Shown here piece after piece: positions 1 to 64,000 of a stretch of 64,000 nt of DNA. The stretch is from assembly GCA_017433825.1 (NCBI GenBank), contig JAFRGL010000019.1, positions 1 to 64,000 on the forward strand, written 5' to 3'. Origin of the DNA: Eubacterium sp. GTDB taxonomy: Bacteria > Bacillota > Clostridia > Lachnospirales > Lachnospiraceae. Under the pieces are notes generated by a model. It worked only from the letters and a program-made list of their open reading frames with translations, searched no databases and was not told where the DNA came from. The position numbers and the translations under genes were made by a program. Within the stretch, counting starts at the first letter, position 1; each line of letters opens with the position of its first letter.

Positions 1-1
1 G

Positions 2-2383
2 AAATCAACGACATCCTTCAGCAAAATGTCCCTGACCGACCCGGAAAGTGCAGAAGAGTATTACCTGGGAACGGTGGGAACCGGCACGGCTTACTGTGTG
101 CCGTTATCCGGTCTGGACAGCCTTACAGCTTACTTTATCAAACAGGATGGAGAAACCTGGAACGGGGTTACAACCTTTACGTTTGATGCAGAAAGCATTG
201 AAAAGGAAAGTGATGATACGGCAAACTATCCGTTAAGTGAAAAAGAAACCACTTTCATACCGGAAGAGGAAGCTGCGCTCACCATTACCAACAATACGGG
301 TATGTTCAAAGGCAAAACCGCAAGCCTTTTAACGGTAAAAGGCCAGAAGTATGTCCGGCTGGCTCTTACCGGAAGCAGTTATAAGTATCTGGCTTTTGGA
401 ACATATGAAGAAGTTGCTGCAAAGGGGGATGGAACTTCCGACAGAGGAGACGGCAGTTGGATTCAGGGCGAAGTTAAGACAGAAGACGGAAAGCAATACT
501 GCGAATTTATACTTCCGATTTCAGAAGACGATCTGGATGGAAAATTGATTCCTATTGTGTCAGTTTCTGAAAAGAACTATGCAAATTATGCCAGTGGAAA
601 AGCAACGTTAGAGGAGTCTCTTTTCCCGCGGCAAATCCAGGTAAAGGAAAAAGAAAAGACCATTATCATCGGCGACCTCGATGAGACAAAAGAGCTTACT
701 GTTACAAATAGTGCCGAGGACCTTAAAATACAAAGTGCCAGCCTGCATACCTTAGCCGGCCCTAATTCAAACAACTACAAGGAAGAACTCATCCTTTCTA
801 TGGTTAATGACACGTTTGACAAGGCCTTCATCGGAAGTGCGGAGAATGCCGCGCAAGCAGAGGAAACAGAACTTCTCGAAAACAAAGAATTCAAGCTCAA
901 ATTCAGAGAGAACCAAAAAGGCGGAGAATTGCTTTACGACTATCTCGAGCAGGATGTAGTCGTATCCTTCCATGATACTTCTTCCGACACCTGGAAAGAG
1001 TATAAGTTCAATGCCAGCAAGGAGAATCTGAAACTCACCGTATCCGCCCTGGCGGAGGACGAAGAAATCGTCAATCCCACACCGGCGCCCACACCTGCGC
1101 CTTCGAACAATGACGGAACTACAGCTGCTGTGGATTCATCCACCGGGCTTGCGGACGGAAACTATACGCCTGACACCTTCGGCTTCTCCGGCGGCACCGG
1201 CAAGCTGAACATTACATGCACAAATATTGCGGTAAGAGGCGGGCAGGCCTTCGCCACCTTAGTGTTCTCCAGCAAGAACATTACATACGTCAAGGCCGGC
1301 GGCGGAACGTATTATACAGATCCCTACGGCAGCGGCTGCACGGTGGAGATTCCGGTGGAACTGAACAAGAACAACAGAATCATTGCGCTGACCACAGCCA
1401 TGTCCACACCGCACGAAGTAGAGTATTCCATCTTCCCGTATCTGGCGGCAGCAGCCGGGGAAGGCGCGGCAGCAGGAAATACAGACACCATCGGCGACAC
1501 GGAAAAGCTGGATGAAAATGCACCGCAGATTCCGGGCCTGACTTTCGAAAAGGAAGTTGCGCTTTCGTACTCGGAATACCTGAAGGTCTTTAATTATAAA
1601 GACGGCATTTCTCTTGTGGAAATCGATATGACGAAGAACAGTGTCCTCGATCCGGACTACCTGGAAAAACACAAGGACGAGAATGCTGAGGAAGAGGATG
1701 CCGCGGAGGAAGCACCGGAAGAGGAATCCTACATTAACGAGGAAACCGGCGAGGTGGAAGCAAGGCCCGTTGAAGAGTATGTGGCGGAGCTTTATAAGAA
1801 TGATATTGTGAAATATCTTGTTGTTCCCGAAGATGTAGAGCTTCCCGCAGGTCTTGAGAAACAGATTATTGTTATCCGCAAGCCCGTGGATTCCGTGAAT
1901 ACCGGCTCGAAAGAAGCCGTGGACGCTCTCGAAAAACTGGAAAAACTGGATGTGGTGACAGCACTTGGCATGGAAGAGGATGCAATCGAAAACGAAACCC
2001 TCAAAGATGCTTTGAAGGATGAAAAGGTTGTTCTTTCCGGCACAATGGAAAAGCCAGATTACAGGGCTATCGTCAGCGCCAAGTCAGACCTTACCTTCCT
2101 GTACAAGGAACTTCTTCCGCTGAATGAAGATGTCATGAAGGAAAGAAACATCGAGATTGACAAAGCTGCGGAAGAACTGACCGAGAAGGAATACAAAGAC
2201 CGCCTGTACGATATGACCGACCGGTTTGCCACCCTTTCGATTCCCGCCGTTATGGACAGATCCGCGGATGAGAAGGATCCGCGCGGCGCAGCCGAATGGA
2301 TTCTGGTATACGGTATCCTCTTTGACAAAGAGGAAAAAGCAGGAACCATCCTTGAAAACTCGTTAAAGGAGCTTGGTGAGTAA
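2..2383 (+). CDS. Surface NEAT-like protein fused to half a periplasmic-binding domain (5' partial)
   Basis: The frame is open to the left edge, so the true start lies outside the window; the first Met is at 26. Reading from that Met, residues about 75-215 and 225-345 look like two NEAT-like beta domains of the kind that bind heme. A PTPAPTPAPS linker follows near 350, then a third beta domain at about 373-478 (starts near DGNYTPDTFGF). Residues about 500-785 match the N-terminal half of the binding protein encoded next door: PGLTFEKEVALSYSEYLKV against NGLVFQEQTPLQYAECFAI, and later EKDPRGAAEWILVYG against EDHPLGRTEWVKMYA. The second binding lobe is missing. The stop is 2 bases before the next gene, so they are one operon. 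Heme or iron capture at the cell surface is inferred from the domains and the transporter context. Confidence 0.75.
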   Translation, partial: KSTTSFSKMSLTDPESAEEYYLGTVGTGTAYCVPLSGLDSLTAYFIKQDGETWNGVTTFTFDAESIEKESDDTANYPLSEKETTFIPEEEAALTITNNTGMFKGKTASLLTVKGQKYVRLALTGSSYKYLAFGTYEEVAAKGDGTSDRGDGSWIQGEVKTEDGKQYCEFILPISEDDLDGKLIPIVSVSEKNYANYASGKATLEESLFPRQIQVKEKEKTIIIGDLDETKELTVTNSAEDLKIQSASLHTLAGPNSNNYKEELILSMVNDTFDKAFIGSAENAAQAEETELLENKEFKLKFRENQKGGELLYDYLEQDVVVSFHDTSSDTWKEYKFNASKENLKLTVSALAEDEEIVNPTPAPTPAPSNNDGTTAAVDSSTGLADGNYTPDTFGFSGGTGKLNITCTNIAVRGGQAFATLVFSSKNITYVKAGGGTYYTDPYGSGCTVEIPVELNKNNRIIALTTAMSTPHEVEYSIFPYLAAAAGEGAAAGNTDTIGDTEKLDENAPQIPGLTFEKEVALSYSEYLKVFNYKDGISLVEIDMTKNSVLDPDYLEKHKDENAEEEDAAEEAPEEESYINEETGEVEARPVEEYVAELYKNDIVKYLVVPEDVELPAGLEKQIIVIRKPVDSVNTGSKEAVDALEKLEKLDVVTALGMEEDAIENETLKDALKDEKVVLSGTMEKPDYRAIVSAKSDLTFLYKELLPLNEDVMKERNIEIDKAAEELTEKEYKDRLYDMTDRFATLSIPAVMDRSADEKDPRGAAEWILVYGILFDKEEKAGTILENSLKELGE

Positions 2384-2385
2384 GT

Positions 2386-3708
2386 ATGAAGCACAGATTC
2401 AGAAAAGTTACAATCGTATTGGCATTGCTGCTGGCTGCCATACTGCTCATGAGCGGCTGCGGCGGCTCCGGCAATTCCGGCAGTTCGGACAGCAGCACAA
2501 AAGCAGAATCGGTATCTGAGAGCAAATCAGAAGCAGTATCCGAGAGCAAATCAGAAGCGGCGGAGGCATCCTCCGTTTCGGCAGCTGAGACTTCTGCGCA
2601 GACAGCCCAAAGCAGCGATGAGGAATCCGAGCCGCACATTGAGGTGGAAATCCCGGAAGATGCGCCGGAAATAAACGGACTGGTATTTCAGGAACAGACG
2701 CCCTTACAGTATGCGGAATGTTTTGCCATTTACCGCTATGAAGGCGGGTATTCCTGCATTGTGATCCCCACCGTCGGCAATTTTCTGGTAGTTCCGGAAG
2801 GCGCCCAAGTGCCGGACGGACTTTCCGATGACATTATCGTATTGCAGCAGCCATTGGATACGATTTATATGGCAGCCACCAGTTCCATGGCGCTTGTTGC
2901 CGCCATTGACGGTATCGATAATATCCGGCTTTCTTCCCTGCAGGCTTCCGGCTGGTATGTGCGGGAAGCGATTGACGCCATGAATGAAGGCAGGATGCTC
3001 TTCTCCGGCAAATACAGTGAGCCGGATTACGAGACCATGATCGATGAAAACTGCTGTCTTGCGGTAGAATCCCGCATGATTTATCATACGCCGAAGGTTA
3101 TGGAGATGATCCAGGATCTGGGAATCCCCGTGCTGGTGGACATTTCCAGCAATGAAGACCATCCCCTGGGCCGTACCGAATGGGTGAAGATGTATGCGGC
3201 ACTTATCGGCAAAGAAGCGGAAGCGGAAGCTTTCTTTGACAGCCAGGCAGCCATCGTGGAAGAACTGAAAGACTTTGAAAACACCGGCAAAACCATTGCC
3301 TTCTTCAACGTCAATGCGGACGGGTCGGCGGTTATCCGTACACCTACCGACTATGTACCGAAAATGATCGACATTGCCGGCGGCAAATATATGTTTGCCG
3401 ACTATCAGACGGATGTGACCAGCTCCACCATCCATATCAGCATGGAGGAGTTTTATGCCAAAGCCATCGATGCGGACTACATCGTCTACAACGGCTCCAT
3501 CGTGCAGCCGCTGACCAGCGTGCAGGACCTTCTGGCCCTTGACCCGCTGTTTGCTGACTTCAAAGCCGTAAAAGAGGGCAATGTCTATACCGTAGGACGT
3601 GATTTCTATCAGGCAACCGATGATTCCGGTACTATGATCCGCGACTTCTACCTGCTGGTTACCGGCGCGGAAGACAGCCAGATGAAGTATGTTACGCATG
3701 TTGAATAA
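2386..3708 (+). CDS. Fe/heme/cobalamin-type ABC transporter substrate-binding lipoprotein
   Basis: The 440-residue protein has a lipoprotein signal ending in LLMSGC (Cys25), so it is tethered to the outer face of the membrane. Residues 26-80 are a Ser/Glu-rich spacer containing repeats of SESKSEA. The rest is a class III (helical backbone, BtuF/FhuD-type) binding protein: PVLVDISSNEDHPLGRTEWV in the hinge region, then a second lobe with GKTIAFFNVNADGSAVIRTP and ending KEGNVYTVGRDFYQ. It sits between the NEAT-like fusion and a FecCD permease, which points to heme or a ferric chelate as ligand. The ligand itself cannot be read from sequence. Confidence 0.85.
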   Translation: MKHRFRKVTIVLALLLAAILLMSGCGGSGNSGSSDSSTKAESVSESKSEAVSESKSEAAEASSVSAAETSAQTAQSSDEESEPHIEVEIPEDAPEINGLVFQEQTPLQYAECFAIYRYEGGYSCIVIPTVGNFLVVPEGAQVPDGLSDDIIVLQQPLDTIYMAATSSMALVAAIDGIDNIRLSSLQASGWYVREAIDAMNEGRMLFSGKYSEPDYETMIDENCCLAVESRMIYHTPKVMEMIQDLGIPVLVDISSNEDHPLGRTEWVKMYAALIGKEAEAEAFFDSQAAIVEELKDFENTGKTIAFFNVNADGSAVIRTPTDYVPKMIDIAGGKYMFADYQTDVTSSTIHISMEEFYAKAIDADYIVYNGSIVQPLTSVQDLLALDPLFADFKAVKEGNVYTVGRDFYQATDDSGTMIRDFYLLVTGAEDSQMKYVTHVE

Positions 3709-3726
3709 GAAAGCGGTTTCCGAATC

Positions 3727-4779
3727 ATGAATAATGAAAGCTATGCCATCCGGCTGAAAAGAGAAGCGCTGAAAAGAAGAAGCCGGATCCTGCTGGTATT
3801 CGTTATCCTGGCGGTCGCGTTCTGTGTAATCGTTATACTGAATATCAATACAGGAAACGTGCACATTTCCGTGTCGAAAATACTGCGCATCATTTTTCTC
3901 AGGGCGGGTGACAGTACAGAACTGAATATTATCTGGAAGATCAGGCTGCCGCGTATCATCATGTCGGCTGTGCTGGGCGGGGCGCTGTCCCTGTCCGGTT
4001 TCCTGCTGCAGACCTTCTTCGAGAATCCCATCGCGGGACCATTCATGCTGGGTATTTCCTCCGGCGCGAAGATGGTGGTGGCACTGGTCATGATTTATTT
4101 CATGCAGATCTTTTCTTCCGTTTCTTCCTATGCCCTGATTGCCGCAGCCTTTGTCGGCGCACTGATGTCCATCGGCTTCGTGCTTCTGTTCTCGCGGCGG
4201 ATACGGAATATGGCAACATTGCTGGTGGCCGGTATCATGATCGGCTATATCTGCTCCGCCATAACGGATTTTGTGGTTACCTTCGCGGCGGATTCGGATA
4301 TCGTCAACCTGCATAACTGGTCAAAGGGAAGCTTCTCCGGCATGAACTGGAACAATGTGCAGGTGGCCTGCATCGTGATCGGTATCACCTTTGTACTGTG
4401 CTTCCTGATGGCAAAGCCCATCAGCGCCTGGCAGCTGGGCGAGTCCTACGCCAGAAGCATGGGCCTGAATATCAAAGCTTTCTGCGCGGCGCTGATTATC
4501 CTGGCAAGCCTTTTAGCCGCCACGGTAACCGCTTTTGCAGGCCCAATTTCCTTTGTGGGTATCGCAGTGCCTTTCCTGATAAAGAGGAGCCTGAATTCCT
4601 CGCAGCCCCTGGTGGTTATTCCAGCCACATTTTTGGGAGGCGCGGTATTCTGTATGATAAGCGACCTGATTGCCCGCGTGGCATTTGCCCCGACCGAGCT
4701 GAATATCAGTACGGTTACGTCCATTTTCGGCGCGCCGGTGGTTATTTTCATGATGCTGCGCAGAAAGAGAGGTAACTAA
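3727..4779 (+). CDS. FecCD/BtuC-family ABC transporter permease
   Basis: This 350-residue membrane protein has about nine to ten hydrophobic segments. It carries the family signature around KIRLPRIIMSAVLGGALSLS near the N-terminus and AGPISFVGIAVPFLIKR near the C-terminus, the region that contacts the ATPase. The first 25 residues are basic and cytosolic. It lies 18 bases after the binding lipoprotein and 3 bases before the ATPase, as expected for one importer of ferric chelates, heme or cobalamin. Length is normal for the family. Confidence 0.9.
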   Translation: MNNESYAIRLKREALKRRSRILLVFVILAVAFCVIVILNINTGNVHISVSKILRIIFLRAGDSTELNIIWKIRLPRIIMSAVLGGALSLSGFLLQTFFENPIAGPFMLGISSGAKMVVALVMIYFMQIFSSVSSYALIAAAFVGALMSIGFVLLFSRRIRNMATLLVAGIMIGYICSAITDFVVTFAADSDIVNLHNWSKGSFSGMNWNNVQVACIVIGITFVLCFLMAKPISAWQLGESYARSMGLNIKAFCAALIILASLLAATVTAFAGPISFVGIAVPFLIKRSLNSSQPLVVIPATFLGGAVFCMISDLIARVAFAPTELNISTVTSIFGAPVVIFMMLRRKRGN

Positions 4780-4782
4780 AGT

Positions 4783-5922
4783 ATGGCTGAGACATATCTG
4801 CAGTTAAACCACCTCTCTGTCGGCTACCAGAAGCACGCGGTGATATCCGGAATCGACCTGGATATTAAAAAGGGCGAGGTTATCGCCCTCATCGGACCGA
4901 ACGGTGCCGGCAAATCCACGATTTTAAAGACACTGTCCCGGGCGCTGCCCATTATCGAGGGCAATATTGTTCTGGACGGCAAGGACCTTCTTGCATATCC
5001 CAGCCGGGAACTGTCCATGAAAATGGCAGTTATCCTGACCGACAGAATCAAAGTTGAACTGATGACCTGCCGGGATATCGTAGCTACAGGCCGTTATCCC
5101 TACACCGGACGCCTCGGCATCCTTTCCGACGAAGACAATGCCCGTGTGGACGAAGCCATAGCCGCCGTACACGCGGAGGAAATCGCCCTCAAGGACTACA
5201 ATGCCATCAGCGACGGCCAGAGGCAGAGAATCCTCCTGGCCAGGGCAGTCTGCCAGGACCCGGAGCTTATCCTGCTGGACGAGCCTACGTCTTTCCTGGA
5301 TGTCAAGCATAAGCTGGAGCTTTTATCCATCCTTACCAACATGGCAAGGAAGAAAAATATCACCGTCATCACTTCGCTGCATGAAATTGACCTGGCGGAG
5401 AAGGTGGCGGACAGAATCGTAACCGTAAAAGGCCAGGAGGTCTTCGGCTACGGCGAGCCTTCCGAGGTGTTCTCCGAAGAGGGCATCCGAAAGCTGTATG
5501 ACATCGACAACGGCTTCTTTGACCCGCTGTTCGGCAACATTGAACTGCAGAAGCCTGCCGGCGACGTGCCGCAGGTATTCGTTATCGCAGGCGGCAGCAG
5601 CGGCATCCCGGTATTCCGGGATCTGCAGCGCAAGAACATTCCTTTCGCCACAGGCATCCTCTACCCGAACGAGAACGATTACCAGGTGGGAAGGCTGTTC
5701 GCTACGGAAGTCATCATGGAAAAGGCCTACTGCAAGGTAACGGAAGAAACGCTTGCAAGGGCGAAGAAGCTGATGGAAGCCTGCCCGTATATCATTGATG
5801 CCGGTGCGGAAACCGGGGAAATGAACGTTGCAGTGGAAGAACTGCGCAGGACCGCGAAGGCTTCCGGGAAGCTTACGACCGCGGAAGCGCTGGCGCCGGT
5901 ACGGACGGCTGACGAAGCATAA
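4783..5922 (+). CDS. FecE-type ABC transporter ATPase with long C-terminal extension
   Basis: The ATPase energises the permease encoded just upstream. Walker A is GPNGAGKST (residues 38-46), the signature is the variant ISDGQRQR rather than LSGGQ, and Walker B is LILLDEPTSFLD. The nucleotide-binding domain ends near residue 250. About 125 more residues follow, beginning VFVIAGGSSGIPVFRDLQRK and containing TGILYPNENDYQVGRLFATE. Usual FecE/FepC proteins are 250-270 residues, so this domain is an addition, possibly a regulatory module; its function is not known to me. It is the last gene of the operon, followed by a hairpin terminator. Confidence 0.88.
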   Translation: MAETYLQLNHLSVGYQKHAVISGIDLDIKKGEVIALIGPNGAGKSTILKTLSRALPIIEGNIVLDGKDLLAYPSRELSMKMAVILTDRIKVELMTCRDIVATGRYPYTGRLGILSDEDNARVDEAIAAVHAEEIALKDYNAISDGQRQRILLARAVCQDPELILLDEPTSFLDVKHKLELLSILTNMARKKNITVITSLHEIDLAEKVADRIVTVKGQEVFGYGEPSEVFSEEGIRKLYDIDNGFFDPLFGNIELQKPAGDVPQVFVIAGGSSGIPVFRDLQRKNIPFATGILYPNENDYQVGRLFATEVIMEKAYCKVTEETLARAKKLMEACPYIIDAGAETGEMNVAVEELRRTAKASGKLTTAEALAPVRTADEA

Positions 5923-5954
5923 GACAATTTAATCTTTTTCGATCTCCTTTTTTC

Positions 5955-5997
5955 GAAGAACAGGATTCCGTTTTATACGGGTTCTGTTCTTCTTTTT
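5955..5997 (+). terminator. Intrinsic terminator of the heme/iron uptake operon
   Basis: GAAGAACAG (5955-5963) pairs with CTGTTCTTC (5984-5992) around a 20-base loop, followed by TTTTT. Confidence 0.75.
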
Positions 5998-6032
5998 ACT
6001 GCCCTCATTGACAAAAAAGAGGGAGGGATAGT

Positions 6033-6104
6033 ATGTTTAAAAAGAATGGATATCTTCGCGGAAAACGGTTTGTTTCTGCGGAGTGTAAAATGCAGAAGGA
6101 TTAA
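6033..6104 (+). CDS. Possible 23-residue small ORF
   Basis: ATG at 6033 is preceded by GAGGGAGG (6019-6026) at good spacing. It encodes 23 basic residues (starts MFKKNGYLRGK) and stops 24 bases before the CapA-like gene. It could be a translated leader or chance; no family is recognised. Confidence 0.2.
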   Translation: MFKKNGYLRGKRFVSAECKMQKD

Positions 6105-6128
6105 AATATCTTTACGAGGAGGCTGGTT

Positions 6129-7286
6129 ATGGATGATAAAATAACGGTTCTGTCGGTGGGAGACCTGATTCTGGACGTTCCGGGCGTGGATTCCTATTTT
6201 GATGAATCAAGGGCTTTGCTGCAAAGCGGCGACGTTGTGATGGGCCAGGTCGAAATTCCTTATACAACGAACCCTCACTGGAGCGCATATGACTACCACA
6301 GCGCGCCTGCTACGGACCCCGTGCGTCTGGAAGCAATGAAAAACGCGGGCTTCAACGTGGGCACCTGCGCCGGAAACCATTCGTTTGACCAGGGCTATAA
6401 CGGGATTATGGACACGGTAAACAAGCTGCACGAACTGGGCATTGCCACCGCCGGGGAGGGCAGGAATTATGACGAGGCTTACGCCCCGGCCGTCATCGAA
6501 CGAAAAGGGCAGAAATTCGCCTGTTTTTCCTATACGGCTGTCGGTCCGAAAACTGTCCAGGCAACACCTGCCAAAGCCGGCGCGGCATTCATTTACGTTG
6601 CCACCGCTTATGACAACGATTTAAATGAGCCCGGTGCGCTTCCCACCCACATTTATACATCGACAAGTCCCGCCGCGCTGCAGCAGATGCGGGAGAGCTT
6701 TAAGAAAGCGAAAGGGGAAGGCGCAGCCATTCTGGCCAGCTTCCACATGGGCCGCATGCACAGTCTGGAAATCCAGCAGTACCAGGTGGAGATTGCGCAT
6801 ACCGCCATTGACGCCGGGGCGGAAATGGTATTCGCGCATCATCCGCATACCCTGCTCGGTATAGAAATGTACAGGGGAAAACCGATTTTCTACAGCACGG
6901 GGCATTTTATATTTGCAACGGATGCCTTCGTGCAGGAGGGCTCCGCGCTGGCGGAACAGCGGAAATTTACCCCGAACCACTGGCAGGGCGTCAACACGGA
7001 ATCCCTGATTAAACCCAGGGAGCCCATTACGGACAACATTCCGTATTATGTCGGGGATGAGGCATCCCGCAATACATTGATCGCAAAAGGAATTTTCGAC
7101 GGGGGAAACCTGGTGCAGGCCGGCTTTATCCCCTGCTACATCGACGCTGTTGGACACCCGGTTCCGGTAAAAAGAGGCGGAAAAGGCGATGACGTCCTGG
7201 CGCACATACAGATGCTTAACAATCTCGAACAGTTTGATACGAAATTCGAATGGAATGAGGATGGTACGGAAATCCTGCTGTCCTGA
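6129..7286 (+). CDS. CapA-family metallophosphatase-like protein, no signal peptide
   Basis: The 385-residue protein has the CapA/PGA_cap calcineurin-like fold: SVGDLILD near the N-terminus, CAGNHSFDQG, and AHHPHTLLGIEMYRGKPIFY near residue 240 with the paired metal-binding histidines. CapA relatives act in poly-gamma-glutamate or surface-polymer export, but this copy starts directly with MDDKITVLSVGD and has no signal peptide or membrane segment, so it should be cytosolic. A lipoprotein paralogue lies at 25381-26517. The start is backed by GAGGAGG 8 bases upstream. It is followed 30 bases on by an unrecognised gene, suggesting a two-gene unit of unknown substrate. Confidence 0.75.
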   Translation: MDDKITVLSVGDLILDVPGVDSYFDESRALLQSGDVVMGQVEIPYTTNPHWSAYDYHSAPATDPVRLEAMKNAGFNVGTCAGNHSFDQGYNGIMDTVNKLHELGIATAGEGRNYDEAYAPAVIERKGQKFACFSYTAVGPKTVQATPAKAGAAFIYVATAYDNDLNEPGALPTHIYTSTSPAALQQMRESFKKAKGEGAAILASFHMGRMHSLEIQQYQVEIAHTAIDAGAEMVFAHHPHTLLGIEMYRGKPIFYSTGHFIFATDAFVQEGSALAEQRKFTPNHWQGVNTESLIKPREPITDNIPYYVGDEASRNTLIAKGIFDGGNLVQAGFIPCYIDAVGHPVPVKRGGKGDDVLAHIQMLNNLEQFDTKFEWNEDGTEILLS

Positions 7287-7316
7287 AATGAAATACAGAA
7301 GAAAGAAGTGAAGCAA

Positions 7317-8024
7317 ATGAAAAAACAACTGTTTCTGACGCCCATGGAGGGCAAACAGCTCATCGCAAATGCATTATGTGAGAATCCTGAGGTGCTGGCC
7401 GCTGCTTTGGAGCATACCCTTGTCATCACGGCAGGCACCACCAACGGTTTCGTGGCGGAGGCCCTGTACAGGAAGCTGGGACTCGGGGAATTTGACAAAA
7501 GCCACTTCTTCCGCGGCGTATTTACGGGCAGGAAGCTGGTGCCGAATATTCCTGCGGTGGATGTGATCATCCGGAAGGGTGAAGTGATTGAGGGGAAAAC
7601 GATTGAAGACATTGCTCCCGAGCTTACCGCAGGCGACATGATCATGAAGGGCGGCAACGCGCTGTACCTGCCCGGAAAACAGGTAGGCGTGGCCGTAGGC
7701 AATCCCATGCTGGGCACCATGTCGCACGTTCTGCCCGCTGTGTACGGCAGACGCGTAAGCCTCCTTATGCCCATCGGCCTTGAAAAACGGGTGGAATGGC
7801 CCATCAACGAGCTGGAGGCCTTCTGCAATGCCCCGGATATGGACGGCCTGCGGCTGGCCATGGCCCCCGGAAGGCCTTACACCGAAATCGACGCTTTTGA
7901 AAGCGTGGGCGTATCCGCGGTTATCCTCGCTTCAGGCGGCGTGGAAGGCAAGGAAGGCGCCATCCTCTTCGGCCTGGAAGGCGATGAGGAAGCACTGAAA
8001 AAAGCCCAGGATCTGGCAGGCTGA
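7317..8024 (+). CDS. Unrecognised 235-residue protein
   Basis: I chose ATG 7317 because GAAAGAAG lies about 8 bases upstream; an in-frame GTG at 7308 is the alternative. The protein is soluble, without signal or membrane segment, and I do not recognise the family. It has recurring Gly-rich turns: TLVITAGTTNGFVAEALY near the N-terminus, GDMIMKGGNALYLPGKQVGV in the middle, and VSAVILASGGVEGKEGAILF near the end. These suggest an alpha/beta fold binding a phosphate or nucleotide (inference). It follows the cytosolic CapA-like gene closely and is followed by a terminator, so the pair probably works together. Confidence 0.7.
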   Translation: MKKQLFLTPMEGKQLIANALCENPEVLAAALEHTLVITAGTTNGFVAEALYRKLGLGEFDKSHFFRGVFTGRKLVPNIPAVDVIIRKGEVIEGKTIEDIAPELTAGDMIMKGGNALYLPGKQVGVAVGNPMLGTMSHVLPAVYGRRVSLLMPIGLEKRVEWPINELEAFCNAPDMDGLRLAMAPGRPYTEIDAFESVGVSAVILASGGVEGKEGAILFGLEGDEEALKKAQDLAG

Positions 8025-8090
8025 ACTGCCGGTAAAAACTAAAAACAATACGTTTTTCAGATATTAACTGCAGTATTATTATGTGTTCAA

Positions 8091-8136
8091 AGACAGTCGG
8101 AAACCGCACAGGTGCTTGACCGGCTGTCTTTTTTTG
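8091..8136 (+). terminator. Intrinsic terminator
   Basis: AGACAGTCGG (8091-8100) pairs with CCGGCTGTCT (8120-8129), with one G-T pair, followed by a run of T. It ends the 6129-8024 unit. Confidence 0.75.
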
Positions 8137-8182
8137 TGCACAGACCGGGATAAAAACTGCATTGCAGGAGGAAAGAATTAAC

Positions 8183-8432
8183 ATGAGGGAAAAAAACGCA
8201 AAACGAGGGCTTGCCATACTGCTTACCGCAGCGGTGCTGCTGACAGGTATGACAGTCCCTGCATTTGCGGATGACGGAAATCTGCCGGAAGCCGGCAGAA
8301 GGGAAGACGATAGGCACGGTTACGCTTGATGGAAAAACGGTAACTCCTGTGAAGTCAGGCAGCCGCTATGTGGTGTGGATCCGGGATATCAAGGCGGCTG
8401 ACCAGGCAGCTTCCCAGGCAGTCGGACAGTAA
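8183..8432 (+). pseudogene. Frameshifted remnant of a small exported protein
   Basis: ATG 8183 has a good ribosome binding site (AGGAGG at 8167-8172) and encodes a signal peptide with cleavage near VPAFA-DD. The frame stops at 8329 after 48 codons. A second frame runs through the same place without a stop and continues GKTIGTVTLDGKTVTPVKSG to a TAA at 8430-8432. A single small indel near 8290-8312 would join them into one secreted protein of about 80 residues, itself short, so more may be missing. I read it as a decayed gene. The family is not recognisable. Confidence 0.55.
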
Positions 8433-8499
8433 AAAAACAACCCAGAAAGAATCACATAAATGTTTCGGACTTAAAAAACAGTATTAAAAAGCAAGGAGA

Positions 8500-8541
8500 G
8501 GACTCTCCTTCTGCTGTAAAAGCAGGAGAAGGGCCCTTTTT
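8500..8541 (+). terminator. Intrinsic terminator
   Basis: GGACTCTCCTTCTGCT (8500-8515) pairs with AGCAGGAGAAGGGCCC (8521-8536) with several G-T pairs, then TTTTT. It separates the frameshifted relic from the MNT gene. Confidence 0.7.
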
Positions 8542-8544
8542 ATA

Positions 8545-8576
8545 TTGCATTATTTAAAATATAAGTATATACTTAT
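8545..8576 (+). promoter_or_regulatory. Promoter with perfect palindromic operator over the -10 box
   Basis: TTGCAT (8545-8550) and TATACT (8568-8573) are 17 bases apart. The -10 box lies inside the perfect 16-base palindrome ATAAGTATATACTTAT (8561-8576), 19 bases before the MNT start codon. The downstream protein has an N-terminal segment resembling a small DNA-binding domain, so autorepression is the simple reading. Confidence 0.65.
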
Positions 8577-8594
8577 TATCAGGAGGACGTATTT

Positions 8595-9083
8595 ATGTCA
8601 AATTCACAAACACGCGCTACTGCAAAGTATGACAAAGACCATACGAAGGCAGTCATGCTGAAATTAAATCTTATTCATGATGCAGATATCCTTGCCAGGC
8701 TGGAGTCTGTAGATAGCAAACAGGGGTATATCAAAAAACTTGTCAGAAATGACATTCGCGGAAGCGGACAGAGGCTTTCTTTGGAAGCTATCCGCCTTTT
8801 AATTATGCCTGTTGTAAAGAAGTATGGCCTGACCAGAGTTACTCTGTTTGGCTCATATGCAAGAGGTGAAGAAACAGAGGCAAGTGACGTTGATATCATG
8901 ATTGACGGAATGAGCAATAATCATTTATCTGTTTACATGGAAATGATAGATGCCTTAGAAAAGACATTGAATAAACCGGTGGATGTTGTTTCCGAAAAGA
9001 GAGTTTACAGTGACCAGAGCAGAGCGGGCAGGCGATTGCGGGAGCACATCGAGAAAGATAAGGTTGTGATTTATGAAGCATGA
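8595..9083 (+). CDS. MNT-type nucleotidyltransferase antitoxin with N-terminal ribbon-helix-helix-like segment
   Basis: Residues about 62-162 form a minimal nucleotidyltransferase: GSYARGE (86-92) followed by Asp98 and Asp100 in SDVDIMID, the metal-binding pair. In MNT/HEPN systems this enzyme silences the HEPN RNase toxin by modifying the Tyr of its RX4HXY motif. Residues 1-55 (AVMLKLNLIHDADILARLES, then YIKKLVRNDI) resemble a ribbon-helix-helix antitoxin segment, an extra part beyond ordinary MNT proteins of about 100 residues. AGGAGG lies 8 bases before ATG. The stop overlaps the start of the broken HEPN partner by 11 bases. Confidence 0.8.
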   Translation: MSNSQTRATAKYDKDHTKAVMLKLNLIHDADILARLESVDSKQGYIKKLVRNDIRGSGQRLSLEAIRLLIMPVVKKYGLTRVTLFGSYARGEETEASDVDIMIDGMSNNHLSVYMEMIDALEKTLNKPVDVVSEKRVYSDQSRAGRRLREHIEKDKVVIYEA

Positions 9084-9278
9084 ATTAGGGCAGAGGGACA
9101 TGGATTATCTGGCTTTTGTAAGGAGTCAATCAAAGAAATACCCTGGCACAACATTATTGGACTGAGAAACCGGATTGCACATGCGTATTTGAAAATAGAT
9201 GATGAGATAGTTTGGGATACTGCTGTAAACGATGTCCCGATTCTCAACAGAAAACTGAAAGAAATAATTGAGGAATAA
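9073..9278 (+). pseudogene. Truncated, frameshifted HEPN (HepT/DUF86) toxin
   Basis: ATG 9073 starts the typical HepT N-terminus MKHELGQRDMDYL but the frame stops after 30 codons. In another frame the family C-terminus is intact: ESIKEIPWHNIIGLRNRIAH, then AYLKIDDEIVWDTAVNDVP to the stop at 9276-9278. RNRIAHAY is the RX4HXY RNase motif. Family members are about 110-120 residues; here about 50 internal residues are missing as well as the frame being shifted. The toxin should be dead while its antitoxin gene remains open. Confidence 0.8.
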
Positions 9279-9281
9279 ACC

Positions 9282-10421
9282 ATGAAATTCATTCATTTAT
9301 CCGACCTGCACATCGGCAAGAGAGTATACGAATACTCCCTGCTGGACGATCAGGCGTATATCCTGGAGGAAATCCTAAAAATAACGGAGGAAGAGAAGCC
9401 GGACGCGGCTTTCCTTGCCGGGGACATCTATGACAAATCCGTGCCGTCGGCGGAAGCTGTGGCACTGTTTGACGACTTCCTGGTAAAGCTGAAAGCGCTG
9501 GTGCCGGAAATTATTATCGTCAGTGGCAACCACGATTCCGCGGCCCGTGTGGCCTTCGGCGGCCGGATTATGGACAGAAGCGGGATACATATCTCACCGG
9601 TCTATGACGGCCGTATAGAGCCCGTGACGCTGGAAACGGGGGAAGAGTGCGTAAATATATACCTGCTCCCCTACATCAAGCCTGTCCAGGTGAAGCATTA
9701 TTTCCCGGAGGAGGAGATAAACAGTTTTTCGGATGCCCTGAAGCTCGTTATCAGGCAGATGAACGTGGATAATGCCAGCCGGAATATACTGGTTGCCCAT
9801 CTTTGTGTTACCGGCGCGGAACGGGCGGAATCTGAAGAGCTGTACATCGGCGGTGCGGAAGACGTGTCGGCGGAACTGTTTGAGCCCTTTGATTATACGG
9901 CTTTAGGGCATATCCACCGGCCGCAGAACATTTCCCGGACCGTGCGGTACTGCGGCACGCCGCTGAAGTACTCTTTTTCCGAAGCGAAGGACAGGAAGTC
10001 CGTAACCGTGGGAGAACTGCATGAGGACGGTGTTGTAAGCATAAAGACCGAACCCCTGATCCCAAAACGGGATATGGTGGAAATCCGGGGCACTTACGAG
10101 GAAGTCACAGCCAGAGACTTTTATGCGGATACCTCTCTGACCGAAGACTACGTGCATGTAATACTGACGGACGAGGAAGATATTCCTGACGCCGCCGCGA
10201 AGCTTTCAGTCATTTATCACGGGTTCATGAAACTGGATTATGACAATAAGAGAACCCGCCTGGGAGGCTTTGATTTCGCACAGCAGACGGATTTGTCGGA
10301 GAAAACGCCGTTTGACCTGTTTGCTGATTTGTATGAGAAGCAGAACGGCGGGCCGATGGATAAGGAGCAGGCGGAAATGATTTCATCCATGATTGAGAAG
10401 TTACAGGAGGCGGAAAAATGA
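9282..10421 (+). CDS. sbcD: Exonuclease SbcD (Mre11-like nuclease subunit)
   Basis: The 379-residue protein carries the full Mre11/SbcD phosphoesterase set: DLHIGK at residues 8-13, GDIYDK, GNHDS and GHIHRP. With SbcC it forms the SbcCD complex, which trims DNA ends and cuts hairpins in the cytoplasm. Its stop overlaps the sbcC start (ATGA at 10418), so translation is coupled. It begins only 3 bases after the broken HEPN gene and has no obvious promoter of its own, so it may be read from the MNT promoter or from one hidden in the upstream gene. Confidence 0.95.
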   Translation: MKFIHLSDLHIGKRVYEYSLLDDQAYILEEILKITEEEKPDAAFLAGDIYDKSVPSAEAVALFDDFLVKLKALVPEIIIVSGNHDSAARVAFGGRIMDRSGIHISPVYDGRIEPVTLETGEECVNIYLLPYIKPVQVKHYFPEEEINSFSDALKLVIRQMNVDNASRNILVAHLCVTGAERAESEELYIGGAEDVSAELFEPFDYTALGHIHRPQNISRTVRYCGTPLKYSFSEAKDRKSVTVGELHEDGVVSIKTEPLIPKRDMVEIRGTYEEVTARDFYADTSLTEDYVHVILTDEEDIPDAAAKLSVIYHGFMKLDYDNKRTRLGGFDFAQQTDLSEKTPFDLFADLYEKQNGGPMDKEQAEMISSMIEKLQEAEK

Positions 10422-13204
10422 GACCATTATGTTTAACCATGTCCGCCTTCGGCTCTTATTCGAAGGAAACAGTACTGGATTTCACAAAAATGCCGGAAAG
10501 CGGCCTGTATCTGATTACCGGCGATACCGGCGCGGGCAAAACCACCATCTTCGACGCGATTGTATTTGCGCTTTACGGTACCGCCAGCGGCGACGACAGG
10601 GACGGCAGCATGCTGCGTTCGAAGTACGCGGAAGCCGCCACGCCCACCTTTGTGGAGCTGTCCTTCGTAAACGCGGGCCGCAGCTATACGGTAAAAAGGA
10701 ACCCGTCTTACGAGCGGCCGAAAGCAAGGGGCGAAGGCACAACCGAACAGAAGGCCGATGCTTCCCTTATCATGCCGGACGGCAGCCAGGTGACCGGCAT
10801 CAGCGATGTAAATGAAAGCCTGCAGTCTGTCTTAGGCATTACCCGGGAACAGTTCATGAAAATCGCCATGATCGCCCAGGGGGATTTCCGGAAATTCCTG
10901 CTGGCGGACACAAAGGAAAAGCAGGAGATTTTCCGTAAAATCTTCAAAACGGATTTGTATAAGAAGCTGCAGGATTTGCTGAAGGACAAAACCGGCCAGC
11001 TGCGCGCGGAGTATGAAAAGAAAAAATCCGCCGTGATGCATTACATTTCCGATTTTATTCCGGAGGGAGAGGAAAACGCAGCCGTATTTTCGGAAATCCG
11101 GGAGGAGAAGCGCCCCGCGGCAGACGGTGTACCCGCAGGGGAAGAAAGTATCGGGCTTCTTGAAAAAAAAGAGGACGATATCAGGAAGAAGACAGAGGAT
11201 ATTTCAGCCGCAATCGAACAGGTGAACGCAAGTCTTACTGCCGGGCTGATTCTGGAAAAAGCCTTCAGGGACCTGGCAGAGAAGGAAGAACAGTGTAAAA
11301 AGGCCGAAGAAGACGCGGAAAAGCGGAGAGCGGAAAAAGAGCAGGTACAGGCACTCATTCCCGAAAAAGAAGAAAAAGAGAAGGAAATCACCCTGCTGGA
11401 GAATGAACTTCCTCTTTATACAGAACTGGAGCAGTACCGCAAAACGCTGACGGAAAAAGAAGAGGAAAGCATAAAACTTTCGCAAAGACAGCAGAAGCTG
11501 GCAGAAGATAAGGAAAAAAGCCGGGTGGAAACGGAGAAAATGGAAGCCAGGCTGGAATCATTTAAAACCACGGAAGCGGATATGGTACGGCTGTCGGCGG
11601 AAAAGGAGAAGGCTGAAGCCCGGGTTAAGGCCATGGAAAAGATTCTGACGGATATGGGGGCTTTGCGGAAGCTGCAGAACACAAGAAACGAACTGCAGGC
11701 AGAGTATCTGTCCGCTTCGGAAGAGCAGGCGGCGCTTCTGGCCGAGTACACCTGCAAAAATGACGCCTTCCTGCATGAGCAGGCCGGCATCCTGGCACAG
11801 CAGCTGGAAGACGGAAAGCCCTGCCCGGTCTGCGGTTCCTTAAATCATCCGAAAAAGGCGGTACTGACAGAAGCCGCGCCGACGGAAGCGGAGGTCCGGA
11901 AGGCAAAGAAAAACTGGGAAGCTGCGGATAAAAAAGCGCGTACTGCCAGTGAGAAGGCGGGAAAGGCTTCCGAAAAGGTGTCCGCGGCCACAGCGGCTGT
12001 CCTCCAGCAGACAGAAGCCTTTGATGAACTGAAGCCGGTTGTTACGCCTGAAGGGGATATCGTTGTATTTGCGTCCGAAATCCCGGTGGAAAAGCTTTTA
12101 AGCGAAACAGATGAAGCTTTGCGTATCGTGGAAAAAGAACTGGAAAACGTCAGAATAAGGCAGCATGAGAAAGAAATTCTTTCCCTTGAGATACCGCGGC
12201 AGAAGGAAAAAACCGAACAGCTTGTTGAGGAAGAGAAAGCAGTGCTGCAAAGGGCGGAGGGCCTGAAAGCAGAGCTTGCGGCAGTGAAGGACAATCTGGA
12301 CAAGCTGGTAAAACAGCTGCACTACGGAAGCGAAAAAGAAGCTGAAGGGAAAGTGCGGGAACTGAAAACCCGCTGTGAGGCGATCCGAACGCAGGAGAAA
12401 CTGACGGAAGAACAGCTGCAGAAAGCGGAAGAGGCACTGGCAGGCGCAAAGGGCGAGCTGGTTCAGCTGAAAAGCCAGACGGAAGACAAAGTATTGCCGG
12501 ATATGGACGGCCTGCGGGAACGGTATGCGTCCCTGACTGAAGAGAAGAAGGCTTCTGAAGACGCGCTGAACAAGGCGGCCGCCGTGCTCCTGACGGACAG
12601 AACGGGCCTTGCAAGGATGCGCAGGGCACTTTCCGAGCTAGCCGGTGCGGAAAAGGAATACAGCCGCATGCAGACCCTTTCCGGGACTGCTAACGGCACC
12701 TTGTCCGGCAAGGAGAAAATCATGCTGGAAACCTACGTGCAGATGACGTATTTCGACCGGGTTTTATCCCGGGCAAATGTCCGCCTTCTGAAAATGTCCG
12801 GCAGCCAGTACGAACTCCGCCGAAAAAAGGGGGCAGATTCACTGCGCAGCCAGACCGGCCTGGATTTGGACATCCTGGACCATTACAACGGGAGCACCCG
12901 TTCGGTAAAAACGCTCTCCGGCGGTGAATCCTTTATGGCTTCCCTGAGTCTGGCTTTAGGGCTTTCCGACGAGGTGCAGTCTTCTGCAGGCGGCATCCGC
13001 CTGGAGACCATGTTTGTGGACGAGGGTTTCGGTTCACTGGACGACGAAGCCCTGGACGCGGCAGTAAACACCTTAAATGAACTGACGGCAGGAAACCGGC
13101 TGGTGGGTATTATTTCCCACGTGGGAAGCCTAAAAGAACGTATTGACAGGCAGATCAGAGTAACCAAGAACCGCACAGGCGGCAGCAGTGCGGAGATTGT
13201 ATAA
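10418..13204 (+). CDS. sbcC: Exonuclease SbcC (Rad50-like ATPase subunit)
   Basis: This SMC-type ATPase has 928 residues, near the usual length. Walker A is GDTGAGKTT near residue 35; a Q-loop region contains TREQFMKIAMIAQGDFRKFL. Long charged coiled coils follow on either side of the zinc hook CPVC (Cys469 and Cys472). The C-terminus has the signature TLSGGESFMASLSLAL and Walker B FVDEGFGSLDD. It partners SbcD in double-strand break and hairpin processing. The gene overlaps sbcD by 4 bases. Confidence 0.95.
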   Translation: MRPLCLTMSAFGSYSKETVLDFTKMPESGLYLITGDTGAGKTTIFDAIVFALYGTASGDDRDGSMLRSKYAEAATPTFVELSFVNAGRSYTVKRNPSYERPKARGEGTTEQKADASLIMPDGSQVTGISDVNESLQSVLGITREQFMKIAMIAQGDFRKFLLADTKEKQEIFRKIFKTDLYKKLQDLLKDKTGQLRAEYEKKKSAVMHYISDFIPEGEENAAVFSEIREEKRPAADGVPAGEESIGLLEKKEDDIRKKTEDISAAIEQVNASLTAGLILEKAFRDLAEKEEQCKKAEEDAEKRRAEKEQVQALIPEKEEKEKEITLLENELPLYTELEQYRKTLTEKEEESIKLSQRQQKLAEDKEKSRVETEKMEARLESFKTTEADMVRLSAEKEKAEARVKAMEKILTDMGALRKLQNTRNELQAEYLSASEEQAALLAEYTCKNDAFLHEQAGILAQQLEDGKPCPVCGSLNHPKKAVLTEAAPTEAEVRKAKKNWEAADKKARTASEKAGKASEKVSAATAAVLQQTEAFDELKPVVTPEGDIVVFASEIPVEKLLSETDEALRIVEKELENVRIRQHEKEILSLEIPRQKEKTEQLVEEEKAVLQRAEGLKAELAAVKDNLDKLVKQLHYGSEKEAEGKVRELKTRCEAIRTQEKLTEEQLQKAEEALAGAKGELVQLKSQTEDKVLPDMDGLRERYASLTEEKKASEDALNKAAAVLLTDRTGLARMRRALSELAGAEKEYSRMQTLSGTANGTLSGKEKIMLETYVQMTYFDRVLSRANVRLLKMSGSQYELRRKKGADSLRSQTGLDLDILDHYNGSTRSVKTLSGGESFMASLSLALGLSDEVQSSAGGIRLETMFVDEGFGSLDDEALDAAVNTLNELTAGNRLVGIISHVGSLKERIDRQIRVTKNRTGGSSAEIV

Positions 13205-13291
13205 GACGGACAAACCCGTGCCGGGGTTTACACGGTCATAACCGGCTTTGAGGCTCTTTTGGGGGAGCGTACGATTCATTCTTTCAGCAGG

Positions 13292-13381
13292 TGGCAAAGC
13301 CGGCGGGAACGTGCTATAATGTATTATCCCGTGGTCTGAAGAAAACATCAGAAAAAGTCCGCCGCCTTCAGTCCGGCGGAC
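13292..13381 (+). promoter_or_regulatory. Probable promoter and 5' hairpin of the M15 peptidase gene
   Basis: A consensus TATAAT (13315-13320) lies 17 bases after TGGCAA (13292-13297, a weak -35). The transcript would carry a hairpin of GTCCGCCG (13357-13364) with CGGCGGAC (13374-13381), 34 bases before the start codon. Confidence 0.45.
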
Positions 13382-13415
13382 GGACAAGCGGAAAATCGGA
13401 AACCGGAGACTTGAA

Positions 13416-14354
13416 ATGAAAATACGACGGACGGTTCTGCCGGCTTTGGCTTTGGCAGCAGTGATGACGTTTTCCGGCTGTGCCGGAATCAGGGACTTGT
13501 TGGAGCGGGCCGTCAGAACTGACTGGAAAACTGCCGCGTCAGAAGAAAGAACGGCAATAGATCTGTGGGAGGCTGCCGCGCATGATGAAATGGCGGGGGC
13601 TGAGCTGGATATTGAGGCAATAGAAGAGGAAGCCAACCGGCCGGTGAAGGCCGAAGAGGTGGAAGATATTCTGGAGCTGGAGCCGGGCACTGCCCTGGAA
13701 CCCCAGGAGGACGCAGACCGCTTTTTCGCGGCTTTCGATATACCGGAGGATGTCTTTGCCTTTATGAACGGCCGTTCCTTTAAGGAGGGCGGGCAGATCA
13801 TGAGGACGGCATTGAAGTATCTGAGGGTGCTTTATGTGGATTATGAAGGCATTGTCCGCGTCGGGGAACTGGTGGTTAATGCAGCGGCGGCAGATGCTTT
13901 CCTGGGTGTGATGCGGGAGCTGTATGCCTATGGCTACCCGATTCATAAGATGGTACTGGTGGACAATTATTATGACCTGCCTTCGGAAATGCCCTGGCTG
14001 GACCGGGACGGCGGTTCGGATGAAGCCTCCATCGAGGACAATAACACCTCCGCCTTTAACTACAGGATGGCATCCAATAACGCAGCAAGCCTTTCCAATC
14101 ACGCACTGGGGACGGCCATAGACCTGAATCCTTATGAGAATCCATATGTGAATCCGGACGGAACGGTGGACGGACCGACCGGCAGCGCTCCATACGCGGA
14201 CAGAACCGGGGCTTCCATGGAAAACCATATGATGTCACACGAGGATTTCGCGGTGATAACCTTTAAAAAATACGGGTTCTCCTGGGGCGGAGACTGGGCG
14301 CCGGAGAAGGATTATCAGCATTTCGACTGGAACGGCGCGGTACTTTATGAATGA
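13416..14354 (+). CDS. M15-family (VanY/endolysin-like) peptidase lipoprotein
   Basis: The lipoprotein signal ends MTFSGC (Cys22), anchoring the protein outside the membrane. The C-terminal 150 residues are an M15 zinc peptidase: SNHALGTAIDLNPYENPYV supplies the first His and Asp ligands, and QHFDW the last His. These enzymes cut D-Ala-D-Ala or L-Ala-D-Glu bonds in peptidoglycan, so a cell-wall trimming role is likely. The N-terminal 100 residues are an acidic helical spacer with no match I know. The gene is monocistronic, between its own promoter and a strong terminator. Confidence 0.8.
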   Translation: MKIRRTVLPALALAAVMTFSGCAGIRDLLERAVRTDWKTAASEERTAIDLWEAAAHDEMAGAELDIEAIEEEANRPVKAEEVEDILELEPGTALEPQEDADRFFAAFDIPEDVFAFMNGRSFKEGGQIMRTALKYLRVLYVDYEGIVRVGELVVNAAAADAFLGVMRELYAYGYPIHKMVLVDNYYDLPSEMPWLDRDGGSDEASIEDNNTSAFNYRMASNNAASLSNHALGTAIDLNPYENPYVNPDGTVDGPTGSAPYADRTGASMENHMMSHEDFAVITFKKYGFSWGGDWAPEKDYQHFDWNGAVLYE

Positions 14355-14362
14355 AGCAGATG

Positions 14363-14387
14363 AAAAGAGGGCTTAACGCCCTCTTTT
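14363..14387 (+). terminator. Intrinsic terminator
   Basis: AAAAGAGGGC (14363-14372) pairs perfectly with GCCCTCTTTT (14378-14387); the stem ends in its own T run and could work in both directions. Confidence 0.85.
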
Positions 14388-14443
14388 CCGTTTCGTTTAT
14401 TTCTTTTCTGTAAGGCTTTATTCATTCATTTCCTCACAAACCT

Positions 14444-14797
14444 TTACTTCTTCCTGTGCCTCACCGCGAGAATAATTATCACGCATGCGGCCACTGCGCA
14501 AATCAGGATAATTACAGGGAGTGCATGGCCAGGGCACCTTGGGCGGAGCCGGTCTGTTCAATGGCCTGTTCAACGGCATCCGGGCTGACGTTCGCGATGA
14601 TTTCGCCGTTAAGCAAAGCCCCTTTGCGGACAATGGCGATTGCCTCACCTTTCCGCATATTCTCCTGATGCCAGAAGCTCGTCTACGGACGTCCGGACGG
14701 AATCATCCGCAGCGTAAACATCCTGCCGCGCGGGCAGAACGGACACCGCCAGTAAGACGGTAATGAGGACGGAAACTGCTTTAATGCCTCGCTTCAT
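14444..14797 (-). pseudogene. Decayed secreted, membrane-anchored protein (possible S8 protease remnant)
   Basis: On the minus strand ATG 14797, preceded by AAGGAAA, encodes a signal peptide (KAVSVLITVLLAVSVLPARQ) and a short mature part ending LLASGEYAER before a stop. Shifting frame continues GEAIAIVRKGALLNGEIIAN, and a further shift gives a C-terminal membrane segment (CAVAACVIIILAV) with the basic tail RHRKK to a stop at 14444. Signal peptide, prodomain-like start and membrane anchor with the middle missing resemble a collapsed cell-wall subtilase of Lachnospiraceae. That family call is an inference from the ends only. At least two frame changes and a large deletion are needed. Confidence 0.5.
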
Positions 14798-14952
14798 GTT
14801 AAGTTTCCTTTCTTAGCCCCGGATTGGGGGCCGGGATATAGTTTTCACAGTAGTATTATAGCAAACGGGCAGAGGAAACAATTATTCCTTTCCGAAGCAG
14901 ATGTCCGGAAAGAGCGTAGAAACAGGGCAGATAAGAACGGGAAAATAACATA

Positions 14953-14982
14953 TTTACAGGATGTCCGGGAACAGGGTATACT
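14953..14982 (+). promoter_or_regulatory. Probable promoter of the bicupin gene
   Basis: TTTACA (14953-14958) and TATACT (14977-14982) are separated by 18 bases, 65 bases before the start codon. Confidence 0.45.
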
Positions 14983-15047
14983 TTCGGTAAAGGCATTTAT
15001 TTTTCTGAAAAAAGAGACATGTAATCCGGAAAAAAGGAGAAGAACAG

Positions 15048-16013
15048 ATGAAATATATCATTGATTTGAAAGACGAATCCAACTGGCTGTTTCCCACAAA
15101 GGGCTATAATCCCGACGGTTCCGTATCGGAGGATCAGCGCACCATCGTGCTGCCGGAGGGCATGGACAGGCGGTACTGCTTTACGGATTCCGTGATGCAC
15201 AAAAGCCCGGATCCGGGACCGTATGTGAAGATGCATGAGCATCACCAGGGCTACGAGACCTTCTTCGTGGAATCTTCCTCCATGTATTTCTATATCAACG
15301 GCAAAAAGACGCTGGTGGAGGCCGGAAAGATTATCCACATGCAGCCATACCAGGCGCACAGCTTCATTTTCAACGGCGATGTGCAGTTCCGCGGCACCTT
15401 CCATGACTGGAACTGCGTGGACGATTCCGTGGCCACAAATGCGCTGGAAGAGCATTTCCCGGACGCGAAAAAAGACCCGGAATTCTTCCGGCTTCTGTGC
15501 AGCAATATTGATCTGCATATGCGGGGAATCGCTGACTGCGAGGAAGTACCGCCGGAGCAGGTGTCCGCGGTCAAGGATCCGAAGCATCCCATGGCAGCCT
15601 TTGCCATTGACGGTGCGGTGCTGAAAATGATCACTGCCCGGTGGGAGAACGGAGGCAAGAAAGAAATCTGGCTTGCGGAAATGGAGCCCGGCTTCTGTGC
15701 GAAATGGGATGATTATCCGGTTACGCAGGATTTGTTCTACGTCCAGTCCGGCAAGGTGAAATTCAATATTTACGGCGAAGATTACACTGCAGGCAGCGGC
15801 TGCCTGGTGAAAATCCCGAAATACGCGCCGAGAAGCTTTGAAGTGCTGGAAGATACGGCCATGTATGACCTGGGCGGCATCACCAGATGGTACGCTTTGG
15901 TGGCGGACTTCGCCGCTTTGAAGAAATATGAGCCTGAGCAGGCCACGAAGGAAGCGTTTGACGAAATGCGGAAGAAATACGGCTGTCAGGTGAAAGAATA
16001 CGGGAAGAAATAA
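15048..16013 (+). CDS. Two-cupin protein of unknown substrate
   Basis: The 321-residue soluble protein contains two cupin barrels. The first, about residues 45-120, has the metal-site pattern HEHHQGYETFFVESSSMYFY and later HMQPYQAHSF. The second, about 200-285, has FYVQSGKVKFNIYGEDYTAG and KIPKYAPRSFEV and has lost most of the His ligands, so probably only the first barrel binds metal. Such bicupins include isomerases, dioxygenase-like enzymes and sensors; nothing here fixes the reaction. AAAAGGAGAAG lies just before the ATG. It stands alone between a promoter and a terminator. Confidence 0.75.
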   Translation: MKYIIDLKDESNWLFPTKGYNPDGSVSEDQRTIVLPEGMDRRYCFTDSVMHKSPDPGPYVKMHEHHQGYETFFVESSSMYFYINGKKTLVEAGKIIHMQPYQAHSFIFNGDVQFRGTFHDWNCVDDSVATNALEEHFPDAKKDPEFFRLLCSNIDLHMRGIADCEEVPPEQVSAVKDPKHPMAAFAIDGAVLKMITARWENGGKKEIWLAEMEPGFCAKWDDYPVTQDLFYVQSGKVKFNIYGEDYTAGSGCLVKIPKYAPRSFEVLEDTAMYDLGGITRWYALVADFAALKKYEPEQATKEAFDEMRKKYGCQVKEYGKK

Positions 16014-16094
16014 GTTCCTCCCCGGGCGGCGCTCATTCAGCGCAGAATGAAGCGACAGTAAAAGAAATGCCGTAAAGAATAGTGAAGAAATATG

Positions 16095-16126
16095 AAGGGC
16101 AGGCTCCGTACGGGTGCCTGCCCTTT
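16095..16126 (+). terminator. Intrinsic terminator
   Basis: AAGGGCAGGC (16095-16104) pairs with GCCTGCCCTT (16115-16124). It ends the bicupin transcript and may also serve the convergent lipoprotein gene. Confidence 0.65.
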
Positions 16127-16146
16127 GCATGTGTTAACTTGTAGTT

Positions 16147-16653
16147 TTACGGTACCTCCGGCAGTTCAATGTCGCCGTTTTCATGGATGATAACGCCGTT
16201 GTCGGTATTGTCTTCACCGGAAGCGGGTTCTATCGGGATTACTTCGCCTTCGTTATAAGAAGGGGTGCCCTCATTGCCGGGATTGTCAGGCTGCTATGCG
16301 TCTGAACCGCTGTTCCCGGAATTGTCAGGCTGCTGTGCGTCCGTATTGCCATTTTCTGCATTTCCGGATTCAGAAGTGTTTTCCCCGGTATCCTCAGGAA
16401 TTTCAATCTCCGGCAGCTCGGTGTCGGTATGCTCTTTTTCAGAACTGTCTGTTTCGGTCTGACTGCCTGCCGGTTCGGAGGAATTCGATTTGGAATTTCC
16501 GGAGGTTTCCGATGTTTCTTCTACAGCGGAAGAGGTACCGGATTTATCTTTATTTCCGGAACCGTTGCAGCCCGAACAGCCCGAAAATGCGGCTGACAGC
16601 AGGCACAGTACCAGAAGAAATACGAGAATTAGTTTTATCTGTTTCCATTTCAT
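16147..16653 (-). pseudogene. Lipoprotein gene interrupted by an in-frame amber codon
   Basis: The minus-strand frame starts at 16653 with a lipoprotein signal ending AAFSGC (Cys26). A low-complexity region follows, rich in Ser, Thr, Glu, Asn and Gly. The frame stops at TAG (16294-16296) after 119 residues, but the same frame then runs 49 more codons to TAA at 16147-16149 (ending NGDIELPEVP). The TAG sits in a repeat: TDAQQPDNSGNSG, then SDA-stop-QPDNPGNEG, exactly where the first copy has Gln (CAG). A single C-to-T change explains it. Either the gene is a recent nonsense mutant or the 119-residue form is used. No enzymatic domain is visible in either form. Confidence 0.65.
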
Positions 16654-16715
16654 TTTATTTGCCTCTTAATTGCACGGGAAGTCCGGTGAAAATCATTTAT
16701 AGTGAAAAATCGAAA

Positions 16716-16735
16716 ATGTATAAGATACTATACAT
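16716..16735. repeat. Inverted repeat in a divergent intergenic region
   Basis: ATGTATA (16716-16722) and TATACAT (16729-16735) form 7-base arms around 6 bases, between the minus-strand lipoprotein gene and the promoter at 16769. It could be an operator. Confidence 0.3.
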
Positions 16736-16768
16736 ATTTCTGTAACAAATAGCAATAATGATAAATGC

Positions 16769-16797
16769 TTGATAGCCCGCGGAAATTCGGGTACAAT
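16769..16797 (+). promoter_or_regulatory. Probable promoter of the 581-residue unknown gene
   Basis: TTGATA (16769-16774), 17 bases, TACAAT (16792-16797). Any ATG before about 16804 is therefore unlikely to start the protein, which supports the start at 16879. Confidence 0.6.
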
Positions 16798-16878
16798 GAA
16801 GCTGACATTATTGATACATTTAAGCGGCGTCTGAACAGGCCGGCGCGGCATATCTGCAATAAGAAAAGGAGACTTCAG

Positions 16879-18624
16879 ATGTATACAATTGATTCCGTAA
16901 ATGTTGAGATCAAAAGCCTGATTCCCCGGGTGTACCATGGCGAGATGAAAGTGGTCTGCGAGGATAAAAGGGAACTTTTCGTTTATATGACATATGAGCC
17001 GCTGGCCAGAGGAAGCTCAAAGGAACGTCTTGGCCTTTATGATAAAAGCTGTCTGGACTATTTTGACAAGCCCGGTGCGAAACCGCAGGAGGAAGAAGAC
17101 GAGGAACTGCGCGCTCTTATGAATATGCTTGACGATGCGGACCCGCCCAGGCTTGTGGGGTATGAGGAATATAATTCCTTTAATCAAACGGGAGATTCGG
17201 CTTACAGGGCTGCCTATGCGAAACTGTATAACCTGATGCTTGTGCTGACACCGGACCATGAGATTAAGGTAAACGGTCAGAAGCTGAATCTGCGGTTTAA
17301 TTCCGCCAGGGGAGAAATCCGCCATCTGGAAGCGGATTATGATTCTCACCATACGTCCGCGCAAAGCTATGATGCGGAAGCGGAATATGTGGATGAAACG
17401 GGCGGAAAGGTCTGCCTCTTTGTCAACAGGATTTCTCCGGAAGACAAAAAGGATGCGGACAGGCTTTTCCACCGGATTTCCAAAGGCAGTATGCAGCAGT
17501 TCTTAAGCAGGCAGACGAGGGAAGATACAGTTCTTCGCAGAGAGCAGTATTATAAAGGTCATTTCGGCGCGCCGGCAGAAGTCGATGCCGAGGATGTGAT
17601 GATGGATAACGTCGAAGCCTATGTGCTGAATCCGATGCTGAGCCTGTTTGAGGAAGATGATTATTTCACCCAGAGCCGCGTGGGAAAACTGGAAGAGATA
17701 AGCTTTGAGGGAAAACTGCCTGAAGATATTTCGGAAGATGCGGCAGAGCAGCCGGAAGCGAAAATGGCAGAGCAGGCAGCAGACCAGCCGGAAGAAACAT
17801 CGGAATGCAGGCCGGAAGCAGAAAAACCGGAAGAAAAAGCAGACAGACTCCTGAAACCGGCATGTCCTCCTTTGAGACTGCGGGGAGAGTACAATATCCT
17901 TTCTATGACGATCAAATCCATCGAGGGCAGCCGGACATCTTATCAGGGAGAATGCCGGGTGCCCGGAGACGTGTTTGAATATGGCGATCAGGACATACCG
18001 TATTATGCTTACATGCATTGCCTGGAAGGCGAAAAGGCGGAGACGTATTATGCGGTATATGAAAAAAGCTGTATCGAAGCTGGCGGCCCGTGGGCCGATA
18101 ATTTAAAGGTTCTAGACTGCTGCTACCGTCTGGAAAGAAGACCGGATTACAAAAGAAAAACCTATTATTACGCTTATGAACTTATGAGCGATTGTATGAA
18201 AGAAATCAAAGACCTGTATCCGGAAGAGTTTACCGTTCAGAAGCTGAGAATCGAATTCGTGCCGCAGCGTACGAAAACCGTCTGCTATGACGCCGAGGCC
18301 GAGCTGACCAATGCGGCAGGGGAAACCTTTTTTGTGTACTTCGAGCATCTGGAAACGCGGGCAGCCGGAAACCTGGTTGAGGAATACTATTACCGGACAT
18401 CAAAAGCCAGCTTTTTCGATTATATACGTTATTTCACCGCTTATCCTGTTTTGAAAGCCGGTGAATTTAAAACCTTGCAGACCGGTAAGATGATGATGCC
18501 GGAGATTGTCGGCAATGAGGAGTTTACAGACAGAATAGATACGGCGGATTCACGGTTTGCACCTGTGTACAATCTTCTTACGCGTTTTACAGAAAGAGTA
18601 AAGGAAAACTATGTTGCCATGTAA
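16879..18624 (+). CDS. Unrecognised 581-residue protein made of two related halves
   Basis: Start 16879 is chosen because AAAGGAG lies 7 bases upstream and the promoter at 16769-16797 excludes earlier in-frame ATGs. The protein is soluble and acidic, and I know no family for it. It appears duplicated. The first half begins YTIDSVNVEIKSLIPRVYHG and includes TSAQSYDAEAEYVDETGGKV. The second half begins YNILSMTIKSIEGSRTSYQG and includes TKTVCYDAEAELTNAAGETF, so the same elements recur in the same order. An acidic Glu/Ala/Pro linker (about residues 285-330) separates the halves. A cytosolic structural or binding role is possible; nothing indicates catalysis. Confidence 0.65.
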   Translation: MYTIDSVNVEIKSLIPRVYHGEMKVVCEDKRELFVYMTYEPLARGSSKERLGLYDKSCLDYFDKPGAKPQEEEDEELRALMNMLDDADPPRLVGYEEYNSFNQTGDSAYRAAYAKLYNLMLVLTPDHEIKVNGQKLNLRFNSARGEIRHLEADYDSHHTSAQSYDAEAEYVDETGGKVCLFVNRISPEDKKDADRLFHRISKGSMQQFLSRQTREDTVLRREQYYKGHFGAPAEVDAEDVMMDNVEAYVLNPMLSLFEEDDYFTQSRVGKLEEISFEGKLPEDISEDAAEQPEAKMAEQAADQPEETSECRPEAEKPEEKADRLLKPACPPLRLRGEYNILSMTIKSIEGSRTSYQGECRVPGDVFEYGDQDIPYYAYMHCLEGEKAETYYAVYEKSCIEAGGPWADNLKVLDCCYRLERRPDYKRKTYYYAYELMSDCMKEIKDLYPEEFTVQKLRIEFVPQRTKTVCYDAEAELTNAAGETFFVYFEHLETRAAGNLVEEYYYRTSKASFFDYIRYFTAYPVLKAGEFKTLQTGKMMMPEIVGNEEFTDRIDTADSRFAPVYNLLTRFTERVKENYVAM

Positions 18625-18653
18625 CGGCAGATTAACACATGTTTTGCGTAAAG

Positions 18654-18676
18654 GGCCGCCTTCGGGCGGCCTTTTC
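18654..18676 (+). terminator. Intrinsic terminator
   Basis: GGCCGCC (18654-18660) pairs with GGCGGCC (18665-18671) around TTCG-type loop bases, followed by TTTT. Confidence 0.75.
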
Positions 18677-18705
18677 AATTGGCTGAAAACGGGCCCGGAT
18701 GGATG

Positions 18706-18740
18706 AAACGGTTGAAAAACGGTAATAAAACGGTTGAAAA
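18706..18740 (+). promoter_or_regulatory. Direct repeats spaced by two helical turns
   Basis: AAACGGTTGAAAA occurs at 18706-18718 and again at 18728-18740, a 22-base period; a weaker copy GGCTGAAAACGG begins at 18681. Same-face spacing upstream of an HTH gene suggests operator sites. Confidence 0.45.
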
Positions 18741-18783
18741 TCAAATCGGAATGGTGTATTGTTAAGAACAGAAGAGGATATAA

Positions 18784-18803
18784 TCATCCGGTTGACCGGA
18801 TGA
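18784..18803 (+). promoter_or_regulatory. Palindrome just before the HTH-Uma2 gene
   Basis: TCATCCGG (18784-18791) and CCGGATGA (18796-18803) form a perfect inverted repeat around TTGA, ending 16 bases before the start codon and just before the AAGGAGG ribosome binding site. It could be an operator or a hairpin that hides the ribosome binding site. Confidence 0.5.
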
Positions 18804-18819
18804 TGAAGGAGGGACACCC

Positions 18820-19680
18820 ATGCTGACCATAGAAGAAATCAGAAAGAAAAAAGCGGAATACGGCTATACGAACGAGCAGCTTTCCAGGCTTTCCGGCGTG
18901 CCCTTGGGCACGCTGCAGAAGATTATGGGAAATGAAACAAAGACACCCCGGTATGAAACCTTAAAGGCATTGTCCTCCGTATTTGAGAAGCCGGATCCCG
19001 AAAACCTGGCGGATTACGTGATAGCAGATCCGGGCATGGTGAAGGAAGAGCCTGCCCCCTACGGCTTCAAACACCGTCCGATTGCAAGAAATCAGCATGT
19101 CTATGACAGACAGGGATTCTATACGCTGGAGGATTATCTGGCACTGCCCGATGAGCAGCGTGTGGAGCTGATTGACGGTTATTTCTTCGATATGGGAGCG
19201 CCGACGGCAGAGCACCAGAGTATCTGCGGCTTCCTGTACGCGGAACTGTTTAACTACATCAGGCGGAATAAGGGCGGCTGCATGCCTTTTATCGCGCCGA
19301 CGGACGTGCAGCTGGACTGCGATAACCGTACTGTTCTTCAGCCGGATGTCTTCGTAGTCTGTGACCCGAAAAGAATCACCCATGCCAGGATATTCGGACA
19401 GCCGGACCTGGTGATAGAAGTACTGTCACCTTCCACAAAAGGAAAGGATATGTTTATCAAAAACATAAAATACAGAGACGCAGGCGTCCGGGAGTACTGG
19501 ATGGTGGACAGCAGAAACCGTCAGGTAATTGTTTATCTTTTCGGTAAGGACGAAAACGACTTTGAACTGAAAACCTATTCCTTTGCGGATACAGTACCGG
19601 TTCATATCTATAACGGGGATCTGCAGATCGATTTCAAGGAAGTCACGGATTACCTTTTACTTTTGGACAATTCAGGTTGA
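18820..19680 (+). CDS. XRE-type helix-turn-helix fused to Uma2 (DUF820) nuclease-fold domain
   Basis: Residues 1-60 are a helix-turn-helix domain: YTNEQLSRLSGVPLGTLQKI, then a second helix in TPRYETLKALSSVFE. Residues about 100-285 are a Uma2/DUF820 domain of the PD-(D/E)XK fold: VELIDGYFFDMGAPTAEHQ, QPDVFVVCDP, DLVIEVLSPSTKGKD and YRDAGVREYWMVD. Asp in QPD and Glu in VIEVLS are the expected metal ligands. Uma2 proteins are abundant but their biological role is unsettled. Joining one to a DNA-binding domain suggests a nuclease or regulator with its own target site, perhaps the repeats just upstream. Confidence 0.82.
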   Translation: MLTIEEIRKKKAEYGYTNEQLSRLSGVPLGTLQKIMGNETKTPRYETLKALSSVFEKPDPENLADYVIADPGMVKEEPAPYGFKHRPIARNQHVYDRQGFYTLEDYLALPDEQRVELIDGYFFDMGAPTAEHQSICGFLYAELFNYIRRNKGGCMPFIAPTDVQLDCDNRTVLQPDVFVVCDPKRITHARIFGQPDLVIEVLSPSTKGKDMFIKNIKYRDAGVREYWMVDSRNRQVIVYLFGKDENDFELKTYSFADTVPVHIYNGDLQIDFKEVTDYLLLLDNSG

Positions 19681-19743
19681 TTTTACGGGGGATTTCCTTA
19701 TAATAGATATATTAGGGATACTTCATCAGTCACTTAAAGTGAC
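19677..19743 (+). promoter_or_regulatory. Promoter of the AspRS gene and 5' hairpin
   Basis: TTGATT (19677-19682), 16 bases, TATAAT (19699-19704); the -35 box overlaps the stop codon of the HTH-Uma2 gene. GTCACT (19729-19734) and AGTGAC (19738-19743) form a small perfect inverted repeat in the leader. No T-box is present. Confidence 0.6.
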
Positions 19744-19808
19744 AGCTTTTCCTGCAGGGAGAAGCCGCCCTCATCATAATATGAATAATCGTAACGGAGG
19801 ATATTTAC

Positions 19809-21143
19809 ATGGAAAGAACATACCTTTCGGATGTTAAAAATAAACTGGGAGAGGAAATCCGCGTGTCCGGCTTTGTGGAGAATTACCGCAACAGCAAGAA
19901 CATGGCTTTTATCGTATTAAAAGACATTACCGGAAAGCTGCAGATTACCGTGGAGAAGGAAAAACAGCCCGAGCTTTGCGATAAACTGGACGTAATTACC
20001 GGCGATTCCGTGCTGACGGTCATCGGTACGGCTGTGGCAAATGACTACGTAAAGCTGAACGGCTATGAGATGACCCCGAAGGACATCATCATCGAGAGCA
20101 TCGCGGACGCCATCCCTATTGCCAGGAAGGAAATCCCCGCAACCAAGAAGAAAAAAGCGGTGGAGCGTTCCAGCATCGATCAGCGTATCGACTACCGCTG
20201 GATTGACCTGCGTACCGACGAGAACCAGCTGATGTTCAAGGTGCAGACCACCCTGGTCAATGCCATGAGACAGTTCCTGCTGGACGAAAATTTCCTGGAA
20301 ATCCACACCCCGAAGCTTATCGGTGCGGCTTCCGAAAGCGGTTCCGAAGTATTCGAAGTAAAATATTTCGACAGGAATGCCTACCTGGCGCAGAGCCCGC
20401 AATTCTACAAGCAGATGGCCATGGCCGCCGGTTTCGAGCGCATCTTTGAAGTGGGCCCGGTATTCCGCGCGGAGAAATCCTACACCAACAAGCATACCAC
20501 CGAATTTACCAGCTTCGACCTGGAGTTCAGCTATATCGATTCCTTCCATGATGTAATGAAGATGGAAGAAAACCTGGTAACCGCAGGCTTGAAGGCCGTT
20601 AAGGAGAAATACGGCGAGGAGATTAAAGAGCTCTTCGGCCTGGAAGTGATCGTGCCCGAGACACCCTTCCCGGTGGTGAAGCTTGCCGACCTGTACAAGG
20701 GCCTGGAAGAGGAGTTCGGCTATACCGTACCGGAAGAGGAAAAGGGCGACCTTACCACCGATGCGGAGCGGCTTTCCTACGAGTGGGTGAAGAAGCATTA
20801 CAACCATGAGTTCCTGTTCGTTACCGATTACAGTGCCGAGAAGAGGGCCTTTTATCATATGCGTGACGAGAACGGCATCCCCCAGGGATACGATCTTATC
20901 TGGCGCGGCACGGAGATTACCACCGGCGCGCAGCGTGAACACCGTTATGAGGTGCTGAAAGCCCAGTGCGATGAGAAAGGCCTGACGGACGACGTGAAAT
21001 TCTATTTGGATTTCTTTAAATACGGCTGCCCGCCCCACGGCGGCTTTGCCATCGGCGTTGACCGCCTGACCATGCTTCTGGTCGGCCTGCACATCAAGGA
21101 AGCCATGTTCCTGTTCAGAGGACCGAACAGACTGAATCCGTAA
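19809..21143 (+). CDS. aspS: Archaeal-type aspartyl-tRNA synthetase
   Basis: This class II synthetase of 444 residues has an N-terminal OB-fold anticodon-binding domain (about 1-105) and the catalytic core with motif 2 FRAEKSYTNKHTTEFTSFDL and motif 3 GGFAIGVDRLTMLL. Its short length and lack of the large bacterial insertion domain place it with the archaeal/eukaryotic AspRS type, which Clostridia often carry. Such enzymes may charge tRNA-Asn as well as tRNA-Asp, in which case GatCAB would finish Asn-tRNA. An AsnRS is the main alternative call. The start follows AACGGAGG. Confidence 0.8.
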   Translation: MERTYLSDVKNKLGEEIRVSGFVENYRNSKNMAFIVLKDITGKLQITVEKEKQPELCDKLDVITGDSVLTVIGTAVANDYVKLNGYEMTPKDIIIESIADAIPIARKEIPATKKKKAVERSSIDQRIDYRWIDLRTDENQLMFKVQTTLVNAMRQFLLDENFLEIHTPKLIGAASESGSEVFEVKYFDRNAYLAQSPQFYKQMAMAAGFERIFEVGPVFRAEKSYTNKHTTEFTSFDLEFSYIDSFHDVMKMEENLVTAGLKAVKEKYGEEIKELFGLEVIVPETPFPVVKLADLYKGLEEEFGYTVPEEEKGDLTTDAERLSYEWVKKHYNHEFLFVTDYSAEKRAFYHMRDENGIPQGYDLIWRGTEITTGAQREHRYEVLKAQCDEKGLTDDVKFYLDFFKYGCPPHGGFAIGVDRLTMLLVGLHIKEAMFLFRGPNRLNP

Positions 21144-21205
21144 AAGATTTCCGATATGCAGAACCGGCTGCCGCAGACCACGGCAGCAGAATACAACGCA
21201 ATATT

Positions 21206-22585
21206 ATGAGCAATACGAAAACATCATTCTTCACCAAAGATCCGGGATTCAAAAAGACCTTCTTCCCGTTGCTGATTGTCATATCGCTTCAGCAGCTGGC
21301 TGCTTTGTGCGTCAACCTGGTGGACAATATCATGCTGGGACGGTACACGGAGCTGGCCTTATCCGGCGCAACCCTGGTGAACCAGATGCAGTTCATGCTG
21401 CAGCAGCTCATCTACGGCACCGGCACCGGCGTGGCAGTGCTGGGCAGCCAGTACTGGGGAAAGAAGCGGACCGAGCCCATCTGCAAGATCACCGGTATCG
21501 GCGTGAAAATCGCGCTGGTGGCAGGCTTTGTGTTCTTCATCGTCACAAAGCTGAATCCCACAGGCGTGTTAAGCCTGTTCACCAATGACACTGCCGTGGT
21601 GGCTGAAGGCGTCAAATATTTAAGCATCATGTGCTGGACGTATCTGATTTTCGCAGTCAGCAATACCCTGATGTATTCCCTGCAGAGCGTGGAAACCGCT
21701 TCCGTAGGCACGGTGATGAGCCTTTCCACCATCTGCATCAACGCCGTCCTGAATTACTGCCTGATTTACGGCAACTTAGGCTGCCCCGAACTGGGCATCA
21801 TAGGCGCAGCTTATGCGACGCTTACCAGCCGGACGGTGGAGCTTATCATTGTCCTGGTCTATATCCTGACAATCGACAAGAAGCTTCACATGACGGTGCG
21901 GCTGCTCTTAAGCTTTGACGTCAGCTATCTTTCGGATTTCTGCAAGGCTTCCCTGCCGGTAATGGCTTCCGGCATCCTCTGGGGCGTAGCCCAGGCAACT
22001 CAGACGGCTATCCTGGGACATATGGCAGCTACGGTTATTGCCGCAAATGCCATTGCCATGGTGGTTTCGCAGATATTTATGGTGGTGGGCATGTCCGGGG
22101 CAAATGCCGCCTCGGTAACCATGGGAAAGATCGTGGGCCAGCGCAGGTTTGACGACGTGAAACCCTATGCCAGGACTATTCAGGTGATATTCCTTATCCT
22201 GGGTGTCAGCTCCTGTGTATTGATGCTGATTTTCAAGAATCCGATAGTATCGGTGTATTCCGTGTCGGAGGAAGCAAAAACACTGGCCAGAAGCTTTCTG
22301 ACGGTTATGGCCTTTACCGGCATCGGCAGCTGTTACGAATACCCGGTGGAGGGCGGCATCATCGCCGGAGGCGGCGATCCGAAATACCAGGCCATTGTGG
22401 ACACCCTGTTCATGTGGTGCTTTACCATACCGGTGTCCGCCCTGGCAGCCTTTAAATTCGGCGCGGCACCCATCGTGGTTTTCTGGATTTTGAAGGCGGA
22501 CCAGTTCCTCAAATGTATTCCGAACGCCATCGTATGCAACCGTTATAAATGGGTGAAAGACCTGACCAAGCAGAACATAGATTAA
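21206..22585 (+). CDS. MATE-family efflux transporter
   Basis: The 459-residue membrane protein has about twelve hydrophobic segments and two MATE half-repeats: LVDNIMLGRYTELALSGATL near residue 33 and GMSGANAASVTMGKIVGQRR near residue 295. MATE pumps export cationic drugs or metabolites by Na+ or H+ antiport. No clear Shine-Dalgarno precedes ATG 21206; instead a hairpin GCTGCCG/CGGCAGC (21167-21187) lies 18 bases upstream. It follows aspS by 62 bases without an obvious terminator and may be cotranscribed. The substrate is unknown. Confidence 0.88.
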   Translation: MSNTKTSFFTKDPGFKKTFFPLLIVISLQQLAALCVNLVDNIMLGRYTELALSGATLVNQMQFMLQQLIYGTGTGVAVLGSQYWGKKRTEPICKITGIGVKIALVAGFVFFIVTKLNPTGVLSLFTNDTAVVAEGVKYLSIMCWTYLIFAVSNTLMYSLQSVETASVGTVMSLSTICINAVLNYCLIYGNLGCPELGIIGAAYATLTSRTVELIIVLVYILTIDKKLHMTVRLLLSFDVSYLSDFCKASLPVMASGILWGVAQATQTAILGHMAATVIAANAIAMVVSQIFMVVGMSGANAASVTMGKIVGQRRFDDVKPYARTIQVIFLILGVSSCVLMLIFKNPIVSVYSVSEEAKTLARSFLTVMAFTGIGSCYEYPVEGGIIAGGGDPKYQAIVDTLFMWCFTIPVSALAAFKFGAAPIVVFWILKADQFLKCIPNAIVCNRYKWVKDLTKQNID

Positions 22586-22613
22586 AGAAGCCTAAAAAGA
22601 TAAGAGGGACACT

Positions 22614-23108
22614 GTGCAAAAACTGTTGGAATTAATCACCGATTATAATTTCTGGATAAGCTTCATATCGGTTTTCCTGACCATTCTGGCGCTGGCGTAT
22701 ACCCTGTATTACTGGCTTCTGGACCATATCAGCGACGATGAAAATGACTTCATCAAGGAAAAGGGAAAGCTGCTTTCGGATTTGAAAGAATATGCCCGGA
22801 CGGCGGAAACGGACGAACCGGACGTGTTCCTGGCCAATGTGGAAGACGTGACCGGCAGGCTGGAAGTGATTTTAAACTACCGGTTCTGGTCCCGCAGCAG
22901 GAAGCAGGCGGAACACAGAAAGCTTTCCGCTTTTTATGAGGACAGCAGATACCTGATAAGCACTGTACACCGGTCTCTGGAGGCAGACGGTGCAGGCCCC
23001 TCCCTGGTGGCCGTCGGACCTCTGACTGATGGAGAATGGAAAGAGATACGGGACAAATACCGTTACGGTCTCTGGTACATGATTGAATTCGTGGAAAACT
23101 GGAAGTAA
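22614..23108 (+). CDS. Small membrane protein of unknown function
   Basis: The start is GTG 22614, with AAGAGGGA 5-8 bases upstream. The 164-residue protein has a single hydrophobic helix (ISFISVFLTILALAYTLYYW, residues 15-34) and a charged cytosolic domain of about 125 residues, with a conserved-looking middle RFWSRSRKQAEHRKLSAFYE. I recognise no family. It begins 28 bases after the MATE gene and is followed 11 bases later by another membrane-protein gene, so it belongs to a membrane-protein operon. Confidence 0.6.
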   Translation: MQKLLELITDYNFWISFISVFLTILALAYTLYYWLLDHISDDENDFIKEKGKLLSDLKEYARTAETDEPDVFLANVEDVTGRLEVILNYRFWSRSRKQAEHRKLSAFYEDSRYLISTVHRSLEADGAGPSLVAVGPLTDGEWKEIRDKYRYGLWYMIEFVENWK

Positions 23109-23119
23109 AGGCGGTCTGC

Positions 23120-24361
23120 ATGTCGATATTTGTTAAGTTCCTGATTACAGTCATATATCTGCTGATAATCGCCTATGGAACGCATTTTCTGCGGTCCAGG
23201 GCTTTTAACAGATATGAAGGGGTGACTTTTGAGTGCTCCTTTATTACGGTGCTTATCGCACCGCTCCTTATCTGGAAATACGGCTTTTCGGTATGGCTTA
23301 TCGTGCTTTTTGCGGTGTTTGCGGTGCTTTTCATCGCGAACGGCCTGGCCCAGCGGAAATATTATGACAAGCTGCAGGAACGGATTGCGAAAGCGGTTGA
23401 AATAAGGACAGGAAAAGAAGAGGGGCGGAATGAAGAGAACCTGGCCGGCCGGCTCAAAAAACTGGGGGCCGCTTCCATTATGCCTTCCTTTTCCACCTTT
23501 ATCGAAGAATCCAGGTTCTTTAAAAAGCAGGGCGGCCTCATCGGCCTGATTAAAACCAGTATGAAGCGGCAGCATTTCCAGGATCAGAAATACGTGATGA
23601 GGGAATGTTTTGCCGACATGCTGAACCTTATCGGTCCCTGCAAGGCGGAAATCGTTTTGAGCAGGGAAGATTTAAAGAAAAAAGAAGCCGGAACCGGGAC
23701 AGAAGAAACGCCGGTTATCCGTCCCGCTGTCCGGGCCAATGACCTGGCACTTACGGCGAAAGATGAGAAAAAAGGCCTGGCGGCTTTCGATATCCTGGGC
23801 TTTGGCGGGCTTTTACTTCTTCTTATAGTCCTGGTTGTCTTCTTCGTCAGAAATCCCACAGGGGCAGCCGGCGGAAATGCCGTAATGAAGACGGCAGCTG
23901 CCCTGGCCGCTGCGGCTGTTGTTACGGTTCTCGGGCATCTTCTGCGGCGGAAGGCCTTCGTAAGACCGGAATCAGCAGTTTACGAGGCTTTTTTTGCCGT
24001 GACTGTGGTTTCTTCCTTCTTCGCATTTGACACACTGGCAAACGGCGCGTGCTGCGGTCTGGTAAAAGGCCTGATTTTCCTTCTTGCCGTTGTCATTTTC
24101 GCTGCACTGACATTTTTCTTCCGGCACAGGGACAGGAAGCATCAGGAAGAAACCGATGCGATGTTTGAAGAGTATCTGTATCATATTATACCGGACAGCG
24201 AAACGAACCGTACGAAGAGGCGTTTTATCCGGGATATGAAAACCTTAAGCATCTGGGCGGCATCGCCTTCCACTGACGCTTATATGCGGCCTCTTATGGA
24301 GGAACTGATAAAACAGGCTGCGCCGGAAGTGACAATACCCGGCCGGTCAGATAAAACATGA
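23120..24361 (+). CDS. Multi-pass membrane protein of unknown function
   Basis: The 413-residue protein has two hydrophobic segments in its first 80 residues and about five more between residues 225 and 340 (for example DILGFGGLLLLLIVLVVFFV), with soluble stretches at 80-215 and at the C-terminus. The soluble stretches show no motif I recognise. Its stop overlaps the next start (ATGA at 24358), so expression is coupled to the secreted propeller-like protein that follows. Together the three genes may form an envelope complex; that is only inferred from gene order. Confidence 0.6.
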   Translation: MSIFVKFLITVIYLLIIAYGTHFLRSRAFNRYEGVTFECSFITVLIAPLLIWKYGFSVWLIVLFAVFAVLFIANGLAQRKYYDKLQERIAKAVEIRTGKEEGRNEENLAGRLKKLGAASIMPSFSTFIEESRFFKKQGGLIGLIKTSMKRQHFQDQKYVMRECFADMLNLIGPCKAEIVLSREDLKKKEAGTGTEETPVIRPAVRANDLALTAKDEKKGLAAFDILGFGGLLLLLIVLVVFFVRNPTGAAGGNAVMKTAAALAAAAVVTVLGHLLRRKAFVRPESAVYEAFFAVTVVSSFFAFDTLANGACCGLVKGLIFLLAVVIFAALTFFFRHRDRKHQEETDAMFEEYLYHIIPDSETNRTKRRFIRDMKTLSIWAASPSTDAYMRPLMEELIKQAAPEVTIPGRSDKT

Positions 24362-25353
24362 ACAGGAAACGTATTGCGAAACGGGCAGTCATCATCATAC
24401 TGATTGTGCTGGTTATCGCATTTTGTGGAGTCATTATGGGGGATAAAGCCGCTTTAAAAGATTTTTTTGAAAACAGCACACCGGCTTTTGCGATTCCAGA
24501 CATCGGGAAGGGCTTCATTCCCCAGGGCATTGCCTATGATAAGGAAACGGACTGTTTCTTCCTTACCGGATACATGGGCAACGGCAAGGATTCTCCCATC
24601 TACGCCGTGCGCAGGTCCGACGGGCAGACGGTGAAAAAGGTTACCATGCTGACGGAGAACGGCGAAAAGTTCAAGGGCCATGCCGGCGGGGTTTCCGGAT
24701 ACGGCAGCAGTTTGTATATTGCCGGCAGTACGGATGCGTGCATGTATGAATTCCCTGTGGAATCGGTACTGAACGCGGAAGACGGCAGCAGGCTTGCGGC
24801 TGAAAAAAATATCAGCCTGCGGACGGCAGGGGATTTTATCCGGGTATCTTTTACCTCTTGTGACGACCGGTTCCTGTACGCAGGAGAATTCCACAAGGGC
24901 TTCATTTTCTATACGGACAAATCCCACATGGTGGAAGACGGCGGCGTCACACAGAAGGCGTATCTGTTCGGCTTTACCCCGGATGAAAAGGGAAAGGCTG
25001 TTCCGGGCTGCGTTTTCTCCATACCGGACAGTATCCAGGGGGCCTGCTTTTCGGACGGGTACGTATATCTTTCCAGGTCCAGAGGTCTGCTCTGCGGCAG
25101 CGTTTTAAGCTATAACCTGGATAAACTTACGCCTGCGGGCACGAAGACGGTGCTGGGACGCGAGGTGCCGCTGTATATCCTTTCGGAGAATTCCGCGGAC
25201 AAAGTTACGACGGTTCCTCCCATGTGCGAGGAAATAGCCGCGGCGGACGGAAAGCTTTATATTATATTTGAGGCGGCTTCCAACAGGTACCTTATCGGCA
25301 AGGCCATGGGCCTTGACAAGGTATATGCGGTGCCGGCCGGATATTTTCAGTAA
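24358..25353 (+). CDS. Membrane-anchored extracytoplasmic protein, beta-propeller-like
   Basis: An uncleaved or cleaved N-terminal helix (AVIIILIVLVIAFCGVIMGD, residues 9-28) leads to about 300 extracellular residues. These contain repeated short beta blades such as PQGIAYDKETDCFFLTGYMG, HAGGVSGYGSSLYIAGSTDA, SCDDRFLYAGEFHKG and IQGACFSDGYVYLSRSRGLL. The spacing resembles NHL or SMP30-type propellers. No catalytic residues are evident, so ligand binding is more likely than catalysis. It overlaps the preceding gene by 4 bases and is followed by a CapA lipoprotein gene 28 bases on. Confidence 0.62.
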   Translation: MNRKRIAKRAVIIILIVLVIAFCGVIMGDKAALKDFFENSTPAFAIPDIGKGFIPQGIAYDKETDCFFLTGYMGNGKDSPIYAVRRSDGQTVKKVTMLTENGEKFKGHAGGVSGYGSSLYIAGSTDACMYEFPVESVLNAEDGSRLAAEKNISLRTAGDFIRVSFTSCDDRFLYAGEFHKGFIFYTDKSHMVEDGGVTQKAYLFGFTPDEKGKAVPGCVFSIPDSIQGACFSDGYVYLSRSRGLLCGSVLSYNLDKLTPAGTKTVLGREVPLYILSENSADKVTTVPPMCEEIAAADGKLYIIFEAASNRYLIGKAMGLDKVYAVPAGYFQ

Positions 25354-25380
25354 TAACAATTAATTTATGAGGTGGCATAA

Positions 25381-26517
25381 ATGAGAGGCGGAAAGAAGAC
25401 AATCGCGAGGGCTTTTGCGGCTGCGGCGGCTGTTCTGGCTGCAGCAGTACTTCTAACAGGATGCAAATCCGGTAAAACAGAATCAGGAAGCAGTAAATCC
25501 GGCGAAGAACAGATCTTCTTAACCGCGCCTCACAGAGGGAAAATCCAGCTGGAGTTTGCGCCGAAGACCAGTATCTTCCGGGGCGGCATGGCGGATAATT
25601 TCACGGTGGAGCATCATAAGGGCCAGGTGTCCTTCTGTGCTTTGGGCGACAACCTGATTCATGACGGTATCTTTACATACGCGCTGAACGCCCTGGGAGG
25701 GGACTTCAACTATCTGTATGAAGCAGTCCGTGACTACGTGCAGAGTGCAGATATCGCCATCCTCAACCACGAAACCATGCTGGTGGCGGACCCCGGGCAG
25801 ATAGGCGGATATCCGGCATTCGGTACGCCCTTGGGCGTGGGCGACGCGGTATTTAACGCGGGCTTCGATGTGGTAAGCTGCGCCACCAACCACTGCATGG
25901 ACAGGGGCGGCTACGCCGCAAATGTCACCCGGCAGTTCTACCGCGACCGGGGCATTGCCTGCATCGGCATCCAGGCCTACGACGAACCGGACTATATCCC
26001 GTACTGGATTGTGGAGCGCAACGGGCTGCGCATTGCCTTCCTCAATTATACCTACGGCACCAACGGTTATCCGATTCCGGATGATTTCCCGAACATGGTG
26101 CATACCCTGGATTCCGAATGGCAGGTGCGTTCTGATATCCAGGCAGCCTGCGCGGATTCCGACCTCCAGGTAATGTGCGTGCATATGGGAAATGAATATG
26201 ATTTCGAGCCTAATGACTACCAGAATTACTGGATGCAGGTCTTCATGGAAGAGGGCGTGGACGTGGTTATCGGCTCCCATCCCCATGTGCTGCAGCCCTA
26301 CGGCGTGCTGCAGGGGCCGAACGGACGGCAGATGCTGGTGTATTATTCCCTGGGCAATTTCATTTCCTGCCAGATTCCGGAAGAGTGCAAAATCGGGGGC
26401 ATGGCCCTCTTTACCGTGTCCGTTGACGGCAGGGGCGTGCATTTTAACTACGACCGCATGAAAACCCGCACCGTCCAGGAAGGGCTGTTCTACCACACGA
26501 TACTTTCGGAGACGTAA
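25381..26517 (+). CDS. CapA-family lipoprotein
   Basis: The lipoprotein signal ends VLLTGC (Cys28), placing the enzyme outside the membrane. The CapA/PGA_cap domain follows: FCALGDNLIHDGIF, ADIAILNHETMLVADPGQIG, CATNHCMDRGG, and VVIGSHPHVLQPYGVLQG, which carry the metal ligands of this calcineurin-like fold. CapA proteins act with poly-gamma-glutamate or related surface polymers. No capBC genes are nearby, so the substrate is unknown. GAGGTGG lies 7 bases before the start. It is the likely last gene of the membrane-protein operon and ends at a strong shared terminator. Confidence 0.85.
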   Translation: MRGGKKTIARAFAAAAAVLAAAVLLTGCKSGKTESGSSKSGEEQIFLTAPHRGKIQLEFAPKTSIFRGGMADNFTVEHHKGQVSFCALGDNLIHDGIFTYALNALGGDFNYLYEAVRDYVQSADIAILNHETMLVADPGQIGGYPAFGTPLGVGDAVFNAGFDVVSCATNHCMDRGGYAANVTRQFYRDRGIACIGIQAYDEPDYIPYWIVERNGLRIAFLNYTYGTNGYPIPDDFPNMVHTLDSEWQVRSDIQAACADSDLQVMCVHMGNEYDFEPNDYQNYWMQVFMEEGVDVVIGSHPHVLQPYGVLQGPNGRQMLVYYSLGNFISCQIPEECKIGGMALFTVSVDGRGVHFNYDRMKTRTVQEGLFYHTILSET

Positions 26518-26541
26518 ATCTCAGGCTTTGGCCGCAATATA

Positions 26542-26577
26542 AAAGGCAGGCTGCTTCGCAAGGCAGCCTGCCTTTTT
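26542..26577. terminator. Bidirectional intrinsic terminator
   Basis: GGCAGGCTGC (26545-26554) pairs perfectly with GCAGCCTGCC (26563-26572), flanked by AAAA on the left and TTTTT on the right, so it can stop the CapA transcript and the convergent TPM transcript. Confidence 0.88.
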
Positions 26578-26592
26578 AAGTTGTGTTGATAT

Positions 26593-28152
26593 TCAGAAGC
26601 TTCTTCCGCTGCCGGAATGGCTGGAACCCGAATGTCCCGAATAGCTGCTGGAGTAGGAAGAGCGCCCGCTGCTGCCGGAACTGCCACCGCTGTCCTTTGA
26701 CGGCGGATCGTATACCTCGGTCCTGGTGGTATGGGTGAATACATCCCTGGAGAAATGTATCTGGAAGGAACCCTGCTCGATGTAATTGCCTGCTTCCACA
26801 GCCTTTGCCACCGTCTTCATGGAAGAGCCCCTTATCGCCGTCGCGATTGCGCCTATGATAAGGCCGACGACTGCCGAGCCGACACCGCGGATGATATAAT
26901 CCATCTTTGTCCTGGGAAGATGCCCCTTGGACAGAAGACCCGACATGTCATCAACCCACCCTGACAGGCCTTCCGCGTATTCGCCGTCAACCATGAATGG
27001 CTCCAGATGGTCGTCAATCTTATTGGCCGTGCTTTCCGTATACAGACTCCTTACCGAATCGCCGGTACAGCAGGTCCACCAGCCCCGGTTGCCGGATTCC
27101 ATGCAGATGAAGATAACCGCGCCGTCCCTTTCAGGGCCGTAGCCGTAGCCGTTGAAATCATAGAAATCCGCTGCCAGCACCGCACGGGAGAAGCCGTAGC
27201 TGGTCACGTCGGTATAAATAACCAGGTCCTTCTGTTCGGCTTTACGGAACTCGTCGATTTTTCTGGAAAGCTCCGCCTCTTCCGACGCAGAGAGGATATC
27301 CGCATTGTCCACGACACGCGGCGCGTTCTCGTCATGGAAGAATTCGAAGGAAGAGGTATCCGCCGGGAACCAGTCGGGCAGGAAGGTAAGCGTATTGCCG
27401 GAAGGTTCGGTATCCGCCGGTGCCTGTGTGGGTTCCGGCGTGGTAATGATTTCCGGTGTGTTATCTGCCGAAGCTGCTTCAGGCGTGGGGGACGGCTCTT
27501 CAATCGTACCGCCGGAAGCGGCCTCCAGCAGTCCGTAAGGCGATTCATAGGGGCCGGTAAAGGAGATTTCCCCGTAGGTCAGCTTCTCCGGATAATCCGA
27601 TACGGCCGGGTCGTAGCCCATGCCATTCCCCGCGGCCTGCCGCACTTGTCCGGATGCCAGCTCGTAATAATCCGTAACCGCCTCCGTGTAATCACCGTCC
27701 GCGGCTTTCGTACGGAAAGCGATGGACAGCCTGTCCAGGGCCTCGGGGGTGAAGATATCGATGCCCCGGCCGTAGGTAAGGACCACAAAGCTTCCTTTTT
27801 CGATATCCGCCACCAGGATCATGCCGTCGTGGCTGCTGCCGTAGCCGAAATCATTCCTGGTGTAAAGGTAATCGGCATAGTGGAAGAGGTCCGTTTCCTC
27901 CGCGTAGGAGTCCGTATCCGCCAGGATAACCGGATAGTCGAACTGATCCTCAGGGATGGAATTGTAGATAACGTCGTCAATGTCGTCGATTTCGTCCTGG
28001 GACAGGGTTCCGGTGAAATCGTTCAGGCGGTAAAGCGTGTCATTGTAGGTGAAATCCTCACCGTCGTTTCCGGAAGCAAATGCCGGCATTGCCATGGCAA
28101 AGACCAGGAGGATGACCACCACAAGGGCTGCTTTCTTTTTGTTCTTCTTCAT
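26593..28152 (-). CDS. Double TPM-domain membrane protein with Gly/Ser-rich tail
   Basis: The 519-residue protein has a signal peptide (VVVILLVFAMAMPAFAS) and two TPM (DUF477) domains at about residues 40-190 and 285-420, the second beginning APRVVDNADILSASEEAELS. A membrane segment near 435-455 (VGSAVVGLIIGAIATAI) puts a short tail in the cytosol, ending SGHSGSSHSGSGRSF, the usual end of TPM proteins. Between the TPM domains lies a Pro/Thr linker (SPTPEAASADNTPEIITTPE). TPM proteins are linked to membrane protein or photosystem repair, but no activity is settled in Firmicutes. Its partner gene starts 12 bases upstream. Confidence 0.85.
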   Translation of the reverse strand: MKKNKKKAALVVVILLVFAMAMPAFASGNDGEDFTYNDTLYRLNDFTGTLSQDEIDDIDDVIYNSIPEDQFDYPVILADTDSYAEETDLFHYADYLYTRNDFGYGSSHDGMILVADIEKGSFVVLTYGRGIDIFTPEALDRLSIAFRTKAADGDYTEAVTDYYELASGQVRQAAGNGMGYDPAVSDYPEKLTYGEISFTGPYESPYGLLEAASGGTIEEPSPTPEAASADNTPEIITTPEPTQAPADTEPSGNTLTFLPDWFPADTSSFEFFHDENAPRVVDNADILSASEEAELSRKIDEFRKAEQKDLVIYTDVTSYGFSRAVLAADFYDFNGYGYGPERDGAVIFICMESGNRGWWTCCTGDSVRSLYTESTANKIDDHLEPFMVDGEYAEGLSGWVDDMSGLLSKGHLPRTKMDYIIRGVGSAVVGLIIGAIATAIRGSSMKTVAKAVEAGNYIEQGSFQIHFSRDVFTHTTRTEVYDPPSKDSGGSSGSSGRSSYSSSYSGHSGSSHSGSGRSF

Positions 28153-28164
28153 GTCCGCATCTCC

Positions 28165-29253
28165 TTACAGGAACACCAGGGTCAGCACGAAAAGCGCAAC
28201 CGCCGGAATCAGGAAGGAGAGAAGGAAGAAACGGCCCTTTCTGCCCTTGTCGGTGGGAACTTCGCCGATAACCTTGCCGGTCTGGCCGTTTACGGCGTAA
28301 TGGTAGGTTTTGCCATTGTATTCACTGTCGAACTGGTAAACCGGCAGCAGCAGGTACCGGGCTTTCACCTCCCCGGCATGCATGTTGTCGGCGGCAACCG
28401 TTACGCCGGAGAAACCGGCGGTGGTGGACATGGCCATGCCCTCCGCCGAAGTCTTAATCCGGGTAAGGATGCGGTTCTTCTGGCTTTCGGCCTCCAGATC
28501 GAAGCGGTCGGCCAGGTAGCCGGACAGGTAACGGACGTCGAAGGGCTTGAGCTCATTGAAATAGAAGGGCTCAAGGGAGTCCATCAGTGCATCGTCCATC
28601 CGTATGCTGGCGTCCGCGGGCACCTTGTTGAAATCCATGGTGACATTTCTCTGCAGGATGTAATGCCGGGTCTCCGTGATACGGTAATCACCGCGCCTGT
28701 AGGTTTTGGACTGCTGGCCGTTGAATTCGATGTCCCCGCCGTATTTGCAGGTATATACCCAGAAAGGCACATACACGCCCTGGACATCGCCGATTTTGGA
28801 CCGGTCAAACAGGTCCTTCGGTATGAAATGCTTGTTTCTGTAGAATTTCTTCACCGTTTCGGAAAGGTTCGGCGGTTCGACCTTGAACGGAATGATGCCG
28901 TCGGGCCTCAAGTCGCCGGATACCTGGCCGGTGATGACCACGTTGTTGCCGCAGTAGGGGCAGGTGGTGGCGGCCGTGGTTGCGTCCGCTACGATTTCCG
29001 CCCCGCAGGACCGGCAGACGTATACATTCATCTCGCCGGATGAGCCTTCGATACGCTCGTCCCGGATACCGGCCGTGCTGCGTCTTGGCGCGGCCTGTGC
29101 GTTGACGTCGAAATCACCGGCAGAAGCAGAGCCGAAGACTTTTTCGATATCAATCACCGTGCCGCAGAATTCGCAGGTGAGCTTCTGGGTTCCGGGCTTA
29201 AAGACCAAAGGCGCACCGCAGGCAGGACATTTCTGTTCAGACTGTGTGCTCAT
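28165..29253 (-). CDS. Zinc-ribbon membrane protein, partner of the TPM protein
   Basis: The 362-residue protein starts with two zinc ribbons: CPACGAPLVF with CEFCGTVID, then CRSCGAEIV with CPYCGNNVV, eight Cys in four CxxC pairs. A beta-rich middle (residues about 115-320) includes GVYVPFWVYTCKYGGDIEF. The protein ends with a single membrane helix (FFLLSFLIPAVALFVLTLVF) at the extreme C-terminus, so the ribbons should face the cytosol. In Firmicutes this architecture is often found beside TPM-domain genes, as here with 12 bases between. I infer a joint membrane complex; the function is unknown. Confidence 0.78.
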   Translation of the reverse strand: MSTQSEQKCPACGAPLVFKPGTQKLTCEFCGTVIDIEKVFGSASAGDFDVNAQAAPRRSTAGIRDERIEGSSGEMNVYVCRSCGAEIVADATTAATTCPYCGNNVVITGQVSGDLRPDGIIPFKVEPPNLSETVKKFYRNKHFIPKDLFDRSKIGDVQGVYVPFWVYTCKYGGDIEFNGQQSKTYRRGDYRITETRHYILQRNVTMDFNKVPADASIRMDDALMDSLEPFYFNELKPFDVRYLSGYLADRFDLEAESQKNRILTRIKTSAEGMAMSTTAGFSGVTVAADNMHAGEVKARYLLLPVYQFDSEYNGKTYHYAVNGQTGKVIGEVPTDKGRKGRFFLLSFLIPAVALFVLTLVFL

Positions 29254-29303
29254 CTGATATCCCCTTTTTATATTGTTAAGATGTACAGATTCAAAAGCTG
29301 CCG

Positions 29304-29338
29304 CGGATTATAAAGATGCATGAAGCGCTTATAATCCG
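29304..29338. repeat. Perfect 10-base inverted repeat upstream of the zinc-ribbon gene
   Basis: CGGATTATAA (29304-29313) and TTATAATCCG (29329-29338) flank 15 bases in the divergent region 29254-29568. TTATAA in each arm could double as a -10 element. Operator is the simplest reading. Confidence 0.45.
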
Positions 29339-29385
29339 GCCACTTTATATTATACTAATTTCCCCTTTTTTCTTCAATAATTATC

Positions 29386-29427
29386 TTGTACGGTTGATTT
29401 TGTTATTTTTTTGTCAATTCCGTACAA
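29386..29427. repeat. Inverted repeat upstream of the peptide transporter operon
   Basis: TTGTACGG (29386-29393) and CCGTACAA (29420-29427) are exact complements; the adjoining TTGA/TCAA extends the match with a 2-base offset. The spacer is T-rich. I see no confident promoter in the remaining bases up to the gene. Confidence 0.4.
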
Positions 29428-29568
29428 TAACAGCAGAGTATATTTTATAAAAATGCCACTTGTATTTTCGATTGGCTTACTATACAATACAGCCGACAAT
29501 TTAATAATGGGAGAAGAAGTAATTCTATTGTAACGTCTGTGCCCAGGCACAGGCGGGAGGAGAAATGT

Positions 29569-31110
29569 ATGAAAAAGATTACTGCACTTTTCCTGGCGGC
29601 GGCTCTTGCGGCGTGTGCACTCTGCGGATGCAAAGGTACAACCCCGGCAAATTCCGCCTCCAGCGATGAAACTACTGCTTCTTCCGGGGAAGCCGCAAAG
29701 ACTGAAATCGTTGTCGGTATTCCCCAGGATCTGGACAGTCTTGACCCATACCAGGTAGGTGCGGCAGGAACTCGAGAGGTCATGTTTAACGTCTATGAGG
29801 GTTTGGTAAAGCTGAACCCTGACGGCGACTATGTTGACGCCGTTGCATCCTCCCACAGCGTATCGGAGGACGGCCTGACTTACACATTTACACTTCGCGA
29901 CGGTGTGAAGTTCCACAACGGAAATGAAGTTACCGCCGACGATGTGCTCTATTCTTTCGAAACCTGCGCCGCCAATACGGTTAATGAATCCGTGAAGGCG
30001 GCGATTTCTGTTGCTGAGGTTTCTGTTTCCGGCAAAGACATCATCATCAAACTGCCGGAGGTGAACAGTGACTTCCTTGCTTACGTATCCAATGTTTACA
30101 TTACCCCTGCCGGATATACGGATCATGCGACTGCCCCCATGGGAACCGGACCCTTCAAGTTCAGTTCCTACAAAGTTCAGGACAGCTTTGTGGTGGTAAG
30201 AAATGATGATTACTACGGAACGCTTCCCGCGCTGACCAAGGTAACCTTCAAGATTTTCGCCAGCCAGAACGACCGCCTGAATGCCCTTCAGGCAGGTTCC
30301 ATCGACCTGGCCACCCATCTGACCAGCGACCATGTGGCCGTCATCCCGGATACCTACACCATTATGGACGGCACCATGAACCAGGCAGTTGCCCTTTACC
30401 TGAACAATGCCCGTGCGCCTTTTGACAATGAAAAGGTGCGTCAGGCCCTCTGGTATGCCATTGACATCGATAATGTGATGAATATGGCAGCCGGCGGCGG
30501 CGTTAAGATCGGTTCCTCCATGTTCCCGGCCTTCGGCAAATACTTCGATGCCTCCCTGGCGGACAAGTATTCCTACGATCCCGCCAAGGCAAAGGAACTG
30601 CTGAAGGAGGCCGGCTACGAGAACGGCTTTACCTTCAAGATTACCTACGCTACCGAGTACGAGCATCCCTACGGCGACATGGCTGCGGTAATCAAGGAAG
30701 ACCTGGCGAAGGTCGGCATTACCGCCGAGCTGGATCCCATCGAATGGAGCTCCTGGCTGACTGATGTATACCGTGGCAGGGAGTTTGAAACCACTCTGGT
30801 AGGCTTTGACACCAGCGTCCTTACCGCCAGCGGCATGCTGCAGCGGTGGACCAGCGAAGCAGGAAAGAACATGATTAACTTCAAGAACGCGGAGTATGAC
30901 GAGACCTTTGCCAAGGCACTGGCCGCTGCCTACGACGACGAGCTGCAGACTTCCCTGTTCAAGCGCTGTCTGGAAATCCTTAACGAAACAGCCGCAAATG
31001 TGTACATTGAGGACCTTCCCGAATATGTAGCCATCAATCCGGCCTTTACCGGATACGAATTCTACCCGCTGTATATTCTGGACATGTCCACCGTCCGTCC
31101 GGCACAGTAA
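29569..31110 (+). CDS. Peptide/nickel-type ABC transporter substrate-binding lipoprotein
   Basis: Start 29569 is chosen since GGGAGGAG lies 7 bases upstream and the signal peptide begins MKKITALFL; it ends CALCGC (Cys21). The 513-residue protein is an SBP_bac_5 family member: LDSLDPYQVGAAGTREVMFN, YTFTLRDGVKFHNGNEVTAD and APMGTGPFKFSSY are family hallmarks. It binds di- or oligopeptides (or nickel) outside the cell and hands them to the permease pair encoded next. Part of a complete five-gene dpp/opp operon; the ligand is not readable from sequence. Confidence 0.92.
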   Translation: MKKITALFLAAALAACALCGCKGTTPANSASSDETTASSGEAAKTEIVVGIPQDLDSLDPYQVGAAGTREVMFNVYEGLVKLNPDGDYVDAVASSHSVSEDGLTYTFTLRDGVKFHNGNEVTADDVLYSFETCAANTVNESVKAAISVAEVSVSGKDIIIKLPEVNSDFLAYVSNVYITPAGYTDHATAPMGTGPFKFSSYKVQDSFVVVRNDDYYGTLPALTKVTFKIFASQNDRLNALQAGSIDLATHLTSDHVAVIPDTYTIMDGTMNQAVALYLNNARAPFDNEKVRQALWYAIDIDNVMNMAAGGGVKIGSSMFPAFGKYFDASLADKYSYDPAKAKELLKEAGYENGFTFKITYATEYEHPYGDMAAVIKEDLAKVGITAELDPIEWSSWLTDVYRGREFETTLVGFDTSVLTASGMLQRWTSEAGKNMINFKNAEYDETFAKALAAAYDDELQTSLFKRCLEILNETAANVYIEDLPEYVAINPAFTGYEFYPLYILDMSTVRPAQ

Positions 31111-31148
31111 TGCCGGTGCCGGAAATCTGAAGAAAGGAGGCGGGATAA

Positions 31149-32090
31149 ATGAAATATATTACTAAAAAAGTCATTGCTCTCATTATTACATTGTTGATCG
31201 TTTCATTCCTGGCCTTTCTGGCATTTCAGATTATTCCCGGCGACCCGACCACAAGAATTTTAGGCAGCGAGGCCACCCCTGAAATGGCGGCCGCGCTGCG
31301 TGAACAGCTGGGCCTGAACAGGCCCATGCTGGTCCGGTATCTGGAATGGCTCGGCAATTTTGTCAGGGGCAATTACGGTATGAGCTATACCTACAAGGTT
31401 TCCGTAAACAGCCTTCTGGCGGACAAGCTGCCCATTACCATCATCCTTACAGCCCTTTCCTTTATCATTACCGGCATCGTGGCCATCCCCTTAGGAATCC
31501 TTGCCGGCAGTGTCAAAAACAAAATCATCGACAAAATCGTCATTATCATCGACCAGATTGTCATGAGCATACCGGCCTTCTTTATCGGCATGATTGTATG
31601 CTTCCTGTTCGGCATCATGTTCCGGTTCTTTATCCCCGGGCAGTTTGTTGCCCTGCAGGATGACTGGCGGGCGTGTATTGCCTATCTGGTCTTCCCGGCG
31701 GTATCCATCGCCATTCCCCGGATAGCCATGACCGTAAAGATGCTCCGAAGCTCAATCTTAAACCAGCTGGGACAGGATTACGTGCGGACGGCCAGAAGCC
31801 GGGGCAACAACCGCAGGCAGTACCTGTTCAAGCATGTTATCCGCAATGCCATGATCCCGGTCATCACCTTCCTGGCCGTATCTTTAGCGGAAATCATGAC
31901 CGGAACCATTATCATCGAGCAGGTATTTACCATTCCCGGCATCGGACGTCTCCTGATTTCCAGCATCGGCACCCGGGACTTCCCTGTTGTACAGGCAATC
32001 GTCGTACTGATTGCCGCATGGATTGTTATCGTCAATTTCGCGGCGGACATCGTCAACCAGGTGGTTGACCCCAGGCTGCGGAACCGGTAA
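31149..32090 (+). CDS. DppB/OppB-type ABC transporter permease
   Basis: The 313-residue protein has six hydrophobic segments and the family N-terminus (LAFQIIPGDPTTRILG). The ATPase-contact loop is DYVRTARSRGNNRRQYLFKH, followed by IIEQVFTIPGIGRLLISSI, both standard for DppB. It forms the transmembrane channel with the DppC partner 18 bases downstream. AAAGGAGG precedes the start at good spacing. Confidence 0.93.
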   Translation: MKYITKKVIALIITLLIVSFLAFLAFQIIPGDPTTRILGSEATPEMAAALREQLGLNRPMLVRYLEWLGNFVRGNYGMSYTYKVSVNSLLADKLPITIILTALSFIITGIVAIPLGILAGSVKNKIIDKIVIIIDQIVMSIPAFFIGMIVCFLFGIMFRFFIPGQFVALQDDWRACIAYLVFPAVSIAIPRIAMTVKMLRSSILNQLGQDYVRTARSRGNNRRQYLFKHVIRNAMIPVITFLAVSLAEIMTGTIIIEQVFTIPGIGRLLISSIGTRDFPVVQAIVVLIAAWIVIVNFAADIVNQVVDPRLRNR

Positions 32091-32108
32091 CGGATAGGGG
32101 GAGATACT

Positions 32109-32945
32109 ATGGAAACGAAAACAAAAGCAAAGAAGAAATTCTTCAAGGGAAACGCTTTTCTTTATATCGGCGGGATAATTACCGCAGTTATGCTGGCGGT
32201 GATTATCATCAGCTTTTTCTGGACGCCTTTTAATCCCACCGCAATGGATTCCGCGGCCAAGATGGCCGGCCCGAGTTCGATACACATTCTGGGTACCGAC
32301 AACCTGGGCAGGGACATCTTAAGCCGGATTATGAAGGGGGCCGGCACGACCTTCCTTATTGCCGTCTGTGTGGTGGCTATCGGCTGCATCTGCGGCATTA
32401 TTATCGGCTCCCTGTGCGGTTATTTCGGCGGCATCGCCGATGCCGTCCTCACCAGGGTGTGCGATACCATCACCGCATTTCCGGCCATCCTGCTTGCCCT
32501 GGTGATTATCAGCATCACCGGCGGGGGCACCATGAACGTGATAATCGTGCTGGGCATATTGTTTATTCCCAGCTTTGCCAGAATTGTCCGAAGCGAATAT
32601 GCCAGAATCCGGACGCAGAATTATATCGAAAGCGCCAGACTGATGGGCGCCTCCAGCTTCCGGATTATCTTCGTGCATATTCTGCCCAACACCATGGCCG
32701 TGCTTCTGCCGGCTATCACCATCGGCTTCAACAACGCGGTGCTTTCAGAGGCCAGCATGAGCTTTCTGGGAATCGGCGTAAAGCCGCCGGCGGCTTCTTT
32801 GGGCTCCATGCTCAGGGACGCACAGACGTATCTTCGGAATACGCCCTGGTACGCCATCAGCACCGGTATCGCCATCGCGCTTTTAATCCTGGGCTTCTCC
32901 CTGCTTTCCGAAGGACTGCAGCAGGCGTCCAGAAAGGAGGAGTAG
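32109..32945 (+). CDS. DppC/OppC-type ABC transporter permease
   Basis: The 278-residue second permease has the N-terminal membrane segment followed by IHILGTDNLGRDILSRIMKG, the DppC hallmark, and the EAA-type loop YIESARLMGASSFRIIFVHI. The end AISTGIAIALLILGFSLLSE is also typical. It pairs with the upstream permease. The gene is separated from the first ATPase gene by one base. Confidence 0.93.
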   Translation: METKTKAKKKFFKGNAFLYIGGIITAVMLAVIIISFFWTPFNPTAMDSAAKMAGPSSIHILGTDNLGRDILSRIMKGAGTTFLIAVCVVAIGCICGIIIGSLCGYFGGIADAVLTRVCDTITAFPAILLALVIISITGGGTMNVIIVLGILFIPSFARIVRSEYARIRTQNYIESARLMGASSFRIIFVHILPNTMAVLLPAITIGFNNAVLSEASMSFLGIGVKPPAASLGSMLRDAQTYLRNTPWYAISTGIAIALLILGFSLLSEGLQQASRKEE

Positions 32946-32946
32946 T

Positions 32947-33747
32947 ATGGCGGAGCTTTTGAAAATCACCGACCTCCTGATTCATTTCCACAATGCCGCG
33001 CCGGAGAGAAACGCGGTGGACGGCATATCCTTTTCCATTGACGAGGGCGATATTTTAGGCCTGGTAGGGGAGTCCGGCAGCGGGAAAACCGTGACTGCCA
33101 TGTCCCTTTGCGGCCTTTTAGATCTGAAGCAGGCGGACGTATCGGGAAGCATCCTGTTCCAGGGGGAAGAACTGGTAAACTGTTCCGAAGAATACCTGCT
33201 TTCCCTGCAGGGGGACGAAATCTCCGTGGTGTTCCAGGAGCCCATGTCCAGCATGAACCCGGTGATGAAGATCGGGCGCCAGGTGGAGGAAGCCTTACGG
33301 ATTCACGCGAACCTGACGAAGGAAGAACGGAAGGAAAAGGCCCTGCAGGCCCTGGCGGACGCCGAGCTGCCGAACCCGGAGGAGGTTTACAACAAATACC
33401 CCCACGAGCTTTCCGGCGGCATGCTGCAGCGGGCCATGATCGCCGCGGCAATCATCAACCGGCCGATGCTTCTTCTGGCGGATGAGCCCACCACGGCCCT
33501 GGACGTAACCATCCAGGCCCAGATCATCAAGCTTTTAAAGAAGCTGAACAAGGAAAACAACATGGCGATTCTTTTCATTAGCCACAACCTGCATGTGGTG
33601 CGCCAGCTGTGCGAGCGGGTGGCGGTTATGCAGAGGGGCAAGCTGGTGGAGGAAGGCGATGTAAATGAGATTTTCCGTAACCCGCAGCAGGAATACACGA
33701 AGAACCTGATTGCCGCGATTCCCACCCGGGAAAAACGGCTGTCCTGA
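32947..33747 (+). CDS. DppD/OppD-type ABC transporter ATPase
   Basis: The 266-residue ATPase has Walker A GESGSGKT, a Q-loop at [19 protein letters not shown], the signature [16 protein letters not shown] and Walker [15 protein letters not shown]. It is shorter than many DppD proteins (320 or more) and ends at TREKRLS, so the C-terminal FeS-binding extension found in some relatives is absent. The start is preceded by AAAGGAGGAG. It works as a heterodimer with the next gene product. Confidence 0.92.
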
Positions 33748-33764
33748 AGTCAACAGGAGCAGAT

Positions 33765-34508
33765 ATGGCAGAAAAACCTGTATTGGAAGTTAAACATCTG
33801 AATACCTTTTACAAGGTCGGCCTTTCCCTGACCGCGAACAGGGCCCGGCGTGTGCAGGTGCTTAAAGACGTGGATTTCACGGTGTATGAGGGAGATATCG
33901 TAGGGCTGGTGGGAGAGTCCGGCTGCGGCAAATCCACATTGGCCAAGTCCATCCTGGGAATTGTAAAGGACATTGAAGGTGAAGTCATCAACCATACGAA
34001 GCATCCCCAGATGGTTTTCCAGGATCCTTTTTCTTCCCTGAACCCGGCGAAAACCGTGGGTTGGATTATGGAAGAGCCTTTGCGTATCCGCGGAGGCATG
34101 ACCCCCGAAGCAAGGAAGGAAGCTGTTTTTGACATGCTGCGGCGGGTAGAGCTTACCGAGGACCACGCGGACAGGCGGCCCTGGGAGCTTTCCGGCGGCC
34201 AGAAGCAGCGTGTAAGCATCGGTACGGCCCTCATTACCAGGCCGAAATTCGTCATCCTGGACGAGCCGGTGAGCGCCCTGGACGTGACCATCCAGGCCCA
34301 GATCCTGAAGCTTCTTCAGGAGCTGAAAAAGGATTTCGGCTTAAGCTACCTGTTCATCAGCCATGACCTGAACGTGGTGTACCAGCTGTGCAACCGGGTG
34401 CTGGTCATGAAGAAGGGTGAAATTGTGGAGCAGGGATACGTCGAGGAGGTATACGAGGACCCGAAGCATCCCTACACCAGACAGCTGCTGGAAGCAGCCG
34501 ACGCGTAA
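33765..34508 (+). CDS. DppF/OppF-type ABC transporter ATPase
   Basis: The 247-residue protein has Walker [11 protein letters not shown]-loop [19 protein letters not shown], signature [17 protein letters not shown] and Walker [14 protein letters not shown], followed by [20 protein letters not shown]. It completes the five-gene peptide importer. It is truncated at the C-terminus compared with 300-residue DppF proteins but all ATPase motifs are present. Downstream comes the palindromic element at 34527-34748. Confidence 0.92.
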
Positions 34509-34526
34509 ATAGATTAGTTGAATTTT

Positions 34527-34748
34527 TTAATTACAAAAAGAGGCTTATGCGTTCAGCAATCTGTTCTGCATAGGCCTGTATTTTTCCCCAGGGGACCGCT
34601 CTCGCTTGTCCTCGCTCCAGCGGTACTACTGCTCTCATTCACATTCGTTCACGAATCGCAGAGTACCGGGGCTGCGGAGTCCCCTTCAGGAAATAATACA
34701 GGCTTATGCAGGGAAAACAGGCTGATATACAGCCTCTTTTGTAATTAA
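34527..34748. repeat. 222-bp palindromic element with long terminal inverted repeats
   Basis: The ends TTAATTACAAAAAGAGGC (34527-34544) and GCCTCTTTTGTAATTAA (34732-34748) are complementary apart from one extra A. Inside, GCATAGGCCTGTATT (34568-34582) pairs with AATACAGGCTTATGC (34695-34709) with one mismatch, and GGGGAC (34591-34596) with GTCCCC (34679-34684). Small hairpins include ACCGCT/AGCGGT (34595-34624), ATTCG/CGAAT and GGCTG-ATATA-CAGCC (34720-34734). There is no open reading frame of note. It may be a miniature transposable element or a highly structured RNA or terminator region at the end of the peptide transporter operon. No clear target-site duplication is visible. Confidence 0.7.
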
Positions 34749-34767
34749 AGAAAACCTGTGGTATACT
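34739..34767 (+). promoter_or_regulatory. Promoter formed at the right end of the palindromic element
   Basis: TTGTAA (34739-34744), inside the right terminal repeat, is 17 bases from TATACT (34762-34767). Transcription would begin near 34774, so the next gene cannot start much before its GGAAAGGAG (34781-34789). Confidence 0.6.
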
Positions 34768-34795
34768 GGGGAAAATGAGCGGAAAGGAGAATGTG

Positions 34796-35548
34796 GTGAA
34801 GACGAAGATGCCGGCAGTTATCTGGTTTGTTCTTGCAGTTATATGCATAGCTTACGGTGTGACGGTGAAGGCTGCGGGAAGCGGAACGCGGTTTTTCCTG
34901 GTATGGATAGCCTTTGGCGTTCTCTTTATTCTGGCAGGGGTAAGTGTGTGGACGGGAATGTGGGGAAGAACGCACACCGGCGTGCGCAGGTTTATTGTCT
35001 GCGTGGTACTGGTCCTGTGCGTTGTCATTGCAGTATTGTCCGGCCTGGTATTTTCCCGCTTCTCCGAAAAAGGAGAGAAAAATCTGGATTACATTATTGT
35101 TCTGGGTGCGCAGGTGTATGCCCGCGGACCTTCGCCGGTACTGAAGTACCGGCTGGATGCCGCAGCCGCTTATTTGAATGAAAATCCGGATACCCTCTGC
35201 ATCGTAACCGGCGGGCAAGGGTACAACGAGTCGTTCGCGGAAGCGGAAGGCATGGCGAATTACCTGGAAAAGGAGGGAATCGCCCCGGAGCGGATTATAA
35301 AGGAGACCGAATCTTTAACCACGGTGCAGAATCTGGTCAATACCATGAAACTGGTGGATTTAAACGGAAAATCCGTCGGGATAGTCACCAGTAATTTTCA
35401 TGTATACAGGGCGCTGGGAATCGCGAAAAAGCTGGGCATTACCGACTGCTGCGGCATCGCTGCCGCAAGCAATCCTGTGTATCTGCCGAATAATGTATTC
35501 AGGGAATGCCTGGGCATCGTCAAGGAACTGGTAACGGGCAGCATGTAA
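34796..35548 (+). CDS. YdcF/SanA-like (DUF218) membrane protein
   Basis: I place the start at GTG 34796 because GGAAAGGAG (34781-34789) sits 6 bases before it and the promoter would start RNA at about 34774; ATG 34775 in the same frame is the alternative. Three hydrophobic segments fill the first 95 residues. The DUF218 domain follows: LDYIIVLGAQVYARGPSPVL, IVTGGQGYNESFAEAEGMAN, ESLTTVQNLVNTMKL and VTSNFHVYRALGIAKKLG. These proteins are envelope enzymes or factors (SanA, ElyC, YdcF) linked to cell-wall precursor metabolism. The substrate is unknown. Confidence 0.85.
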   Translation: MKTKMPAVIWFVLAVICIAYGVTVKAAGSGTRFFLVWIAFGVLFILAGVSVWTGMWGRTHTGVRRFIVCVVLVLCVVIAVLSGLVFSRFSEKGEKNLDYIIVLGAQVYARGPSPVLKYRLDAAAAYLNENPDTLCIVTGGQGYNESFAEAEGMANYLEKEGIAPERIIKETESLTTVQNLVNTMKLVDLNGKSVGIVTSNFHVYRALGIAKKLGITDCCGIAAASNPVYLPNNVFRECLGIVKELVTGSM

Positions 35549-35571
35549 TTTACAGACCGGAAAGGAGAAAA

Positions 35572-37203
35572 ATGGAACAGCAGCATATCATCAACAGGGA
35601 CGTACGTAAAAGAAATGTTTCCGGGAAAAATGCAGAGCTTATTCCCGCTATGGAAAACCTGGCAGGGCAGTTTGCCGCCATGTATAATTTCGGCTGCACG
35701 GACGGTATCGAAACGCTTTTTATGAAAGACGGTGTGCTGGAACTGCCGGACTTTTCCGTCCGGGCTTCCGGCAGGGAGGAAATCCGAAACCTTTTTGCCG
35801 GAAGGGCACTGAAAGAAGATACCGGGGACATCCATGTCCTGCATACGCCTTCCTTTGCCGTAATGAATACAGACGATGAAGCGAAAGGCACCTGGGATAC
35901 CTGCAGTTACCGGATTTACTGCAATGAAGGCATGCCTGCCTGTGAGATAATGATCACCAGGATGGATGTCTGGTTTGCGAAAGGGGAAGACGGCTTGAAG
36001 ATCCGGTCTCTGAACTGGCACATCATGCAAAGCTGGGTCCCGGTCAATTATGCGCCGGGACAGGAGGCGCCTCTGAAGGATTTGCAGAAGAAGCGGGATT
36101 TCCTTCCGGAAGGCGAAACGCCTTCTGCCGGGGACTATACCGCCCTGCAGAATCTTCTCGGCCGGTTTGTGCATGATCATTTCCGAAACCCGGATGAGCT
36201 TTTCGCAGACAGGCCTGATACCTGTCTTTTCCTGGACTGTATAATGGAAAAGCCTGCTTTCGGCTTTGCGGAAACGGCGGAACAGATGGAAGCCGTTATC
36301 CGGAAGGAGAAAGAGACGGGGCATTACGTGGTTTTGTGCTCCCTGGCAGGGCCGGTCATTGTACTTACCGGCGAAAATACAGCAAGGGCGGTATCCGCTC
36401 TTGCCTGTTATGTTCCGACAAAGGAGGAAGAAAAAGAAGGCCTGTATCTGGAACGGAGTATCCGCCTTCTGAAAGCGGATTTTGTGAAGGAGGAAGAATG
36501 CTGGAAAATCCTTTCCCTGCAGACCGAAGATGCGGCACAGCTGCCGTGTCTTCCGAAATACACACCGTCCTTCGGTTTTGAAAGGATGAGCCTTAAAGAG
36601 GGCAACTGGACCGCAGAGGAGTTCGGCACGGCGCAGAAGGCAGGGGATTGTTCCGGTGATGCTTTTATTGCGGAAAACATAGTGAATGCCTGGATTTATG
36701 CCACAAGAAGCGGCAAAGATATGGAGTTCCTGGATAATTATGTAAACTTCGATGCGCTTCCCTGCGTTTTTGACTTTAAAAGCCGCGGACTGGACGCGCC
36801 TTCCCTGGAAACCGAAAAGGCGATAAAGGAAAAAATATCCGTATTTGACCGGCAGTGGGAAGCGCTGGTTAAGCAGCCTGCCTACCATGCAGCCGGGACA
36901 CCGTATGTACGGATAAGCGCGGACGGGCAGTACATGAAAGCCCTCTGGATTGACTGCTGCAATACAAACATGTCCGCCGCTTTCGGCAAATACAACGAGG
37001 ACGGTACGGTTCCCTATATGGCGGCAGTCAACAAATATATGTATGAATTCCGGAAGAAAGACGGGGTCTGGTACCTTGTACACTGGTATTTCGAGCCGCT
37101 GATGAATGTGATGCAGCATTCATTCAACCCGAAAAACAGCCGGGGATGGTGTATGAAAGACGACGGAAGACCGTATCAGCAGACGGAAGAGGAGTACGAA
37201 TGA
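35572..37203 (+). CDS. Three tandem NTF2/SnoaL-like domains
   Basis: Start 35572 follows GGAAAGGAG at 8 bases. The 543 residues divide into three NTF2-like cone folds. Domain 1 is at about 18-165 (AAMYNFGCTDGIETLFMKDG, later LNWHIMQSWVPVNY), domain 2 at about 182-330 (weakest match), and domain 3 at about 362-520 (AWIYATRSGKDMEFLDNYVN, WYLVHWYFEPLMNVMQHSFN). SnoaL-like enzymes act on polyketides and steroids (for instance bile acid 7-dehydratase BaiE), and others are only ligand binders. Here no catalytic set is certain. It lies between a YdcF-like gene and an aldo/keto reductase gene. A redox or lyase role on small hydrophobic substrates is possible. Confidence 0.65.
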   Translation: MEQQHIINRDVRKRNVSGKNAELIPAMENLAGQFAAMYNFGCTDGIETLFMKDGVLELPDFSVRASGREEIRNLFAGRALKEDTGDIHVLHTPSFAVMNTDDEAKGTWDTCSYRIYCNEGMPACEIMITRMDVWFAKGEDGLKIRSLNWHIMQSWVPVNYAPGQEAPLKDLQKKRDFLPEGETPSAGDYTALQNLLGRFVHDHFRNPDELFADRPDTCLFLDCIMEKPAFGFAETAEQMEAVIRKEKETGHYVVLCSLAGPVIVLTGENTARAVSALACYVPTKEEEKEGLYLERSIRLLKADFVKEEECWKILSLQTEDAAQLPCLPKYTPSFGFERMSLKEGNWTAEEFGTAQKAGDCSGDAFIAENIVNAWIYATRSGKDMEFLDNYVNFDALPCVFDFKSRGLDAPSLETEKAIKEKISVFDRQWEALVKQPAYHAAGTPYVRISADGQYMKALWIDCCNTNMSAAFGKYNEDGTVPYMAAVNKYMYEFRKKDGVWYLVHWYFEPLMNVMQHSFNPKNSRGWCMKDDGRPYQQTEEEYE

Positions 37204-37345
37204 ATAAGATCAGGTAAAACCGGAAAAGAAACGGCCGCCACAGCACAAATGTCTGATGACAAACGGCGGCAATACTGCTAAAATGCTTTCAGGAGAACTG
37301 TGTTTGAACCCGGCAGGAAGTATTTCCTGCGTAAGGAGGAGAAGA

Positions 37346-38470
37346 ATGGAATACAAACCCTTTAAGGACATAAAGCTTTCACGGCTGGGCCTTGGCAATA
37401 TGCGCCTGCCCCAGCTGACCCCTGGCTTCGGCGGCGCGATAGACCGGCCGGCAGCCAGGGAAATGATTGAATATGCCTACAATCACGGCATCAACTATTT
37501 CGATACCGCCTATGTATATCACAACGGTGAATCGGAGGTGGTCCTGGGCGAGGTGTTAAGCCAGTACCCCAGGGACAGCTATTACCTGGCGACGAAATTC
37601 TATGTGCATGCGGGCGTGGACGTGGAAACCATGTTTGCGGAACAGCTGAAAAGGCTGCAGACGGACCACATTGATTTCTACCTGGTGCACGGCGTGGACG
37701 ACAGCTGCTACGACGCCTATGAAAAGAGCGGCTGCATGGATTTCCTGAAGAGGATGAAGGCAGAAGGAAAGATTACCTACCTCGGCTTTTCCTCCCATTC
37801 CTCACCGCCGGTGCTGGAGAAAACCCTCGGCTGGTATGACGGCTGGGACTTTGTGCAGATTCAGTGCAATTATTTTGACTGGAAATACGGAACGACGGCG
37901 GAAGAATACCGGATTCTAAAGGAAAGGAACCTTCCCATCGTCGTTATGGAGCCCATCCGGGGCGGCAAGCTGGCCACACTGTCCGAGGACGCGCTGAAGG
38001 TGCTGGCTGATAAGAATCCGCACAGAAGCGCGGCGGCCTGGGCGCTTTCCTGGGTACGGCATCTGCCCCAGGTGCAGGTCATCTTAAGCGGCATGTCCAC
38101 CCTGCCCCAGATGCAGGAAAACGTGGCACTCTTTGACCGGGAGAACGTTTTTACCGAAGAAGACGCGGAAACCTGCGAAAAGGCCGCGGAAGCATTCAGG
38201 AAGGAAGTCAGCGTTCCCTGTACCGCCTGCAGATACTGCTGCGCCACCTGCCCGGCGAAGATTGAGATTCCGGAATACATGAACCTGTACAACCAGTTCA
38301 GGCTGGACGGCCCCATGGCCGTGGTCGGGGCAAAGATTGATTCCGAAGGAACGCCGGCGGATTGTGTGGGCTGCGGACAGTGCAAGGAGAGATGCCCCCA
38401 GGGCATTGACGTGCCGGCTGTCATGAAGGAACTGGCGGAAGTGATCGAGCAGATGAAGGATATTACCTGA
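37346..38470 (+). CDS. Aldo/keto reductase with C-terminal 4Fe-4S ferredoxin domain
   Basis: Start 37346 follows AAGGAGGAG; in-frame upstream ATGs lack a ribosome site. Residues 1-270 are an aldo/keto reductase barrel: FDTAYVYHNGESEVVLGEVL holds the catalytic Asp and Tyr, with Lys in YLATKFYVH and His in DFYLVHGVDD. Residues about 285-374 hold two Cys clusters, CTACRYCCATCP and CVGCGQCKERCP, each for a 4Fe-4S centre. This oxidoreductase class is common in anaerobes and can draw electrons from ferredoxin. The substrate is unknown. Confidence 0.88.
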   Translation: MEYKPFKDIKLSRLGLGNMRLPQLTPGFGGAIDRPAAREMIEYAYNHGINYFDTAYVYHNGESEVVLGEVLSQYPRDSYYLATKFYVHAGVDVETMFAEQLKRLQTDHIDFYLVHGVDDSCYDAYEKSGCMDFLKRMKAEGKITYLGFSSHSSPPVLEKTLGWYDGWDFVQIQCNYFDWKYGTTAEEYRILKERNLPIVVMEPIRGGKLATLSEDALKVLADKNPHRSAAAWALSWVRHLPQVQVILSGMSTLPQMQENVALFDRENVFTEEDAETCEKAAEAFRKEVSVPCTACRYCCATCPAKIEIPEYMNLYNQFRLDGPMAVVGAKIDSEGTPADCVGCGQCKERCPQGIDVPAVMKELAEVIEQMKDIT

Positions 38471-38569
38471 GGACAGCTTCCGGACTTCATGTGATTAGTA
38501 TTGATGCAGATAAGCGTTATTGAAAGAAATAAACGACAGACTGTTTAAGAACAAGATAAGGAGAGAAAA

Positions 38570-39595
38570 ATGGCACCTCTTGACAAGGATTTGAGAAGCC
38601 CGCAGAAGCCGGACCCGAAGAAGAATAATTCGGCAAAGAAACCCGCTCCGCCGGTTCCGCCCAAGGCAGCCGCCGGCGCGGCAGGCGTCAAAGGCGTTAC
38701 ACCGCAGAAAGACAGCAGAAGGCCGGTTAACAGTATTCCGAACGATCCGCGTTCGCCGAAGAACCCGAACACCGGACATACGGGCCAGAGGGTGACCGTC
38801 ACCGTCAACAGCAACGGAAGAACGGGAAATACGAATACCAGGACCCACAATGAACCTCCCAGGCAGCAGACGCCTCCGCGCACACAGAACACCTCCCGCA
38901 CGCAGAGCACGTCACGGCAGCAGACGCCTCCGCCGCAGCAGCGCAGGACCAACCCGGCCCCGCAGCAGCAGCCGAGAACAGCCAATCCGTACGGAAACCG
39001 GAACGGCAATGCCAATGCCAATCCCTATAACAGCCGCAATAATAATCCTTACGGCAGCCGGAATCCGAACGATCCCTTTGACGCGCTGTTTGGAAACGGC
39101 GGCGTAAACCAGGGCGGCATGTTCGGAAACAGCAACGACCCGATGGATATGCTTTTCGGAAACGGCCAGCAGAGGAATCCCTACGGCGGCACCGGCAACA
39201 TGTTCGGCGGTAACAGCAATAATCCCATGGACATGCTCTTCGGCGGCGGCCAGCAGAGAAATCCGTACAGTAATACCGGCAACATGTTCGGCAGCAATTA
39301 CGGCTTCGGCAACACCGGCCGCAGTTCCTCCGGCCTTGGTTCCCTGGTAGGCAGTATGGTGGGCGGAAGCATCTTAAGCTCTCTCATGGATCTTCTTTCC
39401 GACGAGTTCAAGGTGACGAACGACGAGGAGGAAGAGGAGACTGTTGCACCGGAATCCATTCCGGAAGAAGAGGTGGAAGCCTCCGAGCTTACACGTGAGG
39501 AAATGGCAGCTCTGCCCCACACCTGCCCGCACTGCGGCGCGCCGGTGAGCAGGAAGAGCGCGACCTGCGAATACTGCGATTCCAGCCTGATATAA
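38570..39595 (+). CDS. Disordered Asn/Pro/Gln-rich protein with repeats and C-terminal zinc ribbon
   Basis: The first 270 of 341 residues are low complexity: a basic Pro/Lys/Ala start, a Thr/Arg/Gln-rich stretch (residues 85-140), then Asn/Gly/Met/Phe-rich repeats. The block NPMDMLFGGGQQRNPYSNTG, followed by NMFGS, recurs at least twice in near-identical form, with a diverged third copy (FDALFGNGGVNQGGMFGNSN). A hydrophobic Gly/Ser patch (LGSLVGSMVGGSILSSLMDL) and an acidic segment precede the zinc ribbon CPHCGAPVSRKSATCEYC at the end. No signal peptide is present. Asn/Gly/Phe repeats suggest a self-associating or scaffold protein; this is an inference. Confidence 0.7.
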   Translation: MAPLDKDLRSPQKPDPKKNNSAKKPAPPVPPKAAAGAAGVKGVTPQKDSRRPVNSIPNDPRSPKNPNTGHTGQRVTVTVNSNGRTGNTNTRTHNEPPRQQTPPRTQNTSRTQSTSRQQTPPPQQRRTNPAPQQQPRTANPYGNRNGNANANPYNSRNNNPYGSRNPNDPFDALFGNGGVNQGGMFGNSNDPMDMLFGNGQQRNPYGGTGNMFGGNSNNPMDMLFGGGQQRNPYSNTGNMFGSNYGFGNTGRSSSGLGSLVGSMVGGSILSSLMDLLSDEFKVTNDEEEEETVAPESIPEEEVEASELTREEMAALPHTCPHCGAPVSRKSATCEYCDSSLI

Positions 39596-39619
39596 ATTTA
39601 AGAAAACAATAATAAACGG

Positions 39620-39655
39620 GGATGAAGCGGAGAAATCCGTCTTCATCCTTTTTTT
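39620..39655 (+). terminator. Intrinsic terminator
   Basis: GGATGAAG (39620-39627) with CGG pairs with CCG and CTTCATCC (39641-39648), followed by seven T. Confidence 0.88.
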
Positions 39656-39687
39656 GTGCAAACATTTATCCCCCCAGGGGGCTTAAA

Positions 39688-39716
39688 TTGAGTAATTGTA
39701 CTTGTTAAAATAATAA
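39688..39716 (+). promoter_or_regulatory. Probable promoter of the second metal-chelate transporter operon
   Basis: TTGAGT (39688-39693), 17 bases, TAATAA (39711-39716), 30 bases before the start codon. CCCCCCAGGGGG just upstream is a small palindrome. Confidence 0.4.
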
Positions 39717-39745
39717 CAGTATTTGAAAGAGAGGTAATTTTACTC

Positions 39746-40903
39746 ATGAAGAAAACACTTGCACTGATACTGGCAGCCGTTCTGGCCTGCGGAATGCTTA
39801 CCGCATGTTCAGGCGGCGGCAGTGGGACCTCACAGGAATCATCCGCCCCGGAAGCGGCATCCTCTGCCGCATCGGAAAGCAGCGCCGTGTCTGAAACCGC
39901 CGGCACATCGGCAGAATCAACCGCCCCGGAAGCTGCGGAAACCATCCTGGTTACGGACGCCGTCGGCAGGGAAGTGGAGCTTTCCGGCCTGGTGGAAAAA
40001 GCGGCCGTTATCAACCGCTATAACCTGGAATTAATCCGCGGCTGCGGCCTTATCGACAAGGTGGTCGGCGTGGATTCCAGCATTATCGAAAACCATGTCT
40101 ACTGGCCTGAGTTCTCGGAGGAAAACTCCTTCGGCAGCCAGAATGACGTAAACTACGAAGTGATCGCGGAAATGGAGCCGGATGTGGTCATTACCGCATT
40201 TTATTCCGAGGATCTGGAAAATGCCCTCAAGGCGTTCAATATCCCCGTGGTGGCGCTCATCGGCTATGACCAGGATATCAACCGCCAGATTGACATCATT
40301 GAAACCATGTTCGGGAAGACCGAAAAATCTTCTGCCCTGCGCAGCTTCTTCAACGAAACCTATCAGAGCATTTCCGACATTGCGGCGCAAATCCCCGAGG
40401 CTGAGCGCAAAACCACGGCCTGGGAATCCATCAAGGACTATTCCATTGCCAACGGCTCAAACGCCTGGGGCGAGATGCTCGTTCTGGCGGGCGGCATCAA
40501 TATGTTCGGCGACGCCTCCTTCGAGAGCTCCGATGTGGACGCGGAAGCGTTTATTACCGCCAACCCGGATTTCATCTTCAAGATGGTTGCTGCCTCCGGC
40601 GCGGACTTAAGCGGCTATACACCGCCCTCAGCTGAAGATTACAAAGCCGCGGCCGACGCTTATCTGGGCCGGGCCGGCTTCGGTGAAATCAAGGCTGTCC
40701 AGGATGAGAATGTATATTTTGTTACTTCTTTCTCCATGGGCGGACTGGGCAAAATCCTAGGTTCTGCCTATATCGTGAAATGGCTGTATCCCGAAGCCGC
40801 CGCGGACTTTGACCCTGACAAGGTGTTCGCCACCTGGCTGGAAGAGTACCAGAACATTGATTACGTGGAAGGACAGCACTGCCGTTTAGGCGATATTGAC
40901 TGA
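39746..40903 (+). CDS. Fe/B12-type ABC transporter substrate-binding lipoprotein
   Basis: The lipoprotein signal ends GMLTAC (Cys21), followed by a Ser/Ala/Glu-rich spacer to about residue 68. The class III binding domain starts ILVTDAVGREVELSGLVEKA, the common opening for iron-siderophore and B12 binders, and includes EMEPDVVITAFYSEDLENAL and VQDENVYFVTSFSMGGLGKI. It differs from the binding protein at 2386 and belongs to a separate operon with permease, ATPase and methyltransferase. The ligand is probably a metal chelate; which one cannot be told. Confidence 0.87.
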   Translation: MKKTLALILAAVLACGMLTACSGGGSGTSQESSAPEAASSAASESSAVSETAGTSAESTAPEAAETILVTDAVGREVELSGLVEKAAVINRYNLELIRGCGLIDKVVGVDSSIIENHVYWPEFSEENSFGSQNDVNYEVIAEMEPDVVITAFYSEDLENALKAFNIPVVALIGYDQDINRQIDIIETMFGKTEKSSALRSFFNETYQSISDIAAQIPEAERKTTAWESIKDYSIANGSNAWGEMLVLAGGINMFGDASFESSDVDAEAFITANPDFIFKMVAASGADLSGYTPPSAEDYKAAADAYLGRAGFGEIKAVQDENVYFVTSFSMGGLGKILGSAYIVKWLYPEAAADFDPDKVFATWLEEYQNIDYVEGQHCRLGDID

Positions 40904-40904
40904 A

Positions 40905-41975
40905 ATGCGTGAAAAACAGCATGAAATAAGCCGGGCTTATGCCCGGCTTCGGCACAGAAAAATACTTCTTCTGCTGTTACTGACGGCTGCGCTGGTCGTC
41001 CTGGCAATAGCGGCGATCTTTCTGGGAACCTCGGACATACACTTTTCCGGGCTTATAGCCTACCTGTTCCCGAACTGGGGCGCCGGTCACGGAATTGCGC
41101 CGCTTACCGGTACGCAGATTGTCATTGTGCTTACCTTAAGGCTGCCGCGGATTATCAGCGCCGTGCTGGTGGGGGCGGCCATGGGCATCTGCGGCACTGT
41201 CATGCAGTCCACCACCGGAAACGTCATGGCGAGCCCCTTTACCACCGGTATTTCCAGCGCCGCGGGCCTGGGGGCAGCCATCGGCATCCTGTTTCATCCG
41301 CTGGGTGCAGGCAATACCTCCGTGGTGGTCTGCGCCTTCGGCATTGCCGCCATTAACGCGGCCATTGTCTACGGCATAACCGCAGCAGGAAACCTTGGCG
41401 CGGGCGGCATGATCCTGGTGGGCGTCGCATTGAACTTCCTGTTCAGCTCCGCAAATTCCCTGCTTCAGTACGTGGCCAGTGAAGACCAGCTGTCCCAGAT
41501 AGTCCACTGGAGCTTCGGCAGCCTGACAGGCCTCACCTGGACGCAGATAATCCTCATGGCAGTGACACTGGGGGCAGCATTCGTCCTCTTCGGGAAGCAG
41601 GCATGGTCCTACAATATCATGTCGTCGGGCGGTGACGAGAGCGCGAAAGCACTGGGCGTGAACGCCTCCCGCGTCAGAATCGCCAGCGGCGTCCTGGTGA
41701 CGATTGTATCCGCGGTTACCATAAGCTTCGTCGGCGTCATCGGCTTTGTGGGCATTGTGGCCCCGCATGTCGCGAGACTGCTTTTAGGTTCTGAACACAG
41801 GATACTTCTGCCGGCATCCTCCATCATCGGCGCGCTTCTGGTGCTGGCGGCGGATTCCATCGGCAGGACCGTCATCAGCCCGGTGATTATTCCCGTGGGC
41901 GTGGTGCTTTCCATTGTCGGCGCGCCGCTGTTCCTCTACCTGATTATTTCCAGGAGAAGGAGGTCGAGCTTTTGA
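40905..41975 (+). CDS. FecCD-family ABC transporter permease
   Basis: ATG 40905 begins one base after the upstream stop; an in-frame TTG at 40896 would overlap that gene. The 356-residue protein has about nine to ten membrane segments, the motif LRLPRIISAVLVGAAMGICG at about residue 77, and FVGVIGFVGIVAPHVARLLL at the ATPase-facing end. It is the channel of the importer encoded here. Length and motifs are normal. Confidence 0.9.
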   Translation: MREKQHEISRAYARLRHRKILLLLLLTAALVVLAIAAIFLGTSDIHFSGLIAYLFPNWGAGHGIAPLTGTQIVIVLTLRLPRIISAVLVGAAMGICGTVMQSTTGNVMASPFTTGISSAAGLGAAIGILFHPLGAGNTSVVVCAFGIAAINAAIVYGITAAGNLGAGGMILVGVALNFLFSSANSLLQYVASEDQLSQIVHWSFGSLTGLTWTQIILMAVTLGAAFVLFGKQAWSYNIMSSGGDESAKALGVNASRVRIASGVLVTIVSAVTISFVGVIGFVGIVAPHVARLLLGSEHRILLPASSIIGALLVLAADSIGRTVISPVIIPVGVVLSIVGAPLFLYLIISRRRRSSF

Positions 41976-42760
41976 AGATAGATTTGGAAGACGTCAGCTT
42001 CGGCTACAAAAAGCACCCCGTGTTCGAGCATATCCGCTTTTCCTTTGACTCCCTGCAGTTTGTCTGCCTTATCGGGCCGAACGGCGCGGGCAAAAGCACC
42101 CTTTTGAAATGCATCAACGGCATTCATTCCCCCACCGGCGGGAGAGTGCTGGCGGATGGTGAAGACGTGCAGAAAATGCACCTTTTGAAACGGGCGGAGA
42201 TTTTCGGCTATGTTCCCCAGTTTACGGTGGCAAATCCTTCGCTGAACGTACTGGAAACCGTTATTTCCGGGAGAATGCCCCGGATGCAGGGCAGGGCTTC
42301 CGCGGCGGATGTGGAAGCCGCGGAAGAAATACTTACGGAAATGGACCTGGAGGATTTTGCCCTCCGGTCAATGAACCAGTTAAGCGGAGGTGAAAGACAG
42401 CGGGTGCTGATTGCCAGGGCACTGGCCCAGGAGCCCCAGGTCATGCTGCTGGACGAACCCACCAGCAACCTGGACATGCATTACCAGCTGGAGACCATGG
42501 AGCTTCTGGAGAAAACCGTACGGGAGAAGCAGATAGGCGTTATCGCGGTCATCCATGACCTGAACGCCGTTTTACGGTTTGCGGACCTGGTACTGCTTTT
42601 AAACAAAGGCGGCCTGTATGCCAGCGGCAGGCCGGAAGACGTGATTACCGAAAATACACTGGCACATTCATTTGAAATTATTTCCACATTTACGCAGGCG
42701 GCGGAAATACCGGTAATGGTGCCGCTTGCCAGCAATAAGACAAGGAGAACAGAACAATGA
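41972..42760 (+). CDS. FecE-type ABC transporter ATPase
   Basis: The start is TTG 41972, overlapping the permease stop (TTGA), with AAGGAGG 9 bases upstream. The 262-residue protein has Walker A GPNGAGKST, signature QLSGGERQRVLIARAL and Walker B VMLLDEPTSNLDM. Unlike the ATPase at 4783 it has no C-terminal extension. It overlaps the methyltransferase gene by 4 bases, so the methyltransferase is translationally coupled to the importer. Confidence 0.92.
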   Translation: MKIDLEDVSFGYKKHPVFEHIRFSFDSLQFVCLIGPNGAGKSTLLKCINGIHSPTGGRVLADGEDVQKMHLLKRAEIFGYVPQFTVANPSLNVLETVISGRMPRMQGRASAADVEAAEEILTEMDLEDFALRSMNQLSGGERQRVLIARALAQEPQVMLLDEPTSNLDMHYQLETMELLEKTVREKQIGVIAVIHDLNAVLRFADLVLLLNKGGLYASGRPEDVITENTLAHSFEIISTFTQAAEIPVMVPLASNKTRRTEQ

Positions 42761-43557
42761 GCATGCAGGACAGAATCAATACCTACTGGTCCAAACGGGC
42801 GGAGGAGTTTTCCGAATTCCGCCTGAAAGAACTGGCCGGCCCGCAGCACAATCAGTGGATGAGTTTCCTGCGGACGCTGCTTCCGCAGGGAAAAGAAAAA
42901 ATCCGGGCCCTGGACTGCGGCACCGGCGCGGGATTTTACGCCTTCCTTCTTTCCGAGCTGGGCTGCGAAACGACGGCAATCGACTATTCCCAGGATATGA
43001 TCGACCAGTGCGAGGCAAATGCGAAAATGCTGCGCTACCCGCCCATCCGATTCCTGCAGATGGACGCCCAGCAGATGACATTTGAGGATGAAAGCTTTGA
43101 TTTCATTATTTCCAGAAACGTAACCTGGACGGTGCCGGAACCGGAAAAGATTTACAGGGAATGGTACCGGCTGCTTGCACCGGGCGGCGTGGTCGTCAAC
43201 ATAGACGCGAACTATGGTTATGTGTTTAAAAAAGCGGACGAAAGCGGCTGGACCGAAAAAGAAAACGCGAAATGGGAGAACAGCCCGCAGAAGCTTATCG
43301 GCACAAGGCCGGATATGGTCAATGAAAGAAATGACATTGCGAAAAACTTAAGCATTGCCGCCGAAGTCCGTCCGCAGTGGGATCTGGATCTGATGCTGCG
43401 GCTTGGCTTTTCCGAGGTTTCCGCCACACCCAATGTCATGATAAAAATCTTCCCGGAGATGGCGAAAATCGAATGGCCGCGGAACGAAAACAACCCGTTT
43501 ACGGCTGACAAGGACGCCCCTGATACCCGGATCTTCATGATCAAGGGTATAAAGTAG
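42757..43557 (+). CDS. Class I SAM-dependent methyltransferase coupled to the ABC importer
   Basis: The 266-residue protein has motif I LDCGTGAGFYAFLLSELG, an acidic loop in ETTAIDYSQDM, and the post-I motif FDFIISRNVTWTVPEPEK. It begins MSMQDRINTYWSKRAEEFSE, a start seen in small-molecule methyltransferases of the UbiE/methyltransf_11 kind. Overlap with the ATPase gene (ATGA at 42757) ties it to metal-chelate uptake. It may process the imported ligand, for example a corrinoid, tetrapyrrole or metallophore; that is an inference. A paralogue is at 48842-49606. Confidence 0.85.
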   Translation: MSMQDRINTYWSKRAEEFSEFRLKELAGPQHNQWMSFLRTLLPQGKEKIRALDCGTGAGFYAFLLSELGCETTAIDYSQDMIDQCEANAKMLRYPPIRFLQMDAQQMTFEDESFDFIISRNVTWTVPEPEKIYREWYRLLAPGGVVVNIDANYGYVFKKADESGWTEKENAKWENSPQKLIGTRPDMVNERNDIAKNLSIAAEVRPQWDLDLMLRLGFSEVSATPNVMIKIFPEMAKIEWPRNENNPFTADKDAPDTRIFMIKGIK

Positions 43558-43631
43558 ACGTATTTCCGGATAATCCGGGATGACGAAAGACGGGCGGATT
43601 CGTTTACCTGCGTTTTTGCATCATAATGAAG

Positions 43632-43669
43632 AAAGCTCCTGTGCCGGTGCAGACACAGGAGCTTTTTTG
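43632..43669 (+). terminator. Intrinsic terminator
   Basis: AAAGCTCCTGTG (43632-43643) pairs perfectly with CACAGGAGCTTT (43654-43665), followed by T. Its A-rich left side may let it also stop the convergent OYE transcript. Confidence 0.9.
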
Positions 43670-43685
43670 CACAGATGAGAGTTTT

Positions 43686-45641
43686 TTACAGCGCCATCGC
43701 CGCTTCGAAGCCGCCTTCGGTGGCGTGGCGGATTTTGCCGCCGGCTTCACAGTCGCCGATTTTTACGGTATCGAAGGCCGCTTCGATGTCCGCTTCCGGC
43801 ACATTGGGCACAACGCCCAGTGAGATGACGGCGTAATCGAAGGGCTGAACCTTTTCCGAACCGTCCGCTGCTTCGAAAACCGCGGTATTGTCTTCCAGTT
43901 TCACCAGTTTGTGGCCCGGGAACAGCTCCGCGCCTGTGGGGCCCAGGCGTCCCATGATATCAATCATGTTCTGGAAGAAGATGCCGGGTCCGATTTCCTC
44001 AGCCATCTCGTACAGGGTAATGTGGTTGCCCTTGTCCGCCAGGTATTCCGCGGTTTCGATGCCGGAAAGGCCGGAACCGATGACGCAGACATTCTTGCCG
44101 GTGATGTCAGCCTTGCCGGTGAGCACGTCGGGAACGGTGACCACGTTCGGGCCGTCAAGGCCGGGGATGGACTTCGGCGCAGCCGGATGGGAGCCGATGG
44201 CCAGGATAACCTTGACCGGGTTCAGCTCTCTCAGCGCTTCCAGGGTAACCGGCGTATTCAGCCGCACTTCGATATCGTATTTCTTAATCTGGGACTGGTA
44301 GTAATCAATCAGCCACTGAATCTTATCCTTCTTGGGCGGCTTGTCAGCCAGGTTCAGCTGTCCGCCGATTTCACCGGCTGCTTCGAAGATGACCGGCTTA
44401 AAGCCGCGGATGGCTGCAACGCGGGCTGCCTCCAGGCCTGCGGGGCCGGCACCTGCGATGGCGACCACACGGCCGTCACCGTCTTTAGCCATACTGTTCC
44501 AGCGGGCCTCCTGGGCAGCGGAAACGTTTACCGCGCACTGGATGTCATTGCCGGTGGCGTCGGCGGAGAAGAGGGTTTCCATGCAGTGCAGGCAGGAGAT
44601 GCATTTGCGGATTTCACAGGCCCTGCCTTCTTTAGCCTTTACGGCCCATTCCGGGTCGGCCAGCTGCTGACGGGCGGAACCGACGAAGTCGCAGACGCCG
44701 TCTTCCAGGAGCTTTTCCGCGTAATCCGGATCACGGATGACGGAGGTGCAGAAGACCGGAACCTTGACGGCCTGCTTCACACCGGCGGCCAGAGAGGCCT
44801 TCCAGCCCTGATCGAAGCCGGCAGGTTCCCAGGATACGTTCATGGTTTCGTAAATACCGCAGGAAATATCCAGCGCGTCGATGCCGTAGCTTTCCAGCTT
44901 GCGGCAGATTTCGATGCCTTCATCCAGATGGATACCGTCGTTCAGACCGTTGACGTTCAGGAATTCATCCACCGTAACACGGGCGATAACCGGATAGTCC
45001 GGGCCGCATTTCTCACGGATTTTCTCAATGATTTCCTTCACGATACGGACACGGTTCTCCAGGCATCCGCCGTACTCGTCTTCACGCTTGTTGGTGTAGG
45101 GGCTGAAGAACTGGTTTAAGAGATAGCCGTGGGCGCAGTGCAGTTCCACGCCGTCGATGCCGGCTTCCCGTGCCCTTTTTGCCGCTGCAGCGAAATCGTC
45201 TTCCAGCTCGTGGATTTCTTCCACAGTCATAGCACGGCTGGCCTGGTGTACGGCACCGCTTTCAATGCCGGAGGGCGTGCGCATGGGTACGTCGCCGTTA
45301 AGCGCCGTAAAGCCCTGGTTGCCGGGATGGTGCAGCTGCACAAACACCGCGCCGCCGTAAGCGTGTACGGCTTCAGCCAGATTCTTCATGCCGGGGATCC
45401 TTTCGTCACTGGCCAGGGACATCTGGCCGCCGTCGGCCTTGCCGTGGACGTCATTGACCCGGACAACCTCGGTGATAATAAGGCCGGTGCCGCCTTTGGC
45501 GCGCTCCGCGTAAAAGTTGACAACTTTGTCCGTCGTATTGCCGTCCCAGTCCGCCAGATGATGGCCCATGGGCTCCATGACAATACGGTTTTTGACTGTC
45601 AGTTTACCGATCTGACATTCAGAAAACAGTTTTTCGTACAT
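43686..45641 (-). CDS. Old-yellow-enzyme/2,4-dienoyl-CoA-reductase-type FMN/FeS/FAD oxidoreductase
   Basis: The 651-residue protein has an FMN-binding TIM barrel (1-370), a 4Fe-4S site (KCISCLHC then Cys after about 15 residues) and a pyridine-nucleotide disulfide-type FAD/NAD domain (VVAIAGAGPAGLEAARVAA, then VCVIGSGLSGIETAEYLADK). The barrel keeps the usual active-site strand HCAHGYLLNQFFSPYTNK, with Tyr173 as the likely proton donor. Relatives reduce activated C=C bonds of enoyl-CoAs, enoates, bile acids or other steroids in anaerobes. The substrate is not known. It is the third gene in a minus-strand run behind asnA. Compare the two divergent copies at 50160 and 56301. Confidence 0.88.
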   Translation of the reverse strand: MYEKLFSECQIGKLTVKNRIVMEPMGHHLADWDGNTTDKVVNFYAERAKGGTGLIITEVVRVNDVHGKADGGQMSLASDERIPGMKNLAEAVHAYGGAVFVQLHHPGNQGFTALNGDVPMRTPSGIESGAVHQASRAMTVEEIHELEDDFAAAAKRAREAGIDGVELHCAHGYLLNQFFSPYTNKREDEYGGCLENRVRIVKEIIEKIREKCGPDYPVIARVTVDEFLNVNGLNDGIHLDEGIEICRKLESYGIDALDISCGIYETMNVSWEPAGFDQGWKASLAAGVKQAVKVPVFCTSVIRDPDYAEKLLEDGVCDFVGSARQQLADPEWAVKAKEGRACEIRKCISCLHCMETLFSADATGNDIQCAVNVSAAQEARWNSMAKDGDGRVVAIAGAGPAGLEAARVAAIRGFKPVIFEAAGEIGGQLNLADKPPKKDKIQWLIDYYQSQIKKYDIEVRLNTPVTLEALRELNPVKVILAIGSHPAAPKSIPGLDGPNVVTVPDVLTGKADITGKNVCVIGSGLSGIETAEYLADKGNHITLYEMAEEIGPGIFFQNMIDIMGRLGPTGAELFPGHKLVKLEDNTAVFEAADGSEKVQPFDYAVISLGVVPNVPEADIEAAFDTVKIGDCEAGGKIRHATEGGFEAAMAL

Positions 45642-45703
45642 CTTTCCACTCCTTCAAAGTTCTTTTCGTTTATTTTCTGTTCACTGTATAGTTAAGTTTT
45701 GGC

Positions 45704-46714
45704 TTACAGAAGATGAATATTCTTCTCCGAGCAGGCCTTCCGCATGCCCTTCGGCCAGACGGAAGATTGTACCTCGCCCACATGCACCTTGCCTAAAAGC
45801 AGCATGCAAAGCCGGGACTGGCCGATGCCGCCGCCGATGGTATAGGGAAGCTTTTTCTCGAAAATGGCCCTGTGGTAGGGCAGGTCCTTACGCTCCTCCA
45901 GGCAGCCCGCCTTCTCCATCTGGGTGTACAGGCTTTCCTCGGAAACACGGATGCCCATGGAGGAGATCTCCAGGGCCATGTCAAGGGGCGAGAACCAGAA
46001 AAGGATATCGCCGTTCAGCTGCCAGTCGTCATAGTCCGGCGCGCGGCCGTCGTGGGGTTTGCCGTCGCCTAAGACGTCACCGATGCGCATGATGAAGACG
46101 CAGCCCTTTTCCTTGCAGATGGCGTTTTCCCTTTCCTTCGGTGTAAGATCCGGATATTTCTGCCGCAGCTCCTCGGAATCAATGAAGTAAATATCATCCG
46201 GCAGGTGATAGACAGCCTGGGGGTATTTGTACCAGACCTCATGCTCCATGTGCTTGATCACCTTGAAAATGGTCCGCACGGTGGAAATCAGGGTATCCGT
46301 GGTGCGTTCTTCCTTCGTGATAACCTTCTCCCAGTCCCACTGGTCCACATAAATGCTGTGCAGGTTGTCCAGTTCCTCATCCCTCCGGATGGCGTTCATG
46401 TTGGTGTACAGGCCTTCGCCGGGTTTGAAACCATAGACGCTTAAGGCCATTCTTTTCCATTTGGCCAGGGACTGTACCACTTCCAGGTCTTCATCCTGAA
46501 CTTCCAGCGCGTCAAAGCTTACCTTCCGTTCATAACCGTTCAGATCGTCATTCAGGCCGGAACTTCTGGTAACGAAAAGCGGTGCGGAAATCCGCTCCAG
46601 GTTCATTTCGCGTCCGAATTCCTTCTGAAATGTGTCTCTGATGTATTTAATGGCTTCCTGTGTCTGTCTGACGGTTAATTTCGGGTCGTACCCTTCGGGA
46701 AGAATAAGCGGCAT
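45704..46714 (-). CDS. asnA: Aspartate-ammonia ligase (asparagine synthetase A)
   Basis: The 336-residue protein matches AsnA in length and motifs: [53 protein letters not shown] and [20 protein letters not shown]. It makes asparagine from aspartate, ammonia and ATP, using a fold related to class II aspartyl-tRNA synthetases. The gene starts 24 bases after the cytidylate-kinase-like gene. With the archaeal-type AspRS at 19809 the window holds two Asp-activating enzymes. Confidence 0.95.
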
Positions 46715-46738
46715 TTTTCGTAAAATCTCCTTTATTGC

Positions 46739-47374
46739 TTAAATGGTGTCACGTCTTTTTGTATACGGGCTGGTTTCCGCAATGATATCGTCCTTGAGCA
46801 TGTAATACAGGATTTCAGCGGACCTGTCAATGCCGTAGGTTGCGGTATTGATGCAGATGTCGTGGGAATTGGGCTTGCCCCAGTTGCCTTCGGTGTAATA
46901 GTCGTAGTAGGCCTGGCGCTGCTTGTCCATCTTCTGCACCAGTCTGATGGCGTCCTTTTCGGTTAAATTCTGTTTGTGCATTTCCCTGTCCACACGGCTG
47001 TCAAAAGGTGCGGTGACGAAAACGCTTACATACGGAATGCCGGTCTGCCGGAGCACATAGTCCGCACAGCGGCCTACAATAACGCTGGGACCTTCCAGCG
47101 CTTTTTTGCAAATCCATTCGCACTGCATCTGGAATACGATATCATTGGCCGTAAGTCCCTGCAGGCGGGCGTCCGTTACTTTGAATTTCTGGGTGGAGAA
47201 GAAACGGCTGGCCCGGGTTTCGTCCGCCTTTTCCAGCGTTTCCCTTTCCAGTCCGATATCCTGGATATCGTCTATCAGTTTCTTATCATAATAAGGGATA
47301 TTCAGCATTTCGGCCAGCTTTCTGGCGACATTGTGTCCGCCGCTGCCGTATTCCCGCGCGATACAGATAATCAT
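46739..47374 (-). CDS. Cytidylate-kinase-like family protein
   Basis: The 211-residue protein begins MIICIAREYGSGGHNVARKL; REYGSGG is the P-loop variant of the cytidylate kinase-like family (DUF/PF13189), which is not true Cmk. The rest includes VIVGRCADYVLRQTGIPYVS and IRLVQKMDKQRQAYYDYYT, the latter a lid-like segment. Members are frequent in Clostridia but their substrate is not established to my knowledge. It is the first gene of a three-gene minus-strand run with asnA and an OYE and has a good promoter 85-113 bases upstream. Confidence 0.8.
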   Translation of the reverse strand: MIICIAREYGSGGHNVARKLAEMLNIPYYDKKLIDDIQDIGLERETLEKADETRASRFFSTQKFKVTDARLQGLTANDIVFQMQCEWICKKALEGPSVIVGRCADYVLRQTGIPYVSVFVTAPFDSRVDREMHKQNLTEKDAIRLVQKMDKQRQAYYDYYTEGNWGKPNSHDICINTATYGIDRSAEILYYMLKDDIIAETSPYTKRRDTI

Positions 47375-47458
47375 GGCAATCCTCCTTCAACATGGATATT
47401 TATACCGTAAATGGCCGGCAGTACCGGCAGGCTGCTTAAAAACCTGCCTGTTCTCATG

Positions 47459-47487
47459 ATTTTAGCATATTTATTTATAATAAACAA
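47459..47487 (-). promoter_or_regulatory. Promoter of the cytidylate-kinase-like/asnA/OYE run
   Basis: On the minus strand TTGTTT (47487-47482), 17 bases, TAAAAT (47464-47459), giving a leader of about 75 bases. Confidence 0.6.
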
Positions 47488-47596
47488 TGGTCAGCAGGGT
47501 ACAAAAATATAGTGTATTTCCCGCCGCTTTTGGCCGTCAGGATTTTTTCCTTTTCCAGTTCCCTTCTGCGGCCGGAATGAATACGGAAACCGGGAT

Positions 47597-47630
47597 AAAA
47601 GGATGCCCGGCCGCATCCGGCCGGGCATCC
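47597..47630 (-). terminator. Intrinsic terminator of the SPFH gene
   Basis: GGATGCCCGGCCG (47601-47613) pairs perfectly with CGGCCGGGCATCC (47618-47630) around CATC; on the minus strand it is followed by TTTT (47600-47597). Confidence 0.88.
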
Positions 47631-47643
47631 GCAGACAGGTTAT

Positions 47644-48522
47644 TTACTGCTCAGTGTTTTCATTTGACATATCAATCAGAAGGGAGGGATTGTCGCCGCC
47701 CAGTACCTGGGGCAGTTCACCGTTCCATTTGTCAATATACTGTTTTCTTAAAATGTCTTCGCTTAAGGATTCCTCCAGAAGACGGTTGGCTTCGGCCTGG
47801 GCCTGGGCCTCGATGATTTTTGCTTCGGCCTGCGCTTCGGCTTTGGTTTTGATTACCTGGGCCTCCGCAACGGCTTTGTCGATTTCACGCTGATTTTCAA
47901 TGGCCTGCTGCTCGGCTTCCAGCTGGGCTTTCTGCTTTGCCGCAATGGCTGCATTGTAGGAATCTTCAAAGTCGGCGTTTTCGATAACCACCTTGTTGAC
48001 CAGAACTACGTTCTCACCGTATTTTTCGTCCAGGGCGGCCTGGATGGCGGCCATGGCCTCGGGTTCAATCACCGAACGGTTGGTGGCATCCGTATCGCTT
48101 AACACCTTGCTGGCGGATTTAATCGCCGAGCTTACCAGGCCGGAGGATACCAGATTGTCACGGTAATTGGTGACGTGTGCGTAAATCCATGCGGATTTCT
48201 CCGGGTTGATCTGGTAGGTGACCGTTACGTTTTCATAATAAATCGCGGTACGCTGATTGGTTTCGGACCAAATCTGATCACGGAAGGTAACGTCCTGCTG
48301 TTTATTGTTCACCTTCTCCACAGTCTGGACGAAGGGGATTTTAAAGCTGATGCCGTTGGGAATCGGTTTCGAATCAATCTGTCCGAAGGTGCTCCTGACA
48401 CCGGTGTAGCCGGTGGGGATTACCACGATGCCCGAGGCGATGACAATCACCGCGATGACTGCGATGATTACAGCTGCGATTTTGCTTCTTGCTTTATTTG
48501 TGTTTTTCATTGTTTTTTTCAT
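47644..48522 (-). CDS. SPFH/prohibitin-family membrane protein
   Basis: The 292-residue protein has an N-terminal membrane helix (KIAAVIIAVIAVIVIASGIV), the SPFH/band 7 domain (IPTGYTGVRSTFGQIDSKPI through about residue 200) and an Ala/Glu/Gln coiled coil (KAQLEAEQQAIENQREIDKA and on). SPFH proteins (prohibitin, HflK/C) form large membrane rings that organise membrane domains or restrain proteases. The gene is alone, between its own terminator and a leader that looks like a manganese riboswitch, which would be an unusual regulation for this family. The start has AAAGGAA close upstream. Confidence 0.88.
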   Translation of the reverse strand: MKKTMKNTNKARSKIAAVIIAVIAVIVIASGIVVIPTGYTGVRSTFGQIDSKPIPNGISFKIPFVQTVEKVNNKQQDVTFRDQIWSETNQRTAIYYENVTVTYQINPEKSAWIYAHVTNYRDNLVSSGLVSSAIKSASKVLSDTDATNRSVIEPEAMAAIQAALDEKYGENVVLVNKVVIENADFEDSYNAAIAAKQKAQLEAEQQAIENQREIDKAVAEAQVIKTKAEAQAEAKIIEAQAQAEANRLLEESLSEDILRKQYIDKWNGELPQVLGGDNPSLLIDMSNENTEQ

Positions 48523-48534
48523 TTCCTTTCGATA

Positions 48535-48665
48535 CTAAAAAAGACTTTTACCGTACGTTCACGATAAAAGTCTTGCCGTTTAATCTGAACCGGATGACGG
48601 ATGTCATCGGGTGACGGTGCAAGCGGCGCCTGACATACAGGCGTCCGGCTACTCCCTCTTTCTCT
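48535..48665 (-). promoter_or_regulatory. yybP-ykoY (manganese) riboswitch candidate with terminator platform
   Basis: On the minus strand, AAAGAGGGAGTAGCC (from 48661) matches the start of the yybP-ykoY aptamer (AAAGGGGAGUAGC in known examples). CACCGTCACCCG in the middle carries the conserved CGTCA loop, and GGCAAGACTTTTATC (48577-48563) matches the conserved 3' part (GCAAGACC-UUU). ACGCCTG/CAGGCG (about 48645-48627) forms a helix next to the first strand. AAGACTTTTA (48574-48565) can instead pair with TAAAAGTCTT (48550-48541) followed by TTTTTT, an intrinsic terminator that overlaps the aptamer's closing strand. Manganese binding should favour the aptamer and allow transcription into the SPFH gene. 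The match is from memory of the consensus. Confidence 0.75.
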
Positions 48666-48675
48666 GATTGAGTAC

Positions 48676-48704
48676 AGTATAACAGATTCCCGGCCCGGGA
48701 AAAG
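48676..48704 (-). promoter_or_regulatory. Probable promoter of the riboswitch-SPFH transcript, with palindrome
   Basis: On the minus strand TATACT (48681-48676) is a good -10; the -35 17 bases away (CTTTTC) is poor. Between them lies the perfect palindrome TTCCCGGCCCGGGAA (48687-48701), which may be an activator or repressor site. Apart from the riboswitch and this palindrome I see nothing in 48523-48841. Confidence 0.4.
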
Positions 48705-48841
48705 GATAACCGGGGTTGAATAGAGAAGGTTATTTCTCCGTAAGCAGAAAGAAATATCCCCCCGGGGAGGTTCTTTTTTGCTTCCTGATATGTTAAACTG
48801 TCCGGGTTTGAAAGTGTTTCATTAAAAAACAGGAGAGAAAT

Positions 48842-49606
48842 ATGCTGACCCAGGAAATGATCAATGAGGACTGGACAGTCCGTTCGGATAATTACAATAA
48901 TTACGTGGTGGAGGAGTTTGCCACGGACAGGCCTGACAAGTGGATCAGGCTGATCGAGGAAAATGCGCCGCATACAAAGCCGCTTAAGGCGCTGGACTGC
49001 GGCTGCGGCCCGGGCTTTTTCTCCGTGCTGCTTTCCATGCACGGTCATGATGTCACAGGCATCGACGGTTCGGCGGGCATGCTGGCCCATGCCCGGGAAA
49101 ATGCCGCGCATTTCAAGGTGAACCCGGATATCCGCGAAGGCGATTTCGGAAACCTGCCCTTTGCGGACAATACCTTCGACCTGGTGATAAGCCGGAACGT
49201 GACGCACATTATCAGGGAGCACCTGAAGGTTTACGGGGAATGGCTGCGGGTCTTAAAACCCGGCGGCGTTATGCTGGTATTTGACGCAAACTGGCATCTT
49301 CCCTATCAGCCGGGCCCGGTGCGCGACGAAGCCATCCGCCGGGAAAGGGAAGGCCTGGAAAAATACGGCAGGGGCTTTACATATGACGGCAGTTATGAGT
49401 ATATAGACAGTGAATACGAACCGGAAAACTACAAGGTGTTCGGGAAAGCGCAGCGGCCGGATTTCGACCTCGGCGTGCTTGCCCAGCTTCCGTTCACGGA
49501 TGTTTCCTTCGTCCGGGATGTGACGGAGGAACTGTGGAGTCAGAAGGAGAAGGATTTCTACGGCGCGACGCCTCTTTATATGATAAGGGCGGTGAAGCCG
49601 GCGTAA
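48842..49606 (+). CDS. Class I SAM-dependent methyltransferase
   Basis: The 254-residue protein has motif I LDCGCGPGFFSVLLSMHG, DVTGIDGSAGMLAHAREN and FDLVISRNVTHIIREHLKVY. The order and spacing resemble the methyltransferase at 42757 (both have LDCG, SRNVT and a C-terminal aromatic-rich domain), so they are paralogues. Here it is not linked to a transporter; a peroxiredoxin gene follows 24 bases downstream. CAGGAGAG precedes the start. The substrate is unknown. Confidence 0.83.
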   Translation: MLTQEMINEDWTVRSDNYNNYVVEEFATDRPDKWIRLIEENAPHTKPLKALDCGCGPGFFSVLLSMHGHDVTGIDGSAGMLAHARENAAHFKVNPDIREGDFGNLPFADNTFDLVISRNVTHIIREHLKVYGEWLRVLKPGGVMLVFDANWHLPYQPGPVRDEAIRREREGLEKYGRGFTYDGSYEYIDSEYEPENYKVFGKAQRPDFDLGVLAQLPFTDVSFVRDVTEELWSQKEKDFYGATPLYMIRAVKPA

Positions 49607-49630
49607 AAAGCAAAGAACAGGAGAATTATC

Positions 49631-50092
49631 ATGCTGGAAACAGGTACAAAGGCACCGGACTTTACGCTTCCGGACCAGAACGGCAGGATGGTATCACTGT
49701 CGGATTACAGGGGACAGAAGGTCATCCTGTATTTCTACCCCAAGGATATGACATCAGGCTGCACGAAGCAGGCCTGCGGCTTTTCGGAGCTTTATCCCCA
49801 GTTTACGGAGAAAGGCGCGGCAGTGCTGGGAGTCAGCAAGGACAGCGTTGCTTCCCATAAGAAATTCGAGGAGAAATACGGTCTGCCGTTCACCCTCCTT
49901 TCCGATACGGAAAAGGAAGTCATTCAGAAATACGACGTCTGGAAGGAGAAAAAGAATTACGGAAAAGTCTCCATGGGGGTTGTGAGGACCACTTACCTGA
50001 TTGATGAGGAAGGCGTTATCGTGAAAGGCTTTGACAAGGTCAGGGCTGCCGACAATCCCGCGCAGATGCTGGCGCTTCTGGCGGGGGTGTGA
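49631..50092 (+). CDS. bcp: Thiol peroxidase of the Bcp/PrxQ family
   Basis: The 153-residue protein is a standard Bcp: FTLPDQNGRMVSLSDYRGQK, then the active site TSGCTKQACGFSE with peroxidatic Cys and a second Cys five residues on (PrxQ type), and RTTYLIDEEGVIVKGFDKV near the end. It reduces peroxides with electrons from thioredoxin, a common oxygen defence in anaerobes. It is the second gene after the methyltransferase, ending at a strong terminator. Confidence 0.95.
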   Translation: MLETGTKAPDFTLPDQNGRMVSLSDYRGQKVILYFYPKDMTSGCTKQACGFSELYPQFTEKGAAVLGVSKDSVASHKKFEEKYGLPFTLLSDTEKEVIQKYDVWKEKKNYGKVSMGVVRTTYLIDEEGVIVKGFDKVRAADNPAQMLALLAGV

Positions 50093-50100
50093 ACAATACA

Positions 50101-50136
50101 AAAAGAACCGGGCACGGACCCGGTTCTTTTTTTTTG
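50101..50136. terminator. Bidirectional intrinsic terminator
   Basis: AAAAGAACCGGG (50101-50112) pairs perfectly with CCCGGTTCTTTT (50119-50130), with A and T runs outside; it separates bcp from the convergent OYE gene. Confidence 0.9.
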
Positions 50137-50159
50137 CGTGAATCAGGAAGGAATGTTCA

Positions 50160-52151
50160 TCAGAACCTTCCGATATCCCTGGCGATGTAGTACGCGCCGC
50201 TGGTGGCGGTCCAGATATCCTTCGGGATAATGCAGTCGCCCACCTGGTAGTACTCAGGCGCCTGGAAACGGAACTGTTCGGCTTCCTCGCGAAGCGGCGC
50301 CTGGCCTACGGCGTAGACAACCGTATCGGCCTCGTAGAATTTCGTGCCTTCCTCGCCGTCTGCGGGCATGGCGGGCATGCCGAACCGGAAGCCGGCCTTG
50401 GGCTTCACGCCGGTGAATTCACAAAGCACGCCTTTATCGGTGATTTCCACGGCCTTCGTGGACGTGGAAACGTGGACGCCGTACTGCTTAAACTGGGTCC
50501 AGATGGCCAGACCCTGCAGCATGTTGCCGCCGTCATTTACGTCGGGCTGCATCTCGATAACCGTACATTTCTTACCCTGCATGGACAGGAAGATGGCAAG
50601 CTCCATGCCCACCAGGCCGCCGCCTAAGATAACCACGTTCTGTCCGGCCTTTTCGGGATCCTTGTAGATTTCCTCCGCGCCGAATACATTCGCGCCGTCG
50701 ATGCCGGGAATAGCCGGCTTTACCGGACGGGCACCCAGGCATGCCATGATGGCATCGGGCTTGATTTCCTCCACCAGTTCCGGCGTAACCGTGGTGTTCA
50801 GGCGGACTTCGATATTCTTCTGGCGGGAGATAAGACGCTTCTGCAGTTCGATATACTGGTGCAGCTTCTCCTTGAAGGGCACCTTTTCCTCGCACAGCAA
50901 AGCGCCGCCCAGCTGGTCGTTTTTCTCGCACAGCACCACCTGGTGGCCTCTTTCGGCCGCTTCCAGGGCACCCTGCATACCGGCCATGCCGCCGCCGATT
51001 ACCAGCACCTTCTTCAGCACCTTCGGTGCCGGCCAGGTGTTGTTTTCATATTCGTGGCCCAGTTCCGGGTTAATGGCGCAGTTCATGACGTCTGCCCTCA
51101 TATGCTTGGAGAAGCAGTACAGGCAGCGCATGCATTTGCGGACTTCGTCTGTCCTTCCGGTCTGCAGCTTAATGGGAAGATCCGGGTCGCACATCAGGCC
51201 CCTGGCCAGCTCCACGACGTCCACCTGTCCGGAGGCAATCAGCTCTTCCAGCTGTTCCGGCTCGGACAAAGCGCCGACGGTGGCGATGGGCGTGGTCTTT
51301 ACGTGTTTTTTGATCTCCGCGGCGTAATGGGCATTGCAGCCGTCCGCCAGGAACATGTTGGGATGGGTGATGGTGAATACTTCCATCTGTTCGTGGCTGC
51401 CGGTGGATACATGGATAAGATCCGCATGGCCTTCCAGCTGCAGTGCCTGGGCGATACCGCGCTCGATATGGTAGCCGCCTTCGTAAACTTCATCACCTAC
51501 GATACGGATTTCCACGGGATAGCTTTCGCCGCAGTACTGGTGGATACGGTCAATGATGGCTACAGCCAGTCTGGCGCGGCCTTCGATGTCGCCGCCCCAG
51601 CGGTCTGTCCTTGTGTTTTCATTGGAAAGGAACTGGGTGATGAGCCAGCCGTGGCCGCCATGGATGGTTACCATGCCGTAGCCCATGGTCTTGCAGTACA
51701 GGGCCGCGCGGGCGTGCTGTTCGATGGCTTCCATGATTTTCTCTTCAGTCATCATGTGGATGGGCCTGCCGTCCGGGGTTACGCCGTCCACCGGGCCGTA
51801 AAGCTCGTAGCCCAGGCTTGCGGAATAGCCGGCGCAGTTGCCTGCATCCAGGATTTCCATAGAAGCGACGGCACCGTGGCGGGTGATGGAACGGGCCATG
51901 TTGACCAGACTCTGCTTGCAGTCCGTGTTCCAGATGTTTATCTGGGACGCGCGGGCCCTTCCTGCGATATTCGGGCAGGCGTCGCCTACGCAGACGGAAG
52001 CAGCGCCGCCCAAAGCCTTGCGTTCATAATAACTGGTGGAGTAGCGTTCGGGCTCTAAAGCCACGCCTGTGGGGGAATTGAAAATCCTGTTTCGGAAAAC
52101 CTGATTGCCCAGAATGATCGGGCTGAAAAGATGGGGATATTTATTTTCCAT
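50160..52151 (-). CDS. Divergent OYE-type FMN/FeS/FAD oxidoreductase with Trp in the proton-donor position
   Basis: Start 52151 gives MENKYPHLFSPIILGNQVFR, aligning with the paralogue at 56301 (657 residues); the earlier in-frame ATG at 52232 overlaps the promoter -10 box. The 663 residues hold an FMN barrel, the 4Fe-4S site KCMRCLYC with a later Cys (MNCAIN), and an FAD/NAD domain (VLVIGGGMAGMQGALEAAER). The active-site strand reads HGGHGWLITQFLSNENTRTD: Trp169 sits where most OYEs have Tyr. The gene is divergent from the glycyl radical enzyme gene, sharing a 440-bp control region. The substrate is unknown; a role in the same pathway is inferred. Confidence 0.85.
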   Translation of the reverse strand: MENKYPHLFSPIILGNQVFRNRIFNSPTGVALEPERYSTSYYERKALGGAASVCVGDACPNIAGRARASQINIWNTDCKQSLVNMARSITRHGAVASMEILDAGNCAGYSASLGYELYGPVDGVTPDGRPIHMMTEEKIMEAIEQHARAALYCKTMGYGMVTIHGGHGWLITQFLSNENTRTDRWGGDIEGRARLAVAIIDRIHQYCGESYPVEIRIVGDEVYEGGYHIERGIAQALQLEGHADLIHVSTGSHEQMEVFTITHPNMFLADGCNAHYAAEIKKHVKTTPIATVGALSEPEQLEELIASGQVDVVELARGLMCDPDLPIKLQTGRTDEVRKCMRCLYCFSKHMRADVMNCAINPELGHEYENNTWPAPKVLKKVLVIGGGMAGMQGALEAAERGHQVVLCEKNDQLGGALLCEEKVPFKEKLHQYIELQKRLISRQKNIEVRLNTTVTPELVEEIKPDAIMACLGARPVKPAIPGIDGANVFGAEEIYKDPEKAGQNVVILGGGLVGMELAIFLSMQGKKCTVIEMQPDVNDGGNMLQGLAIWTQFKQYGVHVSTSTKAVEITDKGVLCEFTGVKPKAGFRFGMPAMPADGEEGTKFYEADTVVYAVGQAPLREEAEQFRFQAPEYYQVGDCIIPKDIWTATSGAYYIARDIGRF

Positions 52152-52159
52152 ATCCTGCC

Positions 52160-52191
52160 GGTACGGGGGCTTAACCGTACCTCCTCCTTCC
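52160..52191 (-). promoter_or_regulatory. Shine-Dalgarno sequence separated from its start codon by a hairpin
   Basis: On the minus strand GAAGGAGGAG (52190-52181) is followed directly by GGTACGG (52181-52175), an 8-base loop and CCGTACC (52166-52160), then 8 bases to ATG 52151. The ribosome site is about 30 bases from the start unless the 7-bp hairpin forms and brings them to normal spacing. Folding may control translation. Confidence 0.55.
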
Positions 52192-52231
52192 TGAAATGTA
52201 CTTTTCATTGGAAAAATGTTCTCTGCCATCA

Positions 52232-52259
52232 ATTATACCGAAAATACGGCCAAAAACAA
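52232..52259 (-). promoter_or_regulatory. Promoter of the divergent OYE gene
   Basis: On the minus strand TTGTTT (52259-52254), 16 bases, TATAAT (52237-52232). RNA would start near 52225, giving a leader of about 75 bases that includes the hairpin element. Confidence 0.65.
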
Positions 52260-52440
52260 TGCCGTAAATGTAGAAAATAAACAACAGAACCGACAATATC
52301 AAAATACTGAAAATGAACTGCAATATTTCTGTAAAGAGATGCTTCGGACGTATCAAAATATCATGGTTTTCAGAAGCCGAAGAATAAAAAACATAGTATC
52401 ATTAAGCATAAAATTCTACTGTCACAGAAGAAGTTTTCTG

Positions 52441-52563
52441 TTGAAAATGAACATAATTCCTGTTATCATCTAAATGTCAGATTATCGGGGAATAGGCTCA
52501 TTTTCCGGAAATCCGTACAAAACACTATATATTGGTTTTATTTACATACCTGAGGGACTCAGG
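52441..52563 (+). promoter_or_regulatory. Promoter and leader palindrome of the glycyl radical enzyme gene
   Basis: TTGAAA (52441-52446), 17 bases, TATCAT (52464-52469), with a leader of about 115 bases. CCTGAG (52549-52554) and CTCAGG (52558-52563) form a tight inverted repeat 28 bases before the start. TTTCCGGAAA (52502-52511) is a second palindrome. The rest of the 440-bp divergent region is AT-rich with no gene seen. Confidence 0.5.
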
Positions 52564-52591
52564 AAAGAACCAGATTTGAAAGGAGATTTTT

Positions 52592-55075
52592 ATGTACAAA
52601 TTCAGAGAGATCACCCCTCGAGTAGCGGATTATCGTTACCAGATTCGTAATCGTGTGCTGACCTACGATTCCGAGCGTGGCGAAATCATCACCGAAGCCT
52701 ATAAGAGACTGGGCGCGATGATCCCGATCCTCAAGAAAGCCTATGCGCAGCATGACTGGGCAGAGAAATGCACCTGCTACATCGGCGACACCGAGCTTAT
52801 CGTCGGCGGCAAGGGCAAATACATGTTCTCCAGCTCAGGCTTCCCGGAGAGCGGCGAATTTGCCGGCAGCACCAATGAGCACTGGATTATCGGCATGGTT
52901 AAGGCCGGCCTGTGGAAGATGGGCGATGACGGCTTCTATCACAGCCCCGACACCGCGCTTGCTCCCGCAAGAATTCATCCCGACACCATCAAGAAGATGG
53001 ATGAGATGAAAGAGTTCTGGAAATACAAAGAGAACACCTCTGACAGAGTTACCGCATCCCTTCCGGATTTCTATGCGGAGCTTGCCGGAACCGCTTCCAC
53101 CTCTTACCTGATGCCCGGACAGCCCGGATTCATCCCGCCCTACAGCCTGCCCTTAGGCCATCTGGTAGCCGGCTACAAGAAGATCATCAACACCGGTTAC
53201 AAGGCCATCTACGATCAGGCTACCGCATGGCTGGATGCCCACTACGGCAAACTCTTCGGCGAAGACGCGAAGAAGTACAGCTTCTACAAGGCCATCCAGA
53301 TTACCGCGGATGCTGCCATGATCTTCGTAAAGAGATACGGCGATGCCTGTAAGGCAAAAGCTGCCGAGTGCACCGATGAGAAACGTAAAGCCGAACTGGA
53401 AAGAATGGCTGAGGATCTGTACTGGATTGCCGAGAAACCCGCCAAGACCTTCCGTCAGGCCCTGCAGGCTTACATGAGCTACCAGGTATTCCATCTTGCC
53501 GAGACTTCCAACCCCTCCGCTGCTCTGGGTCGTTTTGACCAGAACACCTGGCCCTTCCTGAAGAAGGATCTGGAAGACGGCGTTATCACCATCGAGGAAG
53601 CACAGGAACTGGTTGACATGTTCTTCCTGAAAGCCAACTGCTTCTACGGCATCGCTCCCGAAGTTGTTGCCGATACCACCGGCGTAGGCAACACCTGGCA
53701 GCATACCACCATCGGCGGCGTTGACCCGCTGACCGGCGAAGATGCCACCAACCCCGTAACATACATGGTTCTGGAAACCGTAGCCCGTCTGGAGCTGCAT
53801 GATCCCACCATTTCCCTTCGTTTCAACAAGAATACCCCGGATGAGCTGTGGTCCTGCGCAGTTGAGACCTCCAAGATGGTTGGCGGCCTGCCGCTGTATC
53901 AGAACGACGAAGTTATCATCCCCGGCCTTATCAAGGAAGTAGGCTTCTCACTGGAAGATGCCCGTGACTACGGCATCATCGGCTGTCAGGAAATCGTAGG
54001 CTGCGGCAATGACTTCCCGGCTCCCAACGGATGTCCGCCTCACGGCTCCGCTTTCTGGTCCATCATCTTCGATATGGCCATCAACAACGGCATCAACCCG
54101 CTGAACGGCTATCAGTGCAGCGTACACACCGGTTACCTGTATGAGATGGAGAACATCGAGCAGGTTCGTGACGCTGTCCGCAAGATGGGCTACCACATCC
54201 AGCAGATGTTCGCTTCCATGCACTGCTATGCGGAGGAAATCGCCCTGAAGGATAACTGCCAGCCCGCACTTTCCATGTCCGTGGAAGGCTGCATGGAGAA
54301 AGGCCTTGACGTATCATGGGGCGGCGCGAAGTACAACAGCTTCGGCTGCACCGCTACCGGTCTTTCCACCGTTGCCGATTCCTTAAATACCATTAAGTAC
54401 ATGTGCTTCGACAAGAAGCTGTGCACCACCAGGGAGCTGTACGATGCCGTTATGGCTAACTGGGAAGGCTATGAAGACCTCCGTGAGCAGGTTAAGGCTG
54501 TTGTTCCGCACTACGGCAACGGCGATCCGTACGCTGACGTAGAAGGCAAATGGATTAACGACCTGTACTATGAGATCTGCCAGACTGTTCACAGCACCAG
54601 ATCCAAAGTTTACAAATCCGGTCTGTACGGCGCTTCCGACCACATCCGTCAGGGCCGTATCACCTGGGCTACCCCGGACGGACGTAAGCTCGGCGATCCC
54701 ATTGCCGACGGTTCTTCACCGGTTCAGGGCTTCGACAAGAACGGCCCGACCGCTGTATTTACCTCCTGCGCATGCTACGATCATCACCACTACATGGACG
54801 GTATCGCGCTGAACCTGCGTCTGCATCCGTCAGTAGTATCCAATGATGAAGGTATTGCGAAGGTTGTTGCCATGACCAAGGCTTACTTCGCAAACGGCGG
54901 CATGGAGACCCAGTACAACGTAGTAGATACCGCAACCCTGCGTAAGGCTCAGGAAGATCCCAGCGCTTACAAGGATCTGGTTGTACGTATTGCCGGTTAT
55001 TCCGCATACTTCGTTGACATGAGCAAAGACCTGCAGAACGACATCATTGCCAGAACCGAGAACCAGCTTGGCTGA
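52592..55075 (+). CDS. Glycyl radical enzyme (PFL-like) of unassigned substrate
   Basis: The 827-residue protein has the two hallmarks of the family. One is the thiyl-radical site IIGCQEIVGCGNDFPAPNGC (Cys465, Glu467, giving the C-x-E pattern of the decarboxylase/dehydratase branches). The other is the glycyl loop VRIAGYSAYFV (Gly802). SVEGCMEKGLDVSWGGAKYN (Glu565, Cys567) is the conserved second active-site strand. Length is between hydroxyproline dehydratase and choline lyase. The residue after Cys is Gln, whereas GCVE is usual in the lyases I know, and no small HpdC-like subunit is encoded, so 4-hydroxyphenylacetate decarboxylase and CutC are unlikely. Codon choice differs from neighbours (many CGT, GTT and GCT), as in strongly expressed genes. 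The activase follows. AAAGGAG lies 6 bases before ATG. Confidence 0.92.
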   Translation: MYKFREITPRVADYRYQIRNRVLTYDSERGEIITEAYKRLGAMIPILKKAYAQHDWAEKCTCYIGDTELIVGGKGKYMFSSSGFPESGEFAGSTNEHWIIGMVKAGLWKMGDDGFYHSPDTALAPARIHPDTIKKMDEMKEFWKYKENTSDRVTASLPDFYAELAGTASTSYLMPGQPGFIPPYSLPLGHLVAGYKKIINTGYKAIYDQATAWLDAHYGKLFGEDAKKYSFYKAIQITADAAMIFVKRYGDACKAKAAECTDEKRKAELERMAEDLYWIAEKPAKTFRQALQAYMSYQVFHLAETSNPSAALGRFDQNTWPFLKKDLEDGVITIEEAQELVDMFFLKANCFYGIAPEVVADTTGVGNTWQHTTIGGVDPLTGEDATNPVTYMVLETVARLELHDPTISLRFNKNTPDELWSCAVETSKMVGGLPLYQNDEVIIPGLIKEVGFSLEDARDYGIIGCQEIVGCGNDFPAPNGCPPHGSAFWSIIFDMAINNGINPLNGYQCSVHTGYLYEMENIEQVRDAVRKMGYHIQQMFASMHCYAEEIALKDNCQPALSMSVEGCMEKGLDVSWGGAKYNSFGCTATGLSTVADSLNTIKYMCFDKKLCTTRELYDAVMANWEGYEDLREQVKAVVPHYGNGDPYADVEGKWINDLYYEICQTVHSTRSKVYKSGLYGASDHIRQGRITWATPDGRKLGDPIADGSSPVQGFDKNGPTAVFTSCACYDHHHYMDGIALNLRLHPSVVSNDEGIAKVVAMTKAYFANGGMETQYNVVDTATLRKAQEDPSAYKDLVVRIAGYSAYFVDMSKDLQNDIIARTENQLG

Positions 55076-55107
55076 TAAACGGCTCACAAAATAATTAACT
55101 GACTGAA

Positions 55108-55150
55108 AACTCCCATCCGCTTCCCGGAAAGGGTAACGGATGGGAGTTGT
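55108..55150 (+). terminator. Intercistronic hairpin between the glycyl radical enzyme and its activase
   Basis: AACTCCCATCCG (55108-55119) pairs perfectly with CGGATGGGAGTT (55137-55148), with a further CCC/GGG inside. The tail is only GTTTA, so it is probably a leaky terminator or mRNA-stabilising end that lowers activase expression. Confidence 0.65.
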
Positions 55151-55168
55151 TTACGAAAGGATTATATT

Positions 55169-56140
55169 ATGGCAGAATTAACAGGAAGAGTCTATGACAT
55201 CCAGCCCTTTTCCGTGCATGACGGCCCGGGCATCAGAACCACAGTATTTTTAAAGGGATGCCCGCTTCGCTGCCCCTGGTGCCACAGCCCGGAATCCCAG
55301 CTTTTCGAGCCCCAGCTTTCCTGGATCGCCATGCGCTGCGTCGGCACGGAGCAGTGCAAGGATAAATGCATCAAGGCCTGCCCGAAGAATGCCATTGAAT
55401 ACGGCGAAACCCGTAAAGACATGAATGAAGACGGTACCGTAAAAAGCATCGTCCAGCAGATTCATGTAAAGCGGGATCTCTGCGACAACTGCGGCAAATG
55501 CGCGGAGCTTTGCTATCCCAAAGCCCTGTACATCTGCGGTGAGGATTATACCGTGGACGCCCTTGTGAAAAAGGCAATGAAGGACAAAGCCTATTTCGAC
55601 AGCTCGGGCGGCGGCGTTACCATCTCAGGCGGAGAGCCCTTAAGCCAGATGCCTTTTACGCTTGAAGTTTTGAAAAAGCTGAAGGAAAAAGGCGTCCATA
55701 CCGCGCTGGATACGACCTTCTTTACCCCTTGGGAGAATGTGGAAGCGGTGCTTCCGTACGTGGATGTATTCCTTCTGGATTTGAAACACATGGACTATGA
55801 CAAGCATCTTGGCATGGTGAAGGTGCCGAACGACGTTATTCACGAAAATGCCAGGAAAGCGGCAAAAGCCGGCGCCAGGTTCGAAATCCGTGTGCCCATC
55901 ATCCCGATGTTCAACGATAATGACGAGAACATGAATGCTACGGCGAAGTTCTGCAAGGAAGAGCTGGGAGACGAAGCCGTGGAATTCGTCCAGCTCCTTC
56001 CCTACCATGCCTTAGGAGTGACCAAGCACCTGCGTATTTCCGATACCCCGGTAGCCGCGGCCGTTCCGCCCTCTGCGGAGAAAATGGAGCATATGCGGGA
56101 GATTACCGAAAGCTACGGCTTGAAGGTTGTCATTTATTAA
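55169..56140 (+). CDS. Glycyl radical enzyme activase (radical SAM, PflA-like)
   Basis: The 323-residue protein has the radical SAM motif CPLRCPWC (Cys31, Cys35, Cys38) and the SAM-binding GGGVTISGGEPLSQ. Between them is an insert with two ferredoxin-like clusters, CVGTEQCKDKCIKACP and CDNCGKCAELCYP. This insert is absent from PflA itself and typical of activases for choline lyase, glycerol dehydratase and arylacetate decarboxylases. It installs the radical on Gly802 of the upstream enzyme. The C-terminus LPYHALGVTKHLRIS is a family feature. The gene follows the intercistronic hairpin and ends at a strong terminator. Confidence 0.95.
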   Translation: MAELTGRVYDIQPFSVHDGPGIRTTVFLKGCPLRCPWCHSPESQLFEPQLSWIAMRCVGTEQCKDKCIKACPKNAIEYGETRKDMNEDGTVKSIVQQIHVKRDLCDNCGKCAELCYPKALYICGEDYTVDALVKKAMKDKAYFDSSGGGVTISGGEPLSQMPFTLEVLKKLKEKGVHTALDTTFFTPWENVEAVLPYVDVFLLDLKHMDYDKHLGMVKVPNDVIHENARKAAKAGARFEIRVPIIPMFNDNDENMNATAKFCKEELGDEAVEFVQLLPYHALGVTKHLRISDTPVAAAVPPSAEKMEHMREITESYGLKVVIY

Positions 56141-56161
56141 ATATCACAGATGAAACGACAG

Positions 56162-56197
56162 ACAGCAGGATTGCTTGCAAATCCTGCTGTTTTTTTA
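56162..56197 (+). terminator. Intrinsic terminator of the activase transcript
   Basis: ACAGCAGGATT (56162-56172) pairs perfectly with AATCCTGCTGT (56179-56189/90), followed by seven T. Confidence 0.9.
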
Positions 56198-56230
56198 CGG
56201 ATGCGGCGCGTCCATGCACGGACTTATTTA

Positions 56231-56259
56231 TTGATTTATAACTGTTTCCGTGATAAGAT
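56231..56259 (+). promoter_or_regulatory. Probable promoter of the OYE-DUF4125 unit
   Basis: TTGATT (56231-56236), 17 bases, TAAGAT (56254-56259), 42 bases before the start codon. Confidence 0.5.
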
Positions 56260-56300
56260 TTTACTGGAGAAATATTTTCAGTATATAAAGGAGAAGAAGG

Positions 56301-58274
56301 ATGATTAACGATTACAAATACCCGCACCTGTTCGAGCCGATTAAACTGGGAAACCAGCTGTTCCGCAACAGAATTTTCGCGTCCCCCACAGGCTACCTGA
56401 ATACCAACGGAGACGGCTACTTAAATGAAGGTGCCGCGGCGTACTACGGCAGAAGGGCCAGGGGCGGAGCGGCTTCCGTAGCCACCTTCGAATGTGTTGT
56501 GGATACCGAATACGGCAGAGGCGGAGACGCCCACTTTTCCACGGGAAGACCCGGCGTGGCGGCCAACCTGGGCAGGATTGCGGCTGAAGTCAAGGGCTAC
56601 GGCGCAGTGCCGACTCTGGAACTGCAGCATACCGGTATGTTTGCCAACCGTTCCTTAAGCATGTTCGGCGGCGAAGCCAAAGGCGTTGCCTACGGTCCGG
56701 TGGAAATGATGGTGGACGGAAGGCTTATCAAGCCCATGACGGAAGAATTCATTGAAAGGACCATCAACAAGTACATCGAAGCTGCAGTCGTGGGGCAGTC
56801 AGTAGGCTTCGGCATGATGCTGATCCACGCGGGACACGGCTGGATGCTGCATCAGTTCCTTTCCCCGATTACGAACACCCGTACCGACAAGTGGGGCGGC
56901 CCTGCCATTGAAAACAGGGCCCGGATGCTGATTGCCATCTGCGACGGTATCCACAGGAGACTGGGAGAAGGCTTCCCCATCGAAGTGCGTATTTCCGGAA
57001 GCGAATGCTATGACGGCGGCTTCGGCATCGAGAACGGCATTGCCATTGCCAAACAGCTGGAAGGCCACTGCCAGCTTATCCATGTATCCGCAGGCAACCA
57101 TGAGGTGGATGAAGTATTCACCGTCACCCATCCTTCCATGTTCCAGAAGGACGGCTGCAACACCTATCTCGCGGAAGAGATCAAGAAACATGTATCGACC
57201 CCGGTAGCCACGGTCGGCGCGCTTTCCGATCCGGACCTTATGGAAGAGCTTATTGCCTCCGGCAAGGTGGATGTGGTGGAAATGGGCAGGGAGTTCATCT
57301 GCGAGCCCGACTTCCCGACACTTGTGCGTACCGGCAGGGAAAAAGAAGTAAAGAAATGCTTAAGATGCCTTTCCTGCTTCTCCTCAGAGCTTACCAACGG
57401 CGAGCCCTACTGTGCCATCAACCCGGAAAGCGGACGTGAAATCGAGACCAAGTACGAAGCGCCTGTGGTGAAATCCAAAAAGAAAGTCCTGGTGGCAGGC
57501 GGCGGCGTGGCCGGCATGGAGGCAGCCCTTACCCTGGCGGAGAGAGGCCATGACGTTATCATCTGCGAGAAGACCGGACGGTTCGGCGGCGTGCTGCGCT
57601 GTGAAGAGAAGGTGGATTTCAAGAAGAACCTGGATTATTACCTGAACCAGCAGGCGGAGAAGATTGAGAAGACCCCGAATATCGAAGTGCGGCTGAATAC
57701 CGAAGTAACCCCGGCTCTGGCCGAGGAAATCAAACCGGACGTACTCATTGCGGCCCTTGGCGCGGTTCCGGCGGTTCCGAAGATTCCGGCGGATGCGGAC
57801 GCGAAGACCATGACCGCCCAGGATGCTTACGGCAGAGTGGACGAGCTGGGCGACAAGGTGGCCATTCTCGGCGCGGGCCTTGTAGGCATCGAGCTGGGAC
57901 TGCATCTGGCTTCCTTAGGCAAAAAAGTATCGGTTATCGAGATGACGGATCACATGAACGATGGCGGCAACTTCCTGCACATGTCCGGCGTACGGGTGGA
58001 AATCAAAAAGCGCGGCCTGGATATGCATTTCTCCACGCAGGCGAAACAGATTTCCGCTAAAGGCGTAACCTGTGAATGCGAAGGCAAAGAAGTGTTCATT
58101 GACGCTGACAGCGTTGTGTTTGCGGTTGGCCAGAAGCCCCTGACGGAAGAAGCCGTAGCGCTGAATTACTGCGCGCCGGAAGTTTATTTCATCGGCGACT
58201 GCGTCACCCCGAAGAACATTACAGAAGCCACCTCTACGGCCTATCTTATTTCGAAGAATATCGGCAGGTTTTAA
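56301..58274 (+). CDS. Divergent OYE-type FMN/FeS/FAD oxidoreductase, paralogue of the gene at 50160
   Basis: The 657 residues begin MINDYKYPHLFEPIKLGNQL, matching the minus-strand copy. The FMN barrel carries HAGHGWMLHQFLSPITNTRT, again with Trp (Trp181) instead of Tyr at the proton-donor position. The 4Fe-4S site starts KCLRCLSC (Cys353) and ends at Cys in EPYCAIN. The FAD/NAD domain is VLVAGGGVAGMEAALTLAER and VAILGAGLVGIELGLHLAS. AAGGAGAAG precedes the start. It is followed 39 bases later by a DUF4125 gene. The two Trp-type copies flank the glycyl radical enzyme and activase, suggesting reductive or oxidative steps on the same substrate. Confidence 0.87.
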   Translation: MINDYKYPHLFEPIKLGNQLFRNRIFASPTGYLNTNGDGYLNEGAAAYYGRRARGGAASVATFECVVDTEYGRGGDAHFSTGRPGVAANLGRIAAEVKGYGAVPTLELQHTGMFANRSLSMFGGEAKGVAYGPVEMMVDGRLIKPMTEEFIERTINKYIEAAVVGQSVGFGMMLIHAGHGWMLHQFLSPITNTRTDKWGGPAIENRARMLIAICDGIHRRLGEGFPIEVRISGSECYDGGFGIENGIAIAKQLEGHCQLIHVSAGNHEVDEVFTVTHPSMFQKDGCNTYLAEEIKKHVSTPVATVGALSDPDLMEELIASGKVDVVEMGREFICEPDFPTLVRTGREKEVKKCLRCLSCFSSELTNGEPYCAINPESGREIETKYEAPVVKSKKKVLVAGGGVAGMEAALTLAERGHDVIICEKTGRFGGVLRCEEKVDFKKNLDYYLNQQAEKIEKTPNIEVRLNTEVTPALAEEIKPDVLIAALGAVPAVPKIPADADAKTMTAQDAYGRVDELGDKVAILGAGLVGIELGLHLASLGKKVSVIEMTDHMNDGGNFLHMSGVRVEIKKRGLDMHFSTQAKQISAKGVTCECEGKEVFIDADSVVFAVGQKPLTEEAVALNYCAPEVYFIGDCVTPKNITEATSTAYLISKNIGRF

Positions 58275-58313
58275 GACAGCGGACGCAGGCGGTAGCAGAA
58301 GAGAGGTATAATT

Positions 58314-58958
58314 ATGATGACTCTTGAAGAAAAGAAAATGAGACTGGTGGAAAAGGAGTGGGAGTGCTTCCAGCAGGTGCAGAACGAAGGCGGAAGGGCC
58401 AGCTGCCAGGACGACCGGACCACCTTCTTCATCATGCGCAAAAGCCAGTTTGTGCTCTGGCCGGAGAACCTGATTGACAGCTACACCATCGATGTGGACA
58501 ATGCCGTCTTCATGGGAAGGAACCTTCTGGCGGAAAAATACGCCTGGATGATGGCGGATACCGCACCTGCAAAATTCGAGGAGCTCAAAGAGCTGCTCAC
58601 CATGCCCACGGAGAAGGCGCAGGAAGCTATCGACTACATCGTGCCCGTCCAGGTGAAATGGATGGAAGAGTACGCGGCGAAGTATCCCTACATTGCCGCC
58701 GGCAACCGTGTGGTGCACACCTCCGACGAACGCTTCGGGCAGACTTCCTACGAAACCTACCTGCGGGGCGAGCTGCACACTTATTCCGAGAAAACGCTGT
58801 TGCTTCTGGCGGACCTCTGCCGCAGGCTGGATGCGGAAGGCACCAACATGATGCTGGCCATCATGACCGCCACCATGCAGGAGTACGGCTTCGCGGATCT
58901 GGATGCTGCGGAAGCTACCACGAAAAAATATGCCGTGGCGGGGAAAAATATCGGCTGA
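58314..58958 (+). CDS. DUF4125-family protein
   Basis: The 214-residue soluble protein has the DUF4125 features RLVEKEWECFQQVQNEGGRA, SCQDDRTTFFIMRKSQF, NLLAEKYAWMMADTAP and YETYLRGELHTYSEKTLLLL. Acidic and basic residues are conserved (Glu in KEWE, Arg in GGRA, Cys and Asp in SCQDD), so catalysis or tight binding is plausible, but the family has no known function to me. GAGAGG is upstream; ATG 58317 is an equal alternative start. Its position directly behind an OYE gene links it to the presumed pathway. Confidence 0.8.
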   Translation: MMTLEEKKMRLVEKEWECFQQVQNEGGRASCQDDRTTFFIMRKSQFVLWPENLIDSYTIDVDNAVFMGRNLLAEKYAWMMADTAPAKFEELKELLTMPTEKAQEAIDYIVPVQVKWMEEYAAKYPYIAAGNRVVHTSDERFGQTSYETYLRGELHTYSEKTLLLLADLCRRLDAEGTNMMLAIMTATMQEYGFADLDAAEATTKKYAVAGKNIG

Positions 58959-59010
58959 TAAGCTGTAGTTTCTGAAAACGCCTGCGGCCTGGACTACCGG
59001 GAGTGCATCA

Positions 59011-60003
59011 ATGAGGCAGAATAACCGTCCTGTCAGATACTGTATTTTCTGCGGCAAGGCAAACAATCCTTCCTGGCAGTACTGCAATTACTGCGGAAAG
59101 GAGCTTTACCCGGATGAAAACCAGCTGAAGGACTACGCAATTAAAGAAATAAAGGACCAGCTGAAGGATAAGGCTGTCGATACCGTTTTCGACAAGCTGA
59201 AGCATTTCCTTCTGGCCCATCTGTACGGCATCGTGCTGACGGCCTCGGTTGTATTTACCGGGGTGTCAGCCGTATCCGTACTGGGAACCGGGGATATCCC
59301 CAAGGAGGCCCGGCAGGTGACAAGCCCGCCAGCTGTTGATATTCTGGGAAATCTGGCGGACGGCAGTGAGAATACCAGCCCTGCAGCAGAGGAGCGGGAG
59401 ACCGCAAGTGTACCGGCAGAGGAACCGTTATCAGAGACGGAAGCCGTGGATTTTCTGGACGTCTACCATGCCTACCTGCCGCTGCTTTCGGAGGCCCGGG
59501 GAGATGACCCCGGCTATTATATTTACGATATCGACAAGGACGGCATACCGGAACTGATACTGACTGTGCAGGAAACCTACGAAAGCCATTCGATTTCCCG
59601 CGGCCATGAAGTCTGGTATTATGCGGACGGAACCGCAAAAAGCGCCGGTATTGTCTGGGGGTTTGCCCATGGAAGACCGGATCTTGCTTCTTATCCGGAC
59701 GGAAACGGTCTGGTATGCATCGAGACAGCCCGCATGTACGAATGTATATGGCTGGTTTCACTGGACAAAGAGCAGGGGACGCTTTCTGATGATGCAAATA
59801 CAGAGGAAAGCAATGTTCTTACACGTCCGGTGGATGACGGCAATGTCCATTACTACGTAAACATATATGAGCCTCCGTATTATGTCTTTGACAACCACCC
59901 CTTCAAAGCCGTAACGGAAAATCCTTTCTTTGAAGATTCGAAGCTTCTGGGCTTCAATGACCCTGCGGACGATACCGCTTTAAAGGAGGCGCTGGGCCTA
60001 TGA
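59011..60003 (+). CDS. Zinc-ribbon protein with membrane helix and extracellular DKDG-type domain
   Basis: The first 35 residues hold a zinc ribbon, CIFCGKANNPSWQYCNYCGK. A membrane segment follows at about residues 68-93 (LAHLYGIVLTASVVFTGVSA). A Ser/Glu/Ala linker leads to an extracellular domain with YYIYDIDKDGIPELILTVQE, the Asp-rich short repeat seen in many clostridial surface proteins. The ribbon should be cytosolic. I find no named family for the outer domain. Another zinc-ribbon/membrane gene follows 37 bases on, so these two may be a pair. Confidence 0.62.
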   Translation: MRQNNRPVRYCIFCGKANNPSWQYCNYCGKELYPDENQLKDYAIKEIKDQLKDKAVDTVFDKLKHFLLAHLYGIVLTASVVFTGVSAVSVLGTGDIPKEARQVTSPPAVDILGNLADGSENTSPAAEERETASVPAEEPLSETEAVDFLDVYHAYLPLLSEARGDDPGYYIYDIDKDGIPELILTVQETYESHSISRGHEVWYYADGTAKSAGIVWGFAHGRPDLASYPDGNGLVCIETARMYECIWLVSLDKEQGTLSDDANTEESNVLTRPVDDGNVHYYVNIYEPPYYVFDNHPFKAVTENPFFEDSKLLGFNDPADDTALKEALGL

Positions 60004-60040
60004 TGAAGCATTCCGGAAAAGCAGGAAGGGGGAGGATGTC

Positions 60041-60586
60041 ATGAAGTGTCCGAACTGTTCCGAAGAAAACCTCCTGATTGCGCAGTACTGCTGCAGCTGT
60101 GGCCGTCCGTTTACCGATAAAGAACGTAAAAAGGCTTATGACGCCACCATATTCGGCAAGGTTGACAAGGTCAGGAAGGGCGTGGAAGTCGTCACACTGA
60201 AAGTGGTGACCGACAGTATCTGGTTCAAGATTGCGACCATTGCGGTTATCGTTATACTAGGCTTCTGGCTCCGGTCAAACCATGTGAACACTTTCCGCCT
60301 GGAAAGCAGCAGCGATTACGAAATCCTCTATCTGGAGGAAACCAAAACCTATTATCTGGTTACGCAGGCGGATAGGGTGCCGGTGCGCCTTGTGGCGCCG
60401 AAAAACACGGTAACGCTTACGGTGGACGAGCTGACGGAGACCGGCGGCTTTGTTTTCCGCACCGCCTATACACCTGAAGAGGGCGTGGTATTATCTGTCA
60501 GCGGACAGAACCATTATCTGCTGACCGTCTCAGACGGCAAAAGAAATACCGGCCAGCTGGTGCTGTACGTCTACCGGGACAACTGA
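60041..60586 (+). CDS. Zinc-ribbon protein with one membrane helix
   Basis: The 181-residue protein begins with a zinc ribbon (CPNCSEENLLIAQYCCSCGR), has one membrane segment at about residues 64-84 (FKIATIAVIVILGFWL), and an outer beta-rich domain of about 95 residues with no known motif. The start is chosen after AAGGGGGAGG. Layout matches the gene just upstream, but the outer domains are unrelated as far as I can tell. The region to the next gene holds only an AT-rich promoter zone. Confidence 0.62.
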   Translation: MKCPNCSEENLLIAQYCCSCGRPFTDKERKKAYDATIFGKVDKVRKGVEVVTLKVVTDSIWFKIATIAVIVILGFWLRSNHVNTFRLESSSDYEILYLEETKTYYLVTQADRVPVRLVAPKNTVTLTVDELTETGGFVFRTAYTPEEGVVLSVSGQNHYLLTVSDGKRNTGQLVLYVYRDN

Positions 60587-60671
60587 GCAAATACCGGTTT
60601 ATATGCATACTATGATAAGGTTTATCAATAATTTACAATTTCACCATAAAATAATTTAAAAAAAAACAAGT

Positions 60672-60699
60672 ATGCAGAACCTGCATTCTCTGTTATAAT
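60672..60699 (+). promoter_or_regulatory. Promoter of the UroD-family gene with palindromic operator
   Basis: TATAAT (60694-60699) is a consensus -10. The perfect inverted repeat ATGCAG-AAC-CTGCAT (60672-60686) covers the -35 position and spacer, so a regulator could block the promoter there, or an activator could replace the missing -35. Confidence 0.55.
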
Positions 60700-60738
60700 G
60701 TAAAAAAATAATCTATTCAGATTGAGAAAGGAAATTTT

Positions 60739-61740
60739 ATGCTTACAATCAAACAGAATCTCCTTGAGACCATCAGAGGCGGACATCCGGATCGTTATGT
60801 TAAGCAGTTTGAGCCCTTCAAGATGCTTTATGCCACCCCTCTTACCGTTCAGAGCAGACAGCCTGCATACGGCGAGCATCTTGTACAGGATGCATGGGGC
60901 GTTTACAAATCCTGGCCGGAAGGCACCCCCGGTGCATTCCCGGTACACGATGCCGAGCATAAGGTAATCACTGACATCGAGGACTGGAAGAACCAGGTTA
61001 AGTTCCCGACCTTCCCGACCGATGAAGAATCCTGGGCTCCCTTCGTAAAGTTTGCTGAGGCGATTGACCGCGACGAGTACTTCGCCACACAGTTCTATGC
61101 ACCCGGCCTTTGGGAGCAGTGCCATTACCTGATGGGCGTTGACGACGCCTGCATGAACCTGCTTCTGTATCCCGATGAGATGCATGAACTCATTGATTCC
61201 ATTGCTGACCTGATGGTTGAGCACACAAAATGCTTCTGCAAGTATTTCAAGCCCGAAGCTTATTTCCAGCATGATGACTGGGGCAGCCAGATTTCTACCT
61301 TTATGGCTCCCGATACCTTCGAAGAGTTCTTCCTTGAGCCCTACAAGAGGGTATACGGAACGGCTAAGGAGAACGGCGTAGAACTCATCATCCATCACTC
61401 CGATTCTTATGCTGAAACTCTTGTTCCCTACATGATCGAGATGGGTATCGACATCTGGCAGGGCACCATGAGAACCAACAACATCCCGAAGATCATCGAA
61501 GAATACGGCGGAAAGCTGACCATTATGGGCGGTATCGACAGTGCTACCGTAGACTTCCCGCAGACCACCGATGAGATTATCGCTGAGAAGGTTGAAGAAT
61601 CCTGCCGTGCTTACGGCACCAAGTTCTACATCCCCTGCGGTTCCCAGGGTCTGGCCATGTCCACCTTCCCGGGTGTATATGACAAGATTTCCGAGAATAT
61701 CGACAGAATGAGCAAGGAGTTCTTCGGCGATCCCGAATAA
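60739..61740 (+). CDS. Uroporphyrinogen decarboxylase (URO-D) superfamily protein
   Basis: The 333-residue protein is a URO-D type barrel: FYAPGLWEQCHYLMGVDDAC, KPEAYFQHDDWGSQISTFMA, HHSDSYAETLVPYMIEMGID, then LTIMGGIDSATVDFPQTTDE. It lacks the N-terminal arginine-rich signature of true HemE and is nearer to the MtaA/corrinoid methyltransferase group, which moves methyl groups from methylamines, methanol or aryl ethers. No corrinoid protein is encoded beside it. Codon use resembles that of the glycyl radical enzyme (CGT, GTT, GCT preferred), suggesting high expression. GAAAGGAAA precedes the start. It is monocistronic with its own regulated promoter. Confidence 0.82.
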   Translation: MLTIKQNLLETIRGGHPDRYVKQFEPFKMLYATPLTVQSRQPAYGEHLVQDAWGVYKSWPEGTPGAFPVHDAEHKVITDIEDWKNQVKFPTFPTDEESWAPFVKFAEAIDRDEYFATQFYAPGLWEQCHYLMGVDDACMNLLLYPDEMHELIDSIADLMVEHTKCFCKYFKPEAYFQHDDWGSQISTFMAPDTFEEFFLEPYKRVYGTAKENGVELIIHHSDSYAETLVPYMIEMGIDIWQGTMRTNNIPKIIEEYGGKLTIMGGIDSATVDFPQTTDEIIAEKVEESCRAYGTKFYIPCGSQGLAMSTFPGVYDKISENIDRMSKEFFGDPE

Positions 61741-61856
61741 CTCACAATTAATCAGGTGTTCTGAGGTTTTCCTCTGAAACATAAAATTTCCTGCTATGTA
61801 CAAAGAAGGGGGCCGCGGCGAAAGCCAAGGCCTTCCTTCGATCTATGGGGAAAAAC

Positions 61857-61895
61857 AATTTAGCGCTTGACACCGCTAAATTAAAGGAGTATACT
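61857..61895 (+). promoter_or_regulatory. Consensus promoter of the aro operon with operator over the -35 box
   Basis: TTGACA (61867-61872), 17 bases, TATACT (61890-61895). The 9-base perfect inverted repeat AATTTAGCG (61857-61865) / CGCTAAATT (61874-61882) centres on the -35 box, a likely repressor site. Between here and the UroD stop (61741-61856) I see only a GC-rich imperfect hairpin near 61805-61840, possibly the UroD terminator, without a T run. Confidence 0.75.
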
Positions 61896-61946
61896 CCCAC
61901 CAATGAATCACATTTACGCTTTATGGCGTAAAGACAGGATATGACG

Positions 61947-62012
61947 ATGAAAGATACGAACCGCACCGCATTTTATTACTATTACTTTTACTTTACCGTA
62001 CGGAAAGGGTAA
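61947..62012 (+). CDS. Tyr/Phe-rich attenuation leader peptide
   Basis: The 21-residue ORF begins MKDTNRTA, continues with the core FYYYYFYF (codons 9-16: five Tyr and three Phe in a row), and ends TVRKG with stop TAA at 62010-62012. AGGA lies 7 bases upstream. Slow reading of the Tyr and Phe codons when charged tRNA is scarce would stall the ribosome here. The stop codon falls exactly at the beginning of the antiterminator strand, as in classical amino acid biosynthesis attenuators. It controls aroF-tyrA-aroB, the matching pathway. Confidence 0.88.
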   Translation: MKDTNRTAFYYYYFYFTVRKG

Positions 62013-62095
62013 GGTTAATTTGCGATGCGCTTCATTCATGAAAGGATTCATGCATAAAAGGCGGCACAGATTAACCTCTGGGCCGCCTTCTTTTT
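62012..62095 (+). promoter_or_regulatory. Transcription attenuator of the aro operon
   Basis: Terminator: AAGGCGGC (62058-62065) pairs with GCCGCCTT (62082-62089), with CAGA (62067-62070) / TCTG (62077-62080) inside, then TTTTT (62091-62095). Antiterminator: AGGTTAAT (62012-62019) pairs with ATTAACCT (62070-62077), which lies in the terminator loop and stem and would open it. The terminator ends 35 bases before aroF. Confidence 0.85.
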
Positions 62096-62129
62096 ATAAG
62101 TTTTATTTATCTGTAAGGAGAGCAGTATC

Positions 62130-63131
62130 ATGATCATTGTATTGAAACCGAATACAAAAGAGGAAAGAAGAAAACAGCTGATTGACTGGCTGAAAGGAAT
62201 GAACCTGGGCGTTCATATTTCCGACGGGCAGTTCCAGACCGTGCTGGGCCTAATCGGCGACACCAGCAAGGTGGACATGGATTTGCTGGCCAGCCTGGAT
62301 ATTGTGGATACGGTAAAAAGGGTGAGCGAGACCTTTAAGTGCGTAAACCGCAAGTTCCATCCCGACGACACGGTGATAGACGTGAACGGCGTGAAAATCG
62401 GCGGCGGCAATTTTGCCCTGATTGCTGGACCCTGTTCGGTGGAGTCAGAAGATCAGATTGTTACGGTGGCTAAAGCCGTAAAGGAAGCCGGCGCGAACCT
62501 GTTCCGGGGCGGCGCTTTCAAGCCGAGGACCTCTCCTTACGATTTCCAGGGCCTGGGGGCGGAAGGCATCAGGCTTTTGAAAATTGCCCGGGAAGAAACC
62601 GGCCTGCCCATCGTGACGGAAATCATGAACATCGCGGACCTTCCGCTGTTCGAGGACGTGGACGTGCTGCAGGTAGGCGCCAGAAATACCCAGAACTATG
62701 ATCTGCTGAAGGAACTGGGAAACCTGAATAAGCCCATCCTGTTAAAAAGAGGCCTGGCGGGAACCTTAAAGGAGCTTCTGATGAGCGCCGAATACATCAT
62801 GTCCAACGGCAATGAGCAGGTTATCTTATGCGAACGCGGCATCCGCACCTACAGTGATTATATGAGAAATACCCTGGATCTTTCCGCAGTGCCCATGCTG
62901 CAGGAGCTTTCCCACCTGCCGGTCATCGTAGACCCCTCCCATGCCACGGGCATTGCAAGGATGGTGCCGCCCATGGCCATGGCAGCTGCCGCGTCCGGTG
63001 CCGACGGCATTATGATCGAGGTGCACAACGACCCGATTCACGCACTGTGCGACGGCGCGCAGTCCCTGACGCCGGATGAATACGCGAAGCTGACGAAGAA
63101 AATCAAGGCAATCAGGGAGGCAATCGCATGA
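62130..63131 (+). CDS. aroF: 3-deoxy-7-phosphoheptulonate (DAHP) synthase
   Basis: The 333-residue enzyme condenses phosphoenolpyruvate and erythrose 4-phosphate, the first step of the shikimate pathway. Residues 1-70 are a ferredoxin-like regulatory domain; the barrel begins FALIAGPCSVESEDQIV and includes NLFRGGAFKPRTSPYDFQGL, VLQVGARNTQNYDLLKELG, PILLKRGLAGTLKE and VIVDPSHATGIA. This is the type I-beta (AroF/KDSA-like) form, whose N-terminal domain often binds Tyr or Phe for feedback. It follows the attenuator, has GTAAGGAGA before its ATG, and overlaps tyrA by 4 bases. Confidence 0.95.
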   Translation: MIIVLKPNTKEERRKQLIDWLKGMNLGVHISDGQFQTVLGLIGDTSKVDMDLLASLDIVDTVKRVSETFKCVNRKFHPDDTVIDVNGVKIGGGNFALIAGPCSVESEDQIVTVAKAVKEAGANLFRGGAFKPRTSPYDFQGLGAEGIRLLKIAREETGLPIVTEIMNIADLPLFEDVDVLQVGARNTQNYDLLKELGNLNKPILLKRGLAGTLKELLMSAEYIMSNGNEQVILCERGIRTYSDYMRNTLDLSAVPMLQELSHLPVIVDPSHATGIARMVPPMAMAAAASGADGIMIEVHNDPIHALCDGAQSLTPDEYAKLTKKIKAIREAIA

Positions 63132-63958
63132 TTACGGGAATAGTCGGACTGGGTTTAATCGGCGGATCTTTTGCTAAGGCCTATCAGGAAGACGGGCATA
63201 CGGTTCTGGCCTGCGATACGGACCGTTCCACACTGGACTTTGCCCTCCTTTCCGGCGCAGTGGACGCGGAACTGACGGATGAGCGTTTAAAAGACTGCGA
63301 CCTGATCCTGATTTGCGCCTATCCGAAGGGCACGGCGGACTTCCTGACGGAGAAAGGGCCTTTTTTCGGCAGCAAGCCGGTGGTAATGGACTGCTGCGGT
63401 ACGAAACGGGTTATCACGGAAGTCGGACAAAAAGCCGCAGAAAAATACGGTTTCCTGTATGTCGGCGGCCATCCGATGGCGGGCACGCAGTTTTCCGGCT
63501 TCAAATATTCAAAAGGGGATATGTACAAAGGGCAGCCCATGGTCATCATACCGCCGAAATATGACGATATCGAGCTGCTGGACAGAATCAAAACCCTGCT
63601 GAAGCCGGCGGGCTTCGGGAAAATCACCGTAACCACGGCGGAAAACCACGACAGGATGATAGCCTTTACTTCCCAGCTGGCGCACGTGGTCTCCAATGCT
63701 TACATTAAAAGCCCCACCGCAAGGGAGCATTTCGGCTTTTCCGCCGGAAGCTACAAGGACATGACCCGGGTGGCCTGGCTGAATCCGAAGATGTGGACCG
63801 AGCTTTTCCTGGAAAACCGGGACAACCTGGCAAAGGAAATAGAAATCCTCATTTCCGCGCTTACGGAGTACAAGGAAGCGATTGAAACAGAAGACGCGGT
63901 GCGGCTGGAACAGCTGCTGGCGGAAGGAAAACGCTTAAAGGAAGAGGTGGACGGCTGA
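63128..63958 (+). CDS. tyrA: Prephenate dehydrogenase
   Basis: The 276-residue enzyme has the NAD-binding motif GLGLIGGSFAKAYQED at the N-terminus and GGHPMAGTQFSGF, whose His contacts prephenate. ENHDRMIAFTSQLAHVVSNA completes the TyrA pattern. It converts prephenate to 4-hydroxyphenylpyruvate, the committed step to tyrosine. There is no C-terminal ACT domain, so feedback at the protein level is not evident and control by the upstream attenuator fits. It overlaps aroF (ATGA) and the next gene (ATG within TGATG). Confidence 0.93.
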   Translation: MITGIVGLGLIGGSFAKAYQEDGHTVLACDTDRSTLDFALLSGAVDAELTDERLKDCDLILICAYPKGTADFLTEKGPFFGSKPVVMDCCGTKRVITEVGQKAAEKYGFLYVGGHPMAGTQFSGFKYSKGDMYKGQPMVIIPPKYDDIELLDRIKTLLKPAGFGKITVTTAENHDRMIAFTSQLAHVVSNAYIKSPTAREHFGFSAGSYKDMTRVAWLNPKMWTELFLENRDNLAKEIEILISALTEYKEAIETEDAVRLEQLLAEGKRLKEEVDG

Positions 63959-64000
63959 TGCGCGCCATTAAAGTTACGGCATCCGGCAGCTATGACGTGC
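63958..64000 (+). CDS. aroB: Probable 3-dehydroquinate synthase (3' cut by window edge)
   Basis: Only the first 14 codons are present: MRAIKVTASGSYDV, which fits the usual AroB opening. ATG overlaps the tyrA stop by one base. Operon position after aroF and tyrA supports the call. Confidence 0.6.
   Translation, partial: MRAIKVTASGSYDV

Follow-up and report, generated by a model that had tools for sequence, protein, structure and literature searches.

A putative Cys-Gln-Glu subfamily of glycyl radical enzymes and its possible link to plant phenolics

The question raised by this locus is what a glycyl radical enzyme (GRE) does in the company of two OYE flavoenzymes, a DUF4125 protein and a UroD-fold protein, and whether these genes form one pathway. 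They lie in a 64,000-nucleotide stretch of Eubacterium sp. contig JAFRGL010000019.1, which was analysed as a whole (the window). The initial annotation had proposed an anaerobic pathway for an aromatic, steroid-like or other unsaturated substrate. Our tentative answer, given slightly less than an even chance of being right, is that the GRE represents a new subfamily whose members share an activase and carry out radical eliminations on methoxylated phenolics from plants.

Layout of the locus

The features of the locus are as follows.

50100..50131, no strand: hairpin resembling a two-way terminator, lying between OYE1 and the gene that ends at 50092 (13-14 pairs, with a T run on either strand)
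50160..52232, minus strand: OYE1, FMN/4Fe-4S/FAD ene-reductase-type flavoenzyme (Pfam; Cys-cluster and HGGHGW motifs)
52441..52469, plus strand: sigma-70-like promoter ahead of the GRE, TTGAAA-17-TATCAT with TG before the second hexamer (consensus match only)
52592..55075, plus strand: GRE of the GCQE subfamily, 827 aa, C465-Q466-E467, G802
55169..56140, plus strand: activating enzyme for GREs, a radical SAM protein carrying a ferredoxin-like insert (TIGR02494, 317.8 bits against a cut-off of 174)
56162..56190, no strand: hairpin between activase and OYE2 (listed on the minus strand; as an inverted repeat it reads alike on either strand)
56301..58274, plus strand: OYE2, FMN/4Fe-4S/FAD flavoenzyme of the ene-reductase type (Pfam), 49% identical to its paralogue OYE1
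58314..58958, plus strand: DUF4125 protein (modelled as all-helical)
59011..60003, plus strand: zinc-ribbon protein (Zn_Ribbon_1, below cut-off)
60041..60586, plus strand: small zinc-ribbon-like protein (named by eye; no Pfam family)
60739..61740, plus strand: UroD-fold protein (Pfam URO-D)

All of the genes named in the initial annotation proved to be real and in place, and Pfam agreed with the names. PF00724 with pyridine-nucleotide domains was found twice, together with PF02901 plus PF01228, radical SAM plus Fer4, DUF4125 (234 bits) and URO-D (50.6 bits). The CooC-like, MFS and aro genes and the sugar ABC and TRAP transporters were named by eye alone. As it matches the start of the protein in L009, a related locus of the same genus, the ATG at 52151 (MENKYPHLF) is probably the true start of OYE1, 52232 being too far upstream. 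The two zinc-ribbon-type genes between DUF4125 and UroD are missing there in L009 and probably do not belong to the system. A tie to quinate chemistry through the shikimate-type genes that follow downstream (from 62130) was weighed and set aside, since nothing supporting it was found.

Each unit had been described as having its own promoter and terminator. This is supported only in part: promoter-like sites exceeded those in shuffles (17 against 9.3, sd 2.7), whereas terminator-like sites stood at the shuffled level (14 against 13.8). The hairpin at 56162..56190 is a possible end of the GRE-activase transcript. The strong codon bias reported for the GRE was borne out by its effective codon number of 33.7, the lowest among the 46 window ORFs. 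OYE1, DUF4125 and OYE2 ranked 4, 5 and 7, and the activase showed no bias (46.9, rank 30). UroD, at 38.5, fell outside the ranked list because it was displaced by an antisense ORF.

The glycyl radical enzyme and its activase

The 827-residue protein was assigned to the PFL-like GREs from PF02901 with the Gly_radical domain, an active-site Cys, a Gly in the RxxGY loop and the GRE fold, and residues C465-Q466-E467 and G802 were confirmed. As had been supposed, it lies outside the named GRE families tested, in a clade of its own and below the cut-off of every NCBIfam named-enzyme model that it matched. It scored 379 bits against a cut-off of 1050 for choline TMA-lyase (CutC, TIGR04394; control L125, 1642), 434 against 1100 for trans-4-hydroxy-L-proline dehydratase (HypD, NF043068; control L126, 1546) and 450 and 409 against cut-offs of 1000 for the sulfopropanediol dehydratases HpfG and HpsG (HpfG control L135, 1720; HpsG without a positive control). 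The PFL2-3 subfamily model (TIGR01774) gave 426 against 678, with 941-962 for the references L130 and L131 and 665 for the HypD control itself. Pyruvate formate-lyase (PFL) is marked by an adjacent Cys pair; the motif here is C-Q-E, and the PFL model (TIGR01255, without a positive control) gave 114 bits against 994. The earlier exclusion of CutC, 4-hydroxyphenylacetate decarboxylase (HPAD) and PFL is upheld, as the GRE is far below all three cut-offs.

The GRE might be an arylacetate-type decarboxylase, or another C-C-cleaving GRE acting on phenolic acids, and this we regard as improbable. The HPAD and indoleacetate decarboxylase models, both without a positive control, gave 310 and 329 bits against cut-offs of 1150 and 1100. 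The sequence match to decarboxylases (303 bits) was weaker than that to dehydratases (381 bits), and no HPAD small-subunit-like gene was seen within the locus. Small partner subunits also accompany the alpha subunit of X-succinate synthase (BSS/ASS), which adds a hydrocarbon to fumarate.

The GCQE enzymes formed a single clade in a 101-row tree (SH-aLRT 100), and the Cys-Gln-Glu motif occurred in 77 of 79 related loci. The tree labels GCIG, GCGT and GCDY are motif-regex artefacts (L025, L029 and L031 are actually GCQE), and Phe replaces the Cys in the L072 enzyme. Residues C465, Q466, E467, R399, H403, Q687, N502 and P503 were invariant in 30 aligned members. Because the GRE scored below the named cut-offs while the controls (1546-1720) scored above theirs, and because of the one supported clade and the invariant residues, it is assigned on sequence grounds to a new, uncharacterised subfamily marked by Cys-Gln-Glu. 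No paper on this family was found among the titles and abstract openings of the open-licence literature.

A dehydratase of an alicyclic or chain plant polyol (such as a cyclitol of the quinate/shikimate type or a larger sugar acid), with the OYEs and FAD proteins handling or aromatising the enone, was also considered. Identity to the glycerol/1,2-propanediol dehydratases (1r8w, 9rco, 5i2a) is 30-32%, and the Glu is kept, while the Val between Cys and Glu is replaced by Gln. The GHSIS and WHD stretches have roles in those dehydratases. They occur in the diol-dehydratase-type L123 (named by similarity only) and HpfG references, and both are missing from the GCQE GRE in alignments with 1r8w and L123, as they are from HypD and CutC. 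None of the four references (L123, HpfG, HypD and CutC) has so long a loop behind the Cys. These differences suggest a pocket altered relative to the reference GREs and argue against a polyol dehydratase, for which the corrinoid methyltransferase, PhlG-domain and BzdO-like neighbours described below would be needless. We consider that reading rather unlikely.

The activase was recognised as such by its TIGR02494 score, its CX3CX2C motif and its Fer4 insert. Of its 13 Cys residues, three make up CX3CX2C (31, 35, 38), eight lie in the ferredoxin-like insert as two sets of four, and two remain. Since CX3CX2C is accompanied by two groups of four, three clusters are probable, instead of the two first ascribed to it. 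Identity to the activases beside other GCQE GREs is 96% (L009), 65% (L010) and 62% (L153). The 2.6-Mb host genome holds 28 GREs, nine of them GCQE, against five activases over the TIGR02494 cut-off, the window activase included; 15 weaker matches (at most 42 bits) leave room for further activase types. From these five activases for 28 GREs, we infer that the remaining eight GCQE GREs are probably activated in trans by the window activase as well. In L031 and L071, an activase sits between a GCQE and a GCVE GRE.

Neighbouring genes in the host and in related loci

The idea of a fixed pathway made up of the GRE, two OYEs, DUF4125 and UroD was not supported. The set is complete only in L009 and partial in L010, which keeps GRE-activase-OYE2-DUF4125. 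Among 76 loci with a GCQE GRE of more than 400 aa, some of them cut by contig ends, UroD was present in 18, OYE in 13 and activase in 11, and any of the three in 31, under half. The flanking genes, whose retention with the enzyme the initial annotation had made decisive, are thus missing from most loci, and the idea of one conserved pathway built from just this gene set was rejected.

This lack of conservation would be expected if GRE and activase were one unit and the OYEs, DUF4125 and UroD chance neighbours. Because the genome is so rich in such genes (22 OYEs and 24 UroD-fold matches), adjacency to them is partly expected by chance. By a binomial test that treats genes as independent and is uncorrected for the three distances, UroD was not enriched near host GREs (3 of 24 within 2 kb against 1.29 expected, p 0.14; p 0.30 at 4 kb and 0.16 at 8 kb), and the hairpin between activase and OYE2 also favours chance. 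Against it, the same test found OYEs enriched near GREs (5 of 22 within 2 kb against 1.19 expected, p 0.0055; p 0.026 at 4 kb and 0.043 at 8 kb), and activase-OYE2-DUF4125 is kept in L010 at 57-71% identity. Activase-OYE also adjoins a different GCQE GRE in L153 (same genus), and OYE, activase and SDR surround the L042 GRE. Chance neighbourhood is judged unlikely, though a reading to be taken seriously. In the host genome, 7 of the 24 UroD matches lie within 4 kb of an OYE.

OYE1 has a 92%-identical gene at the same place in L009, and OYE2 an orthologue in L010 (71%); OYE1 and the upstream OYE of L010 share 35% identity and are not orthologues. Both OYEs match the BaiCD and mycofactocin OYE models (338-350 bits), and FAD-binding proteins lie near some GREs, as might suit a steroid or bile acid pathway. 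The BaiCD scores (NF041087; 338 and 338.5 bits) are nevertheless far below the cut-off of 825, and the clade's corrinoid methyltransferase, PhlG-domain and phloroglucinol-type neighbours suit phenolics better. With nothing found that points to steroids, the "steroid-like" substrate was dropped as very improbable.

A UroD encoded in a corrinoid operon of the same genome (L151) matches the window UroD at 44% identity across 332 aa (E 4e-104); the operon runs UroD, corrinoid protein, MTII and RACo-type protein (MTII 300 bits against a cut-off of 259, corrinoid protein 181 against 215, RACo 341 against 800). Judged by this likeness, the window UroD is a probable corrinoid-dependent O-demethylase-type methyltransferase I. 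MtaA-type proteins have HxC; the window UroD has HHSDS and gave 30 bits against 235 for the MtaA/CmuA subfamily (TIGR01463), and its PDB search returned nothing at E 0.001. CODH/ACS genes of the host were over cut-off (AcsV 905 against 800; AcsA/B 979 against 800), and one host GCQE GRE adjoins a UroD near AcsV, about 9 kb from acsB. Given the corrinoid methyltransferase operon and the CODH/ACS genes, the host, presumably a rumen bacterium, is probably a CODH/ACS-containing gut acetogen that O-demethylates, and lives on, methoxylated phenolics from plants.

Neighbours in related loci are consistent with phenolic substrates. L077 carries, on one strand, SDR, GCQE GRE, MTII (348 against 259), corrinoid protein (212 against 215), GCQE GRE and OYE, and L046 has SDR, 3HCDH, cyclase and BKACE about 3 kb from a GCQE GRE. 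NMO, a PhlG-domain protein, activase and GCQE GRE are co-directional in L051 and, by clustering, in L083. A BadF/BcrA-type ATPase and a BzdO-like gene (149 against 449) lie upstream in L055, and for one L063 protein the nearest PDB match is pyrogallol hydroxytransferase; the PhlG-domain protein scored 93 against 600, so that the PhlG and BzdO names are both far below cut-off. The other scanned neighbours (a protein kinase, a PucR-type regulator, a cupin, FAD proteins, MoaF-domain, DUF169 and two family-less proteins) were uninformative on phenolics. These neighbours were hand-picked, without a background rate for PhlG, BKACE and BzdO-like genes, and since a GCVE GRE is also present in 12 of the 76 loci, they could belong to that enzyme. 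The scan covered 20 proteins (18 from relatives, two from the host genome), some outside the 171 co-directional neighbour genes of relatives. Gene calls in relatives came from a codon-usage ORF picker, HMM-checked only where HMM scores are given, and gave no GRE in L080; UroD, OYE, SDR, LysR and activase were assigned as BLAST clusters, and of the first-look candidates the best seven per genome were scored.

Proposed working and comparison with known systems

Of the pathway first proposed, the aromatic-type anaerobic chemistry fits the clade neighbours in selected relatives and the host corrinoid methyltransferase and acetyl-CoA synthase genes; the fixed gene set does not stand. In the working that we propose, the window activase would install the glycyl radical on Gly802, which would generate a thiyl radical at Cys465 able to take an H atom from a phenolic or phenylpropanoid carbon. 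Glu467 would act as the base, and the neighbouring C-O bond would be lost by elimination, leaving a carbonyl compound. Both this elimination scheme and the YbiW reaction belong to the general background on GREs. A precedent is offered by PflD and YbiW, GREs whose PDB titles name 1,5-anhydrohexitol phosphates, which are cyclic ethers, as ligands. The OYEs may reduce (or form) conjugated C=C bonds of precursors or products, and UroD may pass methoxyl methyl groups to a corrinoid protein encoded elsewhere, leading to CH3-H4F and acetyl-CoA synthesis.

A bolder and doubtful extension is that the GCQE enzymes are radical aryl-ether lyases, in which a carbinol-carbon H would pass to the thiyl radical and phenolate would leave the next carbon; the products would be a ketone and a free phenol, with no need for oxygen or a reductant. 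Targets may be like lignin-type beta-O-4 ethers or the flavan-3-ol C ring. If this were true, the nine paralogues, sharing an activase, would between them handle many plant ethers, and O-demethylases and ene-reductases would finish the products.

Anaerobic breakdown of plant phenolics in the rumen, termite gut and digesters is poorly explained, and the GCQE subfamily (at least 77 loci, nine copies in one 2.6-Mb genome) offers concrete enzymes to test. The 28 GREs against five activases over cut-off also provide a natural test of activase promiscuity.

Among known systems, E. coli YbiW (8id7) and PflD (8id0) share 27% identity with the GCQE GRE (PRK09983 model, 318 against 1109), and their ligand is a sugar phosphate and non-phenolic. 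OYE1 and OYE2 resemble BaiCD, bilirubin reductase, mycofactocin OYE and NCR (6qkg, the best PDB match of OYE2 at 264 bits) in having an FMN barrel, a Cys-cluster motif and an FAD/NAD domain, with scores far below the cut-offs of the named OYE models. The DUF4125 model was confident, and its fold search gave no clear solved relative, which is not evidence for a new fold. A limonene ring-cleavage operon has a DUF4125 and DUF4037 pair, and its GRE is a succinate synthase (PMC12583861). The window UroD shares the UroD superfamily with the O-demethylases MtvB, OdmB, VdmB and MtoB and with CdmB, according to PMC13222342. Unlike those MTI systems, it has no adjoining corrinoid protein gene, and it is likened to them through the superfamily and the L151 operon UroD. 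The host genome, unlike the clostridial phloroglucinol pathway, has no full-length DPGC-type cyclase, with one short PF04199 match. In L046, the four families of that pathway, PGR-DPGC-TfD-TAL, as given in PMC10470551 (SDR, 3HCDH, cyclase and BKACE), stand in one co-directional run beside GREs.

The window locus and its gene set in relatives

All genes named in the initial annotation were found at the locus by gene calling and family search, as follows.

Genes of the window locus
50160-52232, minus strand: OYE1, an OYE-type flavoenzyme
52592-55075, plus strand: glycyl radical enzyme (GRE)
55169-56140, plus strand: activase
56301-58274, plus strand: OYE2, a second OYE-type flavoenzyme
58314-58958, plus strand: DUF4125 protein
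between the DUF4125 and UroD genes: two zinc-ribbon-type proteins
60739-61740, plus strand: UroD-fold protein

The GRE residues Cys465-Gln466-Glu467 and Gly802 matched those first read from the sequence. The activase cysteines comprise a radical-SAM triad, an insert with two groups of four, and two more. The codon bias previously described for the GRE and UroD genes was reproduced, being strongest in the GRE gene among the 46 ORFs of the window and present in the UroD gene (38.5); the activase gene has none (46.9). A third OYE-type gene (43686-45641, minus strand) is the best PF00724 match of the genome, and only one ORF of the window has a lower effective codon number. Directly downstream of the locus (62130-63958), genes resembling those for DAHP synthase and prephenate dehydrogenase were recognized by eye.

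The set of GRE, two OYEs, DUF4125 and UroD had been proposed to form a fixed new pathway. This was not borne out, as the set dissolves outside the relatives' locus L009 and, in part, L010. In L009 the GRE is 96% identical and the order OYE1-GRE-activase-OYE2-DUF4125-UroD is kept; this locus is probably the same record as G152, a congeneric genome in which stretch L152 holds the same genes. L010 (GRE 69% identical) keeps GRE-activase-OYE2-DUF4125, and its upstream OYE is non-orthologous, with 35% identity to OYE1. Among the 76 loci encoding a GRE of >400 aa with GCQE at the active-site cysteine, part of which end at contig ends, UroD was found in 18, OYE in 13, activase in 11 and SDR in 14, and any of UroD, OYE or activase in 31. 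The corresponding counts for the 45 loci longer than 15 kb were 16 (UroD), 12 (OYE) and 9 (activase). In L153, from the same genus, another GCQE GRE is divergent to an activase-OYE-FAD protein-GRE run (names by eye), the activase being 62% identical to that of the window. DUF4125 was present in 8 of 398 genomes of the phylum sample, the host included; in L063 it adjoins DUF4037, with a GCQE GRE at a distance of about 2 kb.

The two DUF families are also neighbours, by eye, in L145 and L147. A second host activase (L120:6296-7324), 64% identical to that of the window, has no adjacent GRE; a DUF4037 gene is found about 3 kb away. Farther along in L009, aroB/aroA-like genes were seen by eye.

GRE load and active-site groups

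The assembly behind the window (2.61 Mb, 92.7% complete; the window is contig C19:1-64000) encodes 28 PFL-like GREs. In first-look counts over a sample of 150 genomes of the family, the host included, the next highest number was 17 and the rest were at most 10. The seven genomes of the genus gave 28, 23, 23, 15, 1, 1 and 0; four of the seven thus share the high load, which excludes a fault of the assembly. Grouped by the residues that follow 'GC', and with the cut-off copy L092_2 taken in full length from L106, the 28 comprise 11 GCVE, 9 GCQE, 6 GC[L/I/V]D and 2 GCVW/GCVY enzymes. The genome further holds 22 OYE genes (23 PF00724 matches, two being parts of one frame), one DUF4125 gene and at least 24 UroD matches, 23 of them over the cut-off; the UroD number is a lower bound because the genome scan omitted the UroD of the corrinoid operon L151 (31.8 bits in the protein scan).

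Five activases exceed the TIGR02494 cut-off, a count that leaves aside 15 weaker radical-SAM-type matches of at most 42 bits. These five per 28 GREs, together with relatives' loci L031 and L071, where an activase sits between two GREs of different groups and a second lies farther off, suggest that one activase may serve several GREs.

In the six GC[L/I/V]D copies (L096, L098, L099, L101:7916, L102, L103), which form a single clade in the tree, Asp replaces the Glu two residues past the active-site Cys; none of three scored reached any named-enzyme cut-off. Trp or Tyr takes that position in the GCVW/GCVY enzymes (host L092:2387-4831 and L101:10399-12843; also L025 and L040), for which different chemistry is likely, and the two host copies have GG rather than AG in the glycine loop. 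Within the GCQE clade, L072:480-2978 has Phe in the radical Cys position (GFQE) and an intact glycine loop, possibly making it a non-classical or inactive enzyme. Host contig C19 also carries a GCVE array (74-115 kb; L090-L092, L106) with identities up to 88% and two OYEs inside it; the start of the array is roughly 20 kb downstream from the window GRE.

Host metabolism and neighbours of GCQE enzymes

In L151, on host contig C16, UroD, a corrinoid protein, MTII and a RACo-type protein lie together. MTII passes its cut-off (300 versus 259); the corrinoid and RACo-type proteins exceed their Pfam cut-offs (B12-binding domains for the former) and fall below the NCBIfam (181 versus 215) and AcsV (341 versus 800) models, respectively. 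The only PF02607 match of the genome is in this run, and its UroD is 44% identical to that of the window. The O-demethylases MtvB, OdmB, VdmB and MtoB are UroD superfamily members, according to PMC13222342. Elsewhere on C16, AcsV (905 versus 800) and AcsA/B (979 versus 800) exceed their cut-offs; close to AcsV, at roughly 9 kb from acsB, stands a GCQE GRE with an adjoining UroD. From the L151 run and these Acs proteins, the host is probably an O-demethylating acetogen.

Among relatives, L077 encodes on one strand SDR, a GCQE GRE, MTII (348 versus 259), a corrinoid protein (212 versus 215), a second GCQE GRE and OYE. In L023, from the cultured relative Sporobacter termitidis, two GCQE GREs stand in tandem. 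The L046 run consists of SDR, 3HCDH, cyclase and BKACE, which are the four families of the phloroglucinol pathway (PMC10470551); BKACE is also immediately upstream in L058. L051 combines NMO, a PhlG-domain protein (PF18089), activase and GCQE GRE, an arrangement shared, by clustering, with L083; PhlG itself was ruled out for this protein (NCBIfam PhlG, 93 versus 600). L055 has a BadF/BcrA-type ATPase and a BzdO-like protein below its cut-off (149 versus 449), and an L063 protein has pyrogallol hydroxytransferase as its nearest PDB match (149 bits), followed by DMSO reductases (125). The other scanned neighbours (protein kinase, PucR-type regulator, cupin, FAD-binding, MoaF, DUF169 and two familyless proteins) were uninformative on phenolics. 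As the 20 scanned proteins (18 from relatives, two from the host) were hand-picked, against 171 co-directional neighbours listed in relatives and with no background rate in the comparison, the neighbours are suggestive of phenolic chemistry and carry no statistical weight.

DUF169 proteins adjoin GCQE GREs in the host (L104:5181-5885, by family search) and in two relatives (L025:12448 and L027:12484, by clustering). Large MoaF-domain proteins of about 590 aa recur near GCQE GREs at L019:16171 (family search), L058:6913 and L067:3385 (both by clustering).

Proposed role and chemistry

The initial observation as a whole stands. With the fixed pathway set aside, the result is a GCQE subfamily that is new, uncharacterised and widespread, in a lineage whose GRE load is exceptional. 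The role of the subfamily is probably in the use of methoxylated plant phenolics. The full proposal, in which GCQE GREs act on such phenolics with a shared activase, is tentative, and we judge it slightly more apt to fail than to hold.

Hydrogen abstraction, deprotonation by Glu and loss of a beta C-O bond make up the scheme common to GRE eliminases. For the window enzyme, the activase would generate a radical at Gly802 that passes to Cys465 as a thiyl radical; the latter would abstract hydrogen from the substrate, and Glu467 would act as the base as the beta C-O bond is eliminated. The PDB titles of the solved GREs YbiW and PflD name anhydrohexitol phosphates, which suggests by analogy that an ether oxygen may be a leaving group in GREs. 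A phenolate would leave more readily still, so aryl ethers form the boldest candidate substrate class for the GCQE enzymes.
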